Assembly: GCF_030540835.1 (NCBI RefSeq)
Contig: NZ_JAUOEK010000045.1
Coordinates: forward strand, 1-64,000
Direction of reading: 5' to 3'
Length of the DNA: 64,000 bases
From: Flavivirga aquimarina
GTDB taxonomy: Bacteria; Bacteroidota; Bacteroidia; Flavobacteriales; Flavobacteriaceae
In this document: positions 1 to 64,000 of the stretch, one piece after another
Layout: every line of letters starts with the position of its first letter
Numbering within the stretch: position 1 is the stretch's first letter
The notes under the pieces: model-generated
Seen by the model: only the letters and a program-made list of their open reading frames with translations
Databases searched by the model: none
Told to the model about the DNA's origin: nothing
Program-made: the position numbers and the translations under genes

Positions 1-80
1 CGTGAAATATGGTAAAACTGAATTCGTGTGAATTCGTGAAACCTGCCAGCCGGCAGGCTGGTTCGTGTCAAAAGTTTTTA
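1..80. repeat. Palindromic intergenic repeat
   Basis: GAATTCGTG occurs twice (20-28 and 30-38) and TTCGTG again at 62-67. These flank a 20-bp GC-rich palindromic stretch, CCTGCCAGCCGGCAGGCTGG (42-61), which can fold as CCTGCC/GGCAGG or as CCAGCC/GGCTGG. It stands out from the A+T-rich surroundings. A related CCTGCC hairpin lies at 39895-39923. It looks like a dispersed flavobacterial repeat rather than a gene; its copy number in the genome cannot be seen here. Confidence 0.5.
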
Positions 81-266
81 GAAGCTGAAAGCGACATGCA
101 CTAAAGTACTATAGTTTTAACTCCATTTGAGACCAATAAAAGAGCTATAAAGCTCCAAATTAATTGTAATTAACTACATAACAATTGTTTAACATAATGC
201 TCATATTTAAATAATTATAAGATAATATAAAAACTGGTAATTTGTAAAGAAATAAATCCATCATTA

Positions 267-1115
267 TTGAAAATTAAACGCAAAATAGAAATCGCAGTAA
301 TATCAGATGTTCATTTAGGAACCTATGGTTGTCATGCCAAACATCTACTTACTTATTTAAATAGTATTGAGCCTAAAAAGTTAATATTAAATGGTGATAT
401 TATTGATGTTTGGCAATTTAGTAAACGCTATTTTCCTAAGTCGCACTTAAAAGTTATTAAGAAGATCATGGATATGGCTTCCGATGGTGTTGATATTATT
501 TACATTACGGGAAACCATGATGAAATGTTACGTAAATTTAGCAATACAACTATTGGTAATATTTCTATTGTAGATAAACTTGTTTTAGAATTAAATGATA
601 AAAAAGCATGGTTTTTTCATGGTGATGTTTTCGATGTTTCCATACAAAATGCCAAATGGCTTGCCAAACTTGGCGGTTATGGCTACGATTTACTAACGCT
701 TCTTAATCGTTTTATAAATTGGTATTTGGAAAAACGTGGAAAAGAACGTTATTCGTTATCCAAAAAAGTAAAAAACGGTGTTAAAGGTGCTATAAAATAC
801 ATTAATGATTACGAAAAAGTTATTTCTGATTTAGCCATTGAAAACAATTATGATTATGTAGTTTGTGGTCATATTCACCAGCCAAAAATGGAATATAAAG
901 AAAATAAGCATGGCAAAACCATGTATTTAAATTCTGGAGATTGGGTTGAAAATTTCACGGCACTTGAATACCAATTTAACCGTTGGAAAATATACAACTA
1001 TAATAAAGACAAGCTCGCTCCTTTTTATGTGGATGAAGACATGGAAGATTTAGAAGTTAGAGATTTAATTGCCGCTATTACGATTGTTGAACAGCAAGAG
1101 AAAAAAGTTAAATAG
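267..1115 (+). CDS. UDP-2,3-diacylglucosamine diphosphatase-like metallophosphoesterase
   Basis: A 282-aa calcineurin-like phosphoesterase of the LpxH/YbbF-like group common in Bacteroidota. The metal-ligand motifs are in order: DVH (residues 14-16), GD (43-44), GNHD (82-85), HGD (118-120) and GHIH (201-204). LpxH removes UMP from UDP-diacylglucosamine in lipid A synthesis at the inner membrane. Homologues with this GTYGCHAK motif may instead be less specific phosphoesterases. The start is TTG: the frame is open back to a stop at 228-230 with no ATG, and TTG gives the N-terminus usual for the family. The gene stands alone upstream of small accessory genes. Confidence 0.8.
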   Translation: MKIKRKIEIAVISDVHLGTYGCHAKHLLTYLNSIEPKKLILNGDIIDVWQFSKRYFPKSHLKVIKKIMDMASDGVDIIYITGNHDEMLRKFSNTTIGNISIVDKLVLELNDKKAWFFHGDVFDVSIQNAKWLAKLGGYGYDLLTLLNRFINWYLEKRGKERYSLSKKVKNGVKGAIKYINDYEKVISDLAIENNYDYVVCGHIHQPKMEYKENKHGKTMYLNSGDWVENFTALEYQFNRWKIYNYNKDKLAPFYVDEDMEDLEVRDLIAAITIVEQQEKKVK

Positions 1116-1399
1116 TTTCTTTCCCAGTATCATATTAAATTCTTTTTCTTACGGTAAAATTCTGTTAGATTTGTATGTATATCTATAACAGGGATATAGT
1201 TACTGGTAACTGTATGTATTTGTTGTGGTGCATTTCACTCAAACCTAATAGATGAAAAAATTAATATTTCGACTGACAGAGAAAAATAGAAAATTGAAAT
1301 AAAAAATAAAAAACGGCACCACGATGTATAAGGCATAGCTAATAGGTACTAAACCAAAAAGTTATATTTACAAAGACCATTACCATAATCTAAAAACCA

Positions 1400-1828
1400 A
1401 TGAATGATTTACAAATAAAAATAAACCCAAAAGTTGAATTGGTTTTTAATAACTACCCAGATTCGGTTCGGGATAATATGCTAAGCCTTTGTAACTTAAT
1501 TATAGAAACAGCTAAAGAAATTGATATAGTAACACACTTGGAGGAAACACTAAAATGGGGAGAACCAAGTTATTTAACAAAGCATGGAAGCACGATTAGA
1601 ATGGATTGGAAATCTAAATCTCCGAATCAATATGCCATGTACTTTCAATGCACAAGCAGATTAGTAGAGACCTTTAAAATGGTTTTTAAAAATACTCTTA
1701 ACTTTGAAGGAAAAAGAGCCATCATTTTTAAAATTGGAGAAGACATTCCCATAGAAGCATTAAAATATTGTATAAAATCTGCTCTAATTTATCATAAAGT
1801 AAAGCATTTACCGACATTAGGAATATAA
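1400..1828 (+). CDS. DUF1801 domain protein (YdhG-like)
   Basis: A 142-aa soluble protein recognised as a DUF1801/YdhG-like domain. It has the typical core of a helix ending in LEETLKWGEPSY, a strand region with MDWKSK and MYFQC, and a C-terminal IPIEALKYCIKSALIYHK helix. The function of the family is not established. It is the first of several short, separately spaced plus-strand genes. The 284 bp upstream contain no gene. Around 1310-1345 they hold a GGCACCAC...GTATAAGGCATAGCTAATAGGTA stretch that resembles recurrent flavobacterial intergenic sequence. Confidence 0.75.
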   Translation: MNDLQIKINPKVELVFNNYPDSVRDNMLSLCNLIIETAKEIDIVTHLEETLKWGEPSYLTKHGSTIRMDWKSKSPNQYAMYFQCTSRLVETFKMVFKNTLNFEGKRAIIFKIGEDIPIEALKYCIKSALIYHKVKHLPTLGI

Positions 1829-1962
1829 AATAAAAAGCATATAGCTTGTGGACTGTTTTCTAATTTCCATATTGCTATAAAACACTACTATTTAAAACAA
1901 AATAAATCTCACCTCTTTCGAATTTTGTCAGTTATTTAATTGGTGCAAGAACTGAAAACTAA

Positions 1963-2505
1963 ATGAATAAAAAATTAAAGATATTAGGGATTAACGGAAG
2001 TGCGAGCAAAAATTCATCAAATCTTTCTATACTAAACATAATCACTGAAATTGGAAAATCAAGATTTGAGTTAAAGATCATTGATGACTTAACAGAATTA
2101 CCTCATTTTAAAACGGAATTAACAGACATAAATGTTCCTAAAAAAATAATAGAATTTCGAAATGAAATTGAAAAGGCAGATGGCATAATAATTTGTACAC
2201 CCGAATATATTTTTAGTATTCCTAGCGGATTGAAAAATGCCATTGAATGGTGTGTTTCCACAACCGCTTTTTCGCAAAAACCTATTGGTTTGATTACTGC
2301 GTCTGCATCAGGACTAAAAGGACACGAAGAACTAAAATTAATAATGGAAACTGTCGAAACTAAATTTGTAGAAGACACTACTTTGCTTATAAGTGGCATT
2401 AAAGGAAAAATTGATAAAAATAGTTCCTTAAAAGACCTTGAGACCAAAAAACAGTTAGATAAATTTGTGAATGCATTTCAAAAATTAATACTAGAGTCAA
2501 AATAA
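1963..2505 (+). CDS. NADPH-dependent FMN reductase family protein
   Basis: A 180-aa flavodoxin-like protein of the NADPH-dependent FMN reductase family (ArsH/azoreductase-like). The N-terminal GINGSASKNSSN is the flavin phosphate loop, and TPEYIFSIPSGLKNAIEW is the family signature (PEYN..P..LKNAIDW in most members). Here the usual Asn after PEY is Ile. The family reduces FMN, quinones or azo compounds with NAD(P)H in the cytoplasm; the substrate here is unknown. It lies about 110 bp upstream of a WYL-type regulator on the same strand, but the gap argues against a tight operon. Confidence 0.8.
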   Translation: MNKKLKILGINGSASKNSSNLSILNIITEIGKSRFELKIIDDLTELPHFKTELTDINVPKKIIEFRNEIEKADGIIICTPEYIFSIPSGLKNAIEWCVSTTAFSQKPIGLITASASGLKGHEELKLIMETVETKFVEDTTLLISGIKGKIDKNSSLKDLETKKQLDKFVNAFQKLILESK

Positions 2506-2614
2506 TATTGTATTAAATTTGTTATAACTTTTACGGAAAGGGCATTCAAAATTTGCAAAACAATTTCTAATTTTCATTCCATAAATAACGCAATTAAAAA
2601 CTCCACATAACTTC

Positions 2615-3307
2615 ATGAACAGACTCACTAGAATAACATCCATTCTAATTCAATTACAATCCAAAAAAGTAGTAACTGCTAAAGAAATTGCTAATAGGTT
2701 TGAAATTAGTTTACGAACTGTTTATAGGGATATTAAAACATTAGAAGAAGCTGGTGTACCTATTGGCTCAGAAAATGGCATCGGATATTTTATTGTAGAT
2801 GGTTATTCTTTACCTCCAATAATGATCACAGAAGAAGAAGCAAATGCATTGATCGTTTCCGAAAAACTTATTTCCAATCAAGGAGACGCTTCTCTTATTA
2901 AAGATTTTAATTCTATCCTTATAAAAATCAAGTCCGTTCTAAGAGATCATGAAAAAGAAAATACATCTAAATTAGAAAACAGAATACTATCATCTTCTTA
3001 TAAAAAAGAAATATTTGAAAGTAATTGGTTATCAATAATTCAAAAAGCAATTACTAATACAAAAATTCTTGAGATCGTTTATCATTCAATTTATAAAGAT
3101 GAACAAACATTAAGAAACATTGAGCCTTTGGGTGTTTACTATACAGATAAAGCTTGGGTAATGATAGCGTATTGTAGATTAAGAAAAGACATGCGGGAAT
3201 TTCGGTTAGATAGAATTTTAAAAATAAACCTCACCTCTCAAACCTTTGGTTATCAGACAGACTTCACGCTCTCTAAATATTTTAGCCAATTAACAGAACC
3301 TAGTTGA
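2615..3307 (+). CDS. YafY-family HTH/WYL transcriptional regulator
   Basis: A 230-aa DNA-binding regulator. The N-terminal HTH_11 domain (about residues 5-60) reads KEIANRFEISLRTVYRDIKTLEEAGVPI. A middle region contains the GYFIVDGYSLPPIMIT motif. The C-terminal WYL ligand domain (about 135-225) has a variant core, EPLGVYYTDKAWVMIAYCRLRKDMREFRLDRI. Such proteins usually act as repressors sensing a small ligand or nucleic acid. In related genomes they often neighbour small enzyme or lipoprotein genes, so either neighbour could be a target; no operator was identified. Confidence 0.85.
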   Translation: MNRLTRITSILIQLQSKKVVTAKEIANRFEISLRTVYRDIKTLEEAGVPIGSENGIGYFIVDGYSLPPIMITEEEANALIVSEKLISNQGDASLIKDFNSILIKIKSVLRDHEKENTSKLENRILSSSYKKEIFESNWLSIIQKAITNTKILEIVYHSIYKDEQTLRNIEPLGVYYTDKAWVMIAYCRLRKDMREFRLDRILKINLTSQTFGYQTDFTLSKYFSQLTEPS

Positions 3308-3339
3308 CATAAGGCTGTCACCCTCCCATTTTACTTTTG
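3304..3339 (+). promoter_or_regulatory. Candidate Bacteroidota promoter for lipoprotein gene
   Basis: TTG at 3304-3306 and TACTTTTG (TAnnTTTG consensus) at 3332-3339, separated by 25 bp. This is slightly longer than the usual spacing in Flavobacterium. The -7 element lies 28 bp before the ATG at 3368, so the leader would be short. Confidence 0.4.
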
Positions 3340-3367
3340 TTTTATTATTAACATATAACATAAAAAA

Positions 3368-4087
3368 ATGAAACAATTATCAATGCTATCAACCTTCTTG
3401 ATCTTCTTTGGTTGTAATTCTCAAAAAAAAAGTAAAATGACAGAAACAACAAAAGAGGAAGTTGGAACCATTGTTCTAGTCATGTCGAAAACCCTACCAG
3501 AATACACAAGAAAAGAAATAATAAAACTTTCTGAAGCTATAGATCCTATGGTTAATGAGTTTGACGGATATTTAGGGCGCAAGATGGTCTTTTCTAATGA
3601 TACTCCAGACCTCATGGGAGATATAGTTTATTATACTAATGTTAAAGCTTTTGAAGATGCCTCTGAAATTGAAATGAAAAGCGAAACATGTCAAAAGTTT
3701 TTTGCTACGATGATACCAGATCCTCAAACGAGTAAAATGCTTATTACATCGCCTTTAATAATGACTACGCCAAAGCAAGGAGTCGTTAAAGCTGTTGAAT
3801 TAGTGCTTTTTAAAACGAAACCAGCATTTACAAAAGAAGTGGTAGTTAGTGCCGCCAAAAATATGAATTCTATACTAGAAAAACACAAAGGATACATCTC
3901 AAGAAAACTTTCAATAACAGAAGATGGACAATGGATGGATATCGTATATTGGACTGATCTTGAAAGTGCAAAAAAAGCATCAAAACACATTTTAGAAAAT
4001 CAACTCAGTCAAAAGTATTTCGAAATGATAGATGAAGCTACCATGGAATTCACTCATTTTAATGTCGTTATAGATACAGAACAATAA
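3368..4087 (+). CDS. Lipoprotein with two ABM-like domains
   Basis: A 239-aa protein with a lipoprotein signal (MKQLSMLSTFLIFFGC, lipobox Cys16), so likely membrane-anchored and outside the cytoplasm. The mature part holds two similar segments of about 95 residues. The first runs from GTIVLVMSK to KFFATMIPD. The second runs from AVELVLFKTK to HFNVV. Both carry FDGYLGRKM/HKGYISRKL and DIVYYTD/DIVYWTD motifs, typical of the dimeric alpha/beta-barrel (antibiotic biosynthesis monooxygenase-like) fold. An internal duplication is therefore clear, but no catalytic activity can be assigned. It is followed by a strong hairpin. Confidence 0.65.
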   Translation: MKQLSMLSTFLIFFGCNSQKKSKMTETTKEEVGTIVLVMSKTLPEYTRKEIIKLSEAIDPMVNEFDGYLGRKMVFSNDTPDLMGDIVYYTNVKAFEDASEIEMKSETCQKFFATMIPDPQTSKMLITSPLIMTTPKQGVVKAVELVLFKTKPAFTKEVVVSAAKNMNSILEKHKGYISRKLSITEDGQWMDIVYWTDLESAKKASKHILENQLSQKYFEMIDEATMEFTHFNVVIDTEQ

Positions 4088-4094
4088 TAACATA

Positions 4095-4124
4095 ACGCTC
4101 TTTATATAAGTATATAAGGAGCGT
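4095..4124 (+). terminator. Stem-loop after lipoprotein gene
   Basis: ACGCTCTTTATATA pairs with TATATAAGGAGCGT (13 of 14 pairs, loop AG/TA) only 7 bp after the stop codon, and ATTTATAAAA follows. It is probably a factor-independent terminator, although the T-run is weak. Confidence 0.6.
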
Positions 4125-4161
4125 ATTTATAAAACCAAAAACAACTATAAAAAAGAATAAA

Positions 4162-5265
4162 ATGGCAGAATTATTTAAAAACATATATCATACAGAATTC
4201 TTTGATCGCTTTATAACTTCTGTCAACGAAGTTGTTCCTGGTTTTAATAAAGCATCTTTCTTAAAGGAGATATATGATACTGAATGGGAAAACAGAGAAC
4301 TAAAACAACGTATGCGACATATTACCCAAGTCCTTAAAAATCATTTATCAGATGATTTCAACACAAATGTTGAAACCATATTAAAACTCATCCCCGTATT
4401 AAAAAAAGATGGGTTCAAACCAGATAATTTAGAATTTATTTTCTTGCCAGATTTTATAGAAATTTATGGTTTAGAGTCTTACGAAATAGCTATAAAAGCA
4501 TTCGAAGAAATTACGCAGTTTGTAAGTTGTGAATTTGCTGTTAGACCTTTTATAATAAAATATCAGGATAACATGATAAAACAAATGTTGCTTTGGGCAA
4601 ACCATAAACACAGTTCGGTTAGACGGCTAGCTACAGAGGGTTGCAGACCAAGGCTTCCTTGGGCCATGGCTATTGCATCATTAAAAGAAACACCTGCTCC
4701 TATTATTCCTATTCTTAAAAAATTAAAAAGCGACCCATCTGAATATGTACGAAGAAGTGTTGCAAACAATTTAAATGATATCTCTAAAGATCATCCCGAA
4801 ACCGTTATAAATCTTGTTAAAAAATGGCAAGGAAATAGTAAAGAGACCGATTGGTTAATTAAACATGCATGCAGAACACTTTTAAAGCAAGGAAACACCA
4901 AAGTTATGGCGTTATTTGGTTTTGGAAACACCGAAAAAATAAAAGTAACCGATTTTAAAATATTGACACCAAAGGTCAAAATTGGAGACTTTGTAGAATT
5001 CTCATTAAAGCTTGTTAACACAAGTAATAATACTGCTAAGATCCGATTAGAATATGGACTTTATTATCAAAAAGCAAATACCTCTTTATCCAGAAAGGTA
5101 TTTAAAATAAGTGAAAAAGAATATCCTAAAAACTCTACAACAAGTATTAACAGAAAACAATCGTTTAAGGTAATCACAACACGTAAATTCCATGTTGGGA
5201 AACATCAAATTTCTATCATTATAAATGGAAAAGAAATAGACGTATTAGACTTTGAACTTATTTAA
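4162..5265 (+). CDS. DNA alkylation repair protein (AlkC-like, HEAT repeats)
   Basis: A 367-aa member of the AlkC/AlkD HEAT-repeat DNA glycosylase superfamily, which removes alkylated bases without base flipping. Residues 1-260 are helical HEAT-like repeats with the characteristic HSSVRRLATEGCRPRLPWAM and PSEYVRRSVANNLNDISK helices. Residues about 265-367 form a beta-rich region (KVTDFKILTPKVKIGDF...ISIIINGKEIDVLDFEL) that fits the C-terminal Ig-like domain found in one AlkC subgroup. That domain makes AlkC more likely than AlkD. It is monocistronic, following a terminator-like hairpin. Confidence 0.8.
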   Translation: MAELFKNIYHTEFFDRFITSVNEVVPGFNKASFLKEIYDTEWENRELKQRMRHITQVLKNHLSDDFNTNVETILKLIPVLKKDGFKPDNLEFIFLPDFIEIYGLESYEIAIKAFEEITQFVSCEFAVRPFIIKYQDNMIKQMLLWANHKHSSVRRLATEGCRPRLPWAMAIASLKETPAPIIPILKKLKSDPSEYVRRSVANNLNDISKDHPETVINLVKKWQGNSKETDWLIKHACRTLLKQGNTKVMALFGFGNTEKIKVTDFKILTPKVKIGDFVEFSLKLVNTSNNTAKIRLEYGLYYQKANTSLSRKVFKISEKEYPKNSTTSINRKQSFKVITTRKFHVGKHQISIIINGKEIDVLDFELI

Positions 5266-5399
5266 CGTAGGGTCACACCTTATTTACTTTTGACAATTTA
5301 TCCTTCTAGGACAAGTATTTATCCATTAAAAATAAATTCTATTTCCGAACTTTAATTTTGCAATAAATAGGTTTAATCATCTATTAATTTAACAAAATT

Positions 5400-5837
5400 A
5401 TGACAGGACATAGTAAACATAAAGATGTATTGTTAGAATGCATTCGTTTCCTGTTTATATTTTTGTTTTTATATGCTGCAATAAGTAAATTTTTAGTTTT
5501 TGATGAGTTTAAAATTCAGATTGAACAAGCTTTCATACCTATTGCTTATACTAATCTAGTGGCTTGGATGGTGCCACTTATTGAGATTTTAATCTCATTG
5601 CTTTTAATGATATCATTATTTAAAACATTGGCTTTATATACTGCTTTGGGCCTTATGGAGGTATTCACCCTCTATATTTTTATCATTTTGAGGTTTAGTG
5701 ATCATATTCCCTTTTCCTATAATCGTGTTTTATTAAAATTAGGCTGGATTGAGCTTTTGGTTTTTAATATCACTTTTATGACTCTTGCTGTTATTGGGAT
5801 CATGATATTGAGTATGCCAAAAAACCTTCAGCCCTAA
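5400..5837 (+). CDS. MauE/DoxX-family membrane protein
   Basis: A 145-aa inner-membrane protein with four predicted membrane helices (about 12-30, 50-70, 75-97 and 117-138). The overall pattern of the Bacteroidota MauE/DoxX redox-associated family is present: AISKFLVFDEFKIQI at the start, and VLLKLGWIELLVFNITFMTLAVIGI at the end. As I recall, members of this group usually carry a Cys pair (CSCGGVL...LGW). Here the equivalent stretch is FSYNRVLLKLGW and has no Cys. A TAATTTTG -7-like element lies at 5353-5360, 40 bp before the ATG, without a clear -33 TTG. Function unknown. Confidence 0.65.
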   Translation: MTGHSKHKDVLLECIRFLFIFLFLYAAISKFLVFDEFKIQIEQAFIPIAYTNLVAWMVPLIEILISLLLMISLFKTLALYTALGLMEVFTLYIFIILRFSDHIPFSYNRVLLKLGWIELLVFNITFMTLAVIGIMILSMPKNLQP

Positions 5838-5919
5838 AAATAGAGATACACTAAAACATTAGTAATGAAAACATCAAAAACAATAGATTTTTAAATAGAA
5901 TTCGCCTTAATAAAAAAAA

Positions 5920-8847
5920 TCAAACACGAATCAATGCTTCTTTTAAAATAGTAATGGGATGCTTAGCGTCTCGCTGGGTACCGTCTTTTATCTGATGCCT
6001 GCAACTGGTGCCATTCGCAGCGATAATGGTAGTTTCTAATGCTTTTTTAACAGCAGGAAACAAGGTTTGCTTCCCTACTTGCATACTAACCTCATAATGT
6101 TCTTTTTCATAACCAAAACTTCCTGCCATACCACAGCAACCACTTGGTATAATGGTTACTTTATAATTTTTAGGTAGGTTTAAAACATTAAAACTGGATA
6201 ATTGATTACCCATTGCTTTTTGATGACAATGTCCGTGAAACTTAATAGTCTTTTCCTGTAGCGTAAATTGTTCTGAGGTTATGTGACCTAATGCTATTTC
6301 CTGTTGAATAAATTCTTCAATTAAAAAAGTAGATTTAGCAATCTTCTCTGCAGACACATTATCTTCTGCTAATTTTAAATATTCATCTTTAAAAGTAAAA
6401 ATAGCAGAAGGTTCTATCCCAATTAATGGGGTGTCTTCTGAAATTTTATCTTTAAAAATTTCAACATTTTTATTAGCCAGAGTTTTTGCTTGTTTTAATA
6501 GACCTTTTGACAGGAACGCACGCCCCGATTCAGCATTATCGATAATTTCTACAAAATAATTTAATCCTTTTAAAAGCTCTAAAGCATCTATACCAATTTG
6601 AGTATCTAAATGGTTAGTAAATTCATCATTAAATAAATAAACCTTTTTAATATAGTTCCCTCTATTTCTTATTACTTTAAAATCTTCATAATACGCATTT
6701 AAACTACGCTTCGAAATTAATGGTAGACTTCTTTCTTTTGCTATTCCAAATGACTTCTTTAAAATAGCAGATGTTACCCCTTTAGAAAACACAAAATTGG
6801 TAAGCTTAGGAAACTTACTTCCTAAAGTATTTAGACTATTATTATATGCAAATAATTTTGTTCGTAATGACACACCATTTTCTTTCTGATATTGGTATTG
6901 AAATTCCGCTTTTAAGCTTGCCACATCTACACTACTAGGGCATTCACTAGCACAAGCTTTACAACTTAAACACAGGTCGAAAACAGTTTTTAATTCTTTA
7001 TGATTAAACTTATTCGCTTTATCCGAATTCGTTAAAAACTCACGTAATGCATTGGCTCTTGCCCGCGTGGTATCTTTTTCATTTCCAGTGGCTCGATAAC
7101 TCGGACACATGGTGCCTCCAAATTCGGGAAGTTTTCTACAATCTCCAGAACCATTGCATTTTTCTGCTTCACGTAATATGCCTTGAGATTTTGAAAAATC
7201 AAGTAATGTTTCTATGTCTGGTTCTGCCCTATCTGGAACATAACGTAACGATACATCCATTGGAAAGGCATCTGTAATCTTGCCCGGATTAAAAATAGCA
7301 TCCGGATCGAACGCCTTTTTTATTTGTTTTAATATGTTATAATTTTCATCACCAATCATCATGGAAATAAACTCAGATCGAACGATACCATCACCATGCT
7401 CACCACTCATAGAGCCTTTATATCGCTTTACCAAACGAGCTACATCTGTTGTTATCTTCCTGAATAACTCAACATCTGCCTGCTTTTTTAAATTCAATAT
7501 CGGACGTAAATGAATTTCACCAGCTCCAGCATGTGCATAGTAAATGGCTTCTTGATTATAACCTGCCATGAGTTTTTCAAAATCCATGATGTAATTGGCT
7601 AAATCTGGTAAGGCTACTGCGGTGTCTTCAATACAGGCAACCCCTTTCTTATCTCCAATAATATTTCCTAAAAGCCCTAACCCTGCACTTCTTAGATTAT
7701 TCGCTTTTTCAATATCTGTTCCTTTAAGCACCGGGAATGCATAACTTAAACCAGAAACTTTAATGTCCTCCAGTAGGTTATTAACTAAAAGGTCGACATC
7801 GTTTTTAGTATCTGTTCTAACCTCACACATTAAAATAGCCTTAGGGTCTCCTTGTATAAAACGCCTGTTCTCTTGCTGTGTTTTATTATGCTTTGTACAA
7901 TCTAAAATGGTTTTATCCATCATTTCGCAGGTGTACAAATTATGTTTCATAACAGGTTCTACGGCTTTTAAACATTTTTCTATACTATCAAAATGTGCTG
8001 CAACCATGACACCTTCAGATGGTGGAAGTTTATCTAATTTTAAAGTAATTTGTGTAGTAAATGCTAATGTGCCTTCGCTTCCTGCAAGCAGTTTACACAT
8101 ATTGAATTTGTCTGAAGTATCTGTAAATACGTCCGATTTTATTAATTCATCAATAGCATAACCAGTATTTCTTCTATGGATTTCCGGTTTTGGAAAGTTA
8201 TTTTTTATTTCTTTTTGTACAGTTTCTGAAACAAGTTCTGAATATATTGTTTTATAAACTTGACCTTCTAACGTATTTTCTTTTGTTTTTCTGATAAATT
8301 CCTCTGATGATACTTCTCTAAAAACAGCGTTACTCCCATCACTTAAAACAGTTTGCAATTCTACAACTTTATCGCGGGTTACACCATATTGTATCGATGT
8401 AGTACCGGAAGAGTTATTGCCAACCATCCCTCCTATCATACACCTATTAGATGTAGATGTATTGGGGCCAAAAAACAAACCAAAAGGTTTTAAATAGTTA
8501 TTTAATTTATCTCGTACCACTCCTGGTTGCACCGTAACGGTTTGTTCTTTTTCATTAATATCTAATATTTTTGTGAAATATTTAGACACATCTACTACAA
8601 TACCTTTTCCAACACATTGTCCGGCAAGCGACGTTCCGGCAGTTCTTGGTATTAAAGGTGTTTTATTTGTTTTTGCGAAGGTTATTAGTCGTTTTAAATC
8701 TTCCTTGTTTTTAGGATATGCCACAGCCAATGGTAATATTCTGTACACAGAAGCATCGGTTGCGTATATTGATTTTATTAAATCATCATAATACAATTCA
8801 CCAGAAAGCTTTTCTCTTAATATTTGAAAATGCGGAGTTAACCCCAT
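5920..8847 (-). CDS. FAD-linked oxidase/Fe-S dehydrogenase, YdiJ type (D-2-hydroxyglutarate or D-lactate)
   Basis: A 975-aa three-part enzyme. Residues about 1-530 are a GlcD/D-lactate dehydrogenase FAD-binding module (PRTAGTSLAGQCVG, MIGGMVGNNSSGTTSIQYG, C-terminal HAGAGEIHLRP and GEHGDGIVRSEF). Residues about 570-690 hold Fe-S ligands (CNGSGDCRK...CPSYRAT and LCLSCKACASECPSSVD). The C-terminus has two CCG-type cysteine motifs (HGHCHQKA and PSGCCGMAGSFG). The length and order match E. coli YdiJ, a D-2-hydroxyglutarate dehydrogenase, and fused D-lactate dehydrogenases. It oxidises a D-2-hydroxy acid and passes electrons to the respiratory chain; the exact substrate is not resolved. Convergent with the upstream plus-strand gene and transcribed alone. 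Confidence 0.88.
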   Translation of the reverse strand: MGLTPHFQILREKLSGELYYDDLIKSIYATDASVYRILPLAVAYPKNKEDLKRLITFAKTNKTPLIPRTAGTSLAGQCVGKGIVVDVSKYFTKILDINEKEQTVTVQPGVVRDKLNNYLKPFGLFFGPNTSTSNRCMIGGMVGNNSSGTTSIQYGVTRDKVVELQTVLSDGSNAVFREVSSEEFIRKTKENTLEGQVYKTIYSELVSETVQKEIKNNFPKPEIHRRNTGYAIDELIKSDVFTDTSDKFNMCKLLAGSEGTLAFTTQITLKLDKLPPSEGVMVAAHFDSIEKCLKAVEPVMKHNLYTCEMMDKTILDCTKHNKTQQENRRFIQGDPKAILMCEVRTDTKNDVDLLVNNLLEDIKVSGLSYAFPVLKGTDIEKANNLRSAGLGLLGNIIGDKKGVACIEDTAVALPDLANYIMDFEKLMAGYNQEAIYYAHAGAGEIHLRPILNLKKQADVELFRKITTDVARLVKRYKGSMSGEHGDGIVRSEFISMMIGDENYNILKQIKKAFDPDAIFNPGKITDAFPMDVSLRYVPDRAEPDIETLLDFSKSQGILREAEKCNGSGDCRKLPEFGGTMCPSYRATGNEKDTTRARANALREFLTNSDKANKFNHKELKTVFDLCLSCKACASECPSSVDVASLKAEFQYQYQKENGVSLRTKLFAYNNSLNTLGSKFPKLTNFVFSKGVTSAILKKSFGIAKERSLPLISKRSLNAYYEDFKVIRNRGNYIKKVYLFNDEFTNHLDTQIGIDALELLKGLNYFVEIIDNAESGRAFLSKGLLKQAKTLANKNVEIFKDKISEDTPLIGIEPSAIFTFKDEYLKLAEDNVSAEKIAKSTFLIEEFIQQEIALGHITSEQFTLQEKTIKFHGHCHQKAMGNQLSSFNVLNLPKNYKVTIIPSGCCGMAGSFGYEKEHYEVSMQVGKQTLFPAVKKALETTIIAANGTSCRHQIKDGTQRDAKHPITILKEALIRV

Positions 8848-9015
8848 GTTTGATAAAATATTTTATAAATCTAAAAAGATGTTAAATATAAATACAATTT
8901 TGGCGTTATTTTTGTTTAAGCAATCTAAATATTATAGAATAATCTTTTTTGCGAAAAATATCGTATATCAAGAATCAAATAAATATCATTAATCAAACAA
9001 AAAACATTTAAAAAT

Positions 9016-9528
9016 ATGAAGAAATTATTTTTATTATCACTTGCTATCATTGGTATCTCTTTATCATCAAACGCTCAGGACATTTCAGAAAACGCTATAG
9101 GGCTACGATTGGGAGACAGCGATGGTTTAGGGGCTGAAGTATCTTATCAACGTGCTATTCGCAGTAATAATAGGTTAGAATTAGATTTAGGCTGGAGAAA
9201 TGGAAGAAACTACGATGGTTTTAAACTTGCCGGATTGTATCAATGGGTATTCCCTATAGAAGGGGCTTTTAATTGGTATGTTGGTGCTGGTGGTGGTATT
9301 GGTTCTTTTAGATATGATATTCAGGGTGGAGATGATATATCTGACACTTATCTTTTTGCTGCCGGTGATATTGGTATTGAATATAACTTTGACTTTCCTT
9401 TATTGTTATCTCTAGATTTTAGACCTGAAGCTGGTTTTAGAGATGATGTTTATTATAACGGTAACAGAGTTTATAACAATAGCGCTTTAGATTTTGATAT
9501 CGCTTTTAGTGTTCGTTATCAATTTTAA
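9016..9528 (+). CDS. Small outer-membrane beta-barrel protein
   Basis: A 170-aa protein with a clear signal peptide (MKKLFLLSLAIIGISLSSNAQ) and about eight amphipathic strands with alternating aromatic residues (RLELDLGWRNGRNYDGFKLAGLYQWVF, YVGAGGGIGSFRYD and others). It ends in a C-terminal aromatic (SVRYQF), typical of outer-membrane barrel insertion. Size and pattern fit OmpW/opacity-like 8-strand porin-like proteins. The specific function is unknown. It ends 63 bp before the convergent cmk gene, with a shared terminator. Confidence 0.75.
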   Translation: MKKLFLLSLAIIGISLSSNAQDISENAIGLRLGDSDGLGAEVSYQRAIRSNNRLELDLGWRNGRNYDGFKLAGLYQWVFPIEGAFNWYVGAGGGIGSFRYDIQGGDDISDTYLFAAGDIGIEYNFDFPLLLSLDFRPEAGFRDDVYYNGNRVYNNSALDFDIAFSVRYQF

Positions 9529-9542
9529 ATCAAAAAACATTG

Positions 9543-9591
9543 AAAAAGCGGCCTGCACTTCGACTACGTTCAGTGACCAAGGCCGCTTTTT
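9543..9591. terminator. Bidirectional terminator with embedded CTTCGACTACGTTCAG repeat
   Basis: AAAAAGCGGCC (9543-9553) pairs perfectly with GGCCGCTTTTT (9581-9591). The loop contains a second small stem (CACT/AGTG) around TTCGACTACGTTC. It lies between two convergent genes and provides a U-tract for both directions. The loop core matches the dispersed CTTCGACTGCGCTCAGGG repeat seen at 39969-39993. Confidence 0.8.
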
Positions 9592-10287
9592 TTATTCTTC
9601 ACCTTCAATAGTCATATTTACCAGTTCCAAAATTTTATCAAACTGTTCTTTTAAACTAAGGTCTGAGTTATCTATTTCTATAGCATCTTTAGCTTTCTTT
9701 AGTGGCGAATCTTTACGTGTTGTATCTATGTGGTCTCGCTCCTGAACGTTTTGTAAAACATCTTCATAATTAACCTCATCACCACGATCAATAAGCTCTT
9801 TGTAACGCCTTATGGCTCTTTTTTCAGCAGAAGCTGTCATAAATAATTTGAGCTCGGCATCAGGAAAAACTACTGTACCAATATCTCTACCATCCATAAC
9901 AACCCCCTTATCTTTTCCTAGTTTTTGCTGCTGTTCTACTAATTTATGACGTACTTGAGATACGGCTGCTACTTTACTAACAAAACTAGAAACATTTAAG
10001 GTTCTAATTTCTTTTTCTATATTAATTCCGTTCAAATAAACCTCAGCAAAACCAAGCGTTTTATTAAACTTAAAGCTAACTTCTATATTTGGTAATTGAT
10101 AAACTAATGCCTCTATATTAAAATCATCATCGCTAATAAGTCCATGTTCCATAGCGTAAAACGTAACAGCTCTATACATAGCACCTGTATCAACATAGAC
10201 ATAACCTAAATGTTTAGCAAGTTGTTTAGCTACAGTACTTTTCCCTGTTGAAGAAAACCCATCTATAGCTATCGTAATTTTATTCAT
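9592..10287 (-). CDS. cmk: Cytidylate kinase
   Basis: A 231-aa (d)CMP kinase that converts CMP/dCMP to the diphosphate with ATP. The P-loop is GFSSTGKST near residue 10, followed by YVDTGAMYRAVTFYA (substrate site). Later come MDGRDIGTVVFPDAELKLFMTAS and RYKELIDRGDEVNYEDVLQNVQERDHIDTTRKDSPLKKA (LID region). Length is normal for the family. It is the distal gene of a minus-strand run with lon and porQ but is separated from porQ by a repeat-bearing gap. Confidence 0.95.
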   Translation of the reverse strand: MNKITIAIDGFSSTGKSTVAKQLAKHLGYVYVDTGAMYRAVTFYAMEHGLISDDDFNIEALVYQLPNIEVSFKFNKTLGFAEVYLNGINIEKEIRTLNVSSFVSKVAAVSQVRHKLVEQQQKLGKDKGVVMDGRDIGTVVFPDAELKLFMTASAEKRAIRRYKELIDRGDEVNYEDVLQNVQERDHIDTTRKDSPLKKAKDAIEIDNSDLSLKEQFDKILELVNMTIEGEE

Positions 10288-10397
10288 TTTATAGGTTTGA
10301 AGTGCCTAAAATAATTAAAGTAGTTTGAGCAAAAAAACTAATTGCTATAATTTATGTTTATTAGTTTTTTCTAGATAATAAGGAATACGAAACACCT

Positions 10398-10450
10398 CCT
10401 ACTGAACACTAAGTACTGCCTATCGAACACTGAACACTGAACATTGAATA
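10398..10450. repeat. Degenerate ACTGAACACTGAA tandem repeat
   Basis: A run of imperfect copies of ACTGAACACT (CTACTGAACACTAAGTACTG..., then CGAACACTGAACACTGAACATTGAATACT) ends exactly at the stop codon of porQ. Sequences of the same vocabulary occur at 40045-40140 and 61014-61075, each also directly 3' of a minus-strand gene. Confidence 0.7.
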
Positions 10451-11470
10451 CTACCGCAAATCTATCTGTAACCCAAAAAAGTTAGAATTAGCAGCACTTG
10501 TATATCTTGCATGGGTGTAGCTAAATCGCATATTATTCATTTTAATTGAAATTCCTGCGGATATTCCTGAGAAGTTACGTTGATCTATAATTCGTAATTC
10601 TTCACCCCTTCGAAAATTATAACCAAGTCTTATATTAAAACCTCCTTCTGGAAATAGTTCTGCTCCAAGAATGGTGTGTCTTATTAATTGACCTAAAAAC
10701 CCAACCTTTTCATCCGTTTGATTACCACTTAAATCATTAACAGTCCGAGCTGGATTAGATCTGGCTATTGGCCATTGCTGTAAATTCTCGAAAGTAACAT
10801 GCCAACGAATGGGTACATTTTCCAAACGCTGGGACATTCCGAAATCGACCTCAAACGGAAGACGCTCATTAAGTCCAGCATAGGTAGTAATTTGAGTTCC
10901 TAAGTTTCTTATTACAACGGTAGCATTAAAATCTATATCTTCATTAATATAGATCAAGCCTAAATCTGCTGCGGCCCCAAACGAACTATACTGCTCTAGT
11001 TTTGATGTAATAAGCTTAACATTGGCTCCAAAATAAAAATCGGAAAAACCAATTTGTAATGCATACCCTATTGATAAAGCGGCTTCGTTACCAGTAAATG
11101 TGCCTGTGCTAATACCGTTTTCGTCATACCCATCAAACGAGCCATAGTTTATATAAGTAATACCTGCATGGAATGTTTGTACACGTCTGTCTATAGTATA
11201 AGCGTAAGAAGCCGTTCCATAATTAATACCTCCTAAATAGCTTGTATAGTTTACTGCCAGCTGATTATCCATTTCTACATTTATAGTCGCCGGATTGAAT
11301 AAACCTTGGGTAACATCGTAATCGATATTGGTTAGTACCTTACCACCTAACGCTGCCTGGCGAGGTGACGATATCAAATTAAGAAATTGATAAGTCGTTT
11401 CTCCTCCAACTTGAGCTATAGCTAGACTAGAAAAAGATAAACAAAAAAAAGTAGTAATTTTCTTTAGCAT
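10451..11470 (-). CDS. porQ: Type IX secretion system protein PorQ
   Basis: A 339-aa outer-membrane protein. Signal peptide MLKKITTFFCLSFSSLAIAQ, then the PorQ signature VGGETTYQFLNLISSPRQAALGGKVLTNIDYDVTQGLFNPA. The rest is a FadL/PorV-like beta-barrel pattern. PorQ is a T9SS component tied to the attachment complex that handles cargo with C-terminal sorting domains. This fits the two T9SS-tailed proteins encoded 4-10 kb away. It lies downstream of lon after a terminator, so it probably has its own promoter. Confidence 0.9.
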   Translation of the reverse strand: MLKKITTFFCLSFSSLAIAQVGGETTYQFLNLISSPRQAALGGKVLTNIDYDVTQGLFNPATINVEMDNQLAVNYTSYLGGINYGTASYAYTIDRRVQTFHAGITYINYGSFDGYDENGISTGTFTGNEAALSIGYALQIGFSDFYFGANVKLITSKLEQYSSFGAAADLGLIYINEDIDFNATVVIRNLGTQITTYAGLNERLPFEVDFGMSQRLENVPIRWHVTFENLQQWPIARSNPARTVNDLSGNQTDEKVGFLGQLIRHTILGAELFPEGGFNIRLGYNFRRGEELRIIDQRNFSGISAGISIKMNNMRFSYTHARYTSAANSNFFGLQIDLR

Positions 11471-11533
11471 ATTTACGATACAAAGTAAGTAAATCTATCT
11501 TAAAACGATAGCTTGTATCATTTATTTTAAATG

Positions 11534-11561
11534 ATAAAAAAAACCTCGAAATGAATCGAGG
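11534..11561 (-). terminator. Rho-independent terminator of lon
   Basis: On the minus strand CCTCGA-TTCATT-TCGAGG (11561-11544) is followed directly by eight T residues. It lies 19 bp downstream of the lon stop and upstream of porQ. Confidence 0.85.
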
Positions 11562-11579
11562 CTTTATTTATACTTATTT

Positions 11580-14030
11580 TTAAAGCTTTTTGGCATTCTT
11601 AACTTTTTGGCTTGTAAGTGCTATTTTTATAACATCACTCATATCTGTTACATAATGAAATGTTAAGCCTTTTAAATACTCTTCTTTAATTTCTTCTATA
11701 TCGCGTCTGTTCTCTTCACACAATAAAATCTCTTTTATACGTGCTCGTTTTGCAGCTAATATCTTTTCTTTAATACCTCCTACAGGAAGCACTTTTCCAC
11801 GAAGTGTAATTTCTCCCGTCATCGCTAAGCCTTTCTTTACTTTTCTCTGTGTAAATAAGGATATTAACGATGTTAACATAGTAACTCCTGCACTTGGCCC
11901 ATCTTTTGGCGTTGCGCCTTCTGGTACGTGAATGTGAACATTGTAACTATCAAAAATAGCTGTATCAATTCCAAAACTATCTGCATTAGACTTGATATAT
12001 TCCATAGCAATGGTAGCAGATTCTTTCATCACTTTTCCTAAGTTTCCGGTAATAGAAAGTGCTCCTTTTCCTTTTGATAAAATAGATTCAATAAATAGAA
12101 TATCACCTCCAACACGCGTCCACGCTAATCCTGTAACGACACCTGCCACATTATTATTTTCGTATTTATCGCGTTCTAGCTTAGGTCCTCCTAAAACTTC
12201 AATAATATCTTCATTAGAAACTTTAATATTATAAGTTTCTTCCATAGCTATATTTTTGGCTGCATAGCGTACCATTTTTGCTATTTGTTTTTCTAAACCT
12301 CGAACACCAGATTCTCGTGTATAACCTTCAACTATTTTTTCTAATTGTGGCTTACCAATTTTGATATGAGCTTCGGTTAAACCATGTTCTTTTAATTGCT
12401 TAGGCAATAAATGGCGTTTTGCTATTTCTACCTTTTCTTCTATTGTATATCCTGTAACATTAATAATCTCCATACGGTCTCGCAATGCCGGCTGAATGGT
12501 AGATAGGCTATTAGATGTTGCTATAAACATAACTTTAGAAAGATCATACCCCATTTCTAAGAAATTATCATAGAATTCGCCATTTTGCTCTGGATCTAGA
12601 ACTTCTAACATTGCTGATGATGGATCTCCTTGATGCGAATTTGACAGTTTGTCAATTTCATCTAAAACAAAAACCGGGTTAGATGTTCCTGCTTTCTTCA
12701 AACTCTGGATAATACGCCCAGGCATAGCTCCAATATAGGTTTTACGATGTCCACGTATCTCAGCTTCATCACGCAAACCACCTAATGAAATACGTACATA
12801 TTCTCTCCCTAATGCTTCTGCTATAGATTTACCTAATGATGTTTTACCGACTCCCGGAGGTCCGTATAAACATAGTATAGGTGATTTCATATCGTTACGC
12901 AATTTCAATACTGCGAGGTATTCTATAATTCTGCGTTTTACATCTTCTAATCCAAAATGATCTCTATCTAGTATTTTTTTAGCGCGTTTTAAATCGAATT
13001 TATCGGTACTAAACTCATTCCATGGCAAATCCAAGAACAACTCTAAGTAATTACGTTGGATTGAATATTCTGCAACTTGTGGATTCATACGTTGCATTTT
13101 AGCGATTTCTTTGTTAAAATGCTTTGCTACTTCTTCACTCCATTGCTTTTCGCTAGCTCGCAGCTTCATTTCCTCAAGCTCTTCATCATGACTTACTCCT
13201 CCCAATTCTTCTTGAATGGTTTTCATTTGTTGATGCAAGAAATATTCACGTTGTTGCTGATTCATGTCCATTTGAACTTTAGACTGAATATCGTTTTTAA
13301 GTTCTAACTTTTGAAATTCAACATTCATAAACTTAAGAGTTGCCAAAGCACGTTTCTTAAGGTCGTCCATTTCTAAAAGCTTTTGTTTTTCGGCTACCGA
13401 AAGATTCATGTTAGAGGACACGAAGTTTATTAAAAATGAATTGCTCTCTATATTTTTTATAGCAAATGATGCTTCACTTGGAATATTTGGACTTTCTTTA
13501 ATAATTTCGAGCGCTAAATCTTTTATGGATTCTATAATAGCGGAAAACTCCTTATTATTAACAGCTGGCTTTGCTTCTGCCATATCTCTAATAGTTGCAT
13601 TCATATAAGGCTCTTCTGTAATAACCTCTGCTATTTTAAAGCGCTTTTTGCCCTGTATAATAACTGTTACATTACCATCTGGCATTTTTAAAACACGTAG
13701 TATCCTTGCTACGGTTCCTGTTTCGTTTATATCTTTTACTGTTGGGTCTTCTACAGACTCATCCTTTTGAGACACTACACCTATAACTTTTCCGCCTTTA
13801 TTTGCGTCATTTATTAGTTTGATAGATTTATCTCGGCCAGCAGTAATGGGTATTACAACTCCGGGAAACAATACCGTATTTCGCAATGATAAAATAGGCA
13901 GGGTTTCTGGTAATTCTTCATTATTGATAGCTTCTTCATCTTCGGGTGTCATAAGTGGAATTAACTCTGAGTTTTCATCGAATTCGTGTAATGACAAACT
14001 GTCAAGGGTAATAAAATTAGATTTCTTCAT
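11580..14030 (-). CDS. lon: ATP-dependent protease Lon (endopeptidase La)
   Basis: An 816-aa LonA protease. The N-terminal substrate-binding domain (about 40-240; [19 protein letters not shown]) is followed by a coiled linker and the AAA+ module with Walker [10 protein letters not shown] and Walker [10 protein letters not shown]. The C-terminal protease domain has the catalytic Ser in [11 protein letters not shown] and Lys in [13 protein letters not shown]. Lon degrades misfolded and specific regulatory proteins in the cytoplasm. Length is normal. It is followed by a good terminator and preceded by about 190 bp with no gene. Confidence 0.97.
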
Positions 14031-14224
14031 ATATACATTTAGGTCAATCTGTCATTAAAACAAAATCGATCATTTATTATATTTATTTTTAAAAACATTA
14101 AACACATGAATATCAGTCACTTAAATAATAATATAAATATTCATTACTAGTATAAATTCAATAGCTATGCCAGATACTAATTTTATGCTTTAAATTATTA
14201 TTATATAATATGTTTTTAATGGTC

Positions 14225-14857
14225 TTACACCTTTCCCATTTTCTTTAAAACAAATAATAAAACTATAGGTATTGCTAATAAACCAATCATAAGTAAATTA
14301 GTTTTAAATAACACTGGAGATAAGATTAAAGTAATGACATAACCTCCTATGGCACCCCCAAAATGTGCATCATGCCCTATATTGCCTATTCTGTTTTTCA
14401 TGCCGTAAATAGAGTATAATAAATACCCTATTCCGAAAATATAACCAGGTATAAAATTGATGCTCATATCTGGTTCAAATAAAATAGCAGAATATAAAAC
14501 ACCCATAACTGCACCACTAGCTCCAACGGCACTGTAGTGATACTCATTTTTATGAAAATAAAGAGATAAAAAATTCCCAAAAAAAAGGCTTCCTATATAA
14601 ACAAAAATAAAACTAATAGTTCCTAGGTGAGCTGTTACAGTTCCTGTAAAAAAGTACAAGGTTAGCATGTTAAACAATAAATGCTGTGTATCTACATGTA
14701 AAAACCCGGAGCTAAATAGTCTAATCTTCTCTCCTCTTTGAACGCCTCCTACATGAAATTTATATTTATCAAAAAAACTATAGTCACCAAAACCTTTATA
14801 AGAAATGATAACGTTTGCTGCTATTATTATTACAGTTATTAAATCTAAATTCCTCAT
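14225..14857 (-). CDS. Rhomboid-family intramembrane serine protease
   Basis: A 210-aa membrane protein with six predicted helices. Catalytic motifs are visible: HLLFNMLTLYFF (the HxxxN region of helix 2), GASGAVMGV (nucleophile Ser in helix 4) and HDAHFGGAIGGY (catalytic His in helix 6). Rhomboids cleave substrates within the membrane. The substrate is unknown here. The gene is divergent from the acyltransferase that follows. Confidence 0.9.
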   Translation of the reverse strand: MRNLDLITVIIIAANVIISYKGFGDYSFFDKYKFHVGGVQRGEKIRLFSSGFLHVDTQHLLFNMLTLYFFTGTVTAHLGTISFIFVYIGSLFFGNFLSLYFHKNEYHYSAVGASGAVMGVLYSAILFEPDMSINFIPGYIFGIGYLLYSIYGMKNRIGNIGHDAHFGGAIGGYVITLILSPVLFKTNLLMIGLLAIPIVLLFVLKKMGKV

Positions 14858-14919
14858 ATGGCATAAACGTTTAAAATCTATTTAACATATATTTGTCGAT
14901 ACAAATCTAAAATTAATTA

Positions 14920-15807
14920 ATGCAATTTCTAATTTATATTCTTGTTTATCCTTTTTTATGGTTTATATCTAAATTTCCCTTTAAATTATTATATATAATA
15001 TCGGATGGTTTTTACATATTACTTTACCATATAATTGGTTATAGAAAAAAGGTTGTTACTAATAATTTAAAACTGGTTTTTCCTCAAAAAACAGAAAAAG
15101 AAATTGCTTCTATTAGAAAAAAATTCTATAAACATTTATGTGACATGTTTCTGGAAATGGCTAAAACGATGTCTATTTCTGAAAAAGAATTAAACAGACG
15201 CTTTCGTATCACGAACCCAGAGGAATTTAAACGCTTAGAATCTTTAAACAAAAGTATTATTTTAATATTCGGTCATTATGCCAGTTGGGAATGGTCTATT
15301 GTACTTCAAAATTATATAAATTTTAAAGGATTAGCAGTATATAAAAAGCTGGCAAACCCTCATTTTGATAAACTGATTAGGGATATTCGTTCTAAATTTA
15401 ATACGACATTAATTAGCACTAAAGAAACCACAAGTATTATAAATCAAAATGAGGCTAAGGATGTTAAAAGCATCATTGGATTTTTAAGCGATCAATCCCC
15501 AAGGTTAAGCAAGGATGTTTATTGGGGGCAATTTATGGGTATTGATATACCTTGTTTTACCGGAGCTGAACGTATTGCAAAAAAATTAGATTTATCTACA
15601 GCTTATTTAAAAATCACTAAAGTAAAACGCGGGTTTTATGAAGCAAAAATTATAACACTTGCCGAAGACTCTAAAAAGTATAAAAATTACGAATTAACAG
15701 ATTTGTTTCTTAAAGAAGTAGAAAAACAAATCCATGAAGCTCCTGAGTATTATTTCTGGACTCATAAAAGATGGAAACATAAAGACCAATCGAATAACTT
15801 TCTATAA
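14920..15807 (+). CDS. LpxL/HtrB-like lysophospholipid (lipid A) acyltransferase
   Basis: A 295-aa acyltransferase of the bacterial lipid A biosynthesis family. It has an N-terminal membrane helix (residues 2-35), the HYASWEW catalytic HxxxxE box in FGHYASWEWSIVLQN, and conserved downstream GFLSDQSPR and CFTGAERIAKKL segments. It ends with EYYFWTHKRWKHK, the usual C-terminal signature. It adds a late acyl chain to lipid A at the inner membrane, or to an aminolipid as in some Bacteroidota homologues. Confidence 0.85.
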   Translation: MQFLIYILVYPFLWFISKFPFKLLYIISDGFYILLYHIIGYRKKVVTNNLKLVFPQKTEKEIASIRKKFYKHLCDMFLEMAKTMSISEKELNRRFRITNPEEFKRLESLNKSIILIFGHYASWEWSIVLQNYINFKGLAVYKKLANPHFDKLIRDIRSKFNTTLISTKETTSIINQNEAKDVKSIIGFLSDQSPRLSKDVYWGQFMGIDIPCFTGAERIAKKLDLSTAYLKITKVKRGFYEAKIITLAEDSKKYKNYELTDLFLKEVEKQIHEAPEYYFWTHKRWKHKDQSNNFL

Positions 15808-15845
15808 ACTTATAGGAAAACTAACAAATAGTTTTAAGTGATATA

Positions 15846-15877
15846 AAAAGGCAAAAAACTTATGTCTTTTGCCTTTT
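15846..15877. terminator. Bidirectional terminator
   Basis: AAAAGGCAAAA (15846-15856) and TTTTGCCTTTT (15867-15877) form a perfect 11-bp stem between two convergent genes and can serve both. Confidence 0.8.
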
Positions 15878-15904
15878 CAAAATTTGAATTAGTCATTTAT
15901 TATA

Positions 15905-18493
15905 TTATTCTACAAGTAATTTTATTGTTTTATAACCTGTTTGTCCATTACTTATTTTACAAAAGTATAGTCCTGTAACTAGATTATTTTTGTCCAATTG
16001 TATTTGATTATTACCTTTTTCGGCCTCAAAGTCAACTTGTTTTACAAGCCCACCCAATTGATTGTACACCAATAATGTAACCGTTTCTGCTTCTTGTACT
16101 GTAAAATTAACTTTAGTACTAGATTTCATCGGATTAGGAATAGCAACAGGATCATTGAATGCTCCTTCGCTATTCAAGTTTTCTGCAGTCGACTCATTGC
16201 TTGTTGAAAAGCGAAGTTGCTGTAAAGTCATAGCTTTAGTTTCTTCTTCTCCATTTTCGGCCAACATAGTAAATACTATAGATGTGATATCATCCACTTC
16301 AAAATCACCACCATTGATTGATGTAAATTCGGTAAACGGGATGCTATAATCCTGTAATTTATCGGCCAATACGATACTAGTTTTGTACTGTTCTTCCCAA
16401 TTGCTTACACCTTCCTTAACCAATCTTATAATTAAAGTTCCTGTTCCTTTTCCTTTTAACTGTAAGCTTTTATAGTCAGAAAAATCTATTGGGCTAAACT
16501 TTGGCGTTAAAGATCTATAAGTTGCAATGTAATCGCTAGTGGTAGCTACTAGTTCTATATTTCTTTCAATAGGATATTCATTATCACTAAATTGAGCTTC
16601 ATTTGGTTCTACGATATAGCTACTAACTATAGTGCTCTCCCCTGCATCATCGTAGCCCCATGAACCATCCGACATAAACAAATCATCTGGAGTTTGTATG
16701 CCATCTCCTATTCTAAAACCGATATCGAACAGGCTACCAGCATCAACTTCTACATTGGTAATATAACTACCATCTAAGCTCAATGTAGACGATATATTCT
16801 CTATAGCATTAGTTTCTGTAGCTCTTAATCCGCCTTCAAAATTAACAGCTTCGCTCTTATTGGTATTTATAATTTGTAATTCCAGCTTACCGTAGCGGTA
16901 TTTTCCTTTCTTAACAAATACCGTAGGAGGTGCCGAGCTATTATAATTGCTTACTGGTTTTTGAATATCTAATAACCTTACTACTTCTTCTCCAAGTAGT
17001 AATAGATCGTCTAATGAATTAGACCATATTTGGAAATTATAGTATGGTACGTTGCTTTCATATTTATCTAAATTCCAATGACTTTCTATATCGAAGTTGT
17101 TATCTCCATTAACTGGTTTGGCTGATAAACTGAGTACAAATTCCACAGAACCATCAATATTTCTAATTAAAGCTTTTATAAAACTATGCTCTTTTATTTC
17201 TATGGTTGATACCGAAAGTAACTCTGCTCCCAATAATCTGTCACAAATATATTTAGTATGCTCGTAAACACCTTCATCTGTTTTAAGAACCATTATTGTA
17301 GATATAGCATTATCTGATTTCATGTAATCTACAGAGTAAATTTCTGTTGCATTGGTAATATTTAATAGATCGGTTGGAGACGATTCTATCACATAGTCTT
17401 CTCCTATGATTTCTACTGGCACAAAATCTGATAGTTGCAATTCTTCTTTACCTGTTTTTTTACCATATTTTGCTGATTTTACCAGTCGTTTTGCTGATGT
17501 TTTATCAAACTTATAATTATTCTTTGCTCTATTAAAGTTTCGCTTATTGATTAGCTCGGAAAGTCTGTTGTTACTCTCTAAACCACCTTCATTTCCACTT
17601 GAAGTTGGAACTTCTATAACTGGACAGGAAGCATACCCTGAACATGAAGGGTCTTCACAATCTACCAAGCCATCACCATCATCATCAATACCATTAATAC
17701 AATCTTCTTGAGGTACTGGTGCTGTGGGACAACGTGCTCCATCATTTTGAGAACTGGAAGGTCCAAAAGCAAACAAATTGGAATCCATAGCATTTGTACC
17801 GTCTAAATCTTGTACATTTTGAATCACATAAATGGTTCCCGTTTGGTTTGCAGATACATAAAAACGCCCTGATGCATCAAAATAAACTGCGCCATAAGTA
17901 TAATTTAAACCAGATAGAATAGGAACTTCTCCCAAATTTTCTATGGTGTCTGTATCTGTATCTATACGGTATAATATGTTTGTTTTCTTTTCTACAGTGT
18001 ATAATTTACCATCTACGGCGTTAAACGCCCAATCATGGATACTTAAACTGAGTGGTAAATTTTTTGTAGCAATATGACCTCCGTAATTCTCAGAATCTGG
18101 ATTTACATCTACGGTATAATAGGTTTGACCTCCTCCTTTTAGGTAATAAACACCCTGAGAACTTACATCACCAATGTATCGTCCACTTGTAGGCAGCTCA
18201 TCTACATAAAAAATTAGAGTTGAAAAATCTTTTCCTATTCTAACTATAGATTTAGACGGATAACTTAACGAGCCCCATATATATCCATCTGCTGGATTGT
18301 ATGCAGCTGCATTAATTGACCCTTCTGTAACATCGGTAGCTACTTCATAAGAATTTCCAGATGCTAAATCTATAGCATAAACATCGTTGTACTGGAATAA
18401 ATAGGCATTATAATCGCAATTAAATGGTTCGTCTTGTGCGCAAATACGCAAAACAAGGAGAAAAGCAAGCATTAAAAGTAGGTTTTTTTTCAT
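15905..18493 (-). CDS. T9SS-secreted protein, propeller-like head
   Basis: An 862-aa secreted protein. The start at 18493 (MKKNLLLMLAFLLVLRICAQ, signal peptide) is preferred to the in-frame ATG 18 codons upstream. Residues about 22-265 are a beta-rich, propeller-like region (DUF6923-like: AAYNPADGYIWGS, FNAVDGKLYTVEKKTNILYRID). About 275-300 is a Ca-binding-like CINGIDDDGDGLVDCEDPSC motif. From NEGGLESNNRLSELINKRNF on, a long module of about 500 residues is shared with the next gene. The C-terminus is a T9SS type A sorting domain (AIPNPMKSSTKVNFTVQEAE, ending KTIKLLVE). Probably exported through T9SS and attached to or released from the cell surface. Its promoter carries three phased CGAATGG-type repeats. 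Confidence 0.82.
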   Translation of the reverse strand: MKKNLLLMLAFLLVLRICAQDEPFNCDYNAYLFQYNDVYAIDLASGNSYEVATDVTEGSINAAAYNPADGYIWGSLSYPSKSIVRIGKDFSTLIFYVDELPTSGRYIGDVSSQGVYYLKGGGQTYYTVDVNPDSENYGGHIATKNLPLSLSIHDWAFNAVDGKLYTVEKKTNILYRIDTDTDTIENLGEVPILSGLNYTYGAVYFDASGRFYVSANQTGTIYVIQNVQDLDGTNAMDSNLFAFGPSSSQNDGARCPTAPVPQEDCINGIDDDGDGLVDCEDPSCSGYASCPVIEVPTSSGNEGGLESNNRLSELINKRNFNRAKNNYKFDKTSAKRLVKSAKYGKKTGKEELQLSDFVPVEIIGEDYVIESSPTDLLNITNATEIYSVDYMKSDNAISTIMVLKTDEGVYEHTKYICDRLLGAELLSVSTIEIKEHSFIKALIRNIDGSVEFVLSLSAKPVNGDNNFDIESHWNLDKYESNVPYYNFQIWSNSLDDLLLLGEEVVRLLDIQKPVSNYNSSAPPTVFVKKGKYRYGKLELQIINTNKSEAVNFEGGLRATETNAIENISSTLSLDGSYITNVEVDAGSLFDIGFRIGDGIQTPDDLFMSDGSWGYDDAGESTIVSSYIVEPNEAQFSDNEYPIERNIELVATTSDYIATYRSLTPKFSPIDFSDYKSLQLKGKGTGTLIIRLVKEGVSNWEEQYKTSIVLADKLQDYSIPFTEFTSINGGDFEVDDITSIVFTMLAENGEEETKAMTLQQLRFSTSNESTAENLNSEGAFNDPVAIPNPMKSSTKVNFTVQEAETVTLLVYNQLGGLVKQVDFEAEKGNNQIQLDKNNLVTGLYFCKISNGQTGYKTIKLLVE

Positions 18494-18513
18494 GTCAATG
18501 TAGTTTTGGATTA

Positions 18514-18603
18514 CAAATTTAAATAAATATAGTTTCTGTTCTTTCAATTTTCGATGAATGCAAAAAATGTGTCGTCGAATGGTTTAATTTTATCGTTGAA
18601 TCG
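18514..18603 (-). promoter_or_regulatory. Promoter with three 21-bp-phased LytTR-type sites (T9SS gene 1)
   Basis: A -7-like TAAATTTG (minus strand, 18521-18514) precedes the ATG at 18493. Upstream lie three 11-mers at exact 21-bp steps: TCGATGAATGC (18551-18561), TCGTCGAATGG (18572-18582) and TCGTTGAATCG (18593-18603), written on the plus strand. Read in the direction of transcription the best copy is CCATTCGACGA. The two distal sites have the same distance to the -7 element as the sites at 28187-28218. Confidence 0.65.
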
Positions 18604-18651
18604 TATTTATTTTTGTAAGTAAATACGTATTTTATATTAAATATTTTTAAT

Positions 18652-21081
18652 TTACTCAATCAAAAAAGTACCGGAATGATATGTTCTTAAATCATCTAAT
18701 ATCAAATATTTATAAACCCCTTTTGATAAATTCGGTGCGTTATAAACTGCTTTTTTATTATTGGTTTTGATGTGTTGTAAGTCTACTGTTCTACCCAACA
18801 TATCTATCACTTTAATGTCTATAAACTCAGACACATTTGTCAGTTTTATAGTTGTATTTATTTTAAATGGATTCGGATAATTTTGTAACGTCATGTTTTT
18901 TGAAACGTCCTCTTCTAAACTTAAAGACGCAGCTTTAGCAAAGGCTAAATCATTAATTGATATTTCAAAAGGTATATAGTTTACATAATCTCCTATAATA
19001 GAAAACACAACTGTTTTAATATTATCCAATGTACCGGGGTTTCCATTGGCATCAACAAAATCGTTAAAAGACAAACTATGGAACGTTTCTGTCTGATTGG
19101 CTGAAATTGAATATCGCAAACGGTTATTCCAATCGGTTAATTCTTCTGGCATCAAAACAATTTCTACGTCTTGGTTACTCAATATATTGAATTGAATAAT
19201 GTTGAAATTTGAGACATCTAAAGTTAGATCTCCAGGTAGTAAATGTCTAAAAACATTCACATTCCCTTTCACTTGACCAGAAACCGTAGGCTGTCTTTCA
19301 ACTTCATATAAATCATCGTTATAATCTATACTTTCATTATCTACGTGGAAATCCTCTATAGATACATACTCTTCTAAAAAATCTATTCCCCATGGTCCAT
19401 CTGCTAAGTACATCGCATCTATTTGCTCAGATTCGTTTGTAGATAATGAGAATCCTATATCAAATAAAGCACCTATTTCTATACTAAGGGTTTCTGTATA
19501 ATTACCGCTTAATGATATTGTTTTAATTAGGCTATTAATATCTGCAACTTCTGTTTCTTTTATATTGCCTTTAAAAGTCATTTGCTTTGATGCAGACCTA
19601 TTAACGATATCTAAATGAACATTGCCATTTGTATAGTAACCGGATTTAACAAAAACCGACGGCAATTTATCTTCTGTCAAATCACTATGTAAGCCCTTTT
19701 GATTTGAATATGTATCTAAAACATGATTGGCTATAGCGAATACCTGAGAAAAGGAACTTCCCCAAATTTGAAAGTTATTATAATCACCTTCTGGATACTG
19801 TGCTATATTCCAAAAACTGTATAACTGATTGTGGTCTTCACCCAATTTAATAGAAAAACTTAATGTATATTCTATCTCACCGGTAGCTCTTTTTATTTTT
19901 GAACTAATAATATTATGTCCTTTAACTGTTACTGTTCTAATGTCTTCTAAGCTTGAATTATTAAGCCTGTCGCAAATAACTTTAGAATGATCGTAAACAA
20001 CACCTTCTGTTTTGGTTGCTAAAGCTGCAGATACACGCTTATTATCCTGATAAACATCAATTGAGAATACTTCCTTGGCATTGGTAATCTCCAATAAGTC
20101 TTCTGGACTGGATACATACGCCGTTTCTGTTCCGTACATTCCTGTATCTGGCAAATAATTCTCTAAAGTGTTCGCTTCGCCTTTTTTTGTTTTTCCTTTT
20201 GAATATGTCTTTTGAAGCCCTTTTTTATCTAGTGTTTTCCCTAGTTTTTTACGTCTAAAATTACGTTTTGCTATTAAACTTGCTAAGTCACCGTTACTTT
20301 CTAAACCGCCATTATTGGCAGAAGTCACATCTGTGGCACTGCTTACATCTGCAAAGTTTGTACTCCTCATGGCTTCGTAAGGGTTTGCTGTAACGTAAAA
20401 TATCGCATCGTTGAAGTCGTTATCGCAAGAACCATAATCACGTCTAATATCTTCAAACCCTAGAATAACACGCTCATTATCAGGATCATTAAGCAGCACA
20501 TTGTGGAATCTTAAATCTGAATTTGCTTCTGGGTTATAATCAGGGTTAGAAAATAACTGCCAATGCCCATTCCCTACACTACTGGTGCTCGAATTCCATG
20601 CGTTAGCTAAAAGTACCCAACCTATACCGGTTCCTGCTTCAAATGTTCCAATTTTAACTTTATCTCCAACTTGTAATCCACCACCACTACCCAATGCTGA
20701 AGCATTAGGAAAAATAATAGTAATATCTTCTGGTTGTGGTTTTGTACTGGATGGATTATCAATATCATACGTATAAAACCCCAATACGTTTCTATACCCT
20801 GCACCTTCGCTAACAAAAGTCACCCATACATCGGCAGGGGCATCAAGAATAACATCGGTATCATATCCTGATGAAATATAGTGCGGATTGTAATCTGGAA
20901 CAGGATAGCTCTCTGGTAAAGAATTGCTAATCATTTCCTGAGTCTCTACAGAAACAATATCTCCAGGGTTTTCTAAATAAAGAGGTGTTCCGTTTGATGT
21001 ATAAGCTCCTAAATAGTTATAATTCTGTGCAATCATTGCACTCGTGAATAATATGCTAAATAATAGTAGATGTTTTTTCAT
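18652..21081 (-). CDS. T9SS-secreted protein, DUF4114 head
   Basis: An 809-aa secreted protein. Signal peptide MKKHLLLFSILFTSAMIAQ. Residues about 60-235 are a DUF4114 domain with the hallmark GFEDIRRDYGSCDNDFNDAIFYV. From NNGGLESNGDLASLIAKRNF onward the sequence is paralogous to the neighbouring secreted protein (shared ICDRLNN/ICDRLLG, NFQIWGSS/NFQIWSNS, PSVFVKSGYY/PTVFVKKGKY and LFDIGFSL/LFDIGFRI). The C-terminus is a T9SS type A sorting domain (LQNYPNPFKINTTIKL, ending SGTFLIE). Function unknown; surface adhesion or matrix binding is a guess. It lies directly downstream of the LytTR regulator gene but has its own promoter region. Confidence 0.82.
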   Translation of the reverse strand: MKKHLLLFSILFTSAMIAQNYNYLGAYTSNGTPLYLENPGDIVSVETQEMISNSLPESYPVPDYNPHYISSGYDTDVILDAPADVWVTFVSEGAGYRNVLGFYTYDIDNPSSTKPQPEDITIIFPNASALGSGGGLQVGDKVKIGTFEAGTGIGWVLLANAWNSSTSSVGNGHWQLFSNPDYNPEANSDLRFHNVLLNDPDNERVILGFEDIRRDYGSCDNDFNDAIFYVTANPYEAMRSTNFADVSSATDVTSANNGGLESNGDLASLIAKRNFRRKKLGKTLDKKGLQKTYSKGKTKKGEANTLENYLPDTGMYGTETAYVSSPEDLLEITNAKEVFSIDVYQDNKRVSAALATKTEGVVYDHSKVICDRLNNSSLEDIRTVTVKGHNIISSKIKRATGEIEYTLSFSIKLGEDHNQLYSFWNIAQYPEGDYNNFQIWGSSFSQVFAIANHVLDTYSNQKGLHSDLTEDKLPSVFVKSGYYTNGNVHLDIVNRSASKQMTFKGNIKETEVADINSLIKTISLSGNYTETLSIEIGALFDIGFSLSTNESEQIDAMYLADGPWGIDFLEEYVSIEDFHVDNESIDYNDDLYEVERQPTVSGQVKGNVNVFRHLLPGDLTLDVSNFNIIQFNILSNQDVEIVLMPEELTDWNNRLRYSISANQTETFHSLSFNDFVDANGNPGTLDNIKTVVFSIIGDYVNYIPFEISINDLAFAKAASLSLEEDVSKNMTLQNYPNPFKINTTIKLTNVSEFIDIKVIDMLGRTVDLQHIKTNNKKAVYNAPNLSKGVYKYLILDDLRTYHSGTFLIE

Positions 21082-21101
21082 GATACAATTGTTTTATATC
21101 A

Positions 21102-21191
21102 TAAATCTACTTATATAATCTACTGGATATCTTTATTTTCGGTAGATGAAAATGAAGTGTAGATGAGTGGGGTTTTAAGTTCGTTTAATAT
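21102..21191 (-). promoter_or_regulatory. Promoter with phased LytTR-type sites (T9SS gene 2)
   Basis: A -7-like TAGATTTA (minus strand, 21109-21102) lies 21 bp before the ATG at 21081. Sites on the plus strand: TAGATGAGTGG (21160-21170) and, 21 bp further, TCGTTTAATAT (21181-21191, weak second half). An extra TAGATGAAAAT at 21143-21153 is spaced 17 bp. The first two have the same offsets from the -7 element (55 and 76 bp) as in the other two promoters. Confidence 0.5.
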
Positions 21192-21302
21192 TTTAAACGG
21201 GTTCCTATCGATCAGTTATAGAGTCATCTTATAATGTTATCACTATCGAGTTCAAGGATAACTCATTATAACTAATTATTGATAAAACCTGATGCTTAAT
21301 AC

Positions 21303-22016
21303 TTAAAGTAAATTCAAGCGCTTCATTAATTCCGGTCTATTTGAACGGCTTACTGGAATAACGTCTTTTTTAATAAGTACACTGTTATCTTCTATATCTA
21401 TAATTTTTTTGGTGTTAATTATGTAAGATCGATGTACTTTTAAAAAAAGACTGTCTGGTAGTTTTTCTTCTATTTTTTTTAATGTAGAATGCACCGTATA
21501 ATTTTGGTTTTCGGTTTTTACATGAATGTAATCTCCTTTGGCTTCAACTAGATATATACTTGATATATCTAACTTTATTAAGCGTCTGTCAATATTGATA
21601 TACAAATCATTACCTGAATCTGTTTCAACTGCTTTTGGTGATGTATTATTTGTAGTTTGCTTTACCTTGGTCAATTCTGCTTTCTGAATTGCCTTTTCAA
21701 AACGGGGCAATCTTATAGGCTTTATTAAATAATCTACAATACAATCATACTCAAATGCTTCTATAGCAAATTTAGAATCGGAAGTTGTTAATATAATTTT
21801 TGGTGGATTTTTTAAACTTTGAATAAAATCAAACCCGGTAAAATCCGGCATATGAATATCTAAAAAAATTAAATCGACATCATTTTGATTTAAATATTTC
21901 ATAGCTAGAATAGCATTAGGAAATTCTTCCAAAACATTCAAACTGGGCAGATTTGAACACAATTGTGCTATAATCGTTCTAGCCGTAGCTTCGTCATCTA
22001 TAATGATACAGTTCAT
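21303..22016 (-). CDS. LytTR-family response regulator
   Basis: A 237-aa regulator. The N-terminal receiver (about 1-120) has acidic residues DDE (7-9), phospho-acceptor Asp53 in FLDIHMPDF, a conserved Thr in LTTSD and Lys in LIKPI. The C-terminal LytTR DNA-binding domain (about 140-237) has LVEAKGDYIHVKT, LKKIEEKLPDSLFLKVHRSYIINTKKI and IPVSR. LytTR proteins such as AlgR and AgrA bind pairs of about 9-bp direct repeats one or two helical turns apart. It is last in a four-gene operon after FIST, kinase and Hpt. It is the obvious output of the relay and the best candidate to bind the 21-bp-phased sites. Confidence 0.92.
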   Translation of the reverse strand: MNCIIIDDEATARTIIAQLCSNLPSLNVLEEFPNAILAMKYLNQNDVDLIFLDIHMPDFTGFDFIQSLKNPPKIILTTSDSKFAIEAFEYDCIVDYLIKPIRLPRFEKAIQKAELTKVKQTTNNTSPKAVETDSGNDLYINIDRRLIKLDISSIYLVEAKGDYIHVKTENQNYTVHSTLKKIEEKLPDSLFLKVHRSYIINTKKIIDIEDNSVLIKKDVIPVSRSNRPELMKRLNLL

Positions 22017-22025
22017 GAAGTAATA

Positions 22026-22343
22026 TTATATGGTCGCTAAAAAGTCTGTTATAACTTTTAATATATTCTGAAAGTCTTCTTTGCCTAAATCTTTATTCTC
22101 TTTTAAATTGTTTTCGTAATCTGTGGCTATTTTATAACTTTCTTCAAGCCCTAAAATAGTAATTTTATGTTTAAGTTTGTGTACATTTTCTGAAGCTTTT
22201 TTAAAATTGTTAGCTGCTATGTTTTGTAGGTATACGTCTTTTTCATTTGGAAACTCTGTTTTAATAATACCAATTAGCTTATTTTTAAAAGCTTCATCTT
22301 CTCCAGAAAGTGTATCTATATATGAAAAATTGGGCTGTTCCAT
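22026..22343 (-). CDS. Histidine phosphotransfer (Hpt) protein
   Basis: A 105-aa helical protein whose core ASENVHKLKHKITILGL matches the Hpt signature HxLKg; the phospho-acceptor is predicted to be His55. It ends 10 bp before the LytTR regulator gene and starts 3 bp after the kinase gene. An Hpt passes phosphate between two receivers. It therefore implies a receiver upstream of it (no hybrid kinase is present; the stand-alone receiver at 27695-28108 is a candidate) and the LytTR receiver downstream. Confidence 0.85.
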   Translation of the reverse strand: MEQPNFSYIDTLSGEDEAFKNKLIGIIKTEFPNEKDVYLQNIAANNFKKASENVHKLKHKITILGLEESYKIATDYENNLKENKDLGKEDFQNILKVITDFLATI

Positions 22344-22345
22344 AT

Positions 22346-23395
22346 TTACTTTTTTATTGTGAAATAAAACGTAGTACCTTTTCCAACTTCAGATTCAACC
22401 CAAATTTTGCCTTTAAACAGATCTATAATTTTCTTTACTATGGATAAGCCAATCCCTGTTGAATCTGCATGGTCATTTTCCAGCTTTTCAAAGGTTTTAA
22501 ATATTTTTTTGTGATAACTCTCTTCTATTCCTTTTCCATTATCTTCTATGCTAAACTGCCAATACTCTTCCAATTCAAGAGCTTCAACTTTTATTCTACC
22601 CTTTTCTTTGTCATTGTACTTAATAGCATTATCGATAAAGTTTTGGAATAATTGCTGTAACCTGTACTTATCTCCTCTAACTGTAGGTAATTTGCCTATA
22701 TCAATTACAAAACCTTCTGGCAAAGTAATAATACTTAATACATCTTTAAGTATAACATTTAAATCTACATCATAAATTTCAATTTGAGTTTTTCCAATAG
22801 TCGAATACTCTAAAATACCACTTATTAAAGCATCCATCTTTTCTACATTACTTCTTATTAACTCTAAATTCCCTTTTCCTTGTTCGTCCAGTTGGTCTTC
22901 ATAATCTCCCTTTAACCATGTTGTTAATGCATCAATACTACGTAGCGGGGATTTTAAATCGTGAGATACCATATGTGCATAATCACTTAATTCCTGATTT
23001 TGATATGCCAACTCTTCCAAGAGTTTTTCTCTTTGTTTGTTTATTTCTACAATCTCTTTGGTTTGATTATCTATAAATTCCACCAATTTTAAACCATCAA
23101 ATTCTGAATTATCTGTACCATTGCCTCCTTCTAAATCATAAAACTTGAGTGTATCGATAACACTTTTAAGTTTATTAATCACATCTTGTTGTGCTTCCGA
23201 TTCTTGTTGCAGTTTTCTATTGGCTTGAAACAATTCCTCTGAGCTAATAGTCATGGATCGTTGGAGCATAATAAACTGTTCATCGAAATTATTGTACGAT
23301 TTATTTATAGCATCAACAAAACCATCCAGTTCTATTTCACTTACCTGGTTTTCGTTTAAATATTTACGAATTTGTCTTTTAAGTAGTGTATTCAT
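22346..23395 (-). CDS. Soluble sensor histidine kinase coupled to FIST protein
   Basis: A 349-aa kinase without membrane segments. An N-terminal helical/coiled-coil region (about 1-135) is followed by HisKA with His145 in HMVSHDLKSPLRS and a HATPase domain (NFIDNAIKYNDKEKG, FSIEDNGKGIEE, GIGLSIVKKIIDLFKGKIWVESEVGKGTTFYF). It has no sensory domain of its own. Its ATG overlaps the stop codon of the FIST gene (TAATG), so the two proteins are probably made together and FIST supplies the input. Its transmitter is very similar to that of the H-NOX-linked kinase at 25018-27120. Confidence 0.9.
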   Translation of the reverse strand: MNTLLKRQIRKYLNENQVSEIELDGFVDAINKSYNNFDEQFIMLQRSMTISSEELFQANRKLQQESEAQQDVINKLKSVIDTLKFYDLEGGNGTDNSEFDGLKLVEFIDNQTKEIVEINKQREKLLEELAYQNQELSDYAHMVSHDLKSPLRSIDALTTWLKGDYEDQLDEQGKGNLELIRSNVEKMDALISGILEYSTIGKTQIEIYDVDLNVILKDVLSIITLPEGFVIDIGKLPTVRGDKYRLQQLFQNFIDNAIKYNDKEKGRIKVEALELEEYWQFSIEDNGKGIEESYHKKIFKTFEKLENDHADSTGIGLSIVKKIIDLFKGKIWVESEVGKGTTFYFTIKK

Positions 23396-24528
23396 TATTC
23401 ACTTATTAAAGTTATCGCCATTGTTTGATTATGTAATTGACATGAAACATACCCATGAAAAGGTGCTATTTCTCCATAAGAATAAAAACCAGATATGGTT
23501 GTGTTCTTACCTATAACTTCTATAACCTCTTCTACTTCTTCCTCAACACGTTGGTCCAGCACCAGTTTTCTACCAATACAACTTACTAACAGAGCTAATT
23601 CTGGTTTGGTCTTTCTAAACTCTAAAGCTTGTCTTGCAGCGCGTTCTGATGCATTTGCAATATTATCTACATTAGTCATCATTAATTGCACTTTATCATT
23701 TTCTGAAATATCTCCGGCCAGAATCATTGTATTATCTTCTTCATTTATATTTAAAATAGTACGTACTATTGATTCTTTTCCATCTGTAGCTTTTACATTT
23801 AAAGGGTATAATAATGCTGCTGCTGGTAGATCTTTAGACTTATCTCCCAAATATTTTTTATATAAATCTAATGCCGGTTGGTTGTCTAGTTCATACAATA
23901 CATTAGACTTAGATTTTGTAACAACACGCTCTGGTCCAAAAGGGGTCCAACCACCATAAATAGAAAATGATGCTTCAATTGTTTCTCCATAAAAACCAAT
24001 AGCTACTATTTCGCCAGATTTCGGATTTTCGTTATACGATGCAACTGTTTTTTCAAAACGTGCAGCATCTCCACATAATCCTCCTGTTATTAAAAGGTTC
24101 TCACTAGTTGCAGAACCCATCCCTTTAGTAAGCTCGCTTCCATTAACAAAACTGCCTTCAGAAACTACAAAAACAAATTTTAAATCTTCAGTCGGAAACT
24201 GTTTAATAAGCTCGTTTCCAGTTTTAAAACTATCCAAATCTGAAGTTAAAATATTACTTGTTTTTATTAAAAAATGGCTTTTTTCAAATTCTATTGCAGT
24301 AATGGTTATGCAATTGTCATCTACAGATTCTCCTGTAATGTCTCCACTTGTAGATCCAAATACTAAATGACCATCAGGAAATAAATCTCTAATTTCATCA
24401 AATACTGTAGGTTCTTCTAACATAAAACGGTTTCCGAAAATTAAAACTAAAGGGTTCGCTAAATCTAGCTTCTCACTAAGATATTGCCACTCTTGATTTT
24501 TATGCTTTTTTAATTGTATTATTTTCAT
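23395..24528 (-). CDS. FIST-domain sensor protein (NosP family candidate)
   Basis: A 377-aa cytoplasmic protein with FIST_N (LVLIFGNRFMLEEPTVFDEIRDLFPDGHLVFGSTSGDITGESVDDNCITITAIEF) followed by FIST_C (LYKKYLGDKSKDLPAAALLYPLNV to FYSYGEIAP). FIST proteins are ligand sensors. Those encoded beside histidine kinases (NosP with NahK in Pseudomonas) bind haem and sense NO. The tight coupling to a kinase and the nearby H-NOX operon point to the same role, but haem binding cannot be read with confidence from sequence. First gene of the FIST-kinase-Hpt-LytTR operon. Confidence 0.85.
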   Translation of the reverse strand: MKIIQLKKHKNQEWQYLSEKLDLANPLVLIFGNRFMLEEPTVFDEIRDLFPDGHLVFGSTSGDITGESVDDNCITITAIEFEKSHFLIKTSNILTSDLDSFKTGNELIKQFPTEDLKFVFVVSEGSFVNGSELTKGMGSATSENLLITGGLCGDAARFEKTVASYNENPKSGEIVAIGFYGETIEASFSIYGGWTPFGPERVVTKSKSNVLYELDNQPALDLYKKYLGDKSKDLPAAALLYPLNVKATDGKESIVRTILNINEEDNTMILAGDISENDKVQLMMTNVDNIANASERAARQALEFRKTKPELALLVSCIGRKLVLDQRVEEEVEEVIEVIGKNTTISGFYSYGEIAPFHGYVSCQLHNQTMAITLISE

Positions 24529-25017
24529 ACCTATTTCCTTTTTATTATTACTTTTTTATAAAAAATTGTACTTAATTTCGTTGTTATTTTAATATTGCAA
24601 TAAACATAAGTGCATTTCATCACGTTTTTTAAACACTTCAACGAATGTAATACTTTTTTTAATATTTTCTAAAAAATGTAGGAAAAAATTTCTTTAAAGT
24701 AATGTCAATACTTACTAATATAAAAAGAAAATATATTTTAATTTATTGATTATCAATAAATTAAATAACACAAATTAATAATAAACTAGTAATTTTAAAT
24801 CTTTATGTTTTTTGCCTTTATATTCTAATATTTACTTGAAAACAATAAATACAAATAAGATTTTACTTACAAAAATTAATATGAAGGTTTTAGGACTTAT
24901 TAAGAATAGCTGTAGTTTAAACATTTACACTAATTGTTAACTGGTAAACACAAATGAAGTACGTTTAATAATTGCCAGAATAACAACTATAACTATATGA
25001 ATAAAAAGGAATAACGA
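24529..25017. other. Gene-free region upstream of FIST operon
   Basis: 489 bp of very A+T-rich DNA between the PAS/GAF kinase stop and the FIST start; no ORF with a recognisable product. It must contain the FIST-operon promoter. One half-match to the LytTR-type element, TCAACGAATGT, occurs at 24638-24648, 110 bp before the start. It has no 21-bp partner and no -7 element at the expected distance. Confidence 0.6.
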
Positions 25018-27120
25018 TTACTTGGTGCCCGTTTTACTTTTGTATAGTGTAAAATAAAAGGTTGTTTCTTTACCTGGAACACTGTCTACCCAAATACTTC
25101 CTTGGTATAAATCGACAATTTTTTTAACTATGGACAAACCAACTCCTGTAGATTCCTTATTTACATTAAGCGACTGAAATATTTTGAAGATTTTATCGTG
25201 GTATTCTTTTTCTATGCCAATCCCATTATCTTTTATTGAAAATTGATAATATGATTTTTGTTCTATAACATCTATTTCAATAAGCCCTTTTTCTTTATCA
25301 TTAAATTTTACGGCATTACTAATTAAATTTTGAAATAATTGTTGGAGTTTGACCTTGTCTCCGTAAACTGTAGGCAATGGATTTAATATTTTAACAGTAA
25401 TATGTTCTGGTACAAACAATATTTGTTTTAAATCTTCTAAAAGTACATTTAAATCTGTGGTTTGTTCTTCATTCGTATCTGCTCCAACACTCGAATATAA
25501 TAGGACATCTGAAATAAGCTGTTCCATTTTTTCCAAAGTGGATTCTATTAATTCAAAATTTTGTAAACTGGTTTCATCTAATTTCCCCTTAGTATCTTCT
25601 TTAATCCAACTAACCAATGCATTGATACTACGTAATGGTGATTTTAAATCATGGGATACAATATGTGCATATTCTTGAAGCTCTTCATTACTTTTTTCTA
25701 ATTCATTTAAAAGATCTTTATTTCTGGACTCTGCCTTTTGTCGCTCTCTTAAATTGATCGCACTTTTAAGTTGCATAACTACTAAATTTGCAATACTATG
25801 AAGTGTGTGTAAATGTTCTTTTGAATAATAGTTTTTCTTATTGTATTCGGAATCTATAACGCCAATGACATGTCCATCACTAATAATAGGCACTGCAATT
25901 TTTGATAGTCCTTTTTTATCTTTAACAACATACCTATCGTCTAACTCTGTATTATTAACTATTTCTGCTTTTCCGGTTTTTGCGACCGATCCTACAACGC
26001 CTTCTCCTTTAGAAAATGTAACTTTATTATTATTATTTGTCTTTTTACCATAAGTTGCGATTTGCTCCAGAATATCACTCTTCTGGTCTACTAAATAAAT
26101 ACTGCATCTATCTGTATTTAAATATTTGGCTATTTTATTAGTTATTTCCAAGGCCAATTCATGAATATCCATTTTACCAAGTATGGCTTTGGCAACATCG
26201 TTGATCATGTCTATAATCAATGAATTTTCTCGTTCGGAAGTAACATCCTCGATAAGTGCTACATGAAATCTGATTTTTCCCGATTTATACCTCACTGCAT
26301 TTACATTGGTCTTGGTCCAAAGTACAGAGCCATCTTTCTTTTTATATCGTTTAGATATGGCAAAATCTTCTATTTCACCAGAGTTCATTTTCTTTAAATA
26401 CGCTTTAGACTCAGAGAAATCTTCTTTAAAAGAAATATCTTTAATAGTTAGTTTGGACAGTTCTTCTTCTGTATAACCTAATAATTTTTGTATGGCTTCA
26501 TTTGTCCTAACTATATTATCATCTTTAATTAGTACGATACCTAAAGATGAGTTTTCTACTATAACATCTAATTCTTTCTTTTGTTCTTCTATAAGTTCTG
26601 CGGTACGCTTAGACTCTGTTATGTCTCTTATTATACCTTGTGCTCCAACGGGCATTTTTAATTTATTATAGATAACACTGGCATTAATATGCACCCATTT
26701 AACAACTTTAGTCTTTGTTATAATTCGGGCTGTATAGTCTGTAAAAACACCTTTTTCTTGTAATTTTCCAAACGACTTAAATGCATATTTAGCATCTGGT
26801 TTGTATATAACATCTACAATATTGAATCTTTCTTTATTGAGGTCATACTCAAAAAGATCTATGGCAATATCATTCATTTTTAAGGCATTACCATTTAAGT
26901 CTATTATTATATAAGCATCATTAATATTTTCGAAAACACCTTCAAGTTCTGATGTTTTTTCTTCTAAAAGCTGTTCTAATTGACCGTTTGCACCTTTTAA
27001 TTCCTCTGTAAGGTTATAAAGTTGCAAAGACTTATCTTCCAAGATTTTCTCAGCCTGTTTTCTAGCTGCTTTCTCTCGGGCAAGTGCACGTTCTATTATA
27101 TTAATGCCGCTTTTAATCAT
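25018..27120 (-). CDS. PAS-PAS-GAF sensor histidine kinase coupled to H-NOX
   Basis: A 700-aa soluble kinase. Coiled-coil about 8-60; PAS 1 about 60-170 (DAYIIIDLNGNALKMND, ending IIRDITESKR); PAS 2 about 182-297; GAF about 305-455 (LNTDRCSIYLVDQ, KGEGVVGSVAKTGKAEIVNN, DSEYNKKNYYSKEH). A second coiled-coil leads into HisKA with His490 (VSHDLKSPLRS), then HATPase (NLISNAVKFNDKEKG, IKDNGIGIEKEY, GVGLSIVKKIV). Its ATG overlaps the H-NOX stop (TAATG), implying co-translation and probably regulation by H-NOX. There is no receiver domain, so phosphate must go to a separate receiver. Confidence 0.9.
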   Translation of the reverse strand: MIKSGINIIERALAREKAARKQAEKILEDKSLQLYNLTEELKGANGQLEQLLEEKTSELEGVFENINDAYIIIDLNGNALKMNDIAIDLFEYDLNKERFNIVDVIYKPDAKYAFKSFGKLQEKGVFTDYTARIITKTKVVKWVHINASVIYNKLKMPVGAQGIIRDITESKRTAELIEEQKKELDVIVENSSLGIVLIKDDNIVRTNEAIQKLLGYTEEELSKLTIKDISFKEDFSESKAYLKKMNSGEIEDFAISKRYKKKDGSVLWTKTNVNAVRYKSGKIRFHVALIEDVTSERENSLIIDMINDVAKAILGKMDIHELALEITNKIAKYLNTDRCSIYLVDQKSDILEQIATYGKKTNNNNKVTFSKGEGVVGSVAKTGKAEIVNNTELDDRYVVKDKKGLSKIAVPIISDGHVIGVIDSEYNKKNYYSKEHLHTLHSIANLVVMQLKSAINLRERQKAESRNKDLLNELEKSNEELQEYAHIVSHDLKSPLRSINALVSWIKEDTKGKLDETSLQNFELIESTLEKMEQLISDVLLYSSVGADTNEEQTTDLNVLLEDLKQILFVPEHITVKILNPLPTVYGDKVKLQQLFQNLISNAVKFNDKEKGLIEIDVIEQKSYYQFSIKDNGIGIEKEYHDKIFKIFQSLNVNKESTGVGLSIVKKIVDLYQGSIWVDSVPGKETTFYFTLYKSKTGTK

Positions 27121-27659
27121 TAGTTTTTATTAATAATAAACATAACTTCTGTTCCGTCCTCTCTTATTTTTTCAATCTTAATTGTTGCTTTAGAATTAAA
27201 ATGCTCAAATGTTTTATTCATTAACCCCAAACCAAAATGATGCATCGCTCTACTTGATTTATAAATCATGACAAGCGAATTTTCTGTTTTTTCAATAACA
27301 TCAAAGGTTGGTAATTCAGCATCTGGGTATATCTTTCTTACCTCTACATGTATATGGTTTTCTATGGACGATAACATCTCTATAGGATCTTTATATGTAT
27401 CTAAAAGCCCAGGGTAACTTTCTTTTAAAACACTAAAAAAATGCTCAGCATAAATTAATAACAAATCATCAATTGATATACTGGTATTGGCGCTTAAATG
27501 TTGAAGTAGTTGTAACATTTCTGAAAACTTGTAAGTTCCTACTGCTGTATAAATGCCACCGGATTCTAAATCGGATTGATTAATAATGTCATCAACCATT
27601 TCCAGTCCAAACTTTTGTTCAACTAAATCTAAAAACTCTGTAAAAACAATACCTTTCAT
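27120..27659 (-). CDS. H-NOX haem-NO-binding protein
   Basis: A 179-aa H-NOX (HNOB) domain protein (MKGIVFTEFLDLVEQKFG...). Haem-contact residues are visible. The proximal His is predicted as His104 in NHIHVEVRKIYPDAELPTF, 13 residues before Pro117, the same spacing as His to Pro in sGC and Thermoanaerobacter H-NOX. The YxSxR haem-propionate motif is Tyr133-Ser135-Arg137 (YKSSR). H-NOX proteins bind NO, and O2 only in some families. The stand-alone form beside a kinase controls kinase activity in Shewanella and Vibrio. Middle gene of the receiver/H-NOX/kinase operon. Confidence 0.92.
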   Translation of the reverse strand: MKGIVFTEFLDLVEQKFGLEMVDDIINQSDLESGGIYTAVGTYKFSEMLQLLQHLSANTSISIDDLLLIYAEHFFSVLKESYPGLLDTYKDPIEMLSSIENHIHVEVRKIYPDAELPTFDVIEKTENSLVMIYKSSRAMHHFGLGLMNKTFEHFNSKATIKIEKIREDGTEVMFIINKN

Positions 27660-27694
27660 ATTTATACTTTAATATATTATCTAATGGACTTTGT

Positions 27695-28108
27695 TTAAGC
27701 TTTTATTAATTCGTTAATACTCCAATAATCGAGTAGTTTTTCAATCTTCGTTATATAATCTTCATATTTTAAAGGTTTTAAAATATAACCGGCTATACCA
27801 ATTTTATAACATTCTAATAAATCTTTTTGATTGCTAGAAGTTGTTAGGATTATTGTTGGTATATACTTCATCCTTTCATCATTTTTTAAAATAGATAAGA
27901 ATTCTATACCATTAATCTTAGGCATATTTAAATCTAATAAAATAATATCAGGTAGCCTATCTTTTAATTCTAAAACCTTAAGTGCTTCTTCACCATTATT
28001 GGCTTCGGTAATTTTATGTGTCAATTGTAGCGATGAAATTGCTCTATTTAATTTCATCACCTCTATCATATCATCTTCTATAAGAAGAATATTTAAATTA
28101 GTTTTCAT
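27695..28108 (-). CDS. Single-domain receiver (CheY/Rcp1-like)
   Basis: A 137-aa stand-alone receiver with no output domain. It has acidic pocket EDD (11-13), phospho-acceptor Asp59 in DIILLDLNMPKINGIEFL, a TTSS region and ILKPL with the conserved Lys. The start at 28108 (MKTNLNILLIEDD) is preferred over the in-frame ATG at 28141, which adds an atypical 11-residue leader. First gene of the H-NOX operon. Such a receiver is the intermediate expected between the non-hybrid kinases and the Hpt protein at 22026-22343. Confidence 0.88.
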   Translation of the reverse strand: MKTNLNILLIEDDMIEVMKLNRAISSLQLTHKITEANNGEEALKVLELKDRLPDIILLDLNMPKINGIEFLSILKNDERMKYIPTIILTTSSNQKDLLECYKIGIAGYILKPLKYEDYITKIEKLLDYWSINELIKA

Positions 28109-28127
28109 GTCTCTCAGATTTATATCC

Positions 28128-28219
28128 GAAAGATAGAACAATGTCGTAAATTATATTTTTTGATTTCGTTTGACTAAAAATAAGTGTAGACGAATGGTAA
28201 TTAAGTGTAGACGAATGGT
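28128..28219 (-). promoter_or_regulatory. Promoter with perfect 21-bp-phased operator (receiver/H-NOX operon)
   Basis: TAAGTGTAGACGAATGGT occurs twice without a mismatch (28181-28198 and 28202-28219; period 21). Read toward the gene this is ACCATTCGTC twice, two helical turns apart. A -7-like TATCTTTC (28135-28128, minus strand) lies 20 bp before the ATG, with no good -33 TTG, which suits an activator-dependent promoter. CCATTCGTC differs by one base from the AlgR (LytTR) site CCGTTCGTC. Confidence 0.75.
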
Positions 28220-28312
28220 TTTTGATGTTTGCTGGAAAAAATTTCAAATAAAGATAAGATACTGCTAATTTCAGCTTTTAATATAATGTTCTACTGTTTA
28301 ACAACTAATAAA

Positions 28313-29743
28313 TTATTTAACCAAAACTTTCTTTTCGAAACTACTTTTTGGTGCTTCGCAAAGTGAACATTCGTAAGTTTCAGAAAGACTATCAAAAGGT
28401 GTATTAGGAACTATATTTTGAGTAATATCTCCATATGCTTCATTGTATATGGTTAAACACTCAGAACATTGATATACTTCTTCTTCAGCGGCTTCTTTAT
28501 TAATAATACCAGTAGTTTCCTCTTCGCGTTCTGTTCCTAATTGTTCAAAATACAACTGACTAAGTTCCATTAATAAGCCCGGTAATTCGACCTTATCAAC
28601 ATCCTGAACATGCATGATATACTCTCTTGTATTAGGGTCGAAGTTTTTGGCGTATAATAAATTGTAAGTATCTCTAATTTTAAAATCACCAATAGCTTCA
28701 GGCTGTCTGTTTTTTTCGACCACAATGGAAGTAAAATTATAGGTATCGCTATCGTAACTTGTAATACCAAACGTTAAGCCATAAGTACTAATATCGTTTT
28801 GGTCGAAATTGGTAACTAAATACTTTTTTAAGCTCAATGCTTCTTTATCATTCACTGGCACATGCCAATTCATTTCAAGCATAGAATGGCGCACGTTTAT
28901 ACCGAATTTACCTAAAAACTTTTCCCATATTAATTTTGAATGTAGCGGTATTCCTTTAACTATAAAGGATTTCCATGGGGTAATTGATATTTTACCAATT
29001 TTATTTTCCGAGCATAAATCGCACATGGCTTTTAAAAAGGGTATATCGTATCTGTTGTTTCTCCAATATAGTCCCAACCAGTATCGATCTGGGCCTATAC
29101 GGTTCATACCTTCATAGTACGGAAAAGGGTAAAAAGGCACTTCTAAAGGCTTATCTACGGTTCTGTTATTGGTATCTACAGCGTCACTTACTAAATCGAA
29201 AACTGTTTCAATATTTTCTGGTTCTTCTATTAAAATATTTTCAATGGCCAGCTCAATTTTATCCATATCCCAACTGTAAATTAAAGCAGGATACATTTCT
29301 GTGTTTTTCCAACCTGGTAATCTCAAGTACAAATACCAATAATCTTCATGTTCTGAAGCAATAAAATTCACATTCCCTGTAAATAAAGGAACTAAACGTT
29401 GCTTAGGGTCTATAACATTAATTCTTAGCTTCGGACTACGTTTAAACTGCTCTAAAACATACAAATATTTGTCACTTGTTAACCATGAGGTACTCGGTAA
29501 AATTTCTGCCGAAACATACGACGATGCTATATTCTCTACACCATCTCTTTTTGGTTTTACAAATTGAATTTTATTAAATTGTTCAAACTTAGTGTCATCA
29601 ATTTTTTCTGGAAAAATAATATCTTGTCTAGAACCAAAAGAAATAGCGTCTAAGCCCAATTTTTCTGCAGCTTCACAAATATATTTTAATTCTCCCGGCG
29701 ATAATACACCTCCGCTTATTCTTAATCTATATCGTTCGTCCAT
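28313..29743 (-). CDS. NIR/SIR half-domain protein with C-terminal rubredoxin
   Basis: A 476-aa protein linked to nitrate reductase. The N-terminus (RISGGVLSPGELKYICEAAEKLGLDAISFGSRQDIIF) resembles the nitrite/sulfite reductase ferredoxin-like half domain, and a second similar half follows (about 210-400). No CxxxxxC...CxxxC siroheme/4Fe-4S motif is present; only CDLC is seen near residue 242. The C-terminus (about 420-470) is rubredoxin-like, with YQCSECLTIYNEAYGD and YECSLCEAPKSSF, giving two CxxC iron ligands. I infer an electron-transfer partner for the adjacent nitrate reductase, since the gene begins 1 bp after the nasA stop. It is not an active siroheme reductase. Confidence 0.75.
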   Translation of the reverse strand: MDERYRLRISGGVLSPGELKYICEAAEKLGLDAISFGSRQDIIFPEKIDDTKFEQFNKIQFVKPKRDGVENIASSYVSAEILPSTSWLTSDKYLYVLEQFKRSPKLRINVIDPKQRLVPLFTGNVNFIASEHEDYWYLYLRLPGWKNTEMYPALIYSWDMDKIELAIENILIEEPENIETVFDLVSDAVDTNNRTVDKPLEVPFYPFPYYEGMNRIGPDRYWLGLYWRNNRYDIPFLKAMCDLCSENKIGKISITPWKSFIVKGIPLHSKLIWEKFLGKFGINVRHSMLEMNWHVPVNDKEALSLKKYLVTNFDQNDISTYGLTFGITSYDSDTYNFTSIVVEKNRQPEAIGDFKIRDTYNLLYAKNFDPNTREYIMHVQDVDKVELPGLLMELSQLYFEQLGTEREEETTGIINKEAAEEEVYQCSECLTIYNEAYGDITQNIVPNTPFDSLSETYECSLCEAPKSSFEKKVLVK

Positions 29744-29744
29744 A

Positions 29745-32700
29745 TTATGCTAGTACTTTTGAATTTAGAAGTATTTCCCTAACTTCAGTTTTACAACTTC
29801 CGCAACCTAAACCTGCTCCGGTTTTATTACACAATTCGGTAAAATCTGTACAACCTTTTGCTATGGCTTCTTCAATGTTCCCTTCGCCTACTTGACTACA
29901 CGAGCACACTAATTTACCTAAAACCGGTGTATCGTTTGATGAACCACGAAGTAATGTATTTCGCTTATCGGCCATTTCAATTTTACTTTCAATCATGGTT
30001 TTAAATTCTGCGAATTCATTTTTATCGCCCATTAAAACCGCGCCTATAAGTAAGTCGTCTTTTACGATACATTTTTTATAGTAGCGTTTAGATATATCTG
30101 TAAAAATAACTTCCTCGTAACTATGGTCATTTTCCGGAACTTCAATATCTCCTATACTACATAAATTAAGGTCGTTAAACTTTAAAATATTCATGAGTAC
30201 AGATCCGTTGTAAGCACAACTTATATCACCTGCTATAAAATTAGCTAAAATACCTGCTTGCTCTTCTGCTGCTGATGTAATTCCGAATAATTGATTATTA
30301 TACTCTGCAATCTCACCTATAGCAAAAATATCGGGATGTGAGGATTGTAAATGCTGATTTACCTTAACGCCTCTACTACAATCTATACCATTTTCTTTTG
30401 CTATTTCAATGTTAGGAATGGTTCCTATGGCATAAACAATAGCATTGGCTGTGATGAGTTTACCACTCTTCAAATTGATATTTAATTCGCCTGTATCTTC
30501 ATCATTAAACACCGTACTAACTTCATTATCAAAATAAATTTGAATACCACGTTCCTGTACATCTAATGCCAATAATTTACTCGAAATTTTATCTAATTGG
30601 CGTTCCATTAATCTTGAAGCACGTTGTACTATGGTGATTTTTACATTTTTGTGCTTCATGGCTGCTGCCAACTCTAATCCCAATAAACCACCACCAACAA
30701 TGACTACATGCTGTTCTTCTGGTGGTAAACCTGTTGCATCTAGATATTTTTTAAACTTATCGGCATCGTTTTTATTCCGCATGGTAAACCTGCCCGGAAG
30801 ATCTATTTGTACATCTTTTGGAATAAATGCACGGCTTCCTGTAGCCATGATTAATTTATCAAATGTATGCTGAACACCATTTTTATCGGTAGCAATTTTA
30901 TTTTCCTTGTCTATTTTAGAAATAGAGTTTTCCGGATGTAAAACAATGTTTAACTTATCTAGTTCTGTTTGCTTTATTTTAAGTAATTGCTCCCATGATA
31001 GTTCTTCGGTAACATATTCTGGTAATAAAACGCGATTATAAAATAAGTTGGGCTCTTTTGAGAACACATGAATTTCATCTTTTTCGTTGTAATCCCTATA
31101 ATTTTGAATGAACCTAAACGATGCTGCTCCTGCTCCAACGATAATAATTTTTTCGTTAACCTTTTTATATTTTGAAACAGAAACTTTGGTAAATTTAAAA
31201 TCCGGTTCTTTAGAGATAGGATCTACAAGTGTATTGGTTAAATTGTTAGCCCTGTTTAAATCACTTTGAAGTTGTTTACCCCAATGCATCGGTAAAAACA
31301 CCACACCTTTCTTAATAGCATCGGTAACCTTGGCCCTAACACGAACTATACCATTTTCACTTTTAATCTCCGTAATAGCACCGTCCTTGACCTTATATAA
31401 GTAAGCATCAACCGGATTAATTTCTAAAACTGGTGTTGGGTAATGTGTTTTTAAACGGGATACTTTACCCGTTTTTGTCATGGTATGCCATTGATCGCGT
31501 ACTCTTCCTGTTGTAAGGATTAAAGGGTAATCGCCATTTGGCTGAATTGAAGTGTTTTTTATATGTGTGGGTAAATTAAATATCGCTTTTCCTGAAGGCG
31601 TGTAAAACTTTTTATCTTGGAAAAGTCGTTTTGTCCCAGAGTGTCTATGTTCTGGTACTGGCCACTGAAACGTACCTTCATTTTTTAGTCTATCGTAATT
31701 TAAAAAAGATACATCAATATTAGTGCCTTTAGTCATTGATGTATATTCACTATAAATCTCTTCTGCACTATTATAATTAAAGCCTCTAAAGCCCATACGC
31801 TGTGCAAAATCACAAAGTATATCTACATCTGGTCTTGCTTCTCCGGGAGCATCAATTTCTTTTGGTAAGTATGATATTCTTCGTTCAGAATTTGTCATAG
31901 TACCTTCCTTTTCTAACCAGCCTGCCGCTGGTAATACCAAATCTGCATACTCTAGAGTATCTGATTTATGCGAAATATCCTGAACCACAACAAACTTAGA
32001 GTTTTTCATGGCCTTTTCAATACGATGTGTATTTGGCATACTAACCAATGGGTTAGTACAAACAATCCAAACGGCTTTTAATTTTCCACTATCAAGTGCA
32101 TCAAACATTTCGGTAGCGGTAAAACCTGGTTTTGGAGATATTCTATCAACTCCCCAAAATTGGGCTACTTCTCGCCTATGTTCTTCATTCATCAAATCTT
32201 TATGAACCGCTAATAGATTGGCCATACCTCCTACTTCTCTACCTCCCATCGCATTGGGTTGTCCTGTAAGCGAAAAAGGCCCCGATCCTGGTTTTCCAAC
32301 CTGACCTGTAATTAACGATAAGTTTAAGAGAGCTACATTCTTATCGGTACCAACCACACTTTGGTTAAGCCCCATAGCCCACATACTTATAAAGCCTTTT
32401 GAAAGCCCTATAATATCGGCTGCTTTTCTTATGTCTTTCTCAGAAACTCCACATATTTTTGAGGCTTCTTTTAAAGAAGTTTTAAAAATTAAATCTTTAT
32501 AATCCTGAAAACCTTCTGTATGTTTTTTAATAAAACTTTCGTCAATTAATCCACGTTTATATAAACATCTACCAATAGCGTTATACAGTATTACATCGGT
32601 ACCTGGTAGTAATTGTAAATGTAAATCTGCAAAGTTTGCAGTATCTGTTTTTCTTGGGTCTACTACTATAATTTGAGTATCCGGATTTTCTTCTTTATGC

Positions 32701-33266
32701 TTTTCTATACGTCTAAAAAGAATGGGATGACACCAAGCCGGGTTTGCTCCGGTTATTAAAAATGTATCTGCTAATTCAATATCTTCATAAGAAATTGGTA
32801 CACTATCTTCTCCGAATGTTTTTTTATAGCCCACAACAGCAGAGCTCATACATAAACGAGAATTGGTGTCGATGTTATTGGTACCTATAAAGCCTTTTGT
32901 AAGCTTGTTGGCTATATAATATTCTTCTGTTAAACTTTGACCGGACACATAAAACCCAACACTATCTGGTCCGTGTTTTTTAATAATAGATTTAAAAACG
33001 CTAGCTGCTCTATCTAAGGCATCATCCCAACTAACTCGTTCTCTTGGGTGTGAACGACTCCAACGCATTTCTGGGTATAAGATTCTATCTGAAGTATCAT
33101 TTGCTACATAATGCAAATTCATCCCTTTAGAACATAACATGCCTTTATTAACTGGGTGATCTTCATCGCCCTCGACCAAAACTTTATTATTGTTATCTTT
33201 TTTAACAATAATTCCGCAGCCTACACCACAATAAGAACATGTTGTTTTTATTTCGTTTTTAATCAT
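29745..33266 (-). CDS. nasA: Assimilatory nitrate reductase fused to NAD(P)H-type flavoprotein
   Basis: A 1173-aa fusion. Residues 1-690 are a bis-MGD molybdoenzyme with N-terminal 4Fe-4S ligands Cys10, Cys13, Cys17 and Cys45. Further motifs are GTNNIDTNSRLCMSSAV (Cys as probable Mo ligand region), GQPNAMGGREVGGM and a molydopterin dinucleotide-binding C-domain. Residues about 705-1090 are a Pyr_redox flavoprotein (IIVGAGAASFRFI, VVIVGGGLLGLELAAAM, FAIGEIAEYNNQLFG) like the NirB N-terminus. The tail (LVCSCSQVGEGNI...GAGLGCGSCKTEV) is a BFD-like 2Fe-2S site. It reduces nitrate to nitrite in the cytoplasm; the fused flavoprotein probably supplies NAD(P)H electrons, as separate NasB/NasC does elsewhere. 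Confidence 0.93.
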   Translation of the reverse strand: MIKNEIKTTCSYCGVGCGIIVKKDNNNKVLVEGDEDHPVNKGMLCSKGMNLHYVANDTSDRILYPEMRWSRSHPRERVSWDDALDRAASVFKSIIKKHGPDSVGFYVSGQSLTEEYYIANKLTKGFIGTNNIDTNSRLCMSSAVVGYKKTFGEDSVPISYEDIELADTFLITGANPAWCHPILFRRIEKHKEENPDTQIIVVDPRKTDTANFADLHLQLLPGTDVILYNAIGRCLYKRGLIDESFIKKHTEGFQDYKDLIFKTSLKEASKICGVSEKDIRKAADIIGLSKGFISMWAMGLNQSVVGTDKNVALLNLSLITGQVGKPGSGPFSLTGQPNAMGGREVGGMANLLAVHKDLMNEEHRREVAQFWGVDRISPKPGFTATEMFDALDSGKLKAVWIVCTNPLVSMPNTHRIEKAMKNSKFVVVQDISHKSDTLEYADLVLPAAGWLEKEGTMTNSERRISYLPKEIDAPGEARPDVDILCDFAQRMGFRGFNYNSAEEIYSEYTSMTKGTNIDVSFLNYDRLKNEGTFQWPVPEHRHSGTKRLFQDKKFYTPSGKAIFNLPTHIKNTSIQPNGDYPLILTTGRVRDQWHTMTKTGKVSRLKTHYPTPVLEINPVDAYLYKVKDGAITEIKSENGIVRVRAKVTDAIKKGVVFLPMHWGKQLQSDLNRANNLTNTLVDPISKEPDFKFTKVSVSKYKKVNEKIIIVGAGAASFRFIQNYRDYNEKDEIHVFSKEPNLFYNRVLLPEYVTEELSWEQLLKIKQTELDKLNIVLHPENSISKIDKENKIATDKNGVQHTFDKLIMATGSRAFIPKDVQIDLPGRFTMRNKNDADKFKKYLDATGLPPEEQHVVIVGGGLLGLELAAAMKHKNVKITIVQRASRLMERQLDKISSKLLALDVQERGIQIYFDNEVSTVFNDEDTGELNINLKSGKLITANAIVYAIGTIPNIEIAKENGIDCSRGVKVNQHLQSSHPDIFAIGEIAEYNNQLFGITSAAEEQAGILANFIAGDISCAYNGSVLMNILKFNDLNLCSIGDIEVPENDHSYEEVIFTDISKRYYKKCIVKDDLLIGAVLMGDKNEFAEFKTMIESKIEMADKRNTLLRGSSNDTPVLGKLVCSCSQVGEGNIEEAIAKGCTDFTELCNKTGAGLGCGSCKTEVREILLNSKVLA

Positions 33267-33391
33267 TCAGACTAACATTTTACACTAAATAATACATTTT
33301 ATTTACAGAAAACAAATGCTAACTTCATTATTCTGAATACCTTAAAAAAGGTACTTTTTATTTGAAATTTAATAAAAATCAGTATCTAAAA

Positions 33392-34819
33392 TTAGCTTTT
33401 TACTTTAACAGGAATTAAATCCTCTTTTGAAGCATTTGTGTCCATTTTGGCTACTTTTTCGTCTTCAGATGAAAAACGAATAGCTAACGATACTACTGCA
33501 GTAATAACTACTATAGCCCCAATTATAAAATAACCACTTGAAACCGCTGTAGATGCTGCTGCCGATTGGGCTACTTTTATAGCTTCTTCACCCAATCCTG
33601 TATTTTCTGCTATGGCTGCTTTTTCGGCGGTTGCCGACTGAGATTTTAATAGCATAGCTGCTAAAAATGCCCCTACATTTCCTCCCGCTCCAACTATACC
33701 TGAAACAGACCCTATTGCTTTTTTATTTATAAAAGGAACAACAGAAAATGTTGCGCCTTCTGCCATTTGAACTGATAAACTAAATAGGATTAAAAATAAT
33801 ATTCCAACTATAATACTGGTTGTTGTTGAAAAAGTCATTAACATACAACCTTGTACTGCTAAAATAGCAGACAAGAATAGTACACGGCCTCTAAGCCCTT
33901 TTAACTTCCCGAATTTATCTCCAAAAAAGCCACCTAGGGTACGCGCAAAAATATTCATTAAAGCAAATGATAAAACGATATTACCCGCAGTCACCCTCTC
34001 TAGTTGAAAGGTATTTTGTAAATAATCATCCATAGTACCATAAACTGTTAACTCAATTCCAAAACAAGCGGCATATACTATAAATAGGATCCAAGTTCTA
34101 TAATCTTTTAAAACGGTTCCGAAACCAACCTGGTCTTTCTTTTTTTCAATTTCAATTCCAGATGCTCTTAAATCTTTAAAATTTCCTTTTGGAGTATCTT
34201 GTGTAAAAAAGTAATATACAATTCCCATTGAGAAACAAATGACACCTGCAATAACCATAGAATATCTCCATGCTTCTGCCTCAGCCACTCCAAATCCAAC
34301 AACTGCCGCAGCAATTAAAGGCATTCCTAAACGATTGGCACCTCCACCAAGGTTACCCCAACCAGCCGAGGTTGCATTTGCTGTACCAACAATATTTGGT
34401 GCAAACATTAAAGAGGTGTGTACTTGAGTAATTACAAACGATGCTCCTATAAACCCAATAAACAACCTGCATATTAAAAATTGCATTGGTGTTTGTACTA
34501 ATCCGCAAAGTATAACAGGAATAGCTCCTAACATAAGTAACCAGGTGTAGCATAATCTCGGTCCATATTTATCACATAATTTTCCAATAAGTAAACGAGC
34601 AAATACAGTTCCTGAAACTGCTAGAATTATTGAATTCCATTTTTGATCTGGCGTTAAGCCTAAATCTTTAACAACATCTGGCATAAACGGTACGATACCA
34701 AACCATGCAAAAAAACACATGAAAAATGATATAGCTGTGATCCAAAATGTACGTATAGAAACGTTTTTAAGGTTTAATAAGTTTAATGTGGTAGATTTAG
34801 TTTGTGTTTTAGTGTCCAT
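33392..34819 (-). CDS. narK: Nitrate/nitrite MFS transporter (NarK/NasA type)
   Basis: A 475-aa inner-membrane transporter of the nitrate/nitrite porter family with 12 predicted helices. It has the family signatures FARLLIGKLCDKYGPRLCYTW, GFIGASFVITQ, AGWGNLGGGANRLGMPLI (nitrate signature 1) and GSVSGIVGAGGNVGAFLAAM (nitrate signature 2). It brings nitrate in for the NasA-NirBD pathway. First gene of the minus-strand set narK, nasA, rubredoxin protein. A 26-bp perfect inverted repeat lies 23 bp upstream of its start. Confidence 0.93.
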   Translation of the reverse strand: MDTKTQTKSTTLNLLNLKNVSIRTFWITAISFFMCFFAWFGIVPFMPDVVKDLGLTPDQKWNSIILAVSGTVFARLLIGKLCDKYGPRLCYTWLLMLGAIPVILCGLVQTPMQFLICRLFIGFIGASFVITQVHTSLMFAPNIVGTANATSAGWGNLGGGANRLGMPLIAAAVVGFGVAEAEAWRYSMVIAGVICFSMGIVYYFFTQDTPKGNFKDLRASGIEIEKKKDQVGFGTVLKDYRTWILFIVYAACFGIELTVYGTMDDYLQNTFQLERVTAGNIVLSFALMNIFARTLGGFFGDKFGKLKGLRGRVLFLSAILAVQGCMLMTFSTTTSIIVGILFLILFSLSVQMAEGATFSVVPFINKKAIGSVSGIVGAGGNVGAFLAAMLLKSQSATAEKAAIAENTGLGEEAIKVAQSAAASTAVSSGYFIIGAIVVITAVVSLAIRFSSEDEKVAKMDTNASKEDLIPVKVKS

Positions 34820-34841
34820 AATTAAGTACTTTTATACGTAC

Positions 34842-34867
34842 AAAATTAAGTAATTATACTTAATTTT
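34842..34867 (-). promoter_or_regulatory. Perfect inverted repeat upstream of narK
   Basis: AAAATTAAGTA (34842-34852), spacer ATTA, TACTTAATTTT (34857-34867): 11-bp arms with no mismatch. A nearby ATACGTA (34834-34840) and another TACGTA (34879-34884) add to it. The same TAAGTA/TACTTA vocabulary recurs upstream of the NarL-type regulator gene and of nirB. A NarL-type operator is the natural guess. Confidence 0.55.
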
Positions 34868-35072
34868 AAAACGTAAAAATACGTAATTTCAAAAAAAATA
34901 TCAGATTGATAATTATGGAATAGGGATTTTGAGGATTTGGTAAAAAAGAGGAAGAATTGAACAGAAAATTAAGCTTTAAATAATTGGAAGTAGTCCAAAC
35001 TTTTAGTCAACGATCACTTACCCTTCATCTTAAGTCTTGACTTTTTATTTCTCTATAGCTGTTGCTACTCTA

Positions 35073-35233
35073 ATACCATTTCCGACCTAGAATGACCTAT
35101 TAAAATTTGCTCTTTTTCGCTTATACTTCAAAATAAAATGTAGTCGTAACTAAGGCTATGACTGCATTTTCTTTTTTGCCTAAACAAAAAATAGCTGCTT
35201 TTTATTTGAGTCATTCTAAATCAGAACTGGTAT
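35073..35233. mobile_element. MITE-like palindromic element
   Basis: A roughly 160-bp gene-free element with imperfect terminal inverted repeats. The left end begins ATACCATTTCCGACCTAGAA. The right end, read inward on the other strand, begins ATACCAGTTCTGATTTAGAA, and both continue TGAC. Inside, AAAATGTAGTCGTA (35134-35147) pairs with TATGACTGCATTTT (35157-35170). It contains no ORF. It sits in the 463-bp gap between narK and the regulator gene. Probably a non-autonomous repeat; no transposase was seen. Confidence 0.5.
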
Positions 35234-35282
35234 AAAATGTGTTTTTTTAGTTTTTCTATGAAGTCGAGAAATTAGTTGCAAA

Positions 35283-35942
35283 CTAAACGAGGTTATATTC
35301 CTTAGCCTTATTACTAAGTTCCATAATATTTTTTACCTCTAGTTTTTTCATCAAATTAAAACGATGTACTTCGGCTGTTCTTCTGCTAATACTAAGTTCT
35401 TCTGCTATGTCTTTATTATTTTTAAGTTGCAAGACTAAACCAAGTATTTGTTTTTCTCTTTTGGTAAGATGAAACGGGTCTGCTACTGAAGCTTTTTTAG
35501 AGGTACTTTCAACATTACCATTTACAAAATTGTTAACGATAATGGCAGACACATCACCAGCAAAATACTTATCGCCCGATGCTACTTTAGTCAACGCCTT
35601 TAAAAATTCATCTTTACTGGCTCCTTTTAGTAAATAACCATCTGCACCCGCCTGAATGGCTTTAACGACATATTCTTCGGAATCATGCATAGACAACACC
35701 AAAGTCCTTACGTTTTTATGTTTTTTTGAAACTTGAGTAACCACCTCTATACCGTTAATTTCCGGCATTCTTATGTCTACAATTAGTAAATTCGGATTGG
35801 TCTCTTCTAAAATTTCTAAGGCTTCTTTTCCATTAGATGCTTCTGCTATAACTTCTATCCCCTGCTCGTCTTCTAAAAGTGCTTTGATCCCATCTCTTAC
35901 CAACTCATGATCATCTGCTAAGACTATTTTTATAGTATCCAT
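35283..35942 (-). CDS. NarL/LuxR-family response regulator
   Basis: A 219-aa regulator. The receiver (1-120) has Asp10-Asp11, phospho-acceptor Asp56 (NLLIVDIRMPEING), LSMHDSEEYV and YLLKGAS. The C-terminal LuxR HTH (about 155-215) reads LTKREKQILGLVLQLKNNKDIAEELSISRRTAEVHRFNLMKKL. The nearby NarX-like kinase (37043-38848) is the likely partner, giving a nitrate/nitrite-responsive pair in the middle of the assimilation genes. Flanked upstream by a long-spaced inverted repeat (35954-36001), possibly an autoregulatory site. Confidence 0.9.
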   Translation of the reverse strand: MDTIKIVLADDHELVRDGIKALLEDEQGIEVIAEASNGKEALEILEETNPNLLIVDIRMPEINGIEVVTQVSKKHKNVRTLVLSMHDSEEYVVKAIQAGADGYLLKGASKDEFLKALTKVASGDKYFAGDVSAIIVNNFVNGNVESTSKKASVADPFHLTKREKQILGLVLQLKNNKDIAEELSISRRTAEVHRFNLMKKLEVKNIMELSNKAKEYNLV

Positions 35943-35953
35943 TTTACTAATTT

Positions 35954-36001
35954 AAATAAGTATGACAAAAATAATAAATTATTACGTAATTATACTTATT
36001 T
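35954..36001 (-). promoter_or_regulatory. Inverted TAAGTAT/ATACTTA pair upstream of regulator gene
   Basis: AAATAAGTAT (35954-35963) and ATACTTATTT (35992-36001) are perfect inverted arms 28 bp apart. The adjoining TTACGTAATTATACTTA repeats the wording of the narK upstream palindrome. Confidence 0.45.
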
Positions 36002-36002
36002 A

Positions 36003-36383
36003 TCATTCTCTAAGGGCTGTTACCTGAATTTCAATTTTCATGTTTTCATCTGCCAAGCCTCCTGAAAACATAGTCGCCGCTGGTTTAATTTTTCCAAAAT
36101 ATTTTTTTAAAACCGGCCAACATTGTTCAAACTTTTTAGCGTCAGGTAAAATATAAGTAACTCTAACAACATCTGACAAACTAGCATCTGCCTCTTCCAG
36201 AGTTTTTTTTATGTTCTTTAAACACTGTTCGGTCTGCTCGACTATATCATCACTAATGGTCATGGTTTCATAATCATAACCTGTTGTTCCTGATACAAAT
36301 ATCCAATTACCTTGTACTACTGCTCTGGAATAGCCTATTTTTTCTTCAAATGTTGAACCTGAGCTTATTAGTTTTCTTTTCAT
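36003..36383 (-). CDS. RidA-family protein
   Basis: A 126-aa Rid/YjgF-family protein, close to the usual length. It has the expected GYSRAVVQGNWIFVSGTTGYD, TEQCLKNIKKTLEEADASLSDVVRVTYILPDAKKFEQ and KPAATMFSGGLADENMKIEIQVTA. RidA proteins hydrolyse reactive enamine/imine intermediates. In this subgroup the usual catalytic Arg (VEIEA motif preceded by R) is replaced (TMFSGGL), so activity is uncertain. It sits between the two halves of the NarXL-like system and may be an independent insertion. Confidence 0.85.
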   Translation of the reverse strand: MKRKLISSGSTFEEKIGYSRAVVQGNWIFVSGTTGYDYETMTISDDIVEQTEQCLKNIKKTLEEADASLSDVVRVTYILPDAKKFEQCWPVLKKYFGKIKPAATMFSGGLADENMKIEIQVTALRE

Positions 36384-36461
36384 TGTTAGAGAGCTTTTGT
36401 TTGTTAAATGTGTTTTTATGCATCAATATGCCCACCAAAGATATTAATTTTACATTCCAAA

Positions 36462-36569
36462 GTCATTTCGATCCCGATAACTTCGGGAGAGAAATCACAT
36501 AACACAATTATAAGGATCTATATTACTTTTACAATGTGATATCTCAATCGTACCTCATTTCGATATGAC
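36462..36569. repeat. GTCATTTCGA palindromes left of GIY-YIG gene
   Basis: GTCATTTCGA (36462-36471), a CCCGA/TCGGG hairpin (36473-36487) and GAGAAATCACAT (36489-36500) form one unit. An inverted unit follows: ATGTGATATCTC (36534-36545) to CATTTCGATATGAC (36556-36569). Related copies lie to the right of the GIY-YIG gene at 36970-37039. Confidence 0.75.
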
Positions 36570-36655
36570 TATTCCCATATCATTTAAAATTAGGTTAGCT
36601 ATTATCAAAAAGTAAGATAAATCTTATAATTACAAATATTCACTATATTTATTAA

Positions 36656-36955
36656 ATGCAACATAAATTCTTTGTCTATATAACAGCAAATAAATATAGA
36701 ACCACTTTATATATTGGTTTTACTAATAATATTCAAAACAGATTATCTCAGCATTACTTTGATAGTCAAAATGCCAAAAAGTCGTTTGCAGGTAAATATG
36801 GCTGTGTTTATCTGGTTTACTATGAAACCTTTGATTATCCTAAACCTGGTATTTCCAGAGAAAAAGAATTGAAAAAATGGAGGCGAGAAAAGAAGAATAA
36901 GTTAATATCTGATTTTAACCCCAAATGGGAGACTTTAAATAATCAAGTATTCTAG
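36656..36955 (+). CDS. Small GIY-YIG nuclease-domain protein
   Basis: A 99-aa single GIY-YIG domain (UvrC/YhbQ-like). The variant signature runs FVYITANKYRTTLYIGFTNNIQNRLSQH (YIT...YIG in place of GIY..YIG), followed by VYYETFDYPKPGISREKELKKWRREKK with the catalytic Arg and Glu. It is bordered on both sides by GTCATTTCGA-type palindromes and lies opposite in strand to the surrounding nitrate genes. I infer an independent repeat-associated unit; the biological role of these short proteins is not known. Confidence 0.8.
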   Translation: MQHKFFVYITANKYRTTLYIGFTNNIQNRLSQHYFDSQNAKKSFAGKYGCVYLVYYETFDYPKPGISREKELKKWRREKKNKLISDFNPKWETLNNQVF

Positions 36956-36969
36956 TAATTTAGAATATT

Positions 36970-37039
36970 ATGTGATGTCTCTCTATGTTCGACATGACAA
37001 CGAAATATAAATTTAGCACTCAAGTCATTTCGACATGAC
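36970..37039. repeat. GTCATTTCGA palindromes right of GIY-YIG gene
   Basis: ATGTGATGTCTC (36970-36981), GTTCGACATGAC (36987-36998) and GTCATTTCGACATGAC (37024-37039) occur within 15 bp after the GIY-YIG stop codon and 3 bp before the kinase stop. ATGTGATnTCTC is in the same orientation as the copy at 36534, so the gene is flanked by direct as well as inverted copies. Confidence 0.75.
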
Positions 37040-37042
37040 TAT

Positions 37043-38848
37043 CTAAACCAAAGGAATATTCAATGTTACTCGTGTTCCTTTATCTTTTTCAGAATTAAGA
37101 AAAAGTCTGCCATCTATATATTTAATTCTCTCTTTCATAAAAGTCATCCCCATACCTCCTTCTCCATTTTTTACATTTTTAATCTTAGCGGGATCGAAGC
37201 CTTTACCATCATCATCAACAACAATACTAAGTATATCTTTACTATGCGACAGGGACACCAAAATATGACTGGAATCTGCATATTTTATGGCATTGTTAAT
37301 CGCTTCCTGTACAATTCTGTATATATTTATTTCTGCCAGCGAATCCAACCTATCTGTAAAATCTGTTTTATTATAAAACACAATATCTTTTCCTGTAAGT
37401 TTAGACAGCTCTTGTGTAAGCTTTGTGATTGCTGGTACTATGCCGTAATCTGCTAATTCTGGAGGTGTTAAATTAAAAGTCGCTGTTCTTACACCTTTTA
37501 TAATATTGGAAGTCAACTCCTTTAAATGCTCTATTTTTATAGCGGTTTTATCTATATCTTTAATATCTATACTTTCAAGATTATACTTTAAACCTGTGAG
37601 CATTTGTCCTATACCATCATGTACATCTTTAGCTATTCGGTTTTGTTCCTTTTCCTGATTTTCGATAATCTTACTGGAAATGGTTTTTTGTTGATTCATT
37701 TTCTCTTCAAAACTGGCTTGCGTTAACCGCTCTATTTCTATCTGTCCAGCTTTTTTTGATGTGATATCTGATGCTATAATTAACAATTCCGATTTATCGT
37801 CGGTCAGAGTAAAAGGGATAATCGACATTTCCAACCATACCCCTATCTGGTCTTTTGTTGTTGCCTTTACTTCACCTTGCCAACCTGTTTTTTTATGATT
37901 GGAAACAATGTCATCTATAACAGTTTGTTCGTTTTCATGAATGGATATCACTTTTGAGAAAAGTGCATTTGTAGTAAACTTGCTAAACTTAAACAAACGA
38001 GAAAACTTCTTCCCCATATGTGTAATAACCCCATTAGGTGTAATACGGGCAAAAAACAACGTTTCATCTATGGCATGGCTTAAGGCTCTAAGTTCTTTAA
38101 TCGATTTTTCTTTCGCATCACTTAAAACATCGGCATCAAAAGCCATTTTTTTTGCTTTCTTCTCTGCCTCTAATAACTCGGTGAGACTATTTTTTACTGT
38201 TTTAGCTGTTGGCCAAAATATAAAGAGGAATTCTCCTAATAAAAGCAATAAAGTTATGGTCATTAAAACCATTTCTAAATTACGTAACCAATCTACTTTT
38301 TCTTCTGCCTCTAAATCAAATTGGTTTACAATTTGATCCATTTGTTGCAAAAAAGCACCTTCGTTTTCTTGAATAGTCTTTAGTTCTTCTGTAAATGTTG
38401 AATTCGAAGTACTTTCAATCTTTTTTATAACGGAAGAAGACGCTGTACTTATAGCGTTGAAAGGCAAATTAATGTCTTTAAACTTATTTAAAATAACATC
38501 GCTATTATTCCCCGGTAATCTGAGGCTATCGCTGCCTTCTTGCAACGCATAGTGAGACAACTCCCAAAGTTGAAGTGTTTTTTTAAATTTATTTTTTAAC
38601 TCAATTTGCTTTTGGTGATTATTTTCTATGGAAATTGAAAAAATTTCCTTTGTCAATTTCTGACTTAACATACGCTGTCTACCAGCAATATTAATCACTC
38701 TGGAATCACTTTCCTGATCGTTAAGATGTTTACGAATAAGTATTTGGCTTACTATAACTGATAATGCGATGGTACTAAGTGCAATGATATATAAACGACG
38801 TAATCGTTCAAAAGTACTTTGATCTAATGAAGTCCGATTTCTTACCAT
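37043..38848 (-). CDS. NarX-like nitrate-sensing histidine kinase
   Basis: A 601-aa membrane kinase. TM1 about 18-36 and TM2 about 190-212 enclose a periplasmic PilJ/NarX-type four-helix sensor. Its first helix carries NIAGRQRMLSQKL (from Asn53), the P-box-like nitrate/nitrite contact region of NarX/NarQ. A PAS domain (about 255-370) follows. HisKA_3 has the phospho-accepting His in NRIAKDVHDGIGQML, and a HATPase closes with VDDDGKGFDP and GGMGMTFMKERIKYI. The NarL-like regulator at 35283-35942 is the likely partner. It is downstream of nirD and the DUF4202 gene in one tight minus-strand group (12-15 bp gaps). Confidence 0.9.
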   Translation of the reverse strand: MVRNRTSLDQSTFERLRRLYIIALSTIALSVIVSQILIRKHLNDQESDSRVINIAGRQRMLSQKLTKEIFSISIENNHQKQIELKNKFKKTLQLWELSHYALQEGSDSLRLPGNNSDVILNKFKDINLPFNAISTASSSVIKKIESTSNSTFTEELKTIQENEGAFLQQMDQIVNQFDLEAEEKVDWLRNLEMVLMTITLLLLLGEFLFIFWPTAKTVKNSLTELLEAEKKAKKMAFDADVLSDAKEKSIKELRALSHAIDETLFFARITPNGVITHMGKKFSRLFKFSKFTTNALFSKVISIHENEQTVIDDIVSNHKKTGWQGEVKATTKDQIGVWLEMSIIPFTLTDDKSELLIIASDITSKKAGQIEIERLTQASFEEKMNQQKTISSKIIENQEKEQNRIAKDVHDGIGQMLTGLKYNLESIDIKDIDKTAIKIEHLKELTSNIIKGVRTATFNLTPPELADYGIVPAITKLTQELSKLTGKDIVFYNKTDFTDRLDSLAEINIYRIVQEAINNAIKYADSSHILVSLSHSKDILSIVVDDDGKGFDPAKIKNVKNGEGGMGMTFMKERIKYIDGRLFLNSEKDKGTRVTLNIPLV

Positions 38849-38860
38849 TGCTACTAACTG

Positions 38861-39448
38861 CTAGCCTTCCAAAGCCTGCTTTATTAAAGAAAGATTTTTA
38901 TCAGAAAAATTTAATTGTAGTGCCGCTTCATGTCCTTTTGCTGACATTTTTTTCCACGTTTTTTGTAAAATATCAATAACCTTCTCATCGGGGTGCTTGG
39001 CAGCGAACTCTTCAAAATAATAATCTAGAAAAACCAGACATACTGTATCTTCCAACATCTGGGATTCTTCATTTTTCTTAATAAATTTTTTATTAATTAA
39101 TAAGGTAACTCTATCAATATACTCTGCATCGTACCCTACTTGTTTTAAAATATCTGCTGTTAATTCGGCATGCATCTTTTTTAAGGTTTCTCGCCATTTT
39201 AAGTATCCTACCCGATCCATTGGGTACTCGTCTCTGGCAATTTTCCATCTACAAATATGCTGTGCTCTGGCTGCTATTTGTAATGCCCTCGATGCATTAG
39301 GTTCAAATTGTAATAGCTTACGTGTCATACGTTGCGAATACAATAGTTCTTTTGGGTAGTCTATCCCAAAAACCTGATAAGTATTTATATCTTCTGTGTT
39401 TGCTTTATCTATTAATGCTATAGCTGTTTCAAATCGAGTTGGTTTCAT
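38861..39448 (-). CDS. DUF4202 family protein
   Basis: A 195-aa soluble helical protein matching DUF4202 (TRFETAIALIDKANTEDIN, ALQIAARAQHICRWKIARDEYPMDRVGYLKWRETLKKMHAE, EDTVCLVFLDYYFEEFAAKH). The spaced His/Asp residues (AQH, EYPMDRVGYLKWR, MHAE, EDTVCLVF) resemble an HD-type metal site. This suggests a hydrolase, but that is inference. It sits between nirD and the NarX-like kinase with short gaps, so it is co-expressed with nitrite reduction or nitrate sensing. Confidence 0.75.
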   Translation of the reverse strand: MKPTRFETAIALIDKANTEDINTYQVFGIDYPKELLYSQRMTRKLLQFEPNASRALQIAARAQHICRWKIARDEYPMDRVGYLKWRETLKKMHAELTADILKQVGYDAEYIDRVTLLINKKFIKKNEESQMLEDTVCLVFLDYYFEEFAAKHPDEKVIDILQKTWKKMSAKGHEAALQLNFSDKNLSLIKQALEG

Positions 39449-39462
39449 AAAATGTGTACATA

Positions 39463-39840
39463 TTAATCTGAAAAGCCAATATACACATTTCCATCTTCAA
39501 TTTTAACGGGATAGGTTGCTATTTTTAAGTCTTCTCCAGCTAGATTGGAACCATCTTCTAAAGAGAAATTCTTTTTATGCATAGGACAGGCCACTTTTGG
39601 GATATCATCTTTATCTCCAATCATACCTAAAGATAGTACCATTTCCATTTTATGTGGACACAAATTTTGCGTAGCATACCACTTACCTGCTCTTGCAAAA
39701 TTATAAACTGCTATTTGCTTGGTTTTATACTTAATGCATGCTCCACTATTCTCAGGAAAATCAGAAGTTTCACCCACTCTAAACCATTCTTTTACAGCAT
39801 CTTCTGTAACCGTTTTATATTGACTAAGTATATCTTGCAT
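39463..39840 (-). CDS. nirD: Nitrite reductase small subunit NirD (Rieske)
   Basis: A 125-aa Rieske-type protein of the NirD family. It keeps a full set of cluster ligands, CPH in QNLCPHKMEM and CPMH in VACPMHKKNFSLEDG. E. coli NirD lacks an intact Rieske site. It is the small subunit of cytoplasmic NAD(P)H nitrite reductase. NirB lies upstream on the same strand across a 304-bp repeat-filled gap, so the pair may have been split by repeat insertion or be transcribed through it. Confidence 0.88.
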   Translation of the reverse strand: MQDILSQYKTVTEDAVKEWFRVGETSDFPENSGACIKYKTKQIAVYNFARAGKWYATQNLCPHKMEMVLSLGMIGDKDDIPKVACPMHKKNFSLEDGSNLAGEDLKIATYPVKIEDGNVYIGFSD

Positions 39841-39890
39841 ATTTTAAAATTTAAATCAATTTATTTTTTATTTGGGCGTTACCTTTTACT

Positions 39891-40140
39891 CATACCTGCC
39901 AGGTTAAAATAAAACCTTGCAGGATCGCAAAAGGTCGGGCTTTTCGTTTCAATCTTTTTTGTGTTTAACCCTTCGACTGCGCTCAGGGCGACACAAAAAA
40001 GGATTTCCACTGCAATCCCTAACGCGGGCTAACTTGCTATTGTTAGTGTTCAATTTCCAGTATTCAGTGTTCAGGTAGCAGTTATCAGCTTATTCAGAAA
40101 TAACACTTCAAACTTCATACTTCTAACTCCCAACTTCTAA
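39891..40140. repeat. Composite of dispersed repeats between nirB and nirD
   Basis: The 304-bp gap holds three layers. First is a hairpin CCTGCCAGGTT/AACCTTGCAGG (39895-39923, one mismatch). Second is CCTTCGACTGCGCTCAGGGCGACA (39969-39993) with the following AAAAAGGATTTCCACTGCAATCCC. Third is a run of TTCAGTGTTCA/CTTCTAACT-type degenerate repeats (40045-40140) ending at the nirB stop codon. No gene is present. Confidence 0.75.
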
Positions 40141-40144
40141 CTAT

Positions 40145-42658
40145 TTAACTCCAAGCTTTTGGCATTTTTTGGCCACGCATTGGCACGAACACCAAGTTAT
40201 CATCTGTATCATCAGAATTAACAAAATGCTTAAAACGTTTTTTAATCTCTGGGTTTTCAATAGCTTGTTTCCACTCGCATTCATATTTATTTACCAAACC
40301 TTGCATTTCTTTTTCCAAATCTTCAACAATTCCCAAGGAATCTTCAATCACAACCTGTTTTAGGTAATCTATTCCTCCTTCAAGTTTATCTAACCAAGGT
40401 GCTGTTCTTACCAAAGGCCCGGCTGTACGTATGTAATACATTAAAAACCTGTCTAAGTATTTTATTGCTGTTTCATCATCTAATTGCTCGGCAAGTAATA
40501 TAGCGTGTTTTGGTGTTGCTCCTCCATTACCACATACATATAGATTCCACCCGCCTTCAACAGCTATTAATCCAAAATCTTTTCCTCTAGCCTCTGCACA
40601 TTCTCTAATGCATCCGGAAACACCTCCTTTTAGTTTATGAGGTGAACGTAAACCTCTATATCTATTTTCAATTTCAATAGCAAAGGTTACACTTTCGTGC
40701 ATACCGTAACGACACCATGTAGAACCTACACAACTTTTAACTGTTCTAAGTGATTTACCGTAAGCATGTCCACTTTCAAAACCAGCATCTATAAGTTCTT
40801 TCCATATTAATGGTAATTCATGGATTTGAGCTCCGAATAAATCAATACGTTGTCCACCTGTAATTTTAGTATATAAATCGTACTTTTTAGCAACCTCACC
40901 TATAACGATCAATTGATCTGGTGTAATTTCTCCACCTGCAACTCTTGGCACTACAGAATAGGTTCCGTTACGTTGAATATTTGCTAAAAATCTATCGTTT
41001 GTATCTTGTATCGTAGGTTGACGATTTGCTGTTTCCATGGTAATAGTAGCGAAAATGGAAGCCACTAAAGGTTTACAAATTTCGCAACCATGTCCTTCTC
41101 CAAATAAATTAAGGGTTTCATCATAATCGGCTACTTTATTAATCTTTATCAAATCATAAAGTTCCTGTCTATTAAAGTTAAAATGCTCGCAAATGGTTTC
41201 TTTAACTTCTTTCCCTAAAGATTTAAGGGTTTCGTTAACCAAATCTACCACCATCGGTTTACAACCACCACAGCCTGATGTTGCTTTGGTTTTTGCAACG
41301 ACATCGCCTAAATTATTACAATCGCCTTCGGTAATTGAACAGCAAATATCACCTTTGGTAACACTCTCACAAGAGCAAACTTGTGCTGTATCTGGCAAAT
41401 CTAAAACACTTCCAAAAGATGCACCGCCTTCACTTACTGGTAAAATTAATTGTGATGGATCCTCTGGAATTGACATGCCATTTAAAAACATTTGATGCAA
41501 CATATTATAGTCTGAAGCATCTCCTACTAAAATACCACCCAGTAATTCTTTACCATCGTGACTAACATTAATTCTTTTGTATAAGTGTTGCGTTTTATTT
41601 TCAAATATTATGGAATGCCCTTTTGATGCCGGCATAAATGGTTCTCCAAAACTGGCCACATCTACTCCTATTAATTTTAATTTGGTAGACATATCTATCT
41701 CTCCTGGCATTACTGTTTCTGTTTCCCCTATAATTTGGTCAACAGCTACAGCAGCCATATCGTAACCGGGAGCTACCAATCCGTAAATCATCTGATTGTA
41801 AAGTGCAATCTCACCGATTGCAAAAATATGCTCATCAGATGTTTTCATTTTATTATCGACCACTATACCGCCACGTACACCAACTTCCAGTCCACAATTT
41901 TTTCCTAATTCATCTCTGGGTCTAATACCTGCAGAGACAATAAGCATATCGACATCCAGTATATCGTCTTCTCCAAACTCCATACCTTCTATAGCTCCAT
42001 TACCTAAAATTTGGTTTGTTGCTTTGCTTAAATGAATATTTAAACCAATAGTTTCAAGTTTTAATTTTAATACTTGACTACTTCTGGAATCCAATTGTCT
42101 CGGCATTAATTTCGAGGCAAACTCTACTATATGTGGTTCTAACCCCATATCAAGAACTGCTTTTCCTGCTTCTAAGCCTAACAATCCGCCACCTAGAACT
42201 GCAGCTCTGGCATTAGGTTTTTTGGCTTTAAGTTTTGCTGCATAAGCAAGCATGCCTTCTAAATCTTCAATCGTTCTGTATACAAATACACCTTCTTTTT
42301 CAACACCTTTAATTGGTGGAACAAAAGGTGCCGAACCTGTAGCTAAAACTAAATAATCGTATGAAAACTCTCTGTCTTTAGCTGTGGTAATCGTTTTAGA
42401 AGTTCTGTTAATATCTGCAACACGTTCGCTAACAACCAAATCTATACCGTGTTCTGCATACCATTCTGCCGGAGCCATTTCTAAAGCCTTTGCATCCTGA
42501 TTTTCAAAGAATTCACTTAAGTGAACTCTATCATAAGCTGGTCTTGGTTCTTCTCCAAAAACTGTAATTTTAAAATCTTTAAATTCAGGTTTATCCACAA
42601 ATTTTTCACAAAATTTGTAACCAACCATGCCGTTTCCAACTACAATAATATGTTGCAT
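40145..42658 (-). CDS. nirB: Nitrite reductase large subunit NirB
   Basis: An 837-aa NAD(P)H nitrite reductase. Its N-terminal FAD/NAD domain (IIVVGNGMVGYKFCE, AVLGGGLLGLEAGKA, HIFAIGEIALYNQ) is followed by BFD-like 2Fe-2S motifs (VCSCESVTKGDICCSI, ATSGCGGCKPMV). The C-terminal siroheme domain carries the 4Fe-4S ligands CVGSTWC and GCIRECAE. It reduces nitrite to ammonium with six electrons. Length is normal. First gene of the nirB, nirD, DUF4202, NarX-like run. TAAGTA/TACGTA motifs lie just upstream. Confidence 0.96.
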   Translation of the reverse strand: MQHIIVVGNGMVGYKFCEKFVDKPEFKDFKITVFGEEPRPAYDRVHLSEFFENQDAKALEMAPAEWYAEHGIDLVVSERVADINRTSKTITTAKDREFSYDYLVLATGSAPFVPPIKGVEKEGVFVYRTIEDLEGMLAYAAKLKAKKPNARAAVLGGGLLGLEAGKAVLDMGLEPHIVEFASKLMPRQLDSRSSQVLKLKLETIGLNIHLSKATNQILGNGAIEGMEFGEDDILDVDMLIVSAGIRPRDELGKNCGLEVGVRGGIVVDNKMKTSDEHIFAIGEIALYNQMIYGLVAPGYDMAAVAVDQIIGETETVMPGEIDMSTKLKLIGVDVASFGEPFMPASKGHSIIFENKTQHLYKRINVSHDGKELLGGILVGDASDYNMLHQMFLNGMSIPEDPSQLILPVSEGGASFGSVLDLPDTAQVCSCESVTKGDICCSITEGDCNNLGDVVAKTKATSGCGGCKPMVVDLVNETLKSLGKEVKETICEHFNFNRQELYDLIKINKVADYDETLNLFGEGHGCEICKPLVASIFATITMETANRQPTIQDTNDRFLANIQRNGTYSVVPRVAGGEITPDQLIVIGEVAKKYDLYTKITGGQRIDLFGAQIHELPLIWKELIDAGFESGHAYGKSLRTVKSCVGSTWCRYGMHESVTFAIEIENRYRGLRSPHKLKGGVSGCIRECAEARGKDFGLIAVEGGWNLYVCGNGGATPKHAILLAEQLDDETAIKYLDRFLMYYIRTAGPLVRTAPWLDKLEGGIDYLKQVVIEDSLGIVEDLEKEMQGLVNKYECEWKQAIENPEIKKRFKHFVNSDDTDDNLVFVPMRGQKMPKAWS

Positions 42659-42683
42659 AAATTACGTATTTAAAAACAAAACT

Positions 42684-42710
42684 AAGTATTTATACGTATT
42701 TTAATAAGTA
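42684..42710 (-). promoter_or_regulatory. TAAGTA-TACGTA-TAAGTA motifs upstream of nirB
   Basis: AAGTA (42684-42688), the palindrome ATACGTAT (42692-42699) and AATAAGTA (42703-42710) lie 26-52 bp before the nirB start. They match the vocabulary of the palindromes upstream of narK and the NarL-type regulator. Confidence 0.45.
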
Positions 42711-42815
42711 TTTTACTAAGAATTTTAAGTAAAAAGCCTATTATTAGCAATTTCTCAAATTGGCATATCAATTATTGCTTATTAAGAAAATTAAGGTGGT
42801 TGTTTTAGTAAAATC

Positions 42816-45110
42816 TTAAACTTTCTCTAATGTGATTTTAACACTTTTAGAGGCTGGTGTTTTTGCCGTATGTGCAAAACTATCTAAAGGCACCAATACA
42901 TTTGTTTCTGGGAAATATGTAGCACAACAACGCTTTGGTATGTCGTAACCAATAACCTTAAAATTATTTGCAACTCTAAGTGTTCCGTTATATTCAGACT
43001 TTAAATTAACTATTTGTTGTTCTTTCAGGTTTTGCTCTTTCATATCCTCTTTATTCATAAAAATAATACGGCGTTCGTTAAAAACACCACGGTAGCGGTC
43101 GTTTAATCCGTAAATCGTTGTGTTAAATTGATCATGACTACGTATGGTCATCATAACCAACTCATTATTTTTAAGCTTCCATTCTGGTAATTTATTCAAA
43201 GTGAAATTTGCTTTTCCTGTCTTTGTTTTAAATTGTCGCACCCTAGCTCCATTAGGTAAATAAAAGCCTGATGGGGTCTTAAGTCTTTTGTTATAATCTT
43301 GAAATCCTTCTACAACTTCCTGAATATCATCACGTACCAAATTATAATCATCTTTATATTGAAGCCAATTGATTTTTGAGCGTTCTTTTATAGTGGCATG
43401 TGCTATGTTACAAACCACTGCAACTTCGCTTAGCAGTTTATCTGAACAAGGTTTTAAAAAGCCTTTTGTTGATGATACTATCCCCATAGAATTTTCGACA
43501 CTTTGGGTTTGAATGCCTGTTTTTTGATAGTCTTTTTCAGCCCGCCCCAAACAGGGTAATATTAAAGCTTCTTTACCTGTTACTAAATGGGATCGATTTA
43601 ACTTGGTACTTACATGTACTGTTAAGTTACAATTGGCTAATGCTTGTGCTGAATAGTTTGTATCTGGAACCGCCGATATAAAATTGCCTCCCAATCCAAA
43701 AAATACTTTGGCTTTTTTCTCGTACATGGCTTTAATGGCATCGATTACCGAATAGCCATGTTTTGTAGTGGGCTTAAAACCGTACTTATTTTCAATTTTA
43801 TCTAAAAAAGCTTGTGGTGCTGCTTCCCATATTCCTACTGTTCTGTCTCCTTGTACATTGGAGTGTCCCCGAACTGGGCAGGTACCTGCTCCTTCTTTTC
43901 CTATACTCCCTTTTAGCAATAACAGGTTAACGAGTTCCCGAATATTATCCACGGCATTTTCATGTTGTGTAAGCCCCATAGCCCAACAAATGATAATCTT
44001 TTTATTGTTTAAAACCAGATCGAAAACATCATCAAAAGTTGTTTTGGACACACCAGACGAGGTTAAACACGCATCAAAATTAAATTGTTTTAAATCTGAT
44101 ATAAAAGCATCGTAACCGCTTGTATGGGCATTGATAAAGTCTTTATCGAATACATGACCTTCTAACTCCTCTTTCTCTAATAATTTGAGCAATAAGGCTT
44201 TTACAAAAGCGACATCGCCATTAATGTTAATAGGTACAAACACATCGGCTATCTTGGTGCCTCCGGTTAATAATTTAATAGGGTTTTGAGGATTGGTAAA
44301 CTTAATAAGTCCTGCTTCTGGTAATGGATTAATAGCTATAATTTTACCGCCATTCTTTTTACACTTTTCTAGTGCGGTTAGCATTCTCGGATGATTGGTC
44401 CCTGGATTCTGACCTATCACCATAACTAATTCTGCTTTGTACAAATCATCTAATGTTACCGAACCTTTTCCTATGCCTAATGTTTCGGAAAGTGCTTTAC
44501 CACTTGCTTCATGACACATGTTAGAGCAATCTGGGAGGTTGGCTGTTCCGAATTCACGAACAAACAACTGGTACAAAAATGCGGCTTCATTGGTAGTTCT
44601 TCCTGAAGTGTAAAAAACAGCTTCATCTGGATGATCTAATGCATTTAAATGTGATCCAACTTTTTTAAAAGCAGCTTCCCATGATATGGGTTGGTAATGT
44701 GATGCACCTTCTGCTAAAAACATAGGTTCGGAAAGGCGTCCTGATTTGCCAATTTCGAAATCGGATAACTTAGCGAGTGCTTCTACGGAGTGTTTTGCAA
44801 AAAACTCAGTTCCAATAGTTATATTCTGCATTTCTTCCGACATAGCTTTCATCCCATTTTCGCAGTATTCTCCTAATGATGAACGCTCATCGTCAGGATC
44901 TGGCCATGCACAACCCGGACAATCAAAGCCTCCTTTTTGATTTATTTTAGTGGATATTTTAATTGCATCAGCAGGTTTCATATACTTTGAAGCATGTGTG
45001 ATTGCAGATTTCAAAGCTTTAAAACCTCCAGAGTTTTTTGCCGGTTCTGTGATTTTTATACTTGTGAATTCTTCTGGTGTGTTTGCTTTATCTATGGGGG
45101 ATGCGCTCAT
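42816..45110 (-). CDS. FdhF/YdeP-family molybdopterin oxidoreductase
   Basis: A 764-aa bis-MGD enzyme of the YdeP group. The N-terminal FDCPGCAWPDPDDE is the family Fe-S region. SNMCHEASGKALSETLG, GQNPGTNHPRML and GTCPVRGHSNVQGDRTVGIWE mark the Mo-cofactor site, and the C-terminal MGD-binding domain has MMTIRSHDQFNTTIYG. Annotated as formate-dehydrogenase-like, but YdeP proteins are not proven formate dehydrogenases. No FdhD sulfurtransferase gene is next to it. A copy of its first 14 bp lies at 46012-46025, across the neighbouring toxin-antitoxin pair. Confidence 0.85.
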   Translation of the reverse strand: MSASPIDKANTPEEFTSIKITEPAKNSGGFKALKSAITHASKYMKPADAIKISTKINQKGGFDCPGCAWPDPDDERSSLGEYCENGMKAMSEEMQNITIGTEFFAKHSVEALAKLSDFEIGKSGRLSEPMFLAEGASHYQPISWEAAFKKVGSHLNALDHPDEAVFYTSGRTTNEAAFLYQLFVREFGTANLPDCSNMCHEASGKALSETLGIGKGSVTLDDLYKAELVMVIGQNPGTNHPRMLTALEKCKKNGGKIIAINPLPEAGLIKFTNPQNPIKLLTGGTKIADVFVPININGDVAFVKALLLKLLEKEELEGHVFDKDFINAHTSGYDAFISDLKQFNFDACLTSSGVSKTTFDDVFDLVLNNKKIIICWAMGLTQHENAVDNIRELVNLLLLKGSIGKEGAGTCPVRGHSNVQGDRTVGIWEAAPQAFLDKIENKYGFKPTTKHGYSVIDAIKAMYEKKAKVFFGLGGNFISAVPDTNYSAQALANCNLTVHVSTKLNRSHLVTGKEALILPCLGRAEKDYQKTGIQTQSVENSMGIVSSTKGFLKPCSDKLLSEVAVVCNIAHATIKERSKINWLQYKDDYNLVRDDIQEVVEGFQDYNKRLKTPSGFYLPNGARVRQFKTKTGKANFTLNKLPEWKLKNNELVMMTIRSHDQFNTTIYGLNDRYRGVFNERRIIFMNKEDMKEQNLKEQQIVNLKSEYNGTLRVANNFKVIGYDIPKRCCATYFPETNVLVPLDSFAHTAKTPASKSVKITLEKV

Positions 45111-45319
45111 AAAACTATGCCATGTTCAATTTCTATTACTTGTAAAATTAAGGTTTTTAAAAATAGCTTTGGTATTTTAGATATTATTAGCACTCGTTAT
45201 AAAGAAGCGCTAGAGAGGGGCTAAGGACTAGATAATACTAGTTTAAAAGCTTTATAAAATGGAGTATTTATAGAAATTACGGAATGTAGCGGAAAGATTT
45301 CATCTGTTACAGTAATATA

Positions 45320-45354
45320 TTGCATTACTTTAGGCTTAAAAATTGCTATATTTG
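45320..45354 (+). promoter_or_regulatory. Promoter of toxin-antitoxin pair
   Basis: TTG (45320-45322) and a consensus -7 TATATTTG (45347-45354), 20 bp before the antitoxin ATG at 45374. The 24-bp spacing is slightly long. Confidence 0.5.
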
Positions 45355-45373
45355 TTATATAAACCCAATAATT

Positions 45374-45616
45374 ATGGATTTAGCAGCTAGAAAATACCGA
45401 TTAATAGAACGCTTAACCAATTTAATGAGTGAAGAGAAGCTGGATAAGATAGAGCAATTTTTAAATAAAGAAATATTTAAAGATAATGAACCTATACTTA
45501 CTCAAGAGATTAAGGATTTATTAGATGAGCGTCTAGCAAGTCATAAAGCCAATCCTACTGCTGGGAGAAGCTGGGATGCTATAAAATCTGATTTAGCACA
45601 GAAGTATGCCTCATAA
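45374..45616 (+). CDS. Antitoxin of RelE/ParE-type pair
   Basis: An 80-aa acidic/helical protein (MDLAARKYRLIERLTNLMSEEKLDKIEQFLNKEI..., ending SWDAIKSDLAQKYAS) of the putative addiction-module component kind. The ATG at 45374 follows the promoter and matches the usual N-terminus. An in-frame ATG at 45320 lies inside the -33 region. It overlaps the toxin by 11 bp. The antitoxin should bind and neutralise the toxin and repress the pair. Confidence 0.78.
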   Translation: MDLAARKYRLIERLTNLMSEEKLDKIEQFLNKEIFKDNEPILTQEIKDLLDERLASHKANPTAGRSWDAIKSDLAQKYAS

Positions 45617-45887
45617 ATTGATTATTAAACCTGAGGCAGAGTTAGAATTAGTTGAAGTTTTAGAATGGTATGAGGAGCAACTTGCAGGTTTGGGTAGTAG
45701 ATTATTTCAAGAATTTAATGAGGTTTTTGATGAAATAACTACTAATCCAGAATATTTCCAAAAAAAGTATCGCAATATTAGAATCAGATATACCTATAAG
45801 TTCAATTATGGCGTTCATTATACTGTAGAAAAAGACACAGTCTATGTGCATGCTATTTTGCATACGAGTAGAAAACCTAGAAAATAA
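45606..45887 (+). CDS. RelE/ParE-family toxin
   Basis: A 93-aa basic protein with the RelE/ParE fold pattern: LIIKPEAELELVEVLEWYEEQLAGLGSRLFQEFNEVFDEI (two helices), then RIRYTYKFNYGVHYTVEKDTVYVHAILHTSRKP (central strands and C-terminal His/Arg). Its ATG overlaps the end of the antitoxin gene. ParE members poison gyrase and RelE members cut mRNA; sequence alone does not separate them here. Confidence 0.85.
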   Translation: MPHKLIIKPEAELELVEVLEWYEEQLAGLGSRLFQEFNEVFDEITTNPEYFQKKYRNIRIRYTYKFNYGVHYTVEKDTVYVHAILHTSRKPRK

Positions 45888-46190
45888 ACAACTTTACTAA
45901 GCTAAAGCTTACTACTTGACTGTGTTGAGTACCTCGCCATGTTTTTTTAATTTTAAGACCGAATAATTAACTTTATCAAAAAAGTACTAGACCATCCACC
46001 AGCTACAAACTGGGGATGCGCTCATTATATATAAAATAAATGAAGTGTATGTATAATTATTATTAATTGTAAATATATCTTTTCATATACAATTAAGTCA
46101 AATTAATTCAAGACCTAATATATAGAAAACTATTAAAAAATATACCTCAATTTACTTTATGATCCAAGGTTATTATACTAGATGGACATT

Positions 46191-46622
46191 TTATTGGTCT
46201 TTAAAAAGCAATTTACTAGGAGAAACAACTGGGAGAATAACATTTCTCATATTAGTTTTAGATAAGCGTTCAAAGATTATACCTCTAGCTGTAGAAAAAC
46301 TTATCCCCATCAAAGTAGATATAAATAACCCGTCAAAAACAGGTTCTTTATTATCCTTTTCATAATAATCAGCTAAATCTTTAATTTTGAATTGAAAATC
46401 AATATTGAAGTTTGCATTAAATTCATTATTAGCATCGGAACTTTTAATATCTAAAATTAATTCAATTCTAATTTTTTCTTCTTTAAGATTATTCTGAATA
46501 TTATGAGCTACATTAATTCCGTAATTCAACCTTTCATCTTTCTGAGAATCATTAATAATACATTCACTAACCTTAATGTAAAAAAGGTTTATATTTTCAG
46601 GAATAATTTTTACGTCTTTCAT
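46191..46622 (-). CDS. SecB-like chaperone of a toxin-antitoxin-chaperone set
   Basis: A 143-aa protein. Its C-terminal half resembles SecB: FNIDFQFKIKDLADYY, then LMGISFSTARGIIFERLSKTNMRNVILPVVSPSKLLF, comparable with the SRGTFPQLNLAPVNFDALF end of SecB. It is the third gene after a probable toxin and an XRE antitoxin, separated by 2 bp. In mycobacterial HigB1-HigA1-Rv1957 the SecB-like third gene protects the antitoxin. I infer the same here; the SecB similarity is by eye only. Confidence 0.6.
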   Translation of the reverse strand: MKDVKIIPENINLFYIKVSECIINDSQKDERLNYGINVAHNIQNNLKEEKIRIELILDIKSSDANNEFNANFNIDFQFKIKDLADYYEKDNKEPVFDGLFISTLMGISFSTARGIIFERLSKTNMRNVILPVVSPSKLLFKDQ

Positions 46623-46624
46623 TC

Positions 46625-47038
46625 TTACATGGCAATATCAAAGTCACTATCAGGTTTATCATTGATAGTTGTTTTATGATAATCATTGATAGCTTCTTCT
46701 ATAGAACCTTGGATAGATCCCAAGTATACATACTCTTTTTCGGATGGATTATTATTATTATTCGCGCCGACTACAGCTAATAAGTTAATTCCCAAAGCAA
46801 TCTCCATCTTCACAATACTTTTCATTGTTAGATTATGAGCACCACTTAACCATTTAGTTATCTCAGAAGGTTTTTTTTCTAACATTTCTGCAAATTTACT
46901 TTTATTAATACCTCTTTCTTTAAGTATTGTCAAAACTCTATTTGCTATTGACAGATTTCTCTCTACAAGTTTAGCTACTTCTGGATCTCCTTTTTGATTT
47001 AACCAATTATCAATAATATTTTCTTTTGGAAATGTCAT
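46625..47038 (-). CDS. XRE/HigA-type antitoxin
   Basis: A 137-aa protein with a central HTH_XRE domain (about 33-90): VLTILKERGINKSKFAEMLEKKPSEITKWLSGAHNLTMKSIVKMEIALGINLL. The C-terminal tail (SIQGSIEEAINDYHKTTINDKPDSDFDIAM) is polar and probably flexible. In toxin-antitoxin-chaperone systems such a tail is where the SecB-like chaperone binds. It starts 3 bp after the upstream probable toxin gene and is followed by the chaperone gene. Confidence 0.78.
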   Translation of the reverse strand: MTFPKENIIDNWLNQKGDPEVAKLVERNLSIANRVLTILKERGINKSKFAEMLEKKPSEITKWLSGAHNLTMKSIVKMEIALGINLLAVVGANNNNNPSEKEYVYLGSIQGSIEEAINDYHKTTINDKPDSDFDIAM

Positions 47039-47041
47039 TCT

Positions 47042-47566
47042 TTAAAAATAAATTTGTAAATCTTCTTTGTAAATTATTTGAGTACAATCGTCATTCCAAA
47101 TTATTTCGTCCTCATGAAAAGCTTTATCTATGGCTTTTGTAAGTCTGTTAGCTAATTTAAAATGTCGCTTGACATTTGGGCAATCTTGTGCTTTATCTTT
47201 TATCTTAATATCACCGCTAAATAAAATTACAACACTGTCATTTGCTCTAAGGCAATATAACCTCAAGTTATTGGCTTTCTTTTTACCATATTCTGTGTAC
47301 TGAGGTTTTCTATTGATTCCTTTTGGTGGAAGCGCTGAAGTATCTGCTGTCTCACCTTCTGGTCTAAAATAATCTGGTTTTGCACCATAATTGATACCTA
47401 TTTGTCTTAGCCAATTTAAAATATGGTCTAATTTTTCGTTATTTTCTTTTGTATGTTTCTTGATGAATTCTTCAAACAAAGAATTTTCTTCGCTATTTAT
47501 ACAAACAGAGTAATAAGATACTTTGTTGTATTGCGCTATCGGTTTTATATGAGCAAAGATATTCAC
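47042..47566 (-). CDS. Probable HigB-like toxin
   Basis: A 174-aa protein without a certain family match. The central LRLYCLRANDSVVILFSGDIKIKDKAQDCPNVKRHFKLANRLTKAIDKAF has the hydrophobic-strand plus basic-helix pattern of HigB/RelE-like RNases, and the gene order (toxin first, XRE antitoxin second) is that of higBA. The assignment as toxin rests largely on context. First gene of the three-gene minus-strand operon. Confidence 0.55.
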   Translation of the reverse strand: MNIFAHIKPIAQYNKVSYYSVCINSEENSLFEEFIKKHTKENNEKLDHILNWLRQIGINYGAKPDYFRPEGETADTSALPPKGINRKPQYTEYGKKKANNLRLYCLRANDSVVILFSGDIKIKDKAQDCPNVKRHFKLANRLTKAIDKAFHEDEIIWNDDCTQIIYKEDLQIYF

Positions 47567-48151
47567 TTATAGGTTAAATTACAAATAAATTTCACTTTTA
47601 AGTTAAAAACATTATTAAAGGAAATAAAAATTTTGATGAAAATACAACAACATTTGATAAGTTTAAAAGTAAGCTTAATCTACTTATTAACAAGATTTTT
47701 CATTCACATGTTTATATTTTTAAAGAATACCATATTGACTCATCCTAAAAAAATTACATTTAAGATTACCCAAAAGCGAAAACCCGATAGCGCGGATTTG
47801 AAATCCGTGCCATATTTCCTTAAACTCAAAAAATATGTAAAATAACCAGCATCGGTCATAGTGGTTTTGTACTTAGTGTACATTTTCTGTTTTTTTTGCA
47901 AAGTATAAAAATTTTATTTAGTAGGGCACGGATTGCAAATCCGCGCTATCGAATATAGAATTATGGAGTGAAGTAGTTATAAAACAAAAAATAGATTATA
48001 TATACAACAATCTGATAGAAACCGGCTTTGTAACCCCTGCTAGTCCTCGTATGTGCTGCGCTTCGTCTTTGATGAGTGCCGTATCGAGTAAGAAATAAAT
48101 AAAAGTAAGAAGCCACCCCTGCTGCCTCCAGTTTGTAACTGGCGGAGAAAA
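47567..48151. repeat. Repeat-rich gene-free region with 26-bp inverted repeat
   Basis: Two 26-bp arms, starting GATAGCGCGGATTTGAAATC (47786-47811) and GGCACGGATTGCAAATCCGC (47925-47950), are inverted copies with one mismatch, 113 bp apart. Each is itself near-palindromic. At 48021-48146 are fragments such as GAAACCGGCTTTGTAACCCC and CCAGTTTGTAACTGG. A CCAGCTACAAACTGG variant is at 45999-46013. No credible gene: a 70-codon ORF at 47633 has no family features. This looks like the eroded edge of the toxin-antitoxin island. Confidence 0.65.
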
Positions 48152-48754
48152 TTAAGACTTTTTAAAAAACTTCTCATAATCTTCCATATAATCCAAATCA
48201 ATATTTTCCAATTTGGGCTTAAAGGTTTTTACCAAAGCTGCATATTTTTTAAGAATGATTTTAGCACCTTTATCATCATCTAATTTTGATAATTCGGATA
48301 AGTATACCTTATCAAAAATCACTGGAACACCAGAAACATCATTTTTATAAGAAGTCGCTATAATTTGATTTGAATTAGGAGTAAAGTTTTCTATTAACGT
48401 ATTTAAAAACGTCGTATCTATAAATGGCTGATCTGCCAAACAAATAAGCACAGCATCAGCCTCTCTCAAATTTAAAATATGACGAATAGCGCAGGCTATA
48501 GATTTCCCCAAACCTAATTCCCAATCTTTGTTTTGGATAATGGTAACCGGAAACTCACTTATCTCTTTTTTTATGACTTGGTAGTTTGCTCCTAATACCA
48601 CAAAAACATTATTGGTATTTGTTTTTAATGCCATTTGAATGGCATGTCCTAAAAGAGTTGTATCTCCCCAAGGCATTAATTGCTTTACGGTTCCCATACG
48701 TTTTGATGCACCGGCAGCTAAAATAACGATAGGAATATTTAAGGGGTTGGACAC
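48152..48754 (-). CDS. MocA/MobA-like nucleotidyltransferase
   Basis: A 200-aa NTP transferase with the N-terminal signature LAAGASKRMGTVKQLMPWGDTTLLGHAI and AVLICLADQPFIDTTFLNTLIENF. The family (MocA) attaches CMP to molybdopterin for xanthine-dehydrogenase-type enzymes. Its place at the end of the molybdenum hydroxylase operon, next to xdhC, supports this over MobA, which serves bis-MGD enzymes. Confidence 0.85.
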   Translation of the reverse strand: MSNPLNIPIVILAAGASKRMGTVKQLMPWGDTTLLGHAIQMALKTNTNNVFVVLGANYQVIKKEISEFPVTIIQNKDWELGLGKSIACAIRHILNLREADAVLICLADQPFIDTTFLNTLIENFTPNSNQIIATSYKNDVSGVPVIFDKVYLSELSKLDDDKGAKIILKKYAALVKTFKPKLENIDLDYMEDYEKFFKKS

Positions 48755-48766
48755 TATAAATTAATA

Positions 48767-49780
48767 TTAAGAATGAATCTTCCCTGCTTTTTTACTTAAC
48801 GATATTGGAGTTTGATGTCTGGTAAAAGCCAATATTTCTGAAATAACGGATATGGCTATTTCCTGAGGTGTTTCAGAACCTATATTTAATCCAGCTGGTC
48901 CATGAATCGTATCTAAAAAAGCATCATCTGCATCTGGACAATATTCTATAAATTGAGATAACATGTCATCCCGTCGCTTTGATGGTCCTAACAAACCAAT
49001 ATACACTGGATTGGTATCTTTTAACTGTACCAAATACCTCAAATCGTTTGCAAAATTGTGGGTCATTAACACAATAGCCGTTTGGTTATCAATATTAGAA
49101 ACGTCCATATTTTCAGGTGATACCGTGTAAAAACCAGAGGCTCCGGAAAAATTTTTAATCGACTTAGATTCTGAAGAACCAGAAACAATAGTCGTTTCCC
49201 AACCTGTTAAAGTTGCGTATTTACATAATGTAACGGCATCATGTTCTGCGCCAATAATAACAAGTTTAAAGCAAGGTGGTAAACTTTGTTTAAAAACTGA
49301 TAGCTGTTTATTAGCTTTTAATACACTATTAGAAACCGAAAATTGTTCGTTATTTAATTTTACTAAAGACCCGAAATTGGCGTTTGAGGTCGGTTTTTTT
49401 TCAAAAAACGATACGATTTCGAATGAGATTCTTTCTTTTATACTTTTAGTAAAGGTTTTGTAAAATGCTTCGGAAGGTGTAAATAATTCCAGTAAAATAT
49501 ACAAAACGCCTTCACAACCTAGCCTATAACGCCCATCGTAAGTCATAACTTTTGAAATGCCGGTTTTAAAAACGGTTTCTGATTGTAACTGAATTTCCTT
49601 TTCAACACAACCACCGCTTACAGCACCTATCATATCGCCATTTTCCTTAATAAGCATTCTAACACCCGGTTTTCTATACGACGATCCATCGAGTGCCACA
49701 ACGGAAGCTAAAACCGTTTTAAGTCCTTTGTTTTTGCACAGAAAAGCGTCTTCTACTATATTTTTGAATTCATGCGTCAT
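48767..49780 (-). CDS. xdhC: XdhC/CoxF-family Moco maturation factor
   Basis: A 337-aa XdhC/CoxI family protein. Its N-terminal XdhC_CoxI domain (ASVVALDGSSYRKPGVRMLIKENGDMIGAVSGGCVEKEI) and C-terminal Rossmann domain (LVIIGAEHDAVTLCKYATLTGWETTIV; YIGLLGPSKRRDDML) are both present, ending with GPAGLNIGSETPQEIAISVISEILA. XdhC binds Moco, helps its sulfuration and inserts it in hydroxylases. It lies 12 bp from each neighbour in the operon. Confidence 0.9.
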   Translation of the reverse strand: MTHEFKNIVEDAFLCKNKGLKTVLASVVALDGSSYRKPGVRMLIKENGDMIGAVSGGCVEKEIQLQSETVFKTGISKVMTYDGRYRLGCEGVLYILLELFTPSEAFYKTFTKSIKERISFEIVSFFEKKPTSNANFGSLVKLNNEQFSVSNSVLKANKQLSVFKQSLPPCFKLVIIGAEHDAVTLCKYATLTGWETTIVSGSSESKSIKNFSGASGFYTVSPENMDVSNIDNQTAIVLMTHNFANDLRYLVQLKDTNPVYIGLLGPSKRRDDMLSQFIEYCPDADDAFLDTIHGPAGLNIGSETPQEIAISVISEILAFTRHQTPISLSKKAGKIHS

Positions 49781-49792
49781 ATATACTAGTTA

Positions 49793-51945
49793 TTAACCTA
49801 TCATTTTATCAAGTTCTATATGACTCATATAGGGCTGTTTGGTAAGCCTTTTTCCGGTTGCTGCATAAATGGCATTCGCAACAGCACCACCAACAGGAGG
49901 TAACGAAGGTTCTCCCAAACCAGTTGGAGCAATCTCATTTTTAACAAAATGAACATCCACTTTCGGAGTTTCTCCCATTCTAATTAATTGAAATCTATCA
50001 AAGTTTTTTGATTGCGGTATACCTTGATCAAAAGCCAAATCGCCATACATGGCATGTCCTATACCGTCAATAATTCCGCCTTTAATCTGGTTCATAGCTC
50101 CTAATGGGTTAACAACAACGCCACAATCTACTGCGCAGGTTACCTTTTTAACGATAGGCATTCCATTTTCCAATACTATATCGGCTACTTCTGCTACGTG
50201 TGTATTATGACAATAGTAAACTGAGAACCCTTGATAAACACCTGCTTCTGCCTTACCCCAGTTGGATTTATCAACTACTAATTTTATAACACCTTCTAAT
50301 CGCTCTGGGTTATACTTTATGCGATCATCTGTTGTTCCTTTTACTTTTTGTAATAAATCTAAATGTAATTGTATACGGTCTACCTTCATAACTTCTGCTA
50401 ACTCATCGAAAAAACTCTGTTCTGCGCTAGCTAAAAAATTGGTATAAGGTGCTCTCCATGGGCCGGTCGTAATATTACTTTTGTAATTGCCAGCATCTAC
50501 CTGATAGTTCTCTATAGCTCCTGCAGGGAAGAAATTTGGCACTAAGCCATACATGTTGCTATTAATACAGGCTTCTTTAAGATGATAACCAGTAATCTTA
50601 CCGTCTTTTATTGAGGCTGCTATTTTATATTTAACAGCTGGTTTGTATACACCGGTAGTCATATCATCTTCACGAGAATAGACTAACTTTATTTTACTTT
50701 TGGAAAGACTCGATATTTCTGCTGCCTCTAAAACAAAATCACTACGCAGCCTTCTTCCAAAACCACCACCCATTCTTGTCATTTCTAAATGTACTTCTTC
50801 TTCTTTTCTTTCTAATAACCTTGCCACTCTTCTCGCTGCTCCTGCCGGGGTTTGTATAGGACCAACCAAATGAATCTTTTCATCTGTTACATCTGCGAAA
50901 AAATTCATAGGCTCCATGCAATTATGTGGTAAAAACGGAGATTCGTAAGTGCGCTCTAATACTGTATCTGCTTCTGCAAATGCTTTTTTAACATCTCCAT
51001 CTTTTCTAAGGGTATTGAATGTGCTTCCGTTTAATATTTCAAATAACTTTCATCATGAAACTTGGAACCTTCTGCTTCTGAATCTTGTTTCCAATTTGCT
51101 TTTAAAGCATTTTTTCCTTTTATCGCTGCCCAAGTGTTTTTAGCTAGTACAGCTATTTTATCACCAAATTGAATGACATTTGTAACACCTGATATATTTT
51201 TAGCACTTGTGTCATCAAAAGATTCTAAAATTTGCCCAAATGCCGGAGGTCGTAATACTGAAGCATACAGCATCCCTTCTTCTTTATAATCTAAACCAAA
51301 TAAAGGTTTACCGGTAATAATCTTATCAATATCTACATTAGATTTCCCTTTTCCTATAATGGTAAAATCTTTAGGCTCTTTTAGTGTAACGTCTGTAGGT
51401 ACTTCTAAAGTTGCTGCTTCGGTTACTACATCTCCATACCCCAATGTATCGCCATTGGCATTTGTAATGACACCTGCTTTTGCTGAACATTCTGAAGCTG
51501 AAACGCCCCATTTCGCTGCTGCTGCATTTATTAGCATCTGTTTTGCTGTGGCTCCTGTTTGTCGTAAAGGTTCCCATGAACTACGAATAGAACCACTTCC
51601 TCCTGCCACCTGACGTTTATAGTTTTTTCTATCTAGCGCGCCTTGTACCACATAAACATCGTCCCATAATACATCCAATTCTTCTGCTATAATCATTGGC
51701 ATTGAGGTTTTTACTCCTTGGCCTATTTCCGGATTGGGCGAGAATATAGTTACTTTCCCTTCTTTAGAAATTTTAATATAGGCATTAAAATCGTTGTAGT
51801 TTAGTTTGCTTAAATCTATTGGAGGTGCTACATCAGACTTACAGGCATTAAATAAGTTAAAACCTATAAGCATGCCTCCACTGGCTAAAGCTGATGTTTT
51901 TAAAAACGATCTTCTGCTAAAAGCGATTTGTTTTGAGAGTTCCAT
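49793..51945 (-). pseudogene. Frameshifted Moco-binding subunit of IorB/xanthine dehydrogenase family
   Basis: Two ORFs (51945-51031, 304 aa; then a separate frame reaching to 49793) together make one aldehyde/isoquinoline 1-oxidoreductase beta-type subunit of about 717 aa. The N-terminus has a Tat signal (SRRSFLKTSALASGG) and a lipobox-like FNAC. The second part holds GGGFGRRLRSDFVLEA, GPWRAPYTN and GEPSLPPVGGAVANAIYAATG. The first frame ends ...HDESYLKY. The second is open just before it (reading ...ILNGSTFNTLRKDGDVKKAF to CMEPMNFF). Adding one A to the AAA run at 51037-51039 (minus strand) joins them exactly. So it is either a real inactivating 1-bp deletion or a homopolymer sequencing error. 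Confidence 0.85.
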
Positions 51946-51964
51946 TTTTTACTTTTTTGGTTAG

Positions 51965-52426
51965 TTAACTTAATTTATCTGCTGCTACTTTCACTGCTTC
52001 TTCTATACTATTATATGAAGCGCACCTGCAAATATTACCGTGCATAGCATTTCGTATTTCTGAAGTATTGGGATTAGGGTTTTTATCTAAAAATGCTGCC
52101 GCTGTCATGATTTGTCCGGATTGACAATAACCGCATTGAGGCACATCAATATCTTTCCATGCTTGTTGTACTGGGTGATTACCTTCTTTTGAAAGACCTT
52201 CAATGGTTGTAATTTCCATGCCTTCGGCTTGAGATACCTGAAGTAAACAACTACGCATGGCATTCCCTTCTACATGAATGGTACAGGCACCACATTGACC
52301 AATACCACAACTATATTTGGTACCGACCAATCCTATTTGATCTCTTAAAACCCAAAGTAATGGGGTATCCATATCTGCCTCAACAGTATGTTTTTTACTG
52401 TTAATTGTTAAGTTAAAAGTTGGCAT
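51965..52426 (-). CDS. 2Fe-2S subunit of molybdenum hydroxylase (IorA/CoxS-like)
   Basis: A 153-aa subunit with a plant-type 2Fe-2S N-terminal domain (YSCGIGQCGACTIHVEGNAMRSCL) and a C-terminal 2Fe-2S domain (QCGYCQSGQIMTAAAFL, GNICRCASYNSI). It transfers electrons from the Moco subunit encoded directly downstream to an external acceptor, and belongs with the XdhC and MocA-like genes. First gene of the operon. The final substrate (aldehyde, N-heterocycle or other) cannot be assigned. Confidence 0.92.
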   Translation of the reverse strand: MPTFNLTINSKKHTVEADMDTPLLWVLRDQIGLVGTKYSCGIGQCGACTIHVEGNAMRSCLLQVSQAEGMEITTIEGLSKEGNHPVQQAWKDIDVPQCGYCQSGQIMTAAAFLDKNPNPNTSEIRNAMHGNICRCASYNSIEEAVKVAADKLS

Positions 52427-52652
52427 AAAGTGACGTATTAAAGTTAAATTTTAGATGTGTTCTTTTTAAAAATACGAAAAAACAGCACCTATTTTTAACT
52501 ATTAATATTCTTTTAACATTGTTTTAATAAAAACACTACGACGCTCAAGTAACCACTACATTGTTTTATTTTTTAATGTATGGGATATAATATGGATTCC
52601 TAAATTAAGTTATACACTTGTTTTTAATAAAATCTGGAGTAAAATTTTGAGG

Positions 52653-53870
52653 TTAGGAAAGCTCCGGAAGATTCTTTTTGTTTAAAATCACATTAAGTTC
52701 TTTGCCTACCTTTATAAAAGCTTTTATCGCTTCATCTAAATGATGTCTTTCATGACTTGCTGATAGCTGCACTCGTATTCTCGCTTTTCCTTTTGGTACT
52801 ACTGGATAGAAAAAACCAATAACATAAATACCTTCTTCTAGTAATTTTGCTGCAAACTCTTGTGCTAAGGCTGCTTCGTATAACATAACTGGCACTATGG
52901 GGTGATCTCCATGAACAATATCAAATCCGGCTGCGGTCATTTCTTCTCTAAAATATTTAGTATTTACTTCTAATTTATCTCTAAGCACTGTAGAATGACT
53001 TAAAATATCTAACACCTTAATGGAAGCTCCTACTATTGATGGTGCCACTGTATTTGAAAATAAATAAGGTCTGGAACGTTGTCTTAACAAATCGACAATT
53101 TCCTTTCTTGCTGCCGTGAATCCTCCTGAGGCACCTCCCAAAGCTTTGCCATAGGTACCGGTTATAATGTCTACTCGTCCCATAACATTTCTGTATTCAT
53201 GTGTCCCTCTCCCCGTTTTACCAATAAAACCTGTAGAGTGACATTCATCTATCATAACTAAAGCATCATACTTATCGGCTAAATCACAAATTTTATCAAG
53301 CTGGGCAATAGTACCATCCATAGAAAAAGAACCATCTGTAACTATAAGCTTTCTTCTAGCACCTTCTGCTTGAATCAATTGTGTTTCCAAATCTGTCATG
53401 CTGTTATGAGCATATCGAAATCGTTTCGCTTTACATAAACGAATCCCATCGATTATGGAGGCATGATTTAAAGCATCAGAAATAATAGCATCTTCTTCAT
53501 TTAAAATAGGTTCAAATAAACCACCATTCGCATCAAACGCCGCTGCATATAATATACAGTCTTCCATCCCAAGAAACGCCGCTGTTTTTTCTTCTAGTGT
53601 TTTATGAATATCCTGTGTCCCACAAATAAAGCGTACTGAAGACATACCATATCCGCGAGAATCAATAGCTTGTTTACCTGCTTCAATAACTTCCGGGTGA
53701 GACGACAAACCCAAATAGTTGTTAGCACAAAAATTCAGAACTTTAAGCGATTTCGTTGTACTTATTTCTGAACCTTGTGGCGTTGTTATAATTCGCTCTG
53801 TTTTATATAATCCTGCTGCCTTAATTTCTTCAATTTCGTTCTGCAAGTCATGCTTTATGCTAGAATACAT
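52653..53870 (-). CDS. kbl: Glycine C-acetyltransferase (2-amino-3-ketobutyrate CoA ligase)
   Basis: A 405-aa PLP enzyme of the alpha-oxoamine synthase family. It has [57 protein letters not shown] and the PLP-lysine motif [14 protein letters not shown]. It splits 2-amino-3-ketobutyrate with CoA into glycine and acetyl-CoA, the second step of threonine catabolism. It lies 29 bp after the dehydrogenase gene that makes its substrate, so the two form an operon. Confidence 0.94.
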
Positions 53871-53899
53871 ATCTTTTTATTTTAATATTATTTATAAAC

Positions 53900-54850
53900 T
53901 CAAACGGTCATTTTATATTGTTCTATCAGCTTACTAATCATAGTTTCTGTAATAGCCCACAAATCGTATTCAGGCTCCCAATCCCAATCCATTCTTGCTT
54001 CAGAATCGTTAATAGATTTTGGCCATTTATCGGCAATATCTTGTCTGAAATCCGGTTTGTAATCAATTTTAAAATCGGGATACAAACCTTTAATTTCGAA
54101 TGCAATTTCTTCTGGTGAAAAACTTATGCCTGCTATATTATATGACGTTCTAACTTTTATATTCTCAATAGGTGTTTCCATAATCTCTATAGTAGCTCTA
54201 ATAGCATCATCTATGAAAATCATAGGCAAAGTGGTTTCCTTATTCAAAAAACAAGTAAACGGTTCATTTAAAACAGCCTTATGGAAAATATCTACAGCAT
54301 AATCTGTAGTCCCTCCATTTGGTAATGACTGATATCCTATAACACCGGGATAGCGAATGGATCTAACATCTAAACCATATTTAATATGATAATACTGTGC
54401 CCAATTTTCGCCATCTACTTTACTAATGCCATATACCGTTTCCGGATCTAAATAAGCATTATTAGGTGTACTATTTCTTGGTGCACTATTTCCAAAGACT
54501 GCTATCGAACTTGGATAAAACACCCTTTCTATGTTACATATTCTAGAAGTCTCCAGAACGTTTAACCACGTTTTTATATTTATATCCCATGCTCTCAACG
54601 GGTCACCTTCTCCATTAGCAGATAGAATGGCTGCTAAGTGATATATTTGAGTTACTTTATACTGTAAAACAACTTCCTTGATTCTATCTATATTCATAGC
54701 ATCAATGACTTCAAATATACCATCAAATTTGCCTATATCTTCTAAATCTGAAGCAATGATTCTTTCTTTTCCGTATTTATCCTGTAATGTTTTGGTAAGC
54801 ACACTTCCTACCTGTCCATTAGCTCCAATTACTAAAATTACTGCACTCAT
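53900..54850 (-). CDS. L-threonine 3-dehydrogenase, SDR/epimerase type
   Basis: A 316-aa NAD-dependent epimerase-like dehydrogenase. Rossmann motif VIGANGQVGSVL and catalytic YGISKVDGENW (YxxxK), with the short-chain-type threonine dehydrogenase features IRYPGVIGYQSLPNGGTTDYAVDIFH and MIFIDDAIRATIEIME. The start at 54850 (MSAVILVIGANGQ) is preferred; an in-frame ATG 8 codons upstream gives an unusual leader. It converts threonine to 2-amino-3-ketobutyrate for Kbl. Divergent from the lrp-type gene, with a shared control region. Confidence 0.88.
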   Translation of the reverse strand: MSAVILVIGANGQVGSVLTKTLQDKYGKERIIASDLEDIGKFDGIFEVIDAMNIDRIKEVVLQYKVTQIYHLAAILSANGEGDPLRAWDINIKTWLNVLETSRICNIERVFYPSSIAVFGNSAPRNSTPNNAYLDPETVYGISKVDGENWAQYYHIKYGLDVRSIRYPGVIGYQSLPNGGTTDYAVDIFHKAVLNEPFTCFLNKETTLPMIFIDDAIRATIEIMETPIENIKVRTSYNIAGISFSPEEIAFEIKGLYPDFKIDYKPDFRQDIADKWPKSINDSEARMDWDWEPEYDLWAITETMISKLIEQYKMTV

Positions 54851-54957
54851 ATAAAAAGTATTATTTGCTTTCAAAATTAAATAATACCATTTTAAAAATG
54901 TAATATATAAATAAAATAAGTATTTACAACTTATAAATTAACAAAAAACAGCTATAT

Positions 54958-54971
54958 TTACTTTAAAGTAA
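54958..54971. promoter_or_regulatory. 14-bp palindrome between tdh and lrp genes
   Basis: TTACTTTAAAGTAA is a perfect palindrome in the 162-bp divergent region, 42 bp before the lrp start and 108 bp from the tdh start. It is a likely operator for the Lrp/AsnC protein acting on both genes. Confidence 0.45.
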
Positions 54972-55012
54972 TCAAAAAATCGTTTTTTGCAATAATTTTT
55001 ATTTGACATATT

Positions 55013-55474
55013 ATGGAAAATTTAGATCAAACTGACATTACTATACTTAGGATTTTACAAAATGACTCCAAAAAAACGGCTAAAGAGATTGCTGAAATTT
55101 TAAATTTAACTCCTTCTCCGATTTACGAACGTATACGCAGACTAGAAAATCAAGGTTTTATTAAAAAGTATGTTGCTATACTTGATAAAAAACTAATTGA
55201 ACGATCGGTAACTACTATATGTCAAGTTTCTATGCGGTATCACAGTGAAGCTTTTATTGAAAAATTTGAAGAGCAAATTCAAAATTTAGACGAAGTTCAA
55301 GAATGCTATCATATGGCTGGTCAGGTAGACTTCATTTTAAAAATAAACACAAAAGGGCTGGAAGATTATCATAATTTTGTAAAATATAAACTTTCTAAAA
55401 TTGAAAATATTGGTGTGTTAAACAGTACGTTTGTTTTAAAGGATATTAAACATTCGTCAGAGTTTTATATTTAA
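55013..55474 (+). CDS. Lrp/AsnC-family transcriptional regulator
   Basis: A 153-aa regulator. N-terminal HTH (LDQTDITILRILQNDSKKTAKEIAEILNLTPSPIYERIRRLENQGFIKKYVAILD) and C-terminal RAM/AsnC ligand domain (EVQECYHMAGQVDFILKINTKGLEDYHNF). Divergent from tdh-kbl, so it probably controls threonine/glycine use. Its last 15 codons recur as a remnant 2.2 kb downstream with synonymous differences. Confidence 0.92.
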   Translation: MENLDQTDITILRILQNDSKKTAKEIAEILNLTPSPIYERIRRLENQGFIKKYVAILDKKLIERSVTTICQVSMRYHSEAFIEKFEEQIQNLDEVQECYHMAGQVDFILKINTKGLEDYHNFVKYKLSKIENIGVLNSTFVLKDIKHSSEFYI

Positions 55475-55674
55475 CGATCATGGTTATATTTGTAACAAAT
55501 TTTACTTATTCAAGACTAATAAGTATACCTTTATGCCTTACATCTCATATTCATGAGATTAAATAAATTGATTCAGCCCTCTTAAAGAAATCTTCAAAAC
55601 ACAGGTTCTATAGGATATGACCATATAATTTATAGTCGTACAGAAAGAATAATCTAAATTATAGAAAAACAAAG

Positions 55675-56616
55675 ATGAAAGAAACGCCCCAAGTTCGAAA
55701 ATCATTACACAAACCTTATAGATACGACAACACCAATCGTTGTAATAGAGGGGATATGAGTCTGTTCCTGCTTATGATATTCATAGCTTTAATTACTATT
55801 TTTGGTTTTCTAGTAATATATTTAACGATTCATTTGTCCTTATATATTTTAGGCATATCTGTAGTAGTAATGATAGTAGCATTTAAAATTTATAACACTT
55901 TTTATCACCGCTATTATCGAATATTAAAAATAACAGAACAGCAAGGTAAAAATGAAAATCGTATATATTATGCTGTTCAATCATGTATTTCATACAAAAA
56001 ACTAGAAAAAATAGTTCATAAAGGGAATGCGACATGGAGAAATGTGAAATCATTTTATAATGATTCTGGTAAAAAAGAGGCTGAGGCCTTTTTTGATCGA
56101 AAAACGATTGAAAATAAGGGAAGTGACATTGTAATATCTCAAATTAGGAAGTCGATACATAAGCCAAGATTCAGTGATAAATTTTTTGAGAAAAACAATT
56201 TCCATGTATCTACATTAATAGTTCCTGGAATACTACTTGGGATCGTTTTAATCATCATTTCACTTAGGTTATTAATATTATTTATACCCTCCAATATGTT
56301 TTTATTTGGCTATTTGGCTATGTATGGGATTATTATATTTTGCACCATAGTAGTGTATCAACTTTATATAAGAAAGAACCATCGTTATATTCGATTGATA
56401 GAAAGCACTGTGTGGCAAGGTCGCTATAAAGAAACATCATACCATTTACAATCATTTATTTCCAAAAAAAAGCTAGAAAAAATAGAACGTAAAAAAGATA
56501 TAAAATGGAAATATTATGAACATCATGAATTTAAACCAAACATTTCCAGAAAAAGTGCTGAGTATTATTTTGATAAAGATACCATTGAAAAAAAAGTTAT
56601 AGAAGAAGTTTTATGA
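55675..56616 (+). CDS. Membrane protein with duplicated module, copy A
   Basis: A 313-aa protein of unknown family. It consists of two similar halves. Each half has RKSxHKP, two membrane helices (about 32-52 and 58-75; about 185-205 and 210-235), then HRYYR...TxxQG...YxxQSxISxKKLEKI...EAFFDRKTIE or its equivalent. Four membrane segments and basic cytoplasmic loops follow from this. It lies in an insert behind lrp and is followed after 96 bp by a paralogue of the same plan. Function unknown. Confidence 0.7.
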   Translation: MKETPQVRKSLHKPYRYDNTNRCNRGDMSLFLLMIFIALITIFGFLVIYLTIHLSLYILGISVVVMIVAFKIYNTFYHRYYRILKITEQQGKNENRIYYAVQSCISYKKLEKIVHKGNATWRNVKSFYNDSGKKEAEAFFDRKTIENKGSDIVISQIRKSIHKPRFSDKFFEKNNFHVSTLIVPGILLGIVLIIISLRLLILFIPSNMFLFGYLAMYGIIIFCTIVVYQLYIRKNHRYIRLIESTVWQGRYKETSYHLQSFISKKKLEKIERKKDIKWKYYEHHEFKPNISRKSAEYYFDKDTIEKKVIEEVL

Positions 56617-56712
56617 TATAACAAGAATTGATTTTCTGTGGTAAATCAAAATAGTTTACTCCTAAAAAATACGATCTTAAAAAACAATCCTCTAATTTAT
56701 ATAAAAACAAAA

Positions 56713-57612
56713 ATGAAAGAAACGTCCCAAATTAGAAAATCACTACACAAATCTTATTGGTATGATAAAACCAACTATAGTCATGTAAGTAATTATGATT
56801 TTATACTAACCAGTTTAACATTCCCATTTATTGCCTGCCTAGTATTAGTTCTTTTTTATAGTGCCTGGCCTTTATTTATACTAGTAGCAACCGTAGTATT
56901 AGTAATAATTAGCTATAAATTGTATACTAATTTTTACTATCGCTATTATCGACTTATAAAAAGAACAGAACAAAGAGGCCCAAATAAAAAACAATATTAT
57001 GTAGTTCAAACATGTCTTTCTTCCAAAAAATTAGAGAAATTTTTAATTAAAAAACGTGTAAAATGGAAAGACGTTGAATCAGGTACTAAAGAAAATATCG
57101 AGGCTTTTTTTGACCAAAAAACTATTGAGAAAAAGGTGGATGAAATTTTACTATCACCAATTAAAAAGGCTATACTAAAACCTAAATTTCTTCATAAGTT
57201 TAGGGAGAAAAATAATATCTTAAAAGCAGAAATAAATGTCGCTAAAAGCTTTTTATATTTACTTCTTCCTGTTTTATTATTTGGCTTGGCTTGGTACTCG
57301 CCTCAACCATTTTATACAATAGGAGTTGCTATACTGATTCTGATAATAGCATGTGTGTTTTATATTAAAAATACTTCTCGTTTTCTTCGTGTGATAGAAA
57401 AACGTGTGCACCAAGGTCGGTATGAAAAAACAAGCTATCATATTCAGTCCTTTATTTCTAAAAAAAACGTAAACGAAATAGCACATAAAAAGACTATAAA
57501 ATGGACAGATTATTATCCCGAAGAATTTAAAAATGATGTTTATAGAGAAGAGGTCGAAGCTTTTTTTGATAGAAAAACTACTGAAATAGAAGTGATTGAC
57601 GACGTTCTATAA
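56713..57612 (+). CDS. Membrane protein with duplicated module, copy B
   Basis: A 299-aa paralogue of the preceding gene (KETSQIRKSLHKSYWYDKTN against KETPQVRKSLHKPYRYDNTN), again with two internal halves. The start at 56713 is chosen because it lines up with copy A and follows AAAAACAAA; the longer frame starting at 56638 adds 25 residues not found in copy A. Conserved motifs: YYRYYRLIKRTEQRGPNKKQYYVVQTCLSSKKLEKFL and VHQGRYEKTSYHIQSFISKKNVNEIAHKK. Function unknown. Confidence 0.7.
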   Translation: MKETSQIRKSLHKSYWYDKTNYSHVSNYDFILTSLTFPFIACLVLVLFYSAWPLFILVATVVLVIISYKLYTNFYYRYYRLIKRTEQRGPNKKQYYVVQTCLSSKKLEKFLIKKRVKWKDVESGTKENIEAFFDQKTIEKKVDEILLSPIKKAILKPKFLHKFREKNNILKAEINVAKSFLYLLLPVLLFGLAWYSPQPFYTIGVAILILIIACVFYIKNTSRFLRVIEKRVHQGRYEKTSYHIQSFISKKNVNEIAHKKTIKWTDYYPEEFKNDVYREEVEAFFDRKTTEIEVIDDVL

Positions 57613-57665
57613 GGTGTAAAATATTATTAAAATCTGGTTAATGAGTTTCTTTAACAAACTCTAAA

Positions 57666-57711
57666 GTTCGTTTTAAAAGATATTAAACATTCTTCAGAGT
57701 TTTATATCTAG
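57666..57711 (+). pseudogene. Remnant of lrp 3' end
   Basis: Reads FVLKDIKHSSEFYI then stop, identical in protein to the end of the Lrp-type regulator at 55013-55474. It differs from it by about five synonymous bases (for example TCT for TCG, ATC for ATT, TAG for TAA). There is no upstream coding part. It marks the right border of the 2.2-kb stretch carrying the duplicated membrane-protein genes. Confidence 0.75.
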
Positions 57712-57773
57712 AATCTAAAATAATACAAGCTTACCCGCTTTAAACTTATTCTAAATCGAGATCTGTTATTCTT

Positions 57774-59705
57774 TTAATTATTTCCTTCAAACAACGGTAT
57801 AAAGTGCAATGCACGTAAATTCATAAGATCGCCTTTAGGAATACTATCAGAATGAATCTTAATCACCTGCTTACCCGATAAGAGGTCTATATTCCCAAGA
57901 TCATGTTTAATAAAACCTTTTTCATTGGATCTTGTTGTGTCCGATAATATAGCCTTCCCAGCCTCAATAATAAACTTATTTGATTGCTTGAAAGGTTTAT
58001 ATTCGGCTATGACTTTAAATTTACCTGCTTCAGAAAGATACACTGGCCATGTCATTAATTGATCATTATGTTTCCAACCAGAAACACCGTTATCTGTTGA
58101 TTTACCGTTTCCGTATTTAAATTCACCGCCAACAGCTAATCCATCAAAAGCGCGAAGCATATTGTCTTGGGTTGTTGAAATTAGACGGTGTGAATCGACA
58201 TTCTCTGCGTCATCTACCTCGACAACAATCACGCTGCTAGCTAAATCAGGAGCTTCCGTTGGAACCTCAAATTGTACAGTCATGTCATCAGTACGTTTAT
58301 GTGCTATAGCTGTTTGATTTTTATCAGACAAAAGCCATGCTTTATTCACCTTTCCTAAAAATCCTCCTAATTTTAGAACGCCGTTGGTAGGCCAATTAAA
58401 GACATGTAAGTAAAATGTATTTTTCTTTCTTGTAGACTCACCCCACGCTTGTACCGGGAGTGTGGTACGAACCGTACCACGTATACTCGCTTCATTAACA
58501 TCCATCCACTTACCGATGCTTTCAAGTATATTAATATCTGGTGTATCAATTACTCCGTCTCCTTTAGGGCCAATATTAAGAAGCATATTTCCACCTCTTG
58601 CTACTGCTTTTACCAAAACACGAGTAAGGTATTCAGGTGTTTTGTGGCTACGATCTGATTCACTATAACCATATGATTCATTGGTAGTAGGAATGGCTTC
58701 CCAATCACCATCTCTTGTTGGGAAATCAACTGCTCGATCACCAGTACTCCTATAATCACCAAAATGACTTGGCATACCATCATAGGGCTGAACACCACGA
58801 CTATTGATCACAATGCTTGGTTTGGCGGCACGTGCAGCTTTTAAAATACGAAGATTCTCTTCGGGTGGTAGCTTATGTGGTGTGTCAAACCATAAGAAAT
58901 CAGGATCATACTTATTGATGAGTTCTAAAACTTGCGGTATTGACTTCTCTTCTACATATTTACGAATTCGAGGAGCGATCTCTGGGTGCTCATCATACCA
59001 TTTAGTTTCTCTTGTTGCAAATAAATGTTTGTCGCCTCCAGGGTTTTCATAATCCCAGTCATTTCCAGATCCATTAGGTTCTCCCCAATCAAATGCATGT
59101 GAATAATAAAATCCAAATTTTAATCCATTTTTATCACAAGCTGCTTTTAGTTCAGCCATTGGATCACGACCAAAGGGAGTGGCTTTTAGCATATTATAAT
59201 CGCTAACATCCGAATCATACACTGCAAATCCATCGTGATGTTTAGCTGTGATTATTACATATCGCATGCCTGCTTTTTGAATAGTATTTGCCCATTCATC
59301 GGCATTGAATTTGGTGGGGTTAAATTTACCAACAACATCGCGTCGGTATTCCTCACAAGGTATTTTTGCCATTCGTTGTATATGCTCTCCATAACCACGA
59401 TAGGCTTTTCCTTTCCAGGTACTTCCCAGCAATGCAGAGGCATTCCAATGAATAAAACAACCAAATCGAGCATCACGCCAGTCTACTAAACGCTGTTCTC
59501 GAGTTATTTTAGCATCACGCCACCATTGTAAATCAGGACTACCCGCTGCTATATCCACCTGTAATCGTGGTTTTGGTGGAATAATTGGTTTATGACTAGA
59601 TTGTTTGTCCGTCTTTACTGTATTATTACATCCAACAAATACCAATAACATCGCAATGTTAATGACTGCTATTAAGGTTGTTTTTAAATTATTTTTCATT
59701 TGCAT
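57774..59705 (-). CDS. Alpha-L-fucosidase (GH29), lipoprotein
   Basis: A 643-aa GH29 enzyme. Lipoprotein signal with lipobox Cys in MLLVFVGCNN. The catalytic barrel has GCFIHWNASALLGSTW, YVIITAKHHDGFAVYDSDVSDYN, FYYSHAFDWGEPN and the nucleophile Asp in DPDFLWFDTPHKLPPEEN; GGNMLLNIGPKGDGVI closes the domain. The C-terminal about 140 residues form a beta-rich accessory domain. It removes alpha-L-fucose from glycans such as algal fucans, outside the cytoplasm. No SusC/SusD, sulfatase or fucose genes are adjacent, so this is a lone enzyme. Confidence 0.92.
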   Translation of the reverse strand: MQMKNNLKTTLIAVINIAMLLVFVGCNNTVKTDKQSSHKPIIPPKPRLQVDIAAGSPDLQWWRDAKITREQRLVDWRDARFGCFIHWNASALLGSTWKGKAYRGYGEHIQRMAKIPCEEYRRDVVGKFNPTKFNADEWANTIQKAGMRYVIITAKHHDGFAVYDSDVSDYNMLKATPFGRDPMAELKAACDKNGLKFGFYYSHAFDWGEPNGSGNDWDYENPGGDKHLFATRETKWYDEHPEIAPRIRKYVEEKSIPQVLELINKYDPDFLWFDTPHKLPPEENLRILKAARAAKPSIVINSRGVQPYDGMPSHFGDYRSTGDRAVDFPTRDGDWEAIPTTNESYGYSESDRSHKTPEYLTRVLVKAVARGGNMLLNIGPKGDGVIDTPDINILESIGKWMDVNEASIRGTVRTTLPVQAWGESTRKKNTFYLHVFNWPTNGVLKLGGFLGKVNKAWLLSDKNQTAIAHKRTDDMTVQFEVPTEAPDLASSVIVVEVDDAENVDSHRLISTTQDNMLRAFDGLAVGGEFKYGNGKSTDNGVSGWKHNDQLMTWPVYLSEAGKFKVIAEYKPFKQSNKFIIEAGKAILSDTTRSNEKGFIKHDLGNIDLLSGKQVIKIHSDSIPKGDLMNLRALHFIPLFEGNN

Positions 59706-60047
59706 TCTTTTACTTTTTATATAAAAACACTAATACAATTTTACTAATTTACGTGTTTTCCACTTACTTAATATTCATTATACTTTGCTTAAATCTTCTA
59801 GTCGTTTTCTATTAGAAGACACATCACAAATAGTTATTGTTTCCTTGAAAATAATAGATCTGTAATGTAATAAAAAGTCTTATTAATTAAAAGACAATTT
59901 TAACTAAATAATTATACAATACTGCTAATTAATTGTGAGTAAAATATTAGGCTTGGACTAAATTACGAACCTTAACTCTACCTGAATAAACACACGTTAA
60001 TAAAAAACACATAAAACACTAATAATAAACTAATTAACAAAATCAAT
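59706..60047. other. Gene-free A+T-rich region
   Basis: 342 bp upstream of the fucosidase gene and downstream of the YheT-type gene. I see no ORF, RNA or strong repeat. It presumably holds the fucosidase promoter, but no clear TAnnTTTG is near the start. Confidence 0.5.
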
Positions 60048-61007
60048 CTAAAATGATTCTTCAATAAATTCTAAAGCGCGTTTTTCATTGTAATAGACGT
60101 TTCTTTTATCAACAAACCCTACGTGACCTCCATATTTTGGCATTTCTAAAAAGAGGTTAGAATTTTCTTTAGCTTCTTTTACAGGATAACATTCTGGTGG
60201 TAAAAAAGAATCATTAAGAGCGTTTATAATAAGTGTTGGTATTTTTATTTTATTTAGAAACTGCAAACTACTACACTTTTCATAATAGTCTAAAGCATCT
60301 GTAAATCCATGTGCTTTAGAGGTGTATACATCATCAAAATCTAATAACGTTTTAATAGACTTTATATCTTCTATACTTAGGTTCTTTTCAAACTTTTGTT
60401 GTTTTATTTTTAACCTACCTACTAAATGCTTTTTAAAACGGTCATGATATAATTTATTCTTTATTTTATGCAGTTCTTTAGAAGATCCATACAAATCACA
60501 TGGTACTGATATTGCTATTGCTGCTTTTATTTGGTTATGAATTGTATTTCGTTCTCCTAAGTATTTTAAAATTAAATTGGCTCCCAGACTAATACCCTTC
60601 AAATAAATTTCGGTGTAATGTTTTGATGAAATTACATGTTCAATTACTGCTTCTAAATCTTCTGTTGCACCAGAATGATAACTTCTATATTTCAAATTAT
60701 CTTCGCCACTGCAACCTCTAAAATTAACACAAACGGCATCTATTCCTTTAGTATTAAAAAGTTTAGCCGTGCCTGTAACGTATGGCCTTTGTCCATGCCC
60801 TTCTAATCCGTGTAATAAAACAATGAGTTTATTACTTTTTTCTTTCGAATAACTCCAATCTAAATCTAAAAAATCACCATCATTCAAAGTAATACGTTCT
60901 CGTTCTTGCTTTAAAGAAACACGTCTTGCTAAACCTGAATATACTGTTGAAACAAATCCATTTTTAAAATAAAATGGTGGCTTGTAGGTTGGTTCTATTA
61001 TTGGCAT
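60048..61007 (-). CDS. YheT-family alpha/beta hydrolase
   Basis: A 319-aa alpha/beta hydrolase of the YheT/ABHD1-3 group. LHGLEGHGQRPYVTGTAKLFNTKGIDAVCVNFRGCSGEDN is the oxyanion-region signature. The nucleophile Ser is in KGISLGANLILKYLGE, the acid in LNDSFLPPE, and the His in YGGHVGFV. Such enzymes are probably esterases; the natural substrate is unknown. It follows ade on the same strand across a short repeat-bearing gap. Confidence 0.88.
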   Translation of the reverse strand: MPIIEPTYKPPFYFKNGFVSTVYSGLARRVSLKQERERITLNDGDFLDLDWSYSKEKSNKLIVLLHGLEGHGQRPYVTGTAKLFNTKGIDAVCVNFRGCSGEDNLKYRSYHSGATEDLEAVIEHVISSKHYTEIYLKGISLGANLILKYLGERNTIHNQIKAAIAISVPCDLYGSSKELHKIKNKLYHDRFKKHLVGRLKIKQQKFEKNLSIEDIKSIKTLLDFDDVYTSKAHGFTDALDYYEKCSSLQFLNKIKIPTLIINALNDSFLPPECYPVKEAKENSNLFLEMPKYGGHVGFVDKRNVYYNEKRALEFIEESF

Positions 61008-61013
61008 ATGTTA

Positions 61014-61075
61014 GTTTTCGGTTTTCGGTGGTCAGTGGTCAGTGTTCAGTGTTCTGTATTTTGCGCTTTGTGTTT
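61014..61075. repeat. Degenerate TCAGTGTTCAGTG repeat after ade
   Basis: Runs such as GGTGGTCAGTGGTCAGTGTTCAGTGTTC lie directly 3' of the ade stop codon. They are the complement of the ACTGAACACTGA wording at 10398-10450. Confidence 0.65.
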
Positions 61076-61084
61076 GGTGATTAA

Positions 61085-62704
61085 TTAGACCTCTAGGGAA
61101 GTAAATTTAAAATCGGTGCCGTTAAACAACCCTTTATCACTTAGTTTTAATGATGGGATGACTAACAATGCCATAAACGATAGAGTCATATAGGGGGCAT
61201 TTAATTTGCTTCCTAGTTGCTTTGCCATAATATCTAATTCGGCATATTGTTTTCCTACGGTTTCACCATCTTTATCGCTCATAATACCTGCTATGGGAAG
61301 TGGAACTGTTTTCTCCTCGGAATTTGAAATAGCGCAAATACCTCCTTTATCCTCAATAAGTAAGTTTACTGCTTTACAAATAGCTTCATCACTAACGCCA
61401 ACTGCTATAATATTATGAGAATCGTGACCAACAGATGAGGCTATAGCACCTTCTTTTAATCCGAAATTTTTAATAAAAGCAATAGCGGGTTTTTGATTTT
61501 GGTATCTATTTACAACTGTCATTTTAAGAACATCAGCCTCGATATTGGAAACCAGATTTCCGTCTTGTACAGAGGCTTCTTCTATGAGTTCATTTGTTAC
61601 TAGCTGTCCTTCTAAGGCCTCTATTACACGGATTTGTTTTAATGATGGTTCAAATCGGAAATCTGATATTTCTTTTTTATTACAATTAAAGTTATTAAGT
61701 TTTTTAAAAGCTACTGATTGTATTAAAGAGGTTCCTTTATCGAACACCAATTCACCGTTTATATAGGTTTGAATCGTTTTAAAGTCGATGAGATCTTCAA
61801 CAACTATAAAGTCTGCAAAGTCATCTTCTTGCAGTAAACCAACATCTAAACCATAATGCTTTACGGGATTAACACATGCTACTTTTAATACTTTGAAAAC
61901 GTCTACCCCTTTTGAGACAGCTCTGGCGCATAAATTATTAATATGGTGTAATAGTAAGTCGTCGGGATGTTTATCGTCACTGCAAAACATCATTTCTTCA
62001 AAATGCTCAGGTAGTAAATCTATTAAAGCGTCAAAGTTTTTAGCTGCACTTCCTTCTCGAAGGATAACTTTCATGCCTTTTTCAAGCTTTTCTAAAGCTT
62101 CTTCATAAGTAAAGCATTCATGGTCTGTAGAAATTCCAGCATTAATATATTTTGTAATATCATCGCCTCTTAAACCGGGAGCATGGCCATCAATAGGCTT
62201 ATTATAATGCTTAGCCCAAGCTATCTTTTTCATCACTTCGGCATCATCAAACAACACCCCGGGGTAATTCATCATTTCTGCTAAATACTTGATATCTAGG
62301 TTTTCAAGAAGTGTTTTTATGGCATCTGAATCTATAGTGGCTCCTGCCGATTCAAAATTTGTTGCCGGCACACAAGATGGCGCTCCAAAATTGAATTTAA
62401 AGGGTACTTCCTTTCCGTTTTCAATCATGAATTCGACACCTTCTATGCCTAGAACATTGGCTATTTCGTGTGGATCGGAAACCGTTGCTACTGTGCCGTG
62501 CGTAACTGCCAAACGTGCAAATTCACTAGGTACCAGCATAGAGCTTTCTATATGGATATGTGCATCTACAAAACCAGGAAGAATGTATTGATCTACATTA
62601 TGTTCTTTTTCTTGAATTGTAGAAATCTTTCCGTTTTCAAAAGTAATTTCTCCTTTAAAAATGCGTTTATTTTGTATGTCTACTATATTTCCTTGAAGTT
62701 TCAA
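61085..62704 (-). CDS. ade: Adenine deaminase
   Basis: A 539-aa amidohydrolase of the Ade family. It has [46 protein letters not shown] (metal ligands HIH), [28 protein letters not shown] and the C-terminal [19 protein letters not shown]. It deaminates adenine to hypoxanthine for purine salvage. Length is normal. Confidence 0.93.
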
Positions 62705-62852
62705 TTTATATTGTTTTTTAAACTAAAGTTTGCTTTTCTATGTTTTTTTCAAAGCAAATACTGTTTTCAGCATTTATATATTCTCCAAAATTTGGAATTA
62801 TTTTATAATTATTCTTTTTGTAAAACTTAATGACAAAAGTTAACAAATGAAG

Positions 62853-64000
62853 CTACTTTTTTAATTCAATTTTTAGAATGTTTTTCGTCTTCTTAGCAAC
62901 TCTAAATCTGTTATCTGCTCTTCTATTAATTATCCAAACAATGTTCCCCTTCGAACATAATAACCATGTGTTTTCTTTATCTAAAAGTGATAATTTTTCG
63001 TCTTTAAAATATTTGCTCAACTTCTTTTTACCTGTCATTCCAAACGGATAAAAATAATCGCCTTCTTGCCATTTTCTAACTGTTAATGGAAACTCTAACA
63101 AATCTTTATCTACATAAATAGCCTTTGATATTTTTTGTAATACATCATCGCCTTTTTCAAAGTGTAAAACGCCTAAAGAGATGCTTTTTTTTTCTTCTTT
63201 GTCACTTATAAAAAACACGTCACTTTCGCTTAGAATAACATCTGGTTTTAGTTCTGTTAAAAGTAGAAACTCTCTATCCTTTATTAAACGGTGTGTTGAA
63301 GAAAGTATCTGTTTTCCAGATTGAGCATCTAATAAATTAGTAACATCATTCCATTCCGTGAATCCGTACGCCTTAAACGCTTCAAATAAATAAGCTTTTG
63401 AATTATTTACTTTTTTAAATTCTGAAATCTTGTATGTTACTTGATTATTTTTGATTGTTTTGGCTCGTTTTAATAGCGCTTCTACACTTTCTTTAACAAG
63501 GTCTACTGTATCGTTTAAGTGACTTAGTGTATTCTGGAAGTTTTGTAATAATTGTGGGTTGATCTCTTTTAAAACAGGTACGACATCATGTCGCAGCTTA
63601 TTCCTTAAATATTTTGTAGAGGCGTTACTACTATCTTCTCGCCATTTTAAATGGTTGTCTTTTGCATACGTTTCAATAACGTCTCTTGAGAATGGCAGCA
63701 ATGGTCTAACGATATTATCATTCACTTCTGGAATCCCTTTTAAACCATCCAATCCAGTTCCTCTGGATAAGTTGATTAAAAAAGTTTCTAAATTATCGTC
63801 TGCATGATGTGCCGTTAATATATAATCGAATTGTAATTGTGCTGCTAATGTTTCAAACCAATTATAACGGAGTTCTCGAGCTGCCATTTGTGTTGACAGC
63901 TTATTTTTATTAGCATAATTTTCAGTATCAAAATTTTCAATAAAAACTTCTAAGTCTAAATCTTCTGCTAATTGTAACACAAAATCTTCATCGGCATCAC
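62853..64000 (-). CDS. tilS: tRNA(Ile)-lysidine synthase TilS, 5' end outside window
   Basis: At least 380 codons of TilS. The catalytic domain continues (MAARELRYNWFETLAAQLQFDYILTAHHADDNLETFLINLSRGTGLDGLKGIPEV; YLRNKLRHDVVPVLKEINP), followed by the substrate-binding and C-terminal TilS_C domain (VRKWQEGDYFYPFGMTGKKKLSKYFKDEKLSLLDKENTWLL). The reading frame is open through the window end (DADEDFVLQLAEDL), so the N-terminal ATP-binding SGGxDS loop lies beyond it. TilS adds lysine to C34 of tRNA-Ile2, changing AUG decoding to AUA. It is an essential function. Confidence 0.92.
   Translation of the reverse strand, partial: DADEDFVLQLAEDLDLEVFIENFDTENYANKNKLSTQMAARELRYNWFETLAAQLQFDYILTAHHADDNLETFLINLSRGTGLDGLKGIPEVNDNIVRPLLPFSRDVIETYAKDNHLKWREDSSNASTKYLRNKLRHDVVPVLKEINPQLLQNFQNTLSHLNDTVDLVKESVEALLKRAKTIKNNQVTYKISEFKKVNNSKAYLFEAFKAYGFTEWNDVTNLLDAQSGKQILSSTHRLIKDREFLLLTELKPDVILSESDVFFISDKEEKKSISLGVLHFEKGDDVLQKISKAIYVDKDLLEFPLTVRKWQEGDYFYPFGMTGKKKLSKYFKDEKLSLLDKENTWLLCSKGNIVWIINRRADNRFRVAKKTKNILKIELKK

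Follow-up and report, generated by a model that had tools for sequence, protein, structure and literature searches.

The control of bacterial biofilms by nitric oxide (NO) has been worked out largely via c-di-GMP, and NosP joins the hno network of Shewanella oneidensis. In that network (hno/HnoC) an H-NOX kinase acts with several response regulators, one of which is a transcription factor controlling its own regulon, but the output is mainly c-di-GMP turnover and the source cited describes no Hpt-LytTR step (PMC8738867). The proteobacterial NosP-NosK-NosR systems, in which a FIST protein adjoins a kinase without a sensor domain, end in HD-GYP or another c-di-GMP protein in the account cited (PMC12570481). 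Legionella pneumophila Hnox2-Lpg2458-Lpg2457 places an H-NOX, a kinase and a CheY-like stand-alone receiver in one operon, albeit of three genes only, with a downstream signal that the cited paper gives as not known and with nosP in another operon (PMC11237717). The first-pass annotation of the locus presented here held that proteobacterial NO relays end in c-di-GMP enzymes, which is contradicted by Vibrio, where H-NOX or NosP signals through hybrid kinases and the Hpt LuxU to the transcription factor LuxO (PMC6769237, PMC8738867). The H-NOX-HqsK and NosP-VpsS pathways are built, like the present module, from haem NO sensor-kinase, Hpt and transcription factor, and both use LuxU, although in different species; they differ in having hybrid kinases with built-in receivers, a quorum-sensing relay and a small-RNA output, and the cited descriptions mention no common operon for both sensors (PMC6769237, PMC8738867).

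Here, a module of Flavivirga aquimarina and its relatives is described in which an H-NOX and a FIST protein, predicted NO sensors of unrelated type, share one gene cluster with two kinases, a receiver, a predicted Hpt and a LytTR regulator; the FIST protein is only distantly related to NosP. The Bacillus Spo0 relay likewise unites several kinases, a stand-alone receiver, a phosphotransferase and a transcription factor, but from other protein families and for other signals, and its parts do not lie in one operon as those of the module do.

Gene order and occurrence in the Flavobacteriaceae

The window analysed is a stretch of 64,000 nt of F. aquimarina (contig NZ_JAUOEK010000045.1). The seven-gene set proposed at 21303-28108 was recovered in full, with all seven ORFs on the minus strand:

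27695..28108, minus strand, stand-alone receiver (RR) with Asp59; PF00072, E 1e-22
27120..27659, minus strand, H-NOX, predicted haem/NO sensor; PF07700, E 6e-40
25018..27120, minus strand, HK1, PAS-PAS-GAF-HisKA-HATPase kinase (Pfam); TAATG overlap with H-NOX
24529..25017, no strand, 489-nt gap from HK1 to FIST; at most 24 nt in 77/79 loci
23395..24528, minus strand, FIST/FIST_C protein, putative NosP-like sensor; PF08495 and PF10442
22346..23395, minus strand, HK2, HisKA-HATPase kinase without recognised sensor domain (Pfam)
22026..22343, minus strand, predicted Hpt phosphotransfer protein with His55; predicted fold, PDB matches, invariant His55
21303..22016, minus strand, LytTR response regulator with Asp53; PF00072 and PF04397

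Pfam also bears out the proposed domains (receiver, HNOB, PAS/PAS/GAF/HisKA/HATPase, FIST with FIST_C, HATPase/HisKA and LytTR with receiver, the Hpt being without a Pfam match) and finds no receiver domain in HK1 or HK2, so that neither kinase is hybrid. The TAATG overlaps at H-NOX/HK1 and FIST/HK2 are both real in the window; across loci they occur at 54/141 and 52/77 of these junctions, respectively.

The pairing of sensors recurs in the family. H-NOX is present in 146/397 genomes and FIST in at least 116/397, and the two occur together in at least 93/397 (Fisher p 8.5e-31). In at least 75 of these genomes they lie within 20 kb of each other, always on the same strand; this comparison used 107 FIST rows, down to E 1.3e-33. 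The FIST genes of L108, L117, L120, L130 and L140, which lie outside these rows, were added via phmmer. The 146 loci compared comprise 148 fetched stretches minus L105 (a FIST control), L157 and L177 (no H-NOX ORF), plus the window; second H-NOX matches of G076 (with stops) and G140 (C28) were left out.

Typically the module forms a single operon, RR–H-NOX–HK1–[FIST–HK2]–Hpt–LytTR, in which FIST–HK2 is optional. The full order is found in 69/146 loci and the FIST-less order, RR-Hnox-HK-Hpt-LytTR, in 50/146; since the latter keep both Hpt and LytTR, these two genes are part of the H-NOX core. The FIST-HK2 cassette is present in 79/146 H-NOX loci, between HK1 and Hpt, while RR is retained in 139/146 and Hpt in 131/146, and 20/146 have no LytTR label. 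In a set of 80 named loci, 22 of which repeat the 146-locus set, 53 have the cassette, 24 lack it and 3 are otherwise arranged (two cut by contig ends, one with HK1 read as two ORFs). The annotation had read the locus as two tandem operons. The common strand stands, but across the group the two-operon model is rejected, given the FIST-less loci and an HK1-FIST gap of at most 24 nt in 77/79 FIST loci, the exceptions being the window (489) and a congener, G248 (496).

Sensors, kinases and relay proteins

The HNOB domain of the window H-NOX scores 137 bits against a curated cut-off of 25.5. YxSxR and a proximal His form the H-NOX haem motif, and the window protein has H102, Y133, S135 and R137, kept across loci in 140/146, 145/146, 145/146 and 139/146, respectively; it is predicted to bind haem and NO. 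The H-NOX of Kordia algicida, encoded by the same operon type, is identical over 179/179 residues to the crystal structure PDB 6BDD, for which the module supplies a biological context.

The putative sensor of the optional cassette is less easily named. Both FIST and FIST_C are present in the window protein (PF08495, PF10442), so the domain part of the first reading holds, but on the NCBIfam NosP model it reaches 61 bits, below the cut-off of 450, and the NosP label is an inference. Sequence search of solved structures for a FIST protein gave two chance matches only (E 0.19 and 0.35). The FIST protein may carry haem. It could instead sense another small molecule, so that the module would join NO with a second cue, a possibility that is doubtful although compatible with the relay favoured below, and its likelihood does not come at the expense of the latter. 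The low NosP score would fit such a sensor, as would the divergent second FIST type without His366 that occupies the same slot in 4/79 loci and the absence of H-NOX from 23/116 of the FIST genomes listed; against it, FIST is the known NosP domain, His366 is retained in 74/79 FIST loci, and HK2 resembles a characterised NosP kinase, which according to the cited report lacks a sensor domain and has about 130 residues ahead of its DHp (PMC12570481), as does HK2.

The first DHp helix, from the His onwards, is common to HK1 and HK2 (HDLKSPLRSI-AL--WLKED), and in the window their cores are 57% identical. Greater likeness of the two within a genome, as a sign of a shared partner, gave no signal, identity being 47.9% within genomes (72 pairs) and 47.7% between them (150). 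The idea that HK2 is a recent copy of HK1 was unsupported, as a quick tree puts them mostly in separate groups.

The small ORF between HK2 and LytTR, for which neither Pfam nor NCBIfam has a match, is predicted to be an Hpt protein with a four-helix fold. Its AF2 model has a pLDDT of 94.6 and its top PDB matches are Hpt proteins (TM at most 0.77, best E 0.03, none below 0.001). Its phospho-acceptor His55 is invariant in 131/131 relatives; the Gly at His+4 usual in Hpt proteins (HxxKG) is replaced by a His (His59) in 127/131. Asp59 of RR (139/139) and Asp53 of the LytTR regulator (120/120), which has both receiver and LytTR domain, are equally invariant. The proposed chain from kinase through receiver and Hpt to LytTR is hence complete as phospho-residues. 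Loss of LytTR was considered for five operons without the gene and rejected, as the gene sits elsewhere in each genome.

A candidate LytTR operator and its predicted targets

Paired ACCATTCGT repeats with a 21-bp period precede the operon, and related pairs precede two neighbouring genes:

28181..28218, minus strand, predicted operon operator, ACCATTCGT repeats with 21-bp period; R1 48.2 bits, E 6.4e-14 in the window
21141..21170, minus strand, predicted LytTR operator before the DUF4114 gene; R1 14.7 bits, genome rank 5, E 0.18
18652..21081, minus strand, DUF4114 surface protein (T9SS sorting tail), predicted target; PF13448 and PF18962
18551..18582, minus strand, predicted LytTR operator before the DUF6923 gene; R1 16.2 bits, genome rank 4, E 0.06
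15905..18493, minus strand, DUF6923 surface protein (T9SS sorting tail), predicted target; PF21959 and PF18962 on 15905-18490, start at 18493 taken from the translation

Training of the R1 model used 46 operon promoters; matches in operon promoters are therefore largely in-sample, and the window site, the best match of its own genome (E 5e-12), belonged to the training set. Operon promoters exceed the 1% shuffle threshold (first-order resamplings, not exact dinucleotide shuffles) in 126/139 cases, 118/126 of these with the exact 21-bp period, and paired repeats are present in 57/57 out-of-sample promoters, which are not fully independent because they are drawn from relatives of the training set.

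The operator goes with the regulator: it is found in 119/124 loci with LytTR in place (missing in L093, L138, L162, L166 and L172) versus 7/15 without a LytTR label. Of these seven, L125 and L128 are truncated at contig ends, and in L123 a shorter receiver protein occupies the LytTR position; the operons of L038, L109, L120 and L150 are interrupted yet still keep the operator. Furthermore, in 5/5 genomes checked with a relocated LytTR, an operator lies 737-760 bp ahead of LytTR at its new position and is absent from the operon promoter. In 17 H-NOX-less genomes, R1 matches were weak and found in three (best E 0.002). Known LytTR sites, as reported in the two sources cited, consist of 9-bp direct repeats separated by 10-13 bp, which in most cases lie upstream of the -35 and activate (PMC11347149, PMC6193735), and the spacing here (12 bp between, 21-bp period) fits this geometry. 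Paired ACCATTCGT-type repeats are probably the LytTR operator, as judged from sequence.

A repeat pair precedes the DUF4114-type gene in 20/22 loci and the DUF6923-type gene in 31/32. The predicted operator also precedes a TPR/STAS/glycosyltransferase polysaccharide locus elsewhere in the F. aquimarina genome, and the TPR gene of that locus has a pair in 45/58 under strict criteria (60 loci), a count that supersedes a wider one (73/146 loci, pair in 45/68). In F. aquimarina itself the predicted target sites score weakly (E 0.001 to 0.18). Pairs also precede 98/1146 other genes of the same loci, 35 of which share their site with a gene of the system or one of its targets and 63 of which do not, so a site by itself proves little.

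Proposed signal flow and its reach

The module is likely to be a dual NO input feeding one shared His-Asp-His-Asp relay that ends in a LytTR switch. H-NOX would control HK1 and the FIST protein HK2, and both kinases would phosphorylate the same stand-alone receiver, from which phosphate would pass to Hpt and then to LytTR in a four-step relay; FIST-HK2 would plug in between HK1 and Hpt as a second input. Phosphorylated LytTR would bind the paired repeats, two helical turns apart, and activate its own operon (feedback), the adjoining T9SS surface-protein genes and the TPR/STAS/glycosyltransferase polysaccharide locus. NO-bound sensors would most likely inhibit the kinases, and NO would therefore lower surface matrix expression; since a Legionella NosP can, according to one report, also activate its kinase (PMC11237717), either sign of the NO effect is possible.

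The shared relay was already proposed in the annotation, and the conserved combination of genes, the full residue chain and the DHp helix common to both kinases speak for it, while the two operons (for the group) and the proteobacterial output that accompanied it did not hold up. Both kinases might instead phosphorylate the LytTR receiver directly, while RR and Hpt would tune the response by serving as a sink or drain for phosphate. LytTR does have a receiver of its own with an invariant Asp, and coevolution favours HK1-RR no more than HK1-LytTR: mutual information gave no HK1-RR column pair over z 5 and therefore lends the relay order no support. However, RR and Hpt stay with the operon (139/146 and 131/146), and the strongest couplings, Hpt-LytTR (the best signal, z 7.1) and RR-Hpt, are chain-like, albeit with RR-LytTR close behind. 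Moreover, stand-alone receivers are the usual partners of kinases of this HisKA type, while LytTR factors usually work with kinases of another type. This direct route is considered improbable. Less probable still, and by some way, are two separate pathways in a shared neighbourhood, in which H-NOX-HK1-RR would have its own output, e.g. protein contact made by the receiver, leaving the control of transcription to FIST-HK2-Hpt-LytTR alone. In the window the two halves, 489 nt apart, do look like two operons, but 50/146 loci have RR-Hnox-HK-Hpt-LytTR without FIST-HK2 and so large a gap occurs in just 2/79 FIST loci.

The annotation had a LytTR factor standing in for c-di-GMP enzymes, and this agrees with a search for GGDEF proteins, which found them in 0/30 operon-bearing genomes compared with 8/14 control genomes. 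Flavobacteria that live on algae and particles have a major part in degrading marine polysaccharide. The chances are even that the shared relay gives marine Bacteroidetes a widespread c-di-GMP-free route from NO to surface matrix, in which H-NOX is the permanent input, a slot takes exchangeable sensor-kinase cassettes and a LytTR operator provides direct control of surface-protein and polysaccharide genes. The H-NOX of the 146/397 family genomes is nearly always within this module, and at least two FIST types have been seen in the slot. Such a route would explain how NO could tell flavobacteria to settle on a surface or leave it, would be a natural example of one relay served by two haem sensors, and would offer an operator-reporter ready for testing.

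Nitrate assimilation was considered as a general partner of the operon and rejected, homologues of the first nitrate/nitrite genes being present in the fetched stretch of 16/146 loci only. In the window, nitrate/nitrite genes adjoin the operon.

A conserved operon with an optional cassette

The data describe a new form of NO two-component signalling, in which a sensor-relay gene cluster that is real and conserved proved wider and better organised than the first-pass annotation had it. All seven genes were found on the minus strand exactly where that annotation had put them and, as it had claimed, neither kinase is hybrid, there being no built-in receiver domain in either. The cluster and its neighbour in the window are as follows.

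27695-28108, minus strand: receiver (RR)
27120-27659, minus strand: H-NOX
25018-27120, minus strand: kinase HK1, PAS-PAS-GAF-HisKA-HATPase
23395-24528, minus strand: FIST
22346-23395, minus strand: kinase HK2
22026-22343, minus strand: Hpt
21303-22016, minus strand: LytTR regulator
28313-45110: nitrate/nitrite cluster (fused molybdopterin reductase-NirB-like protein, NarK, NirB, NirD, NarQ-like kinase, DUF4202)

The nitrate/nitrite assimilation cluster adjoins the NO operon, and homologues of its first genes occur in the examined stretch of 16 of 146 loci.

Co-occurrence of the two sensor families across the Flavobacteriaceae was confirmed: among 397 genomes H-NOX is present in 146, FIST in 116 and both in 93 (Fisher p 8.5e-31), with the two genes no more than 20 kb apart in 75, always on the same strand and with H-NOX upstream of FIST in 74. 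For comparison of architecture, 147 H-NOX loci from other genomes were taken, two second H-NOX matches (G076, G140) being left out; ORFs were labelled by similarity to the window genes, and counts refer to the 146 loci, window included, that contain an H-NOX ORF. The order RR-H-NOX-HK-FIST-HK-Hpt-LytTR is found in 69 loci and the same order lacking FIST and HK2 in 50, while the remaining 27 are variants, interrupted operons or loci ended by contig edges. FIST follows HK1 in 79 loci, and in 77 of these the gap is at most 24 nt; the sole large gaps belong to the window (489 nt) and a congener (G248, 496 nt), and the earlier reading of two tandem operons is accordingly abandoned for the group as a whole. 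A new promoter inside the window's gap (24529-25017) may split the operon there. From the locus architectures and HK1-FIST gaps, the core is an H-NOX relay, with the FIST-HK2 pair placed as a cassette after HK1 and ahead of Hpt. A quick tree covering 119 core operons requires no fewer than 21 switches in cassette state, versus at least 28 in 200 shuffles. There are two cassette types: FIST carries His366 in 74 of 79 loci, four loci (L108, L117, L130, L140) have instead a divergent form in which Phe or Tyr stands at this position, and the FIST of L120 is a fragment.

The picture is alike in a named sample, the best 80 of 185 loci (22 of the 80 repeat the first set), which spans Algibacter, Flavivirga, Winogradskyella, Lacinutrix, Psychroserpens, Olleya, Dokdonia, Polaribacter, Kordia and others; the cassette is present in 53 and absent from 24, and of the other three, two are ended by contig edges and one has HK1 split into two ORFs. 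Across 247 genomes of the wider phylum, H-NOX is present in just 16 and FIST in 58, and the two are linked in six, including one from another family of the same class (G544). Several minor observations were made. Spacing between H-NOX and FIST varies in steps of ~380 nt (1350, 1730, 2100, 2500), and six HK1 proteins of named loci (403-826 aa) have one to three PAS stretches, with GAF present or absent. In one locus (L176, genome G057) a second kinase fills the cassette slot and the FIST gene is absent; four genomes of the family in which no H-NOX was found (G101, G225, G261, G069) have four FIST genes clustered on one strand.

The first-pass annotation knew of no description of this combination. 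Among the matches listed (titles and abstract starts, from few subscription journals and no bioRxiv), there was no report of an H-NOX-FIST operon, of H-NOX with LytTR or of the operon in Bacteroidetes, though one may exist elsewhere.

Sensors and relay

The H-NOX haem ligand region is well kept: His102 in 140 of 146 loci and, in the Tyr133-x-Ser135-x-Arg137 motif, Tyr133 in 145, Ser135 in 145 and Arg137 in 139. All seven genes stand in the full order in the Kordia algicida OT-1 operon (L251), whose H-NOX matches PDB 6BDD at every one of 179 residues, a protein used as "Ka H-NOX" in PMC7356049; the PDB molecule name of this H-NOX (6bdd, 6bde) is that of an aldolase, evidently in error. FIST scores 61 bits against the NosP model (cut-off 450), which places it as a distant relative of characterised NosP, and we infer that it binds haem and NO. 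On another contig, the genome of the window carries a second FIST gene (L105:9738-12598, G000:C88), 42% identical and followed by a hybrid PAS-HK-receiver kinase whose DHp was unmatched in the motif search; H-NOX, Hpt and LytTR labels are all absent from the stretch examined.

Hpt has no Pfam or NCBIfam match and is the weakest label of the seven. With 68 relatives aligned, structure prediction returned a helical fold at high confidence (pLDDT 94.6); in the PDB it most resembles the Hpt domains of Shewanella and of E. coli BarA (TM 0.73-0.77; E 0.03-0.10, none below 0.001). Its His55 is invariant (131/131 relatives), and four residues on is His59, where Gly is usual.

The first-pass annotation called the kinase-RR-Hpt-LytTR relay complete. 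The phospho-residues of RR, Hpt and LytTR are indeed invariant, with RR Asp59 in 139/139 and LytTR Asp53 in 120/120 as well as the Hpt histidine. Partner choice of kinases is set in the helix after the phospho-His, and this helix is nearly alike in HK1 and HK2 (consensus HDLKSPLRSISALVSWLKED and HDLKSPLRSIDALTSWLKED). Coevolution was strongest for Hpt-LytTR (z 7.1), followed by RR-Hpt at 5.8 and RR-LytTR at 5.4; kinase-receiver contact was not seen in this analysis, so the order RR to Hpt to LytTR rests on anatomy, which strongly suggests the proposed mechanism downstream of the kinases.

The predicted LytTR operator

Two CCATTCGTC(G/T)ACACTTAA repeats, 21 bp apart, are conserved upstream of the operon. 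The pair exceeds the 1% shuffle threshold in 126 of 139 operon promoters, at exactly 21 bp in 118 of them, and out-of-training promoters score above 0 at that spacing in 57/57, while shuffles reach 0 in 2/2780. Known LytTR sites are direct repeats of 9 bp separated by 10-13 bp, most of them upstream of the -35 element and activating (PMC11347149, PMC6193735); the operon repeats have the same geometry.

Where LytTR is in place the pair is found in 119 of 124 loci, the exceptions being L093, L138, L162, L166 and L172. Among 15 loci with no LytTR label it is present in seven, namely two ended by contig edges (L125, L128), one in which a shorter receiver protein occupies the place of LytTR (L123) and four interrupted operons in which neither Hpt nor LytTR was labelled (L038, L109, L120, L150), and absent from eight (L052, L054, L057, L066, L091, L113, L173, L174). 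The first five of these eight have an operon with Hpt and without LytTR; in all five genomes the LytTR ortholog (62-66% identical) is encoded at another place, a predicted operator lying 737-760 bp upstream of it. This natural experiment ties the predicted operator to LytTR. Ten genomes without H-NOX have LytTR paralogs only (best matches 35-42% identical).

Genome-wide, the operator model R1, trained on 46 operon promoters, gave a match at E <= 1e-3 in 35/40 operon genomes versus 0/17 without H-NOX, although matches at operon promoters are largely in-sample; at E 0.05 the figures are 39/40 versus 3/17. The 79 matches at E <= 1e-3 comprise 33 at operon promoters (largely in-sample), 34 others within 35 kb of the operon, five before a moved LytTR and seven elsewhere.

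Predicted targets and output

Large downstream genes are preceded by an above-threshold pair in 52 of 61 cases, most commonly those of the window's two protein families that bear a T9SS sorting tail, DUF4114 (20/22 loci) and DUF6923 (31/32 loci). As a control, the remaining genes of these loci were scored, and the pair precedes 98 of 1146. Of those 98, 35 share their site with a system or target gene and 63 do not, some of the latter genes resembling polysaccharide genes, judged from first residues. After the operon site, the window's own genome scores best at C71:62618 (E 1e-3) and next at C71:63635 (E 0.04), followed by the window surface-gene sites (E 0.06 and 0.18), which would be inconspicuous if taken alone, and then by chance-level sites. 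At C71 the sites are found in the interval separating a TPR protein from two STAS genes, and ahead of a glycosyltransferase gene; the locus further encodes a polysaccharide flippase, a further glycosyltransferase and a fusion of a receiver with GT2. A close homologue of the TPR gene is in the operon stretch of 60/146 loci, preceded by the pair in 45/58. From these pair positions, the module is predicted to act on surface proteins and exopolysaccharide.

The first-pass annotation had a LytTR regulator in place of the c-di-GMP output of proteobacterial relays, and this is borne out by a search for GGDEF proteins only, which found them in 0/30 operon genomes and in 8/14 control genomes. Published work has HqsK inhibited by NO-bound H-NOX in Vibrio (PMC6769237), NosK inhibited by NosP with NO (PMC12570481) and NahK activated by NosP with NO in Legionella (PMC11237717). 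By analogy, kinase inhibition by NO, which would mean less surface matrix, is only slightly favoured over the reverse. In the polysaccharide locus, the protein that joins a receiver domain to a family-2 glycosyltransferase (L189:10240-11379) lies near two STAS proteins, and post-translational control is possible there.
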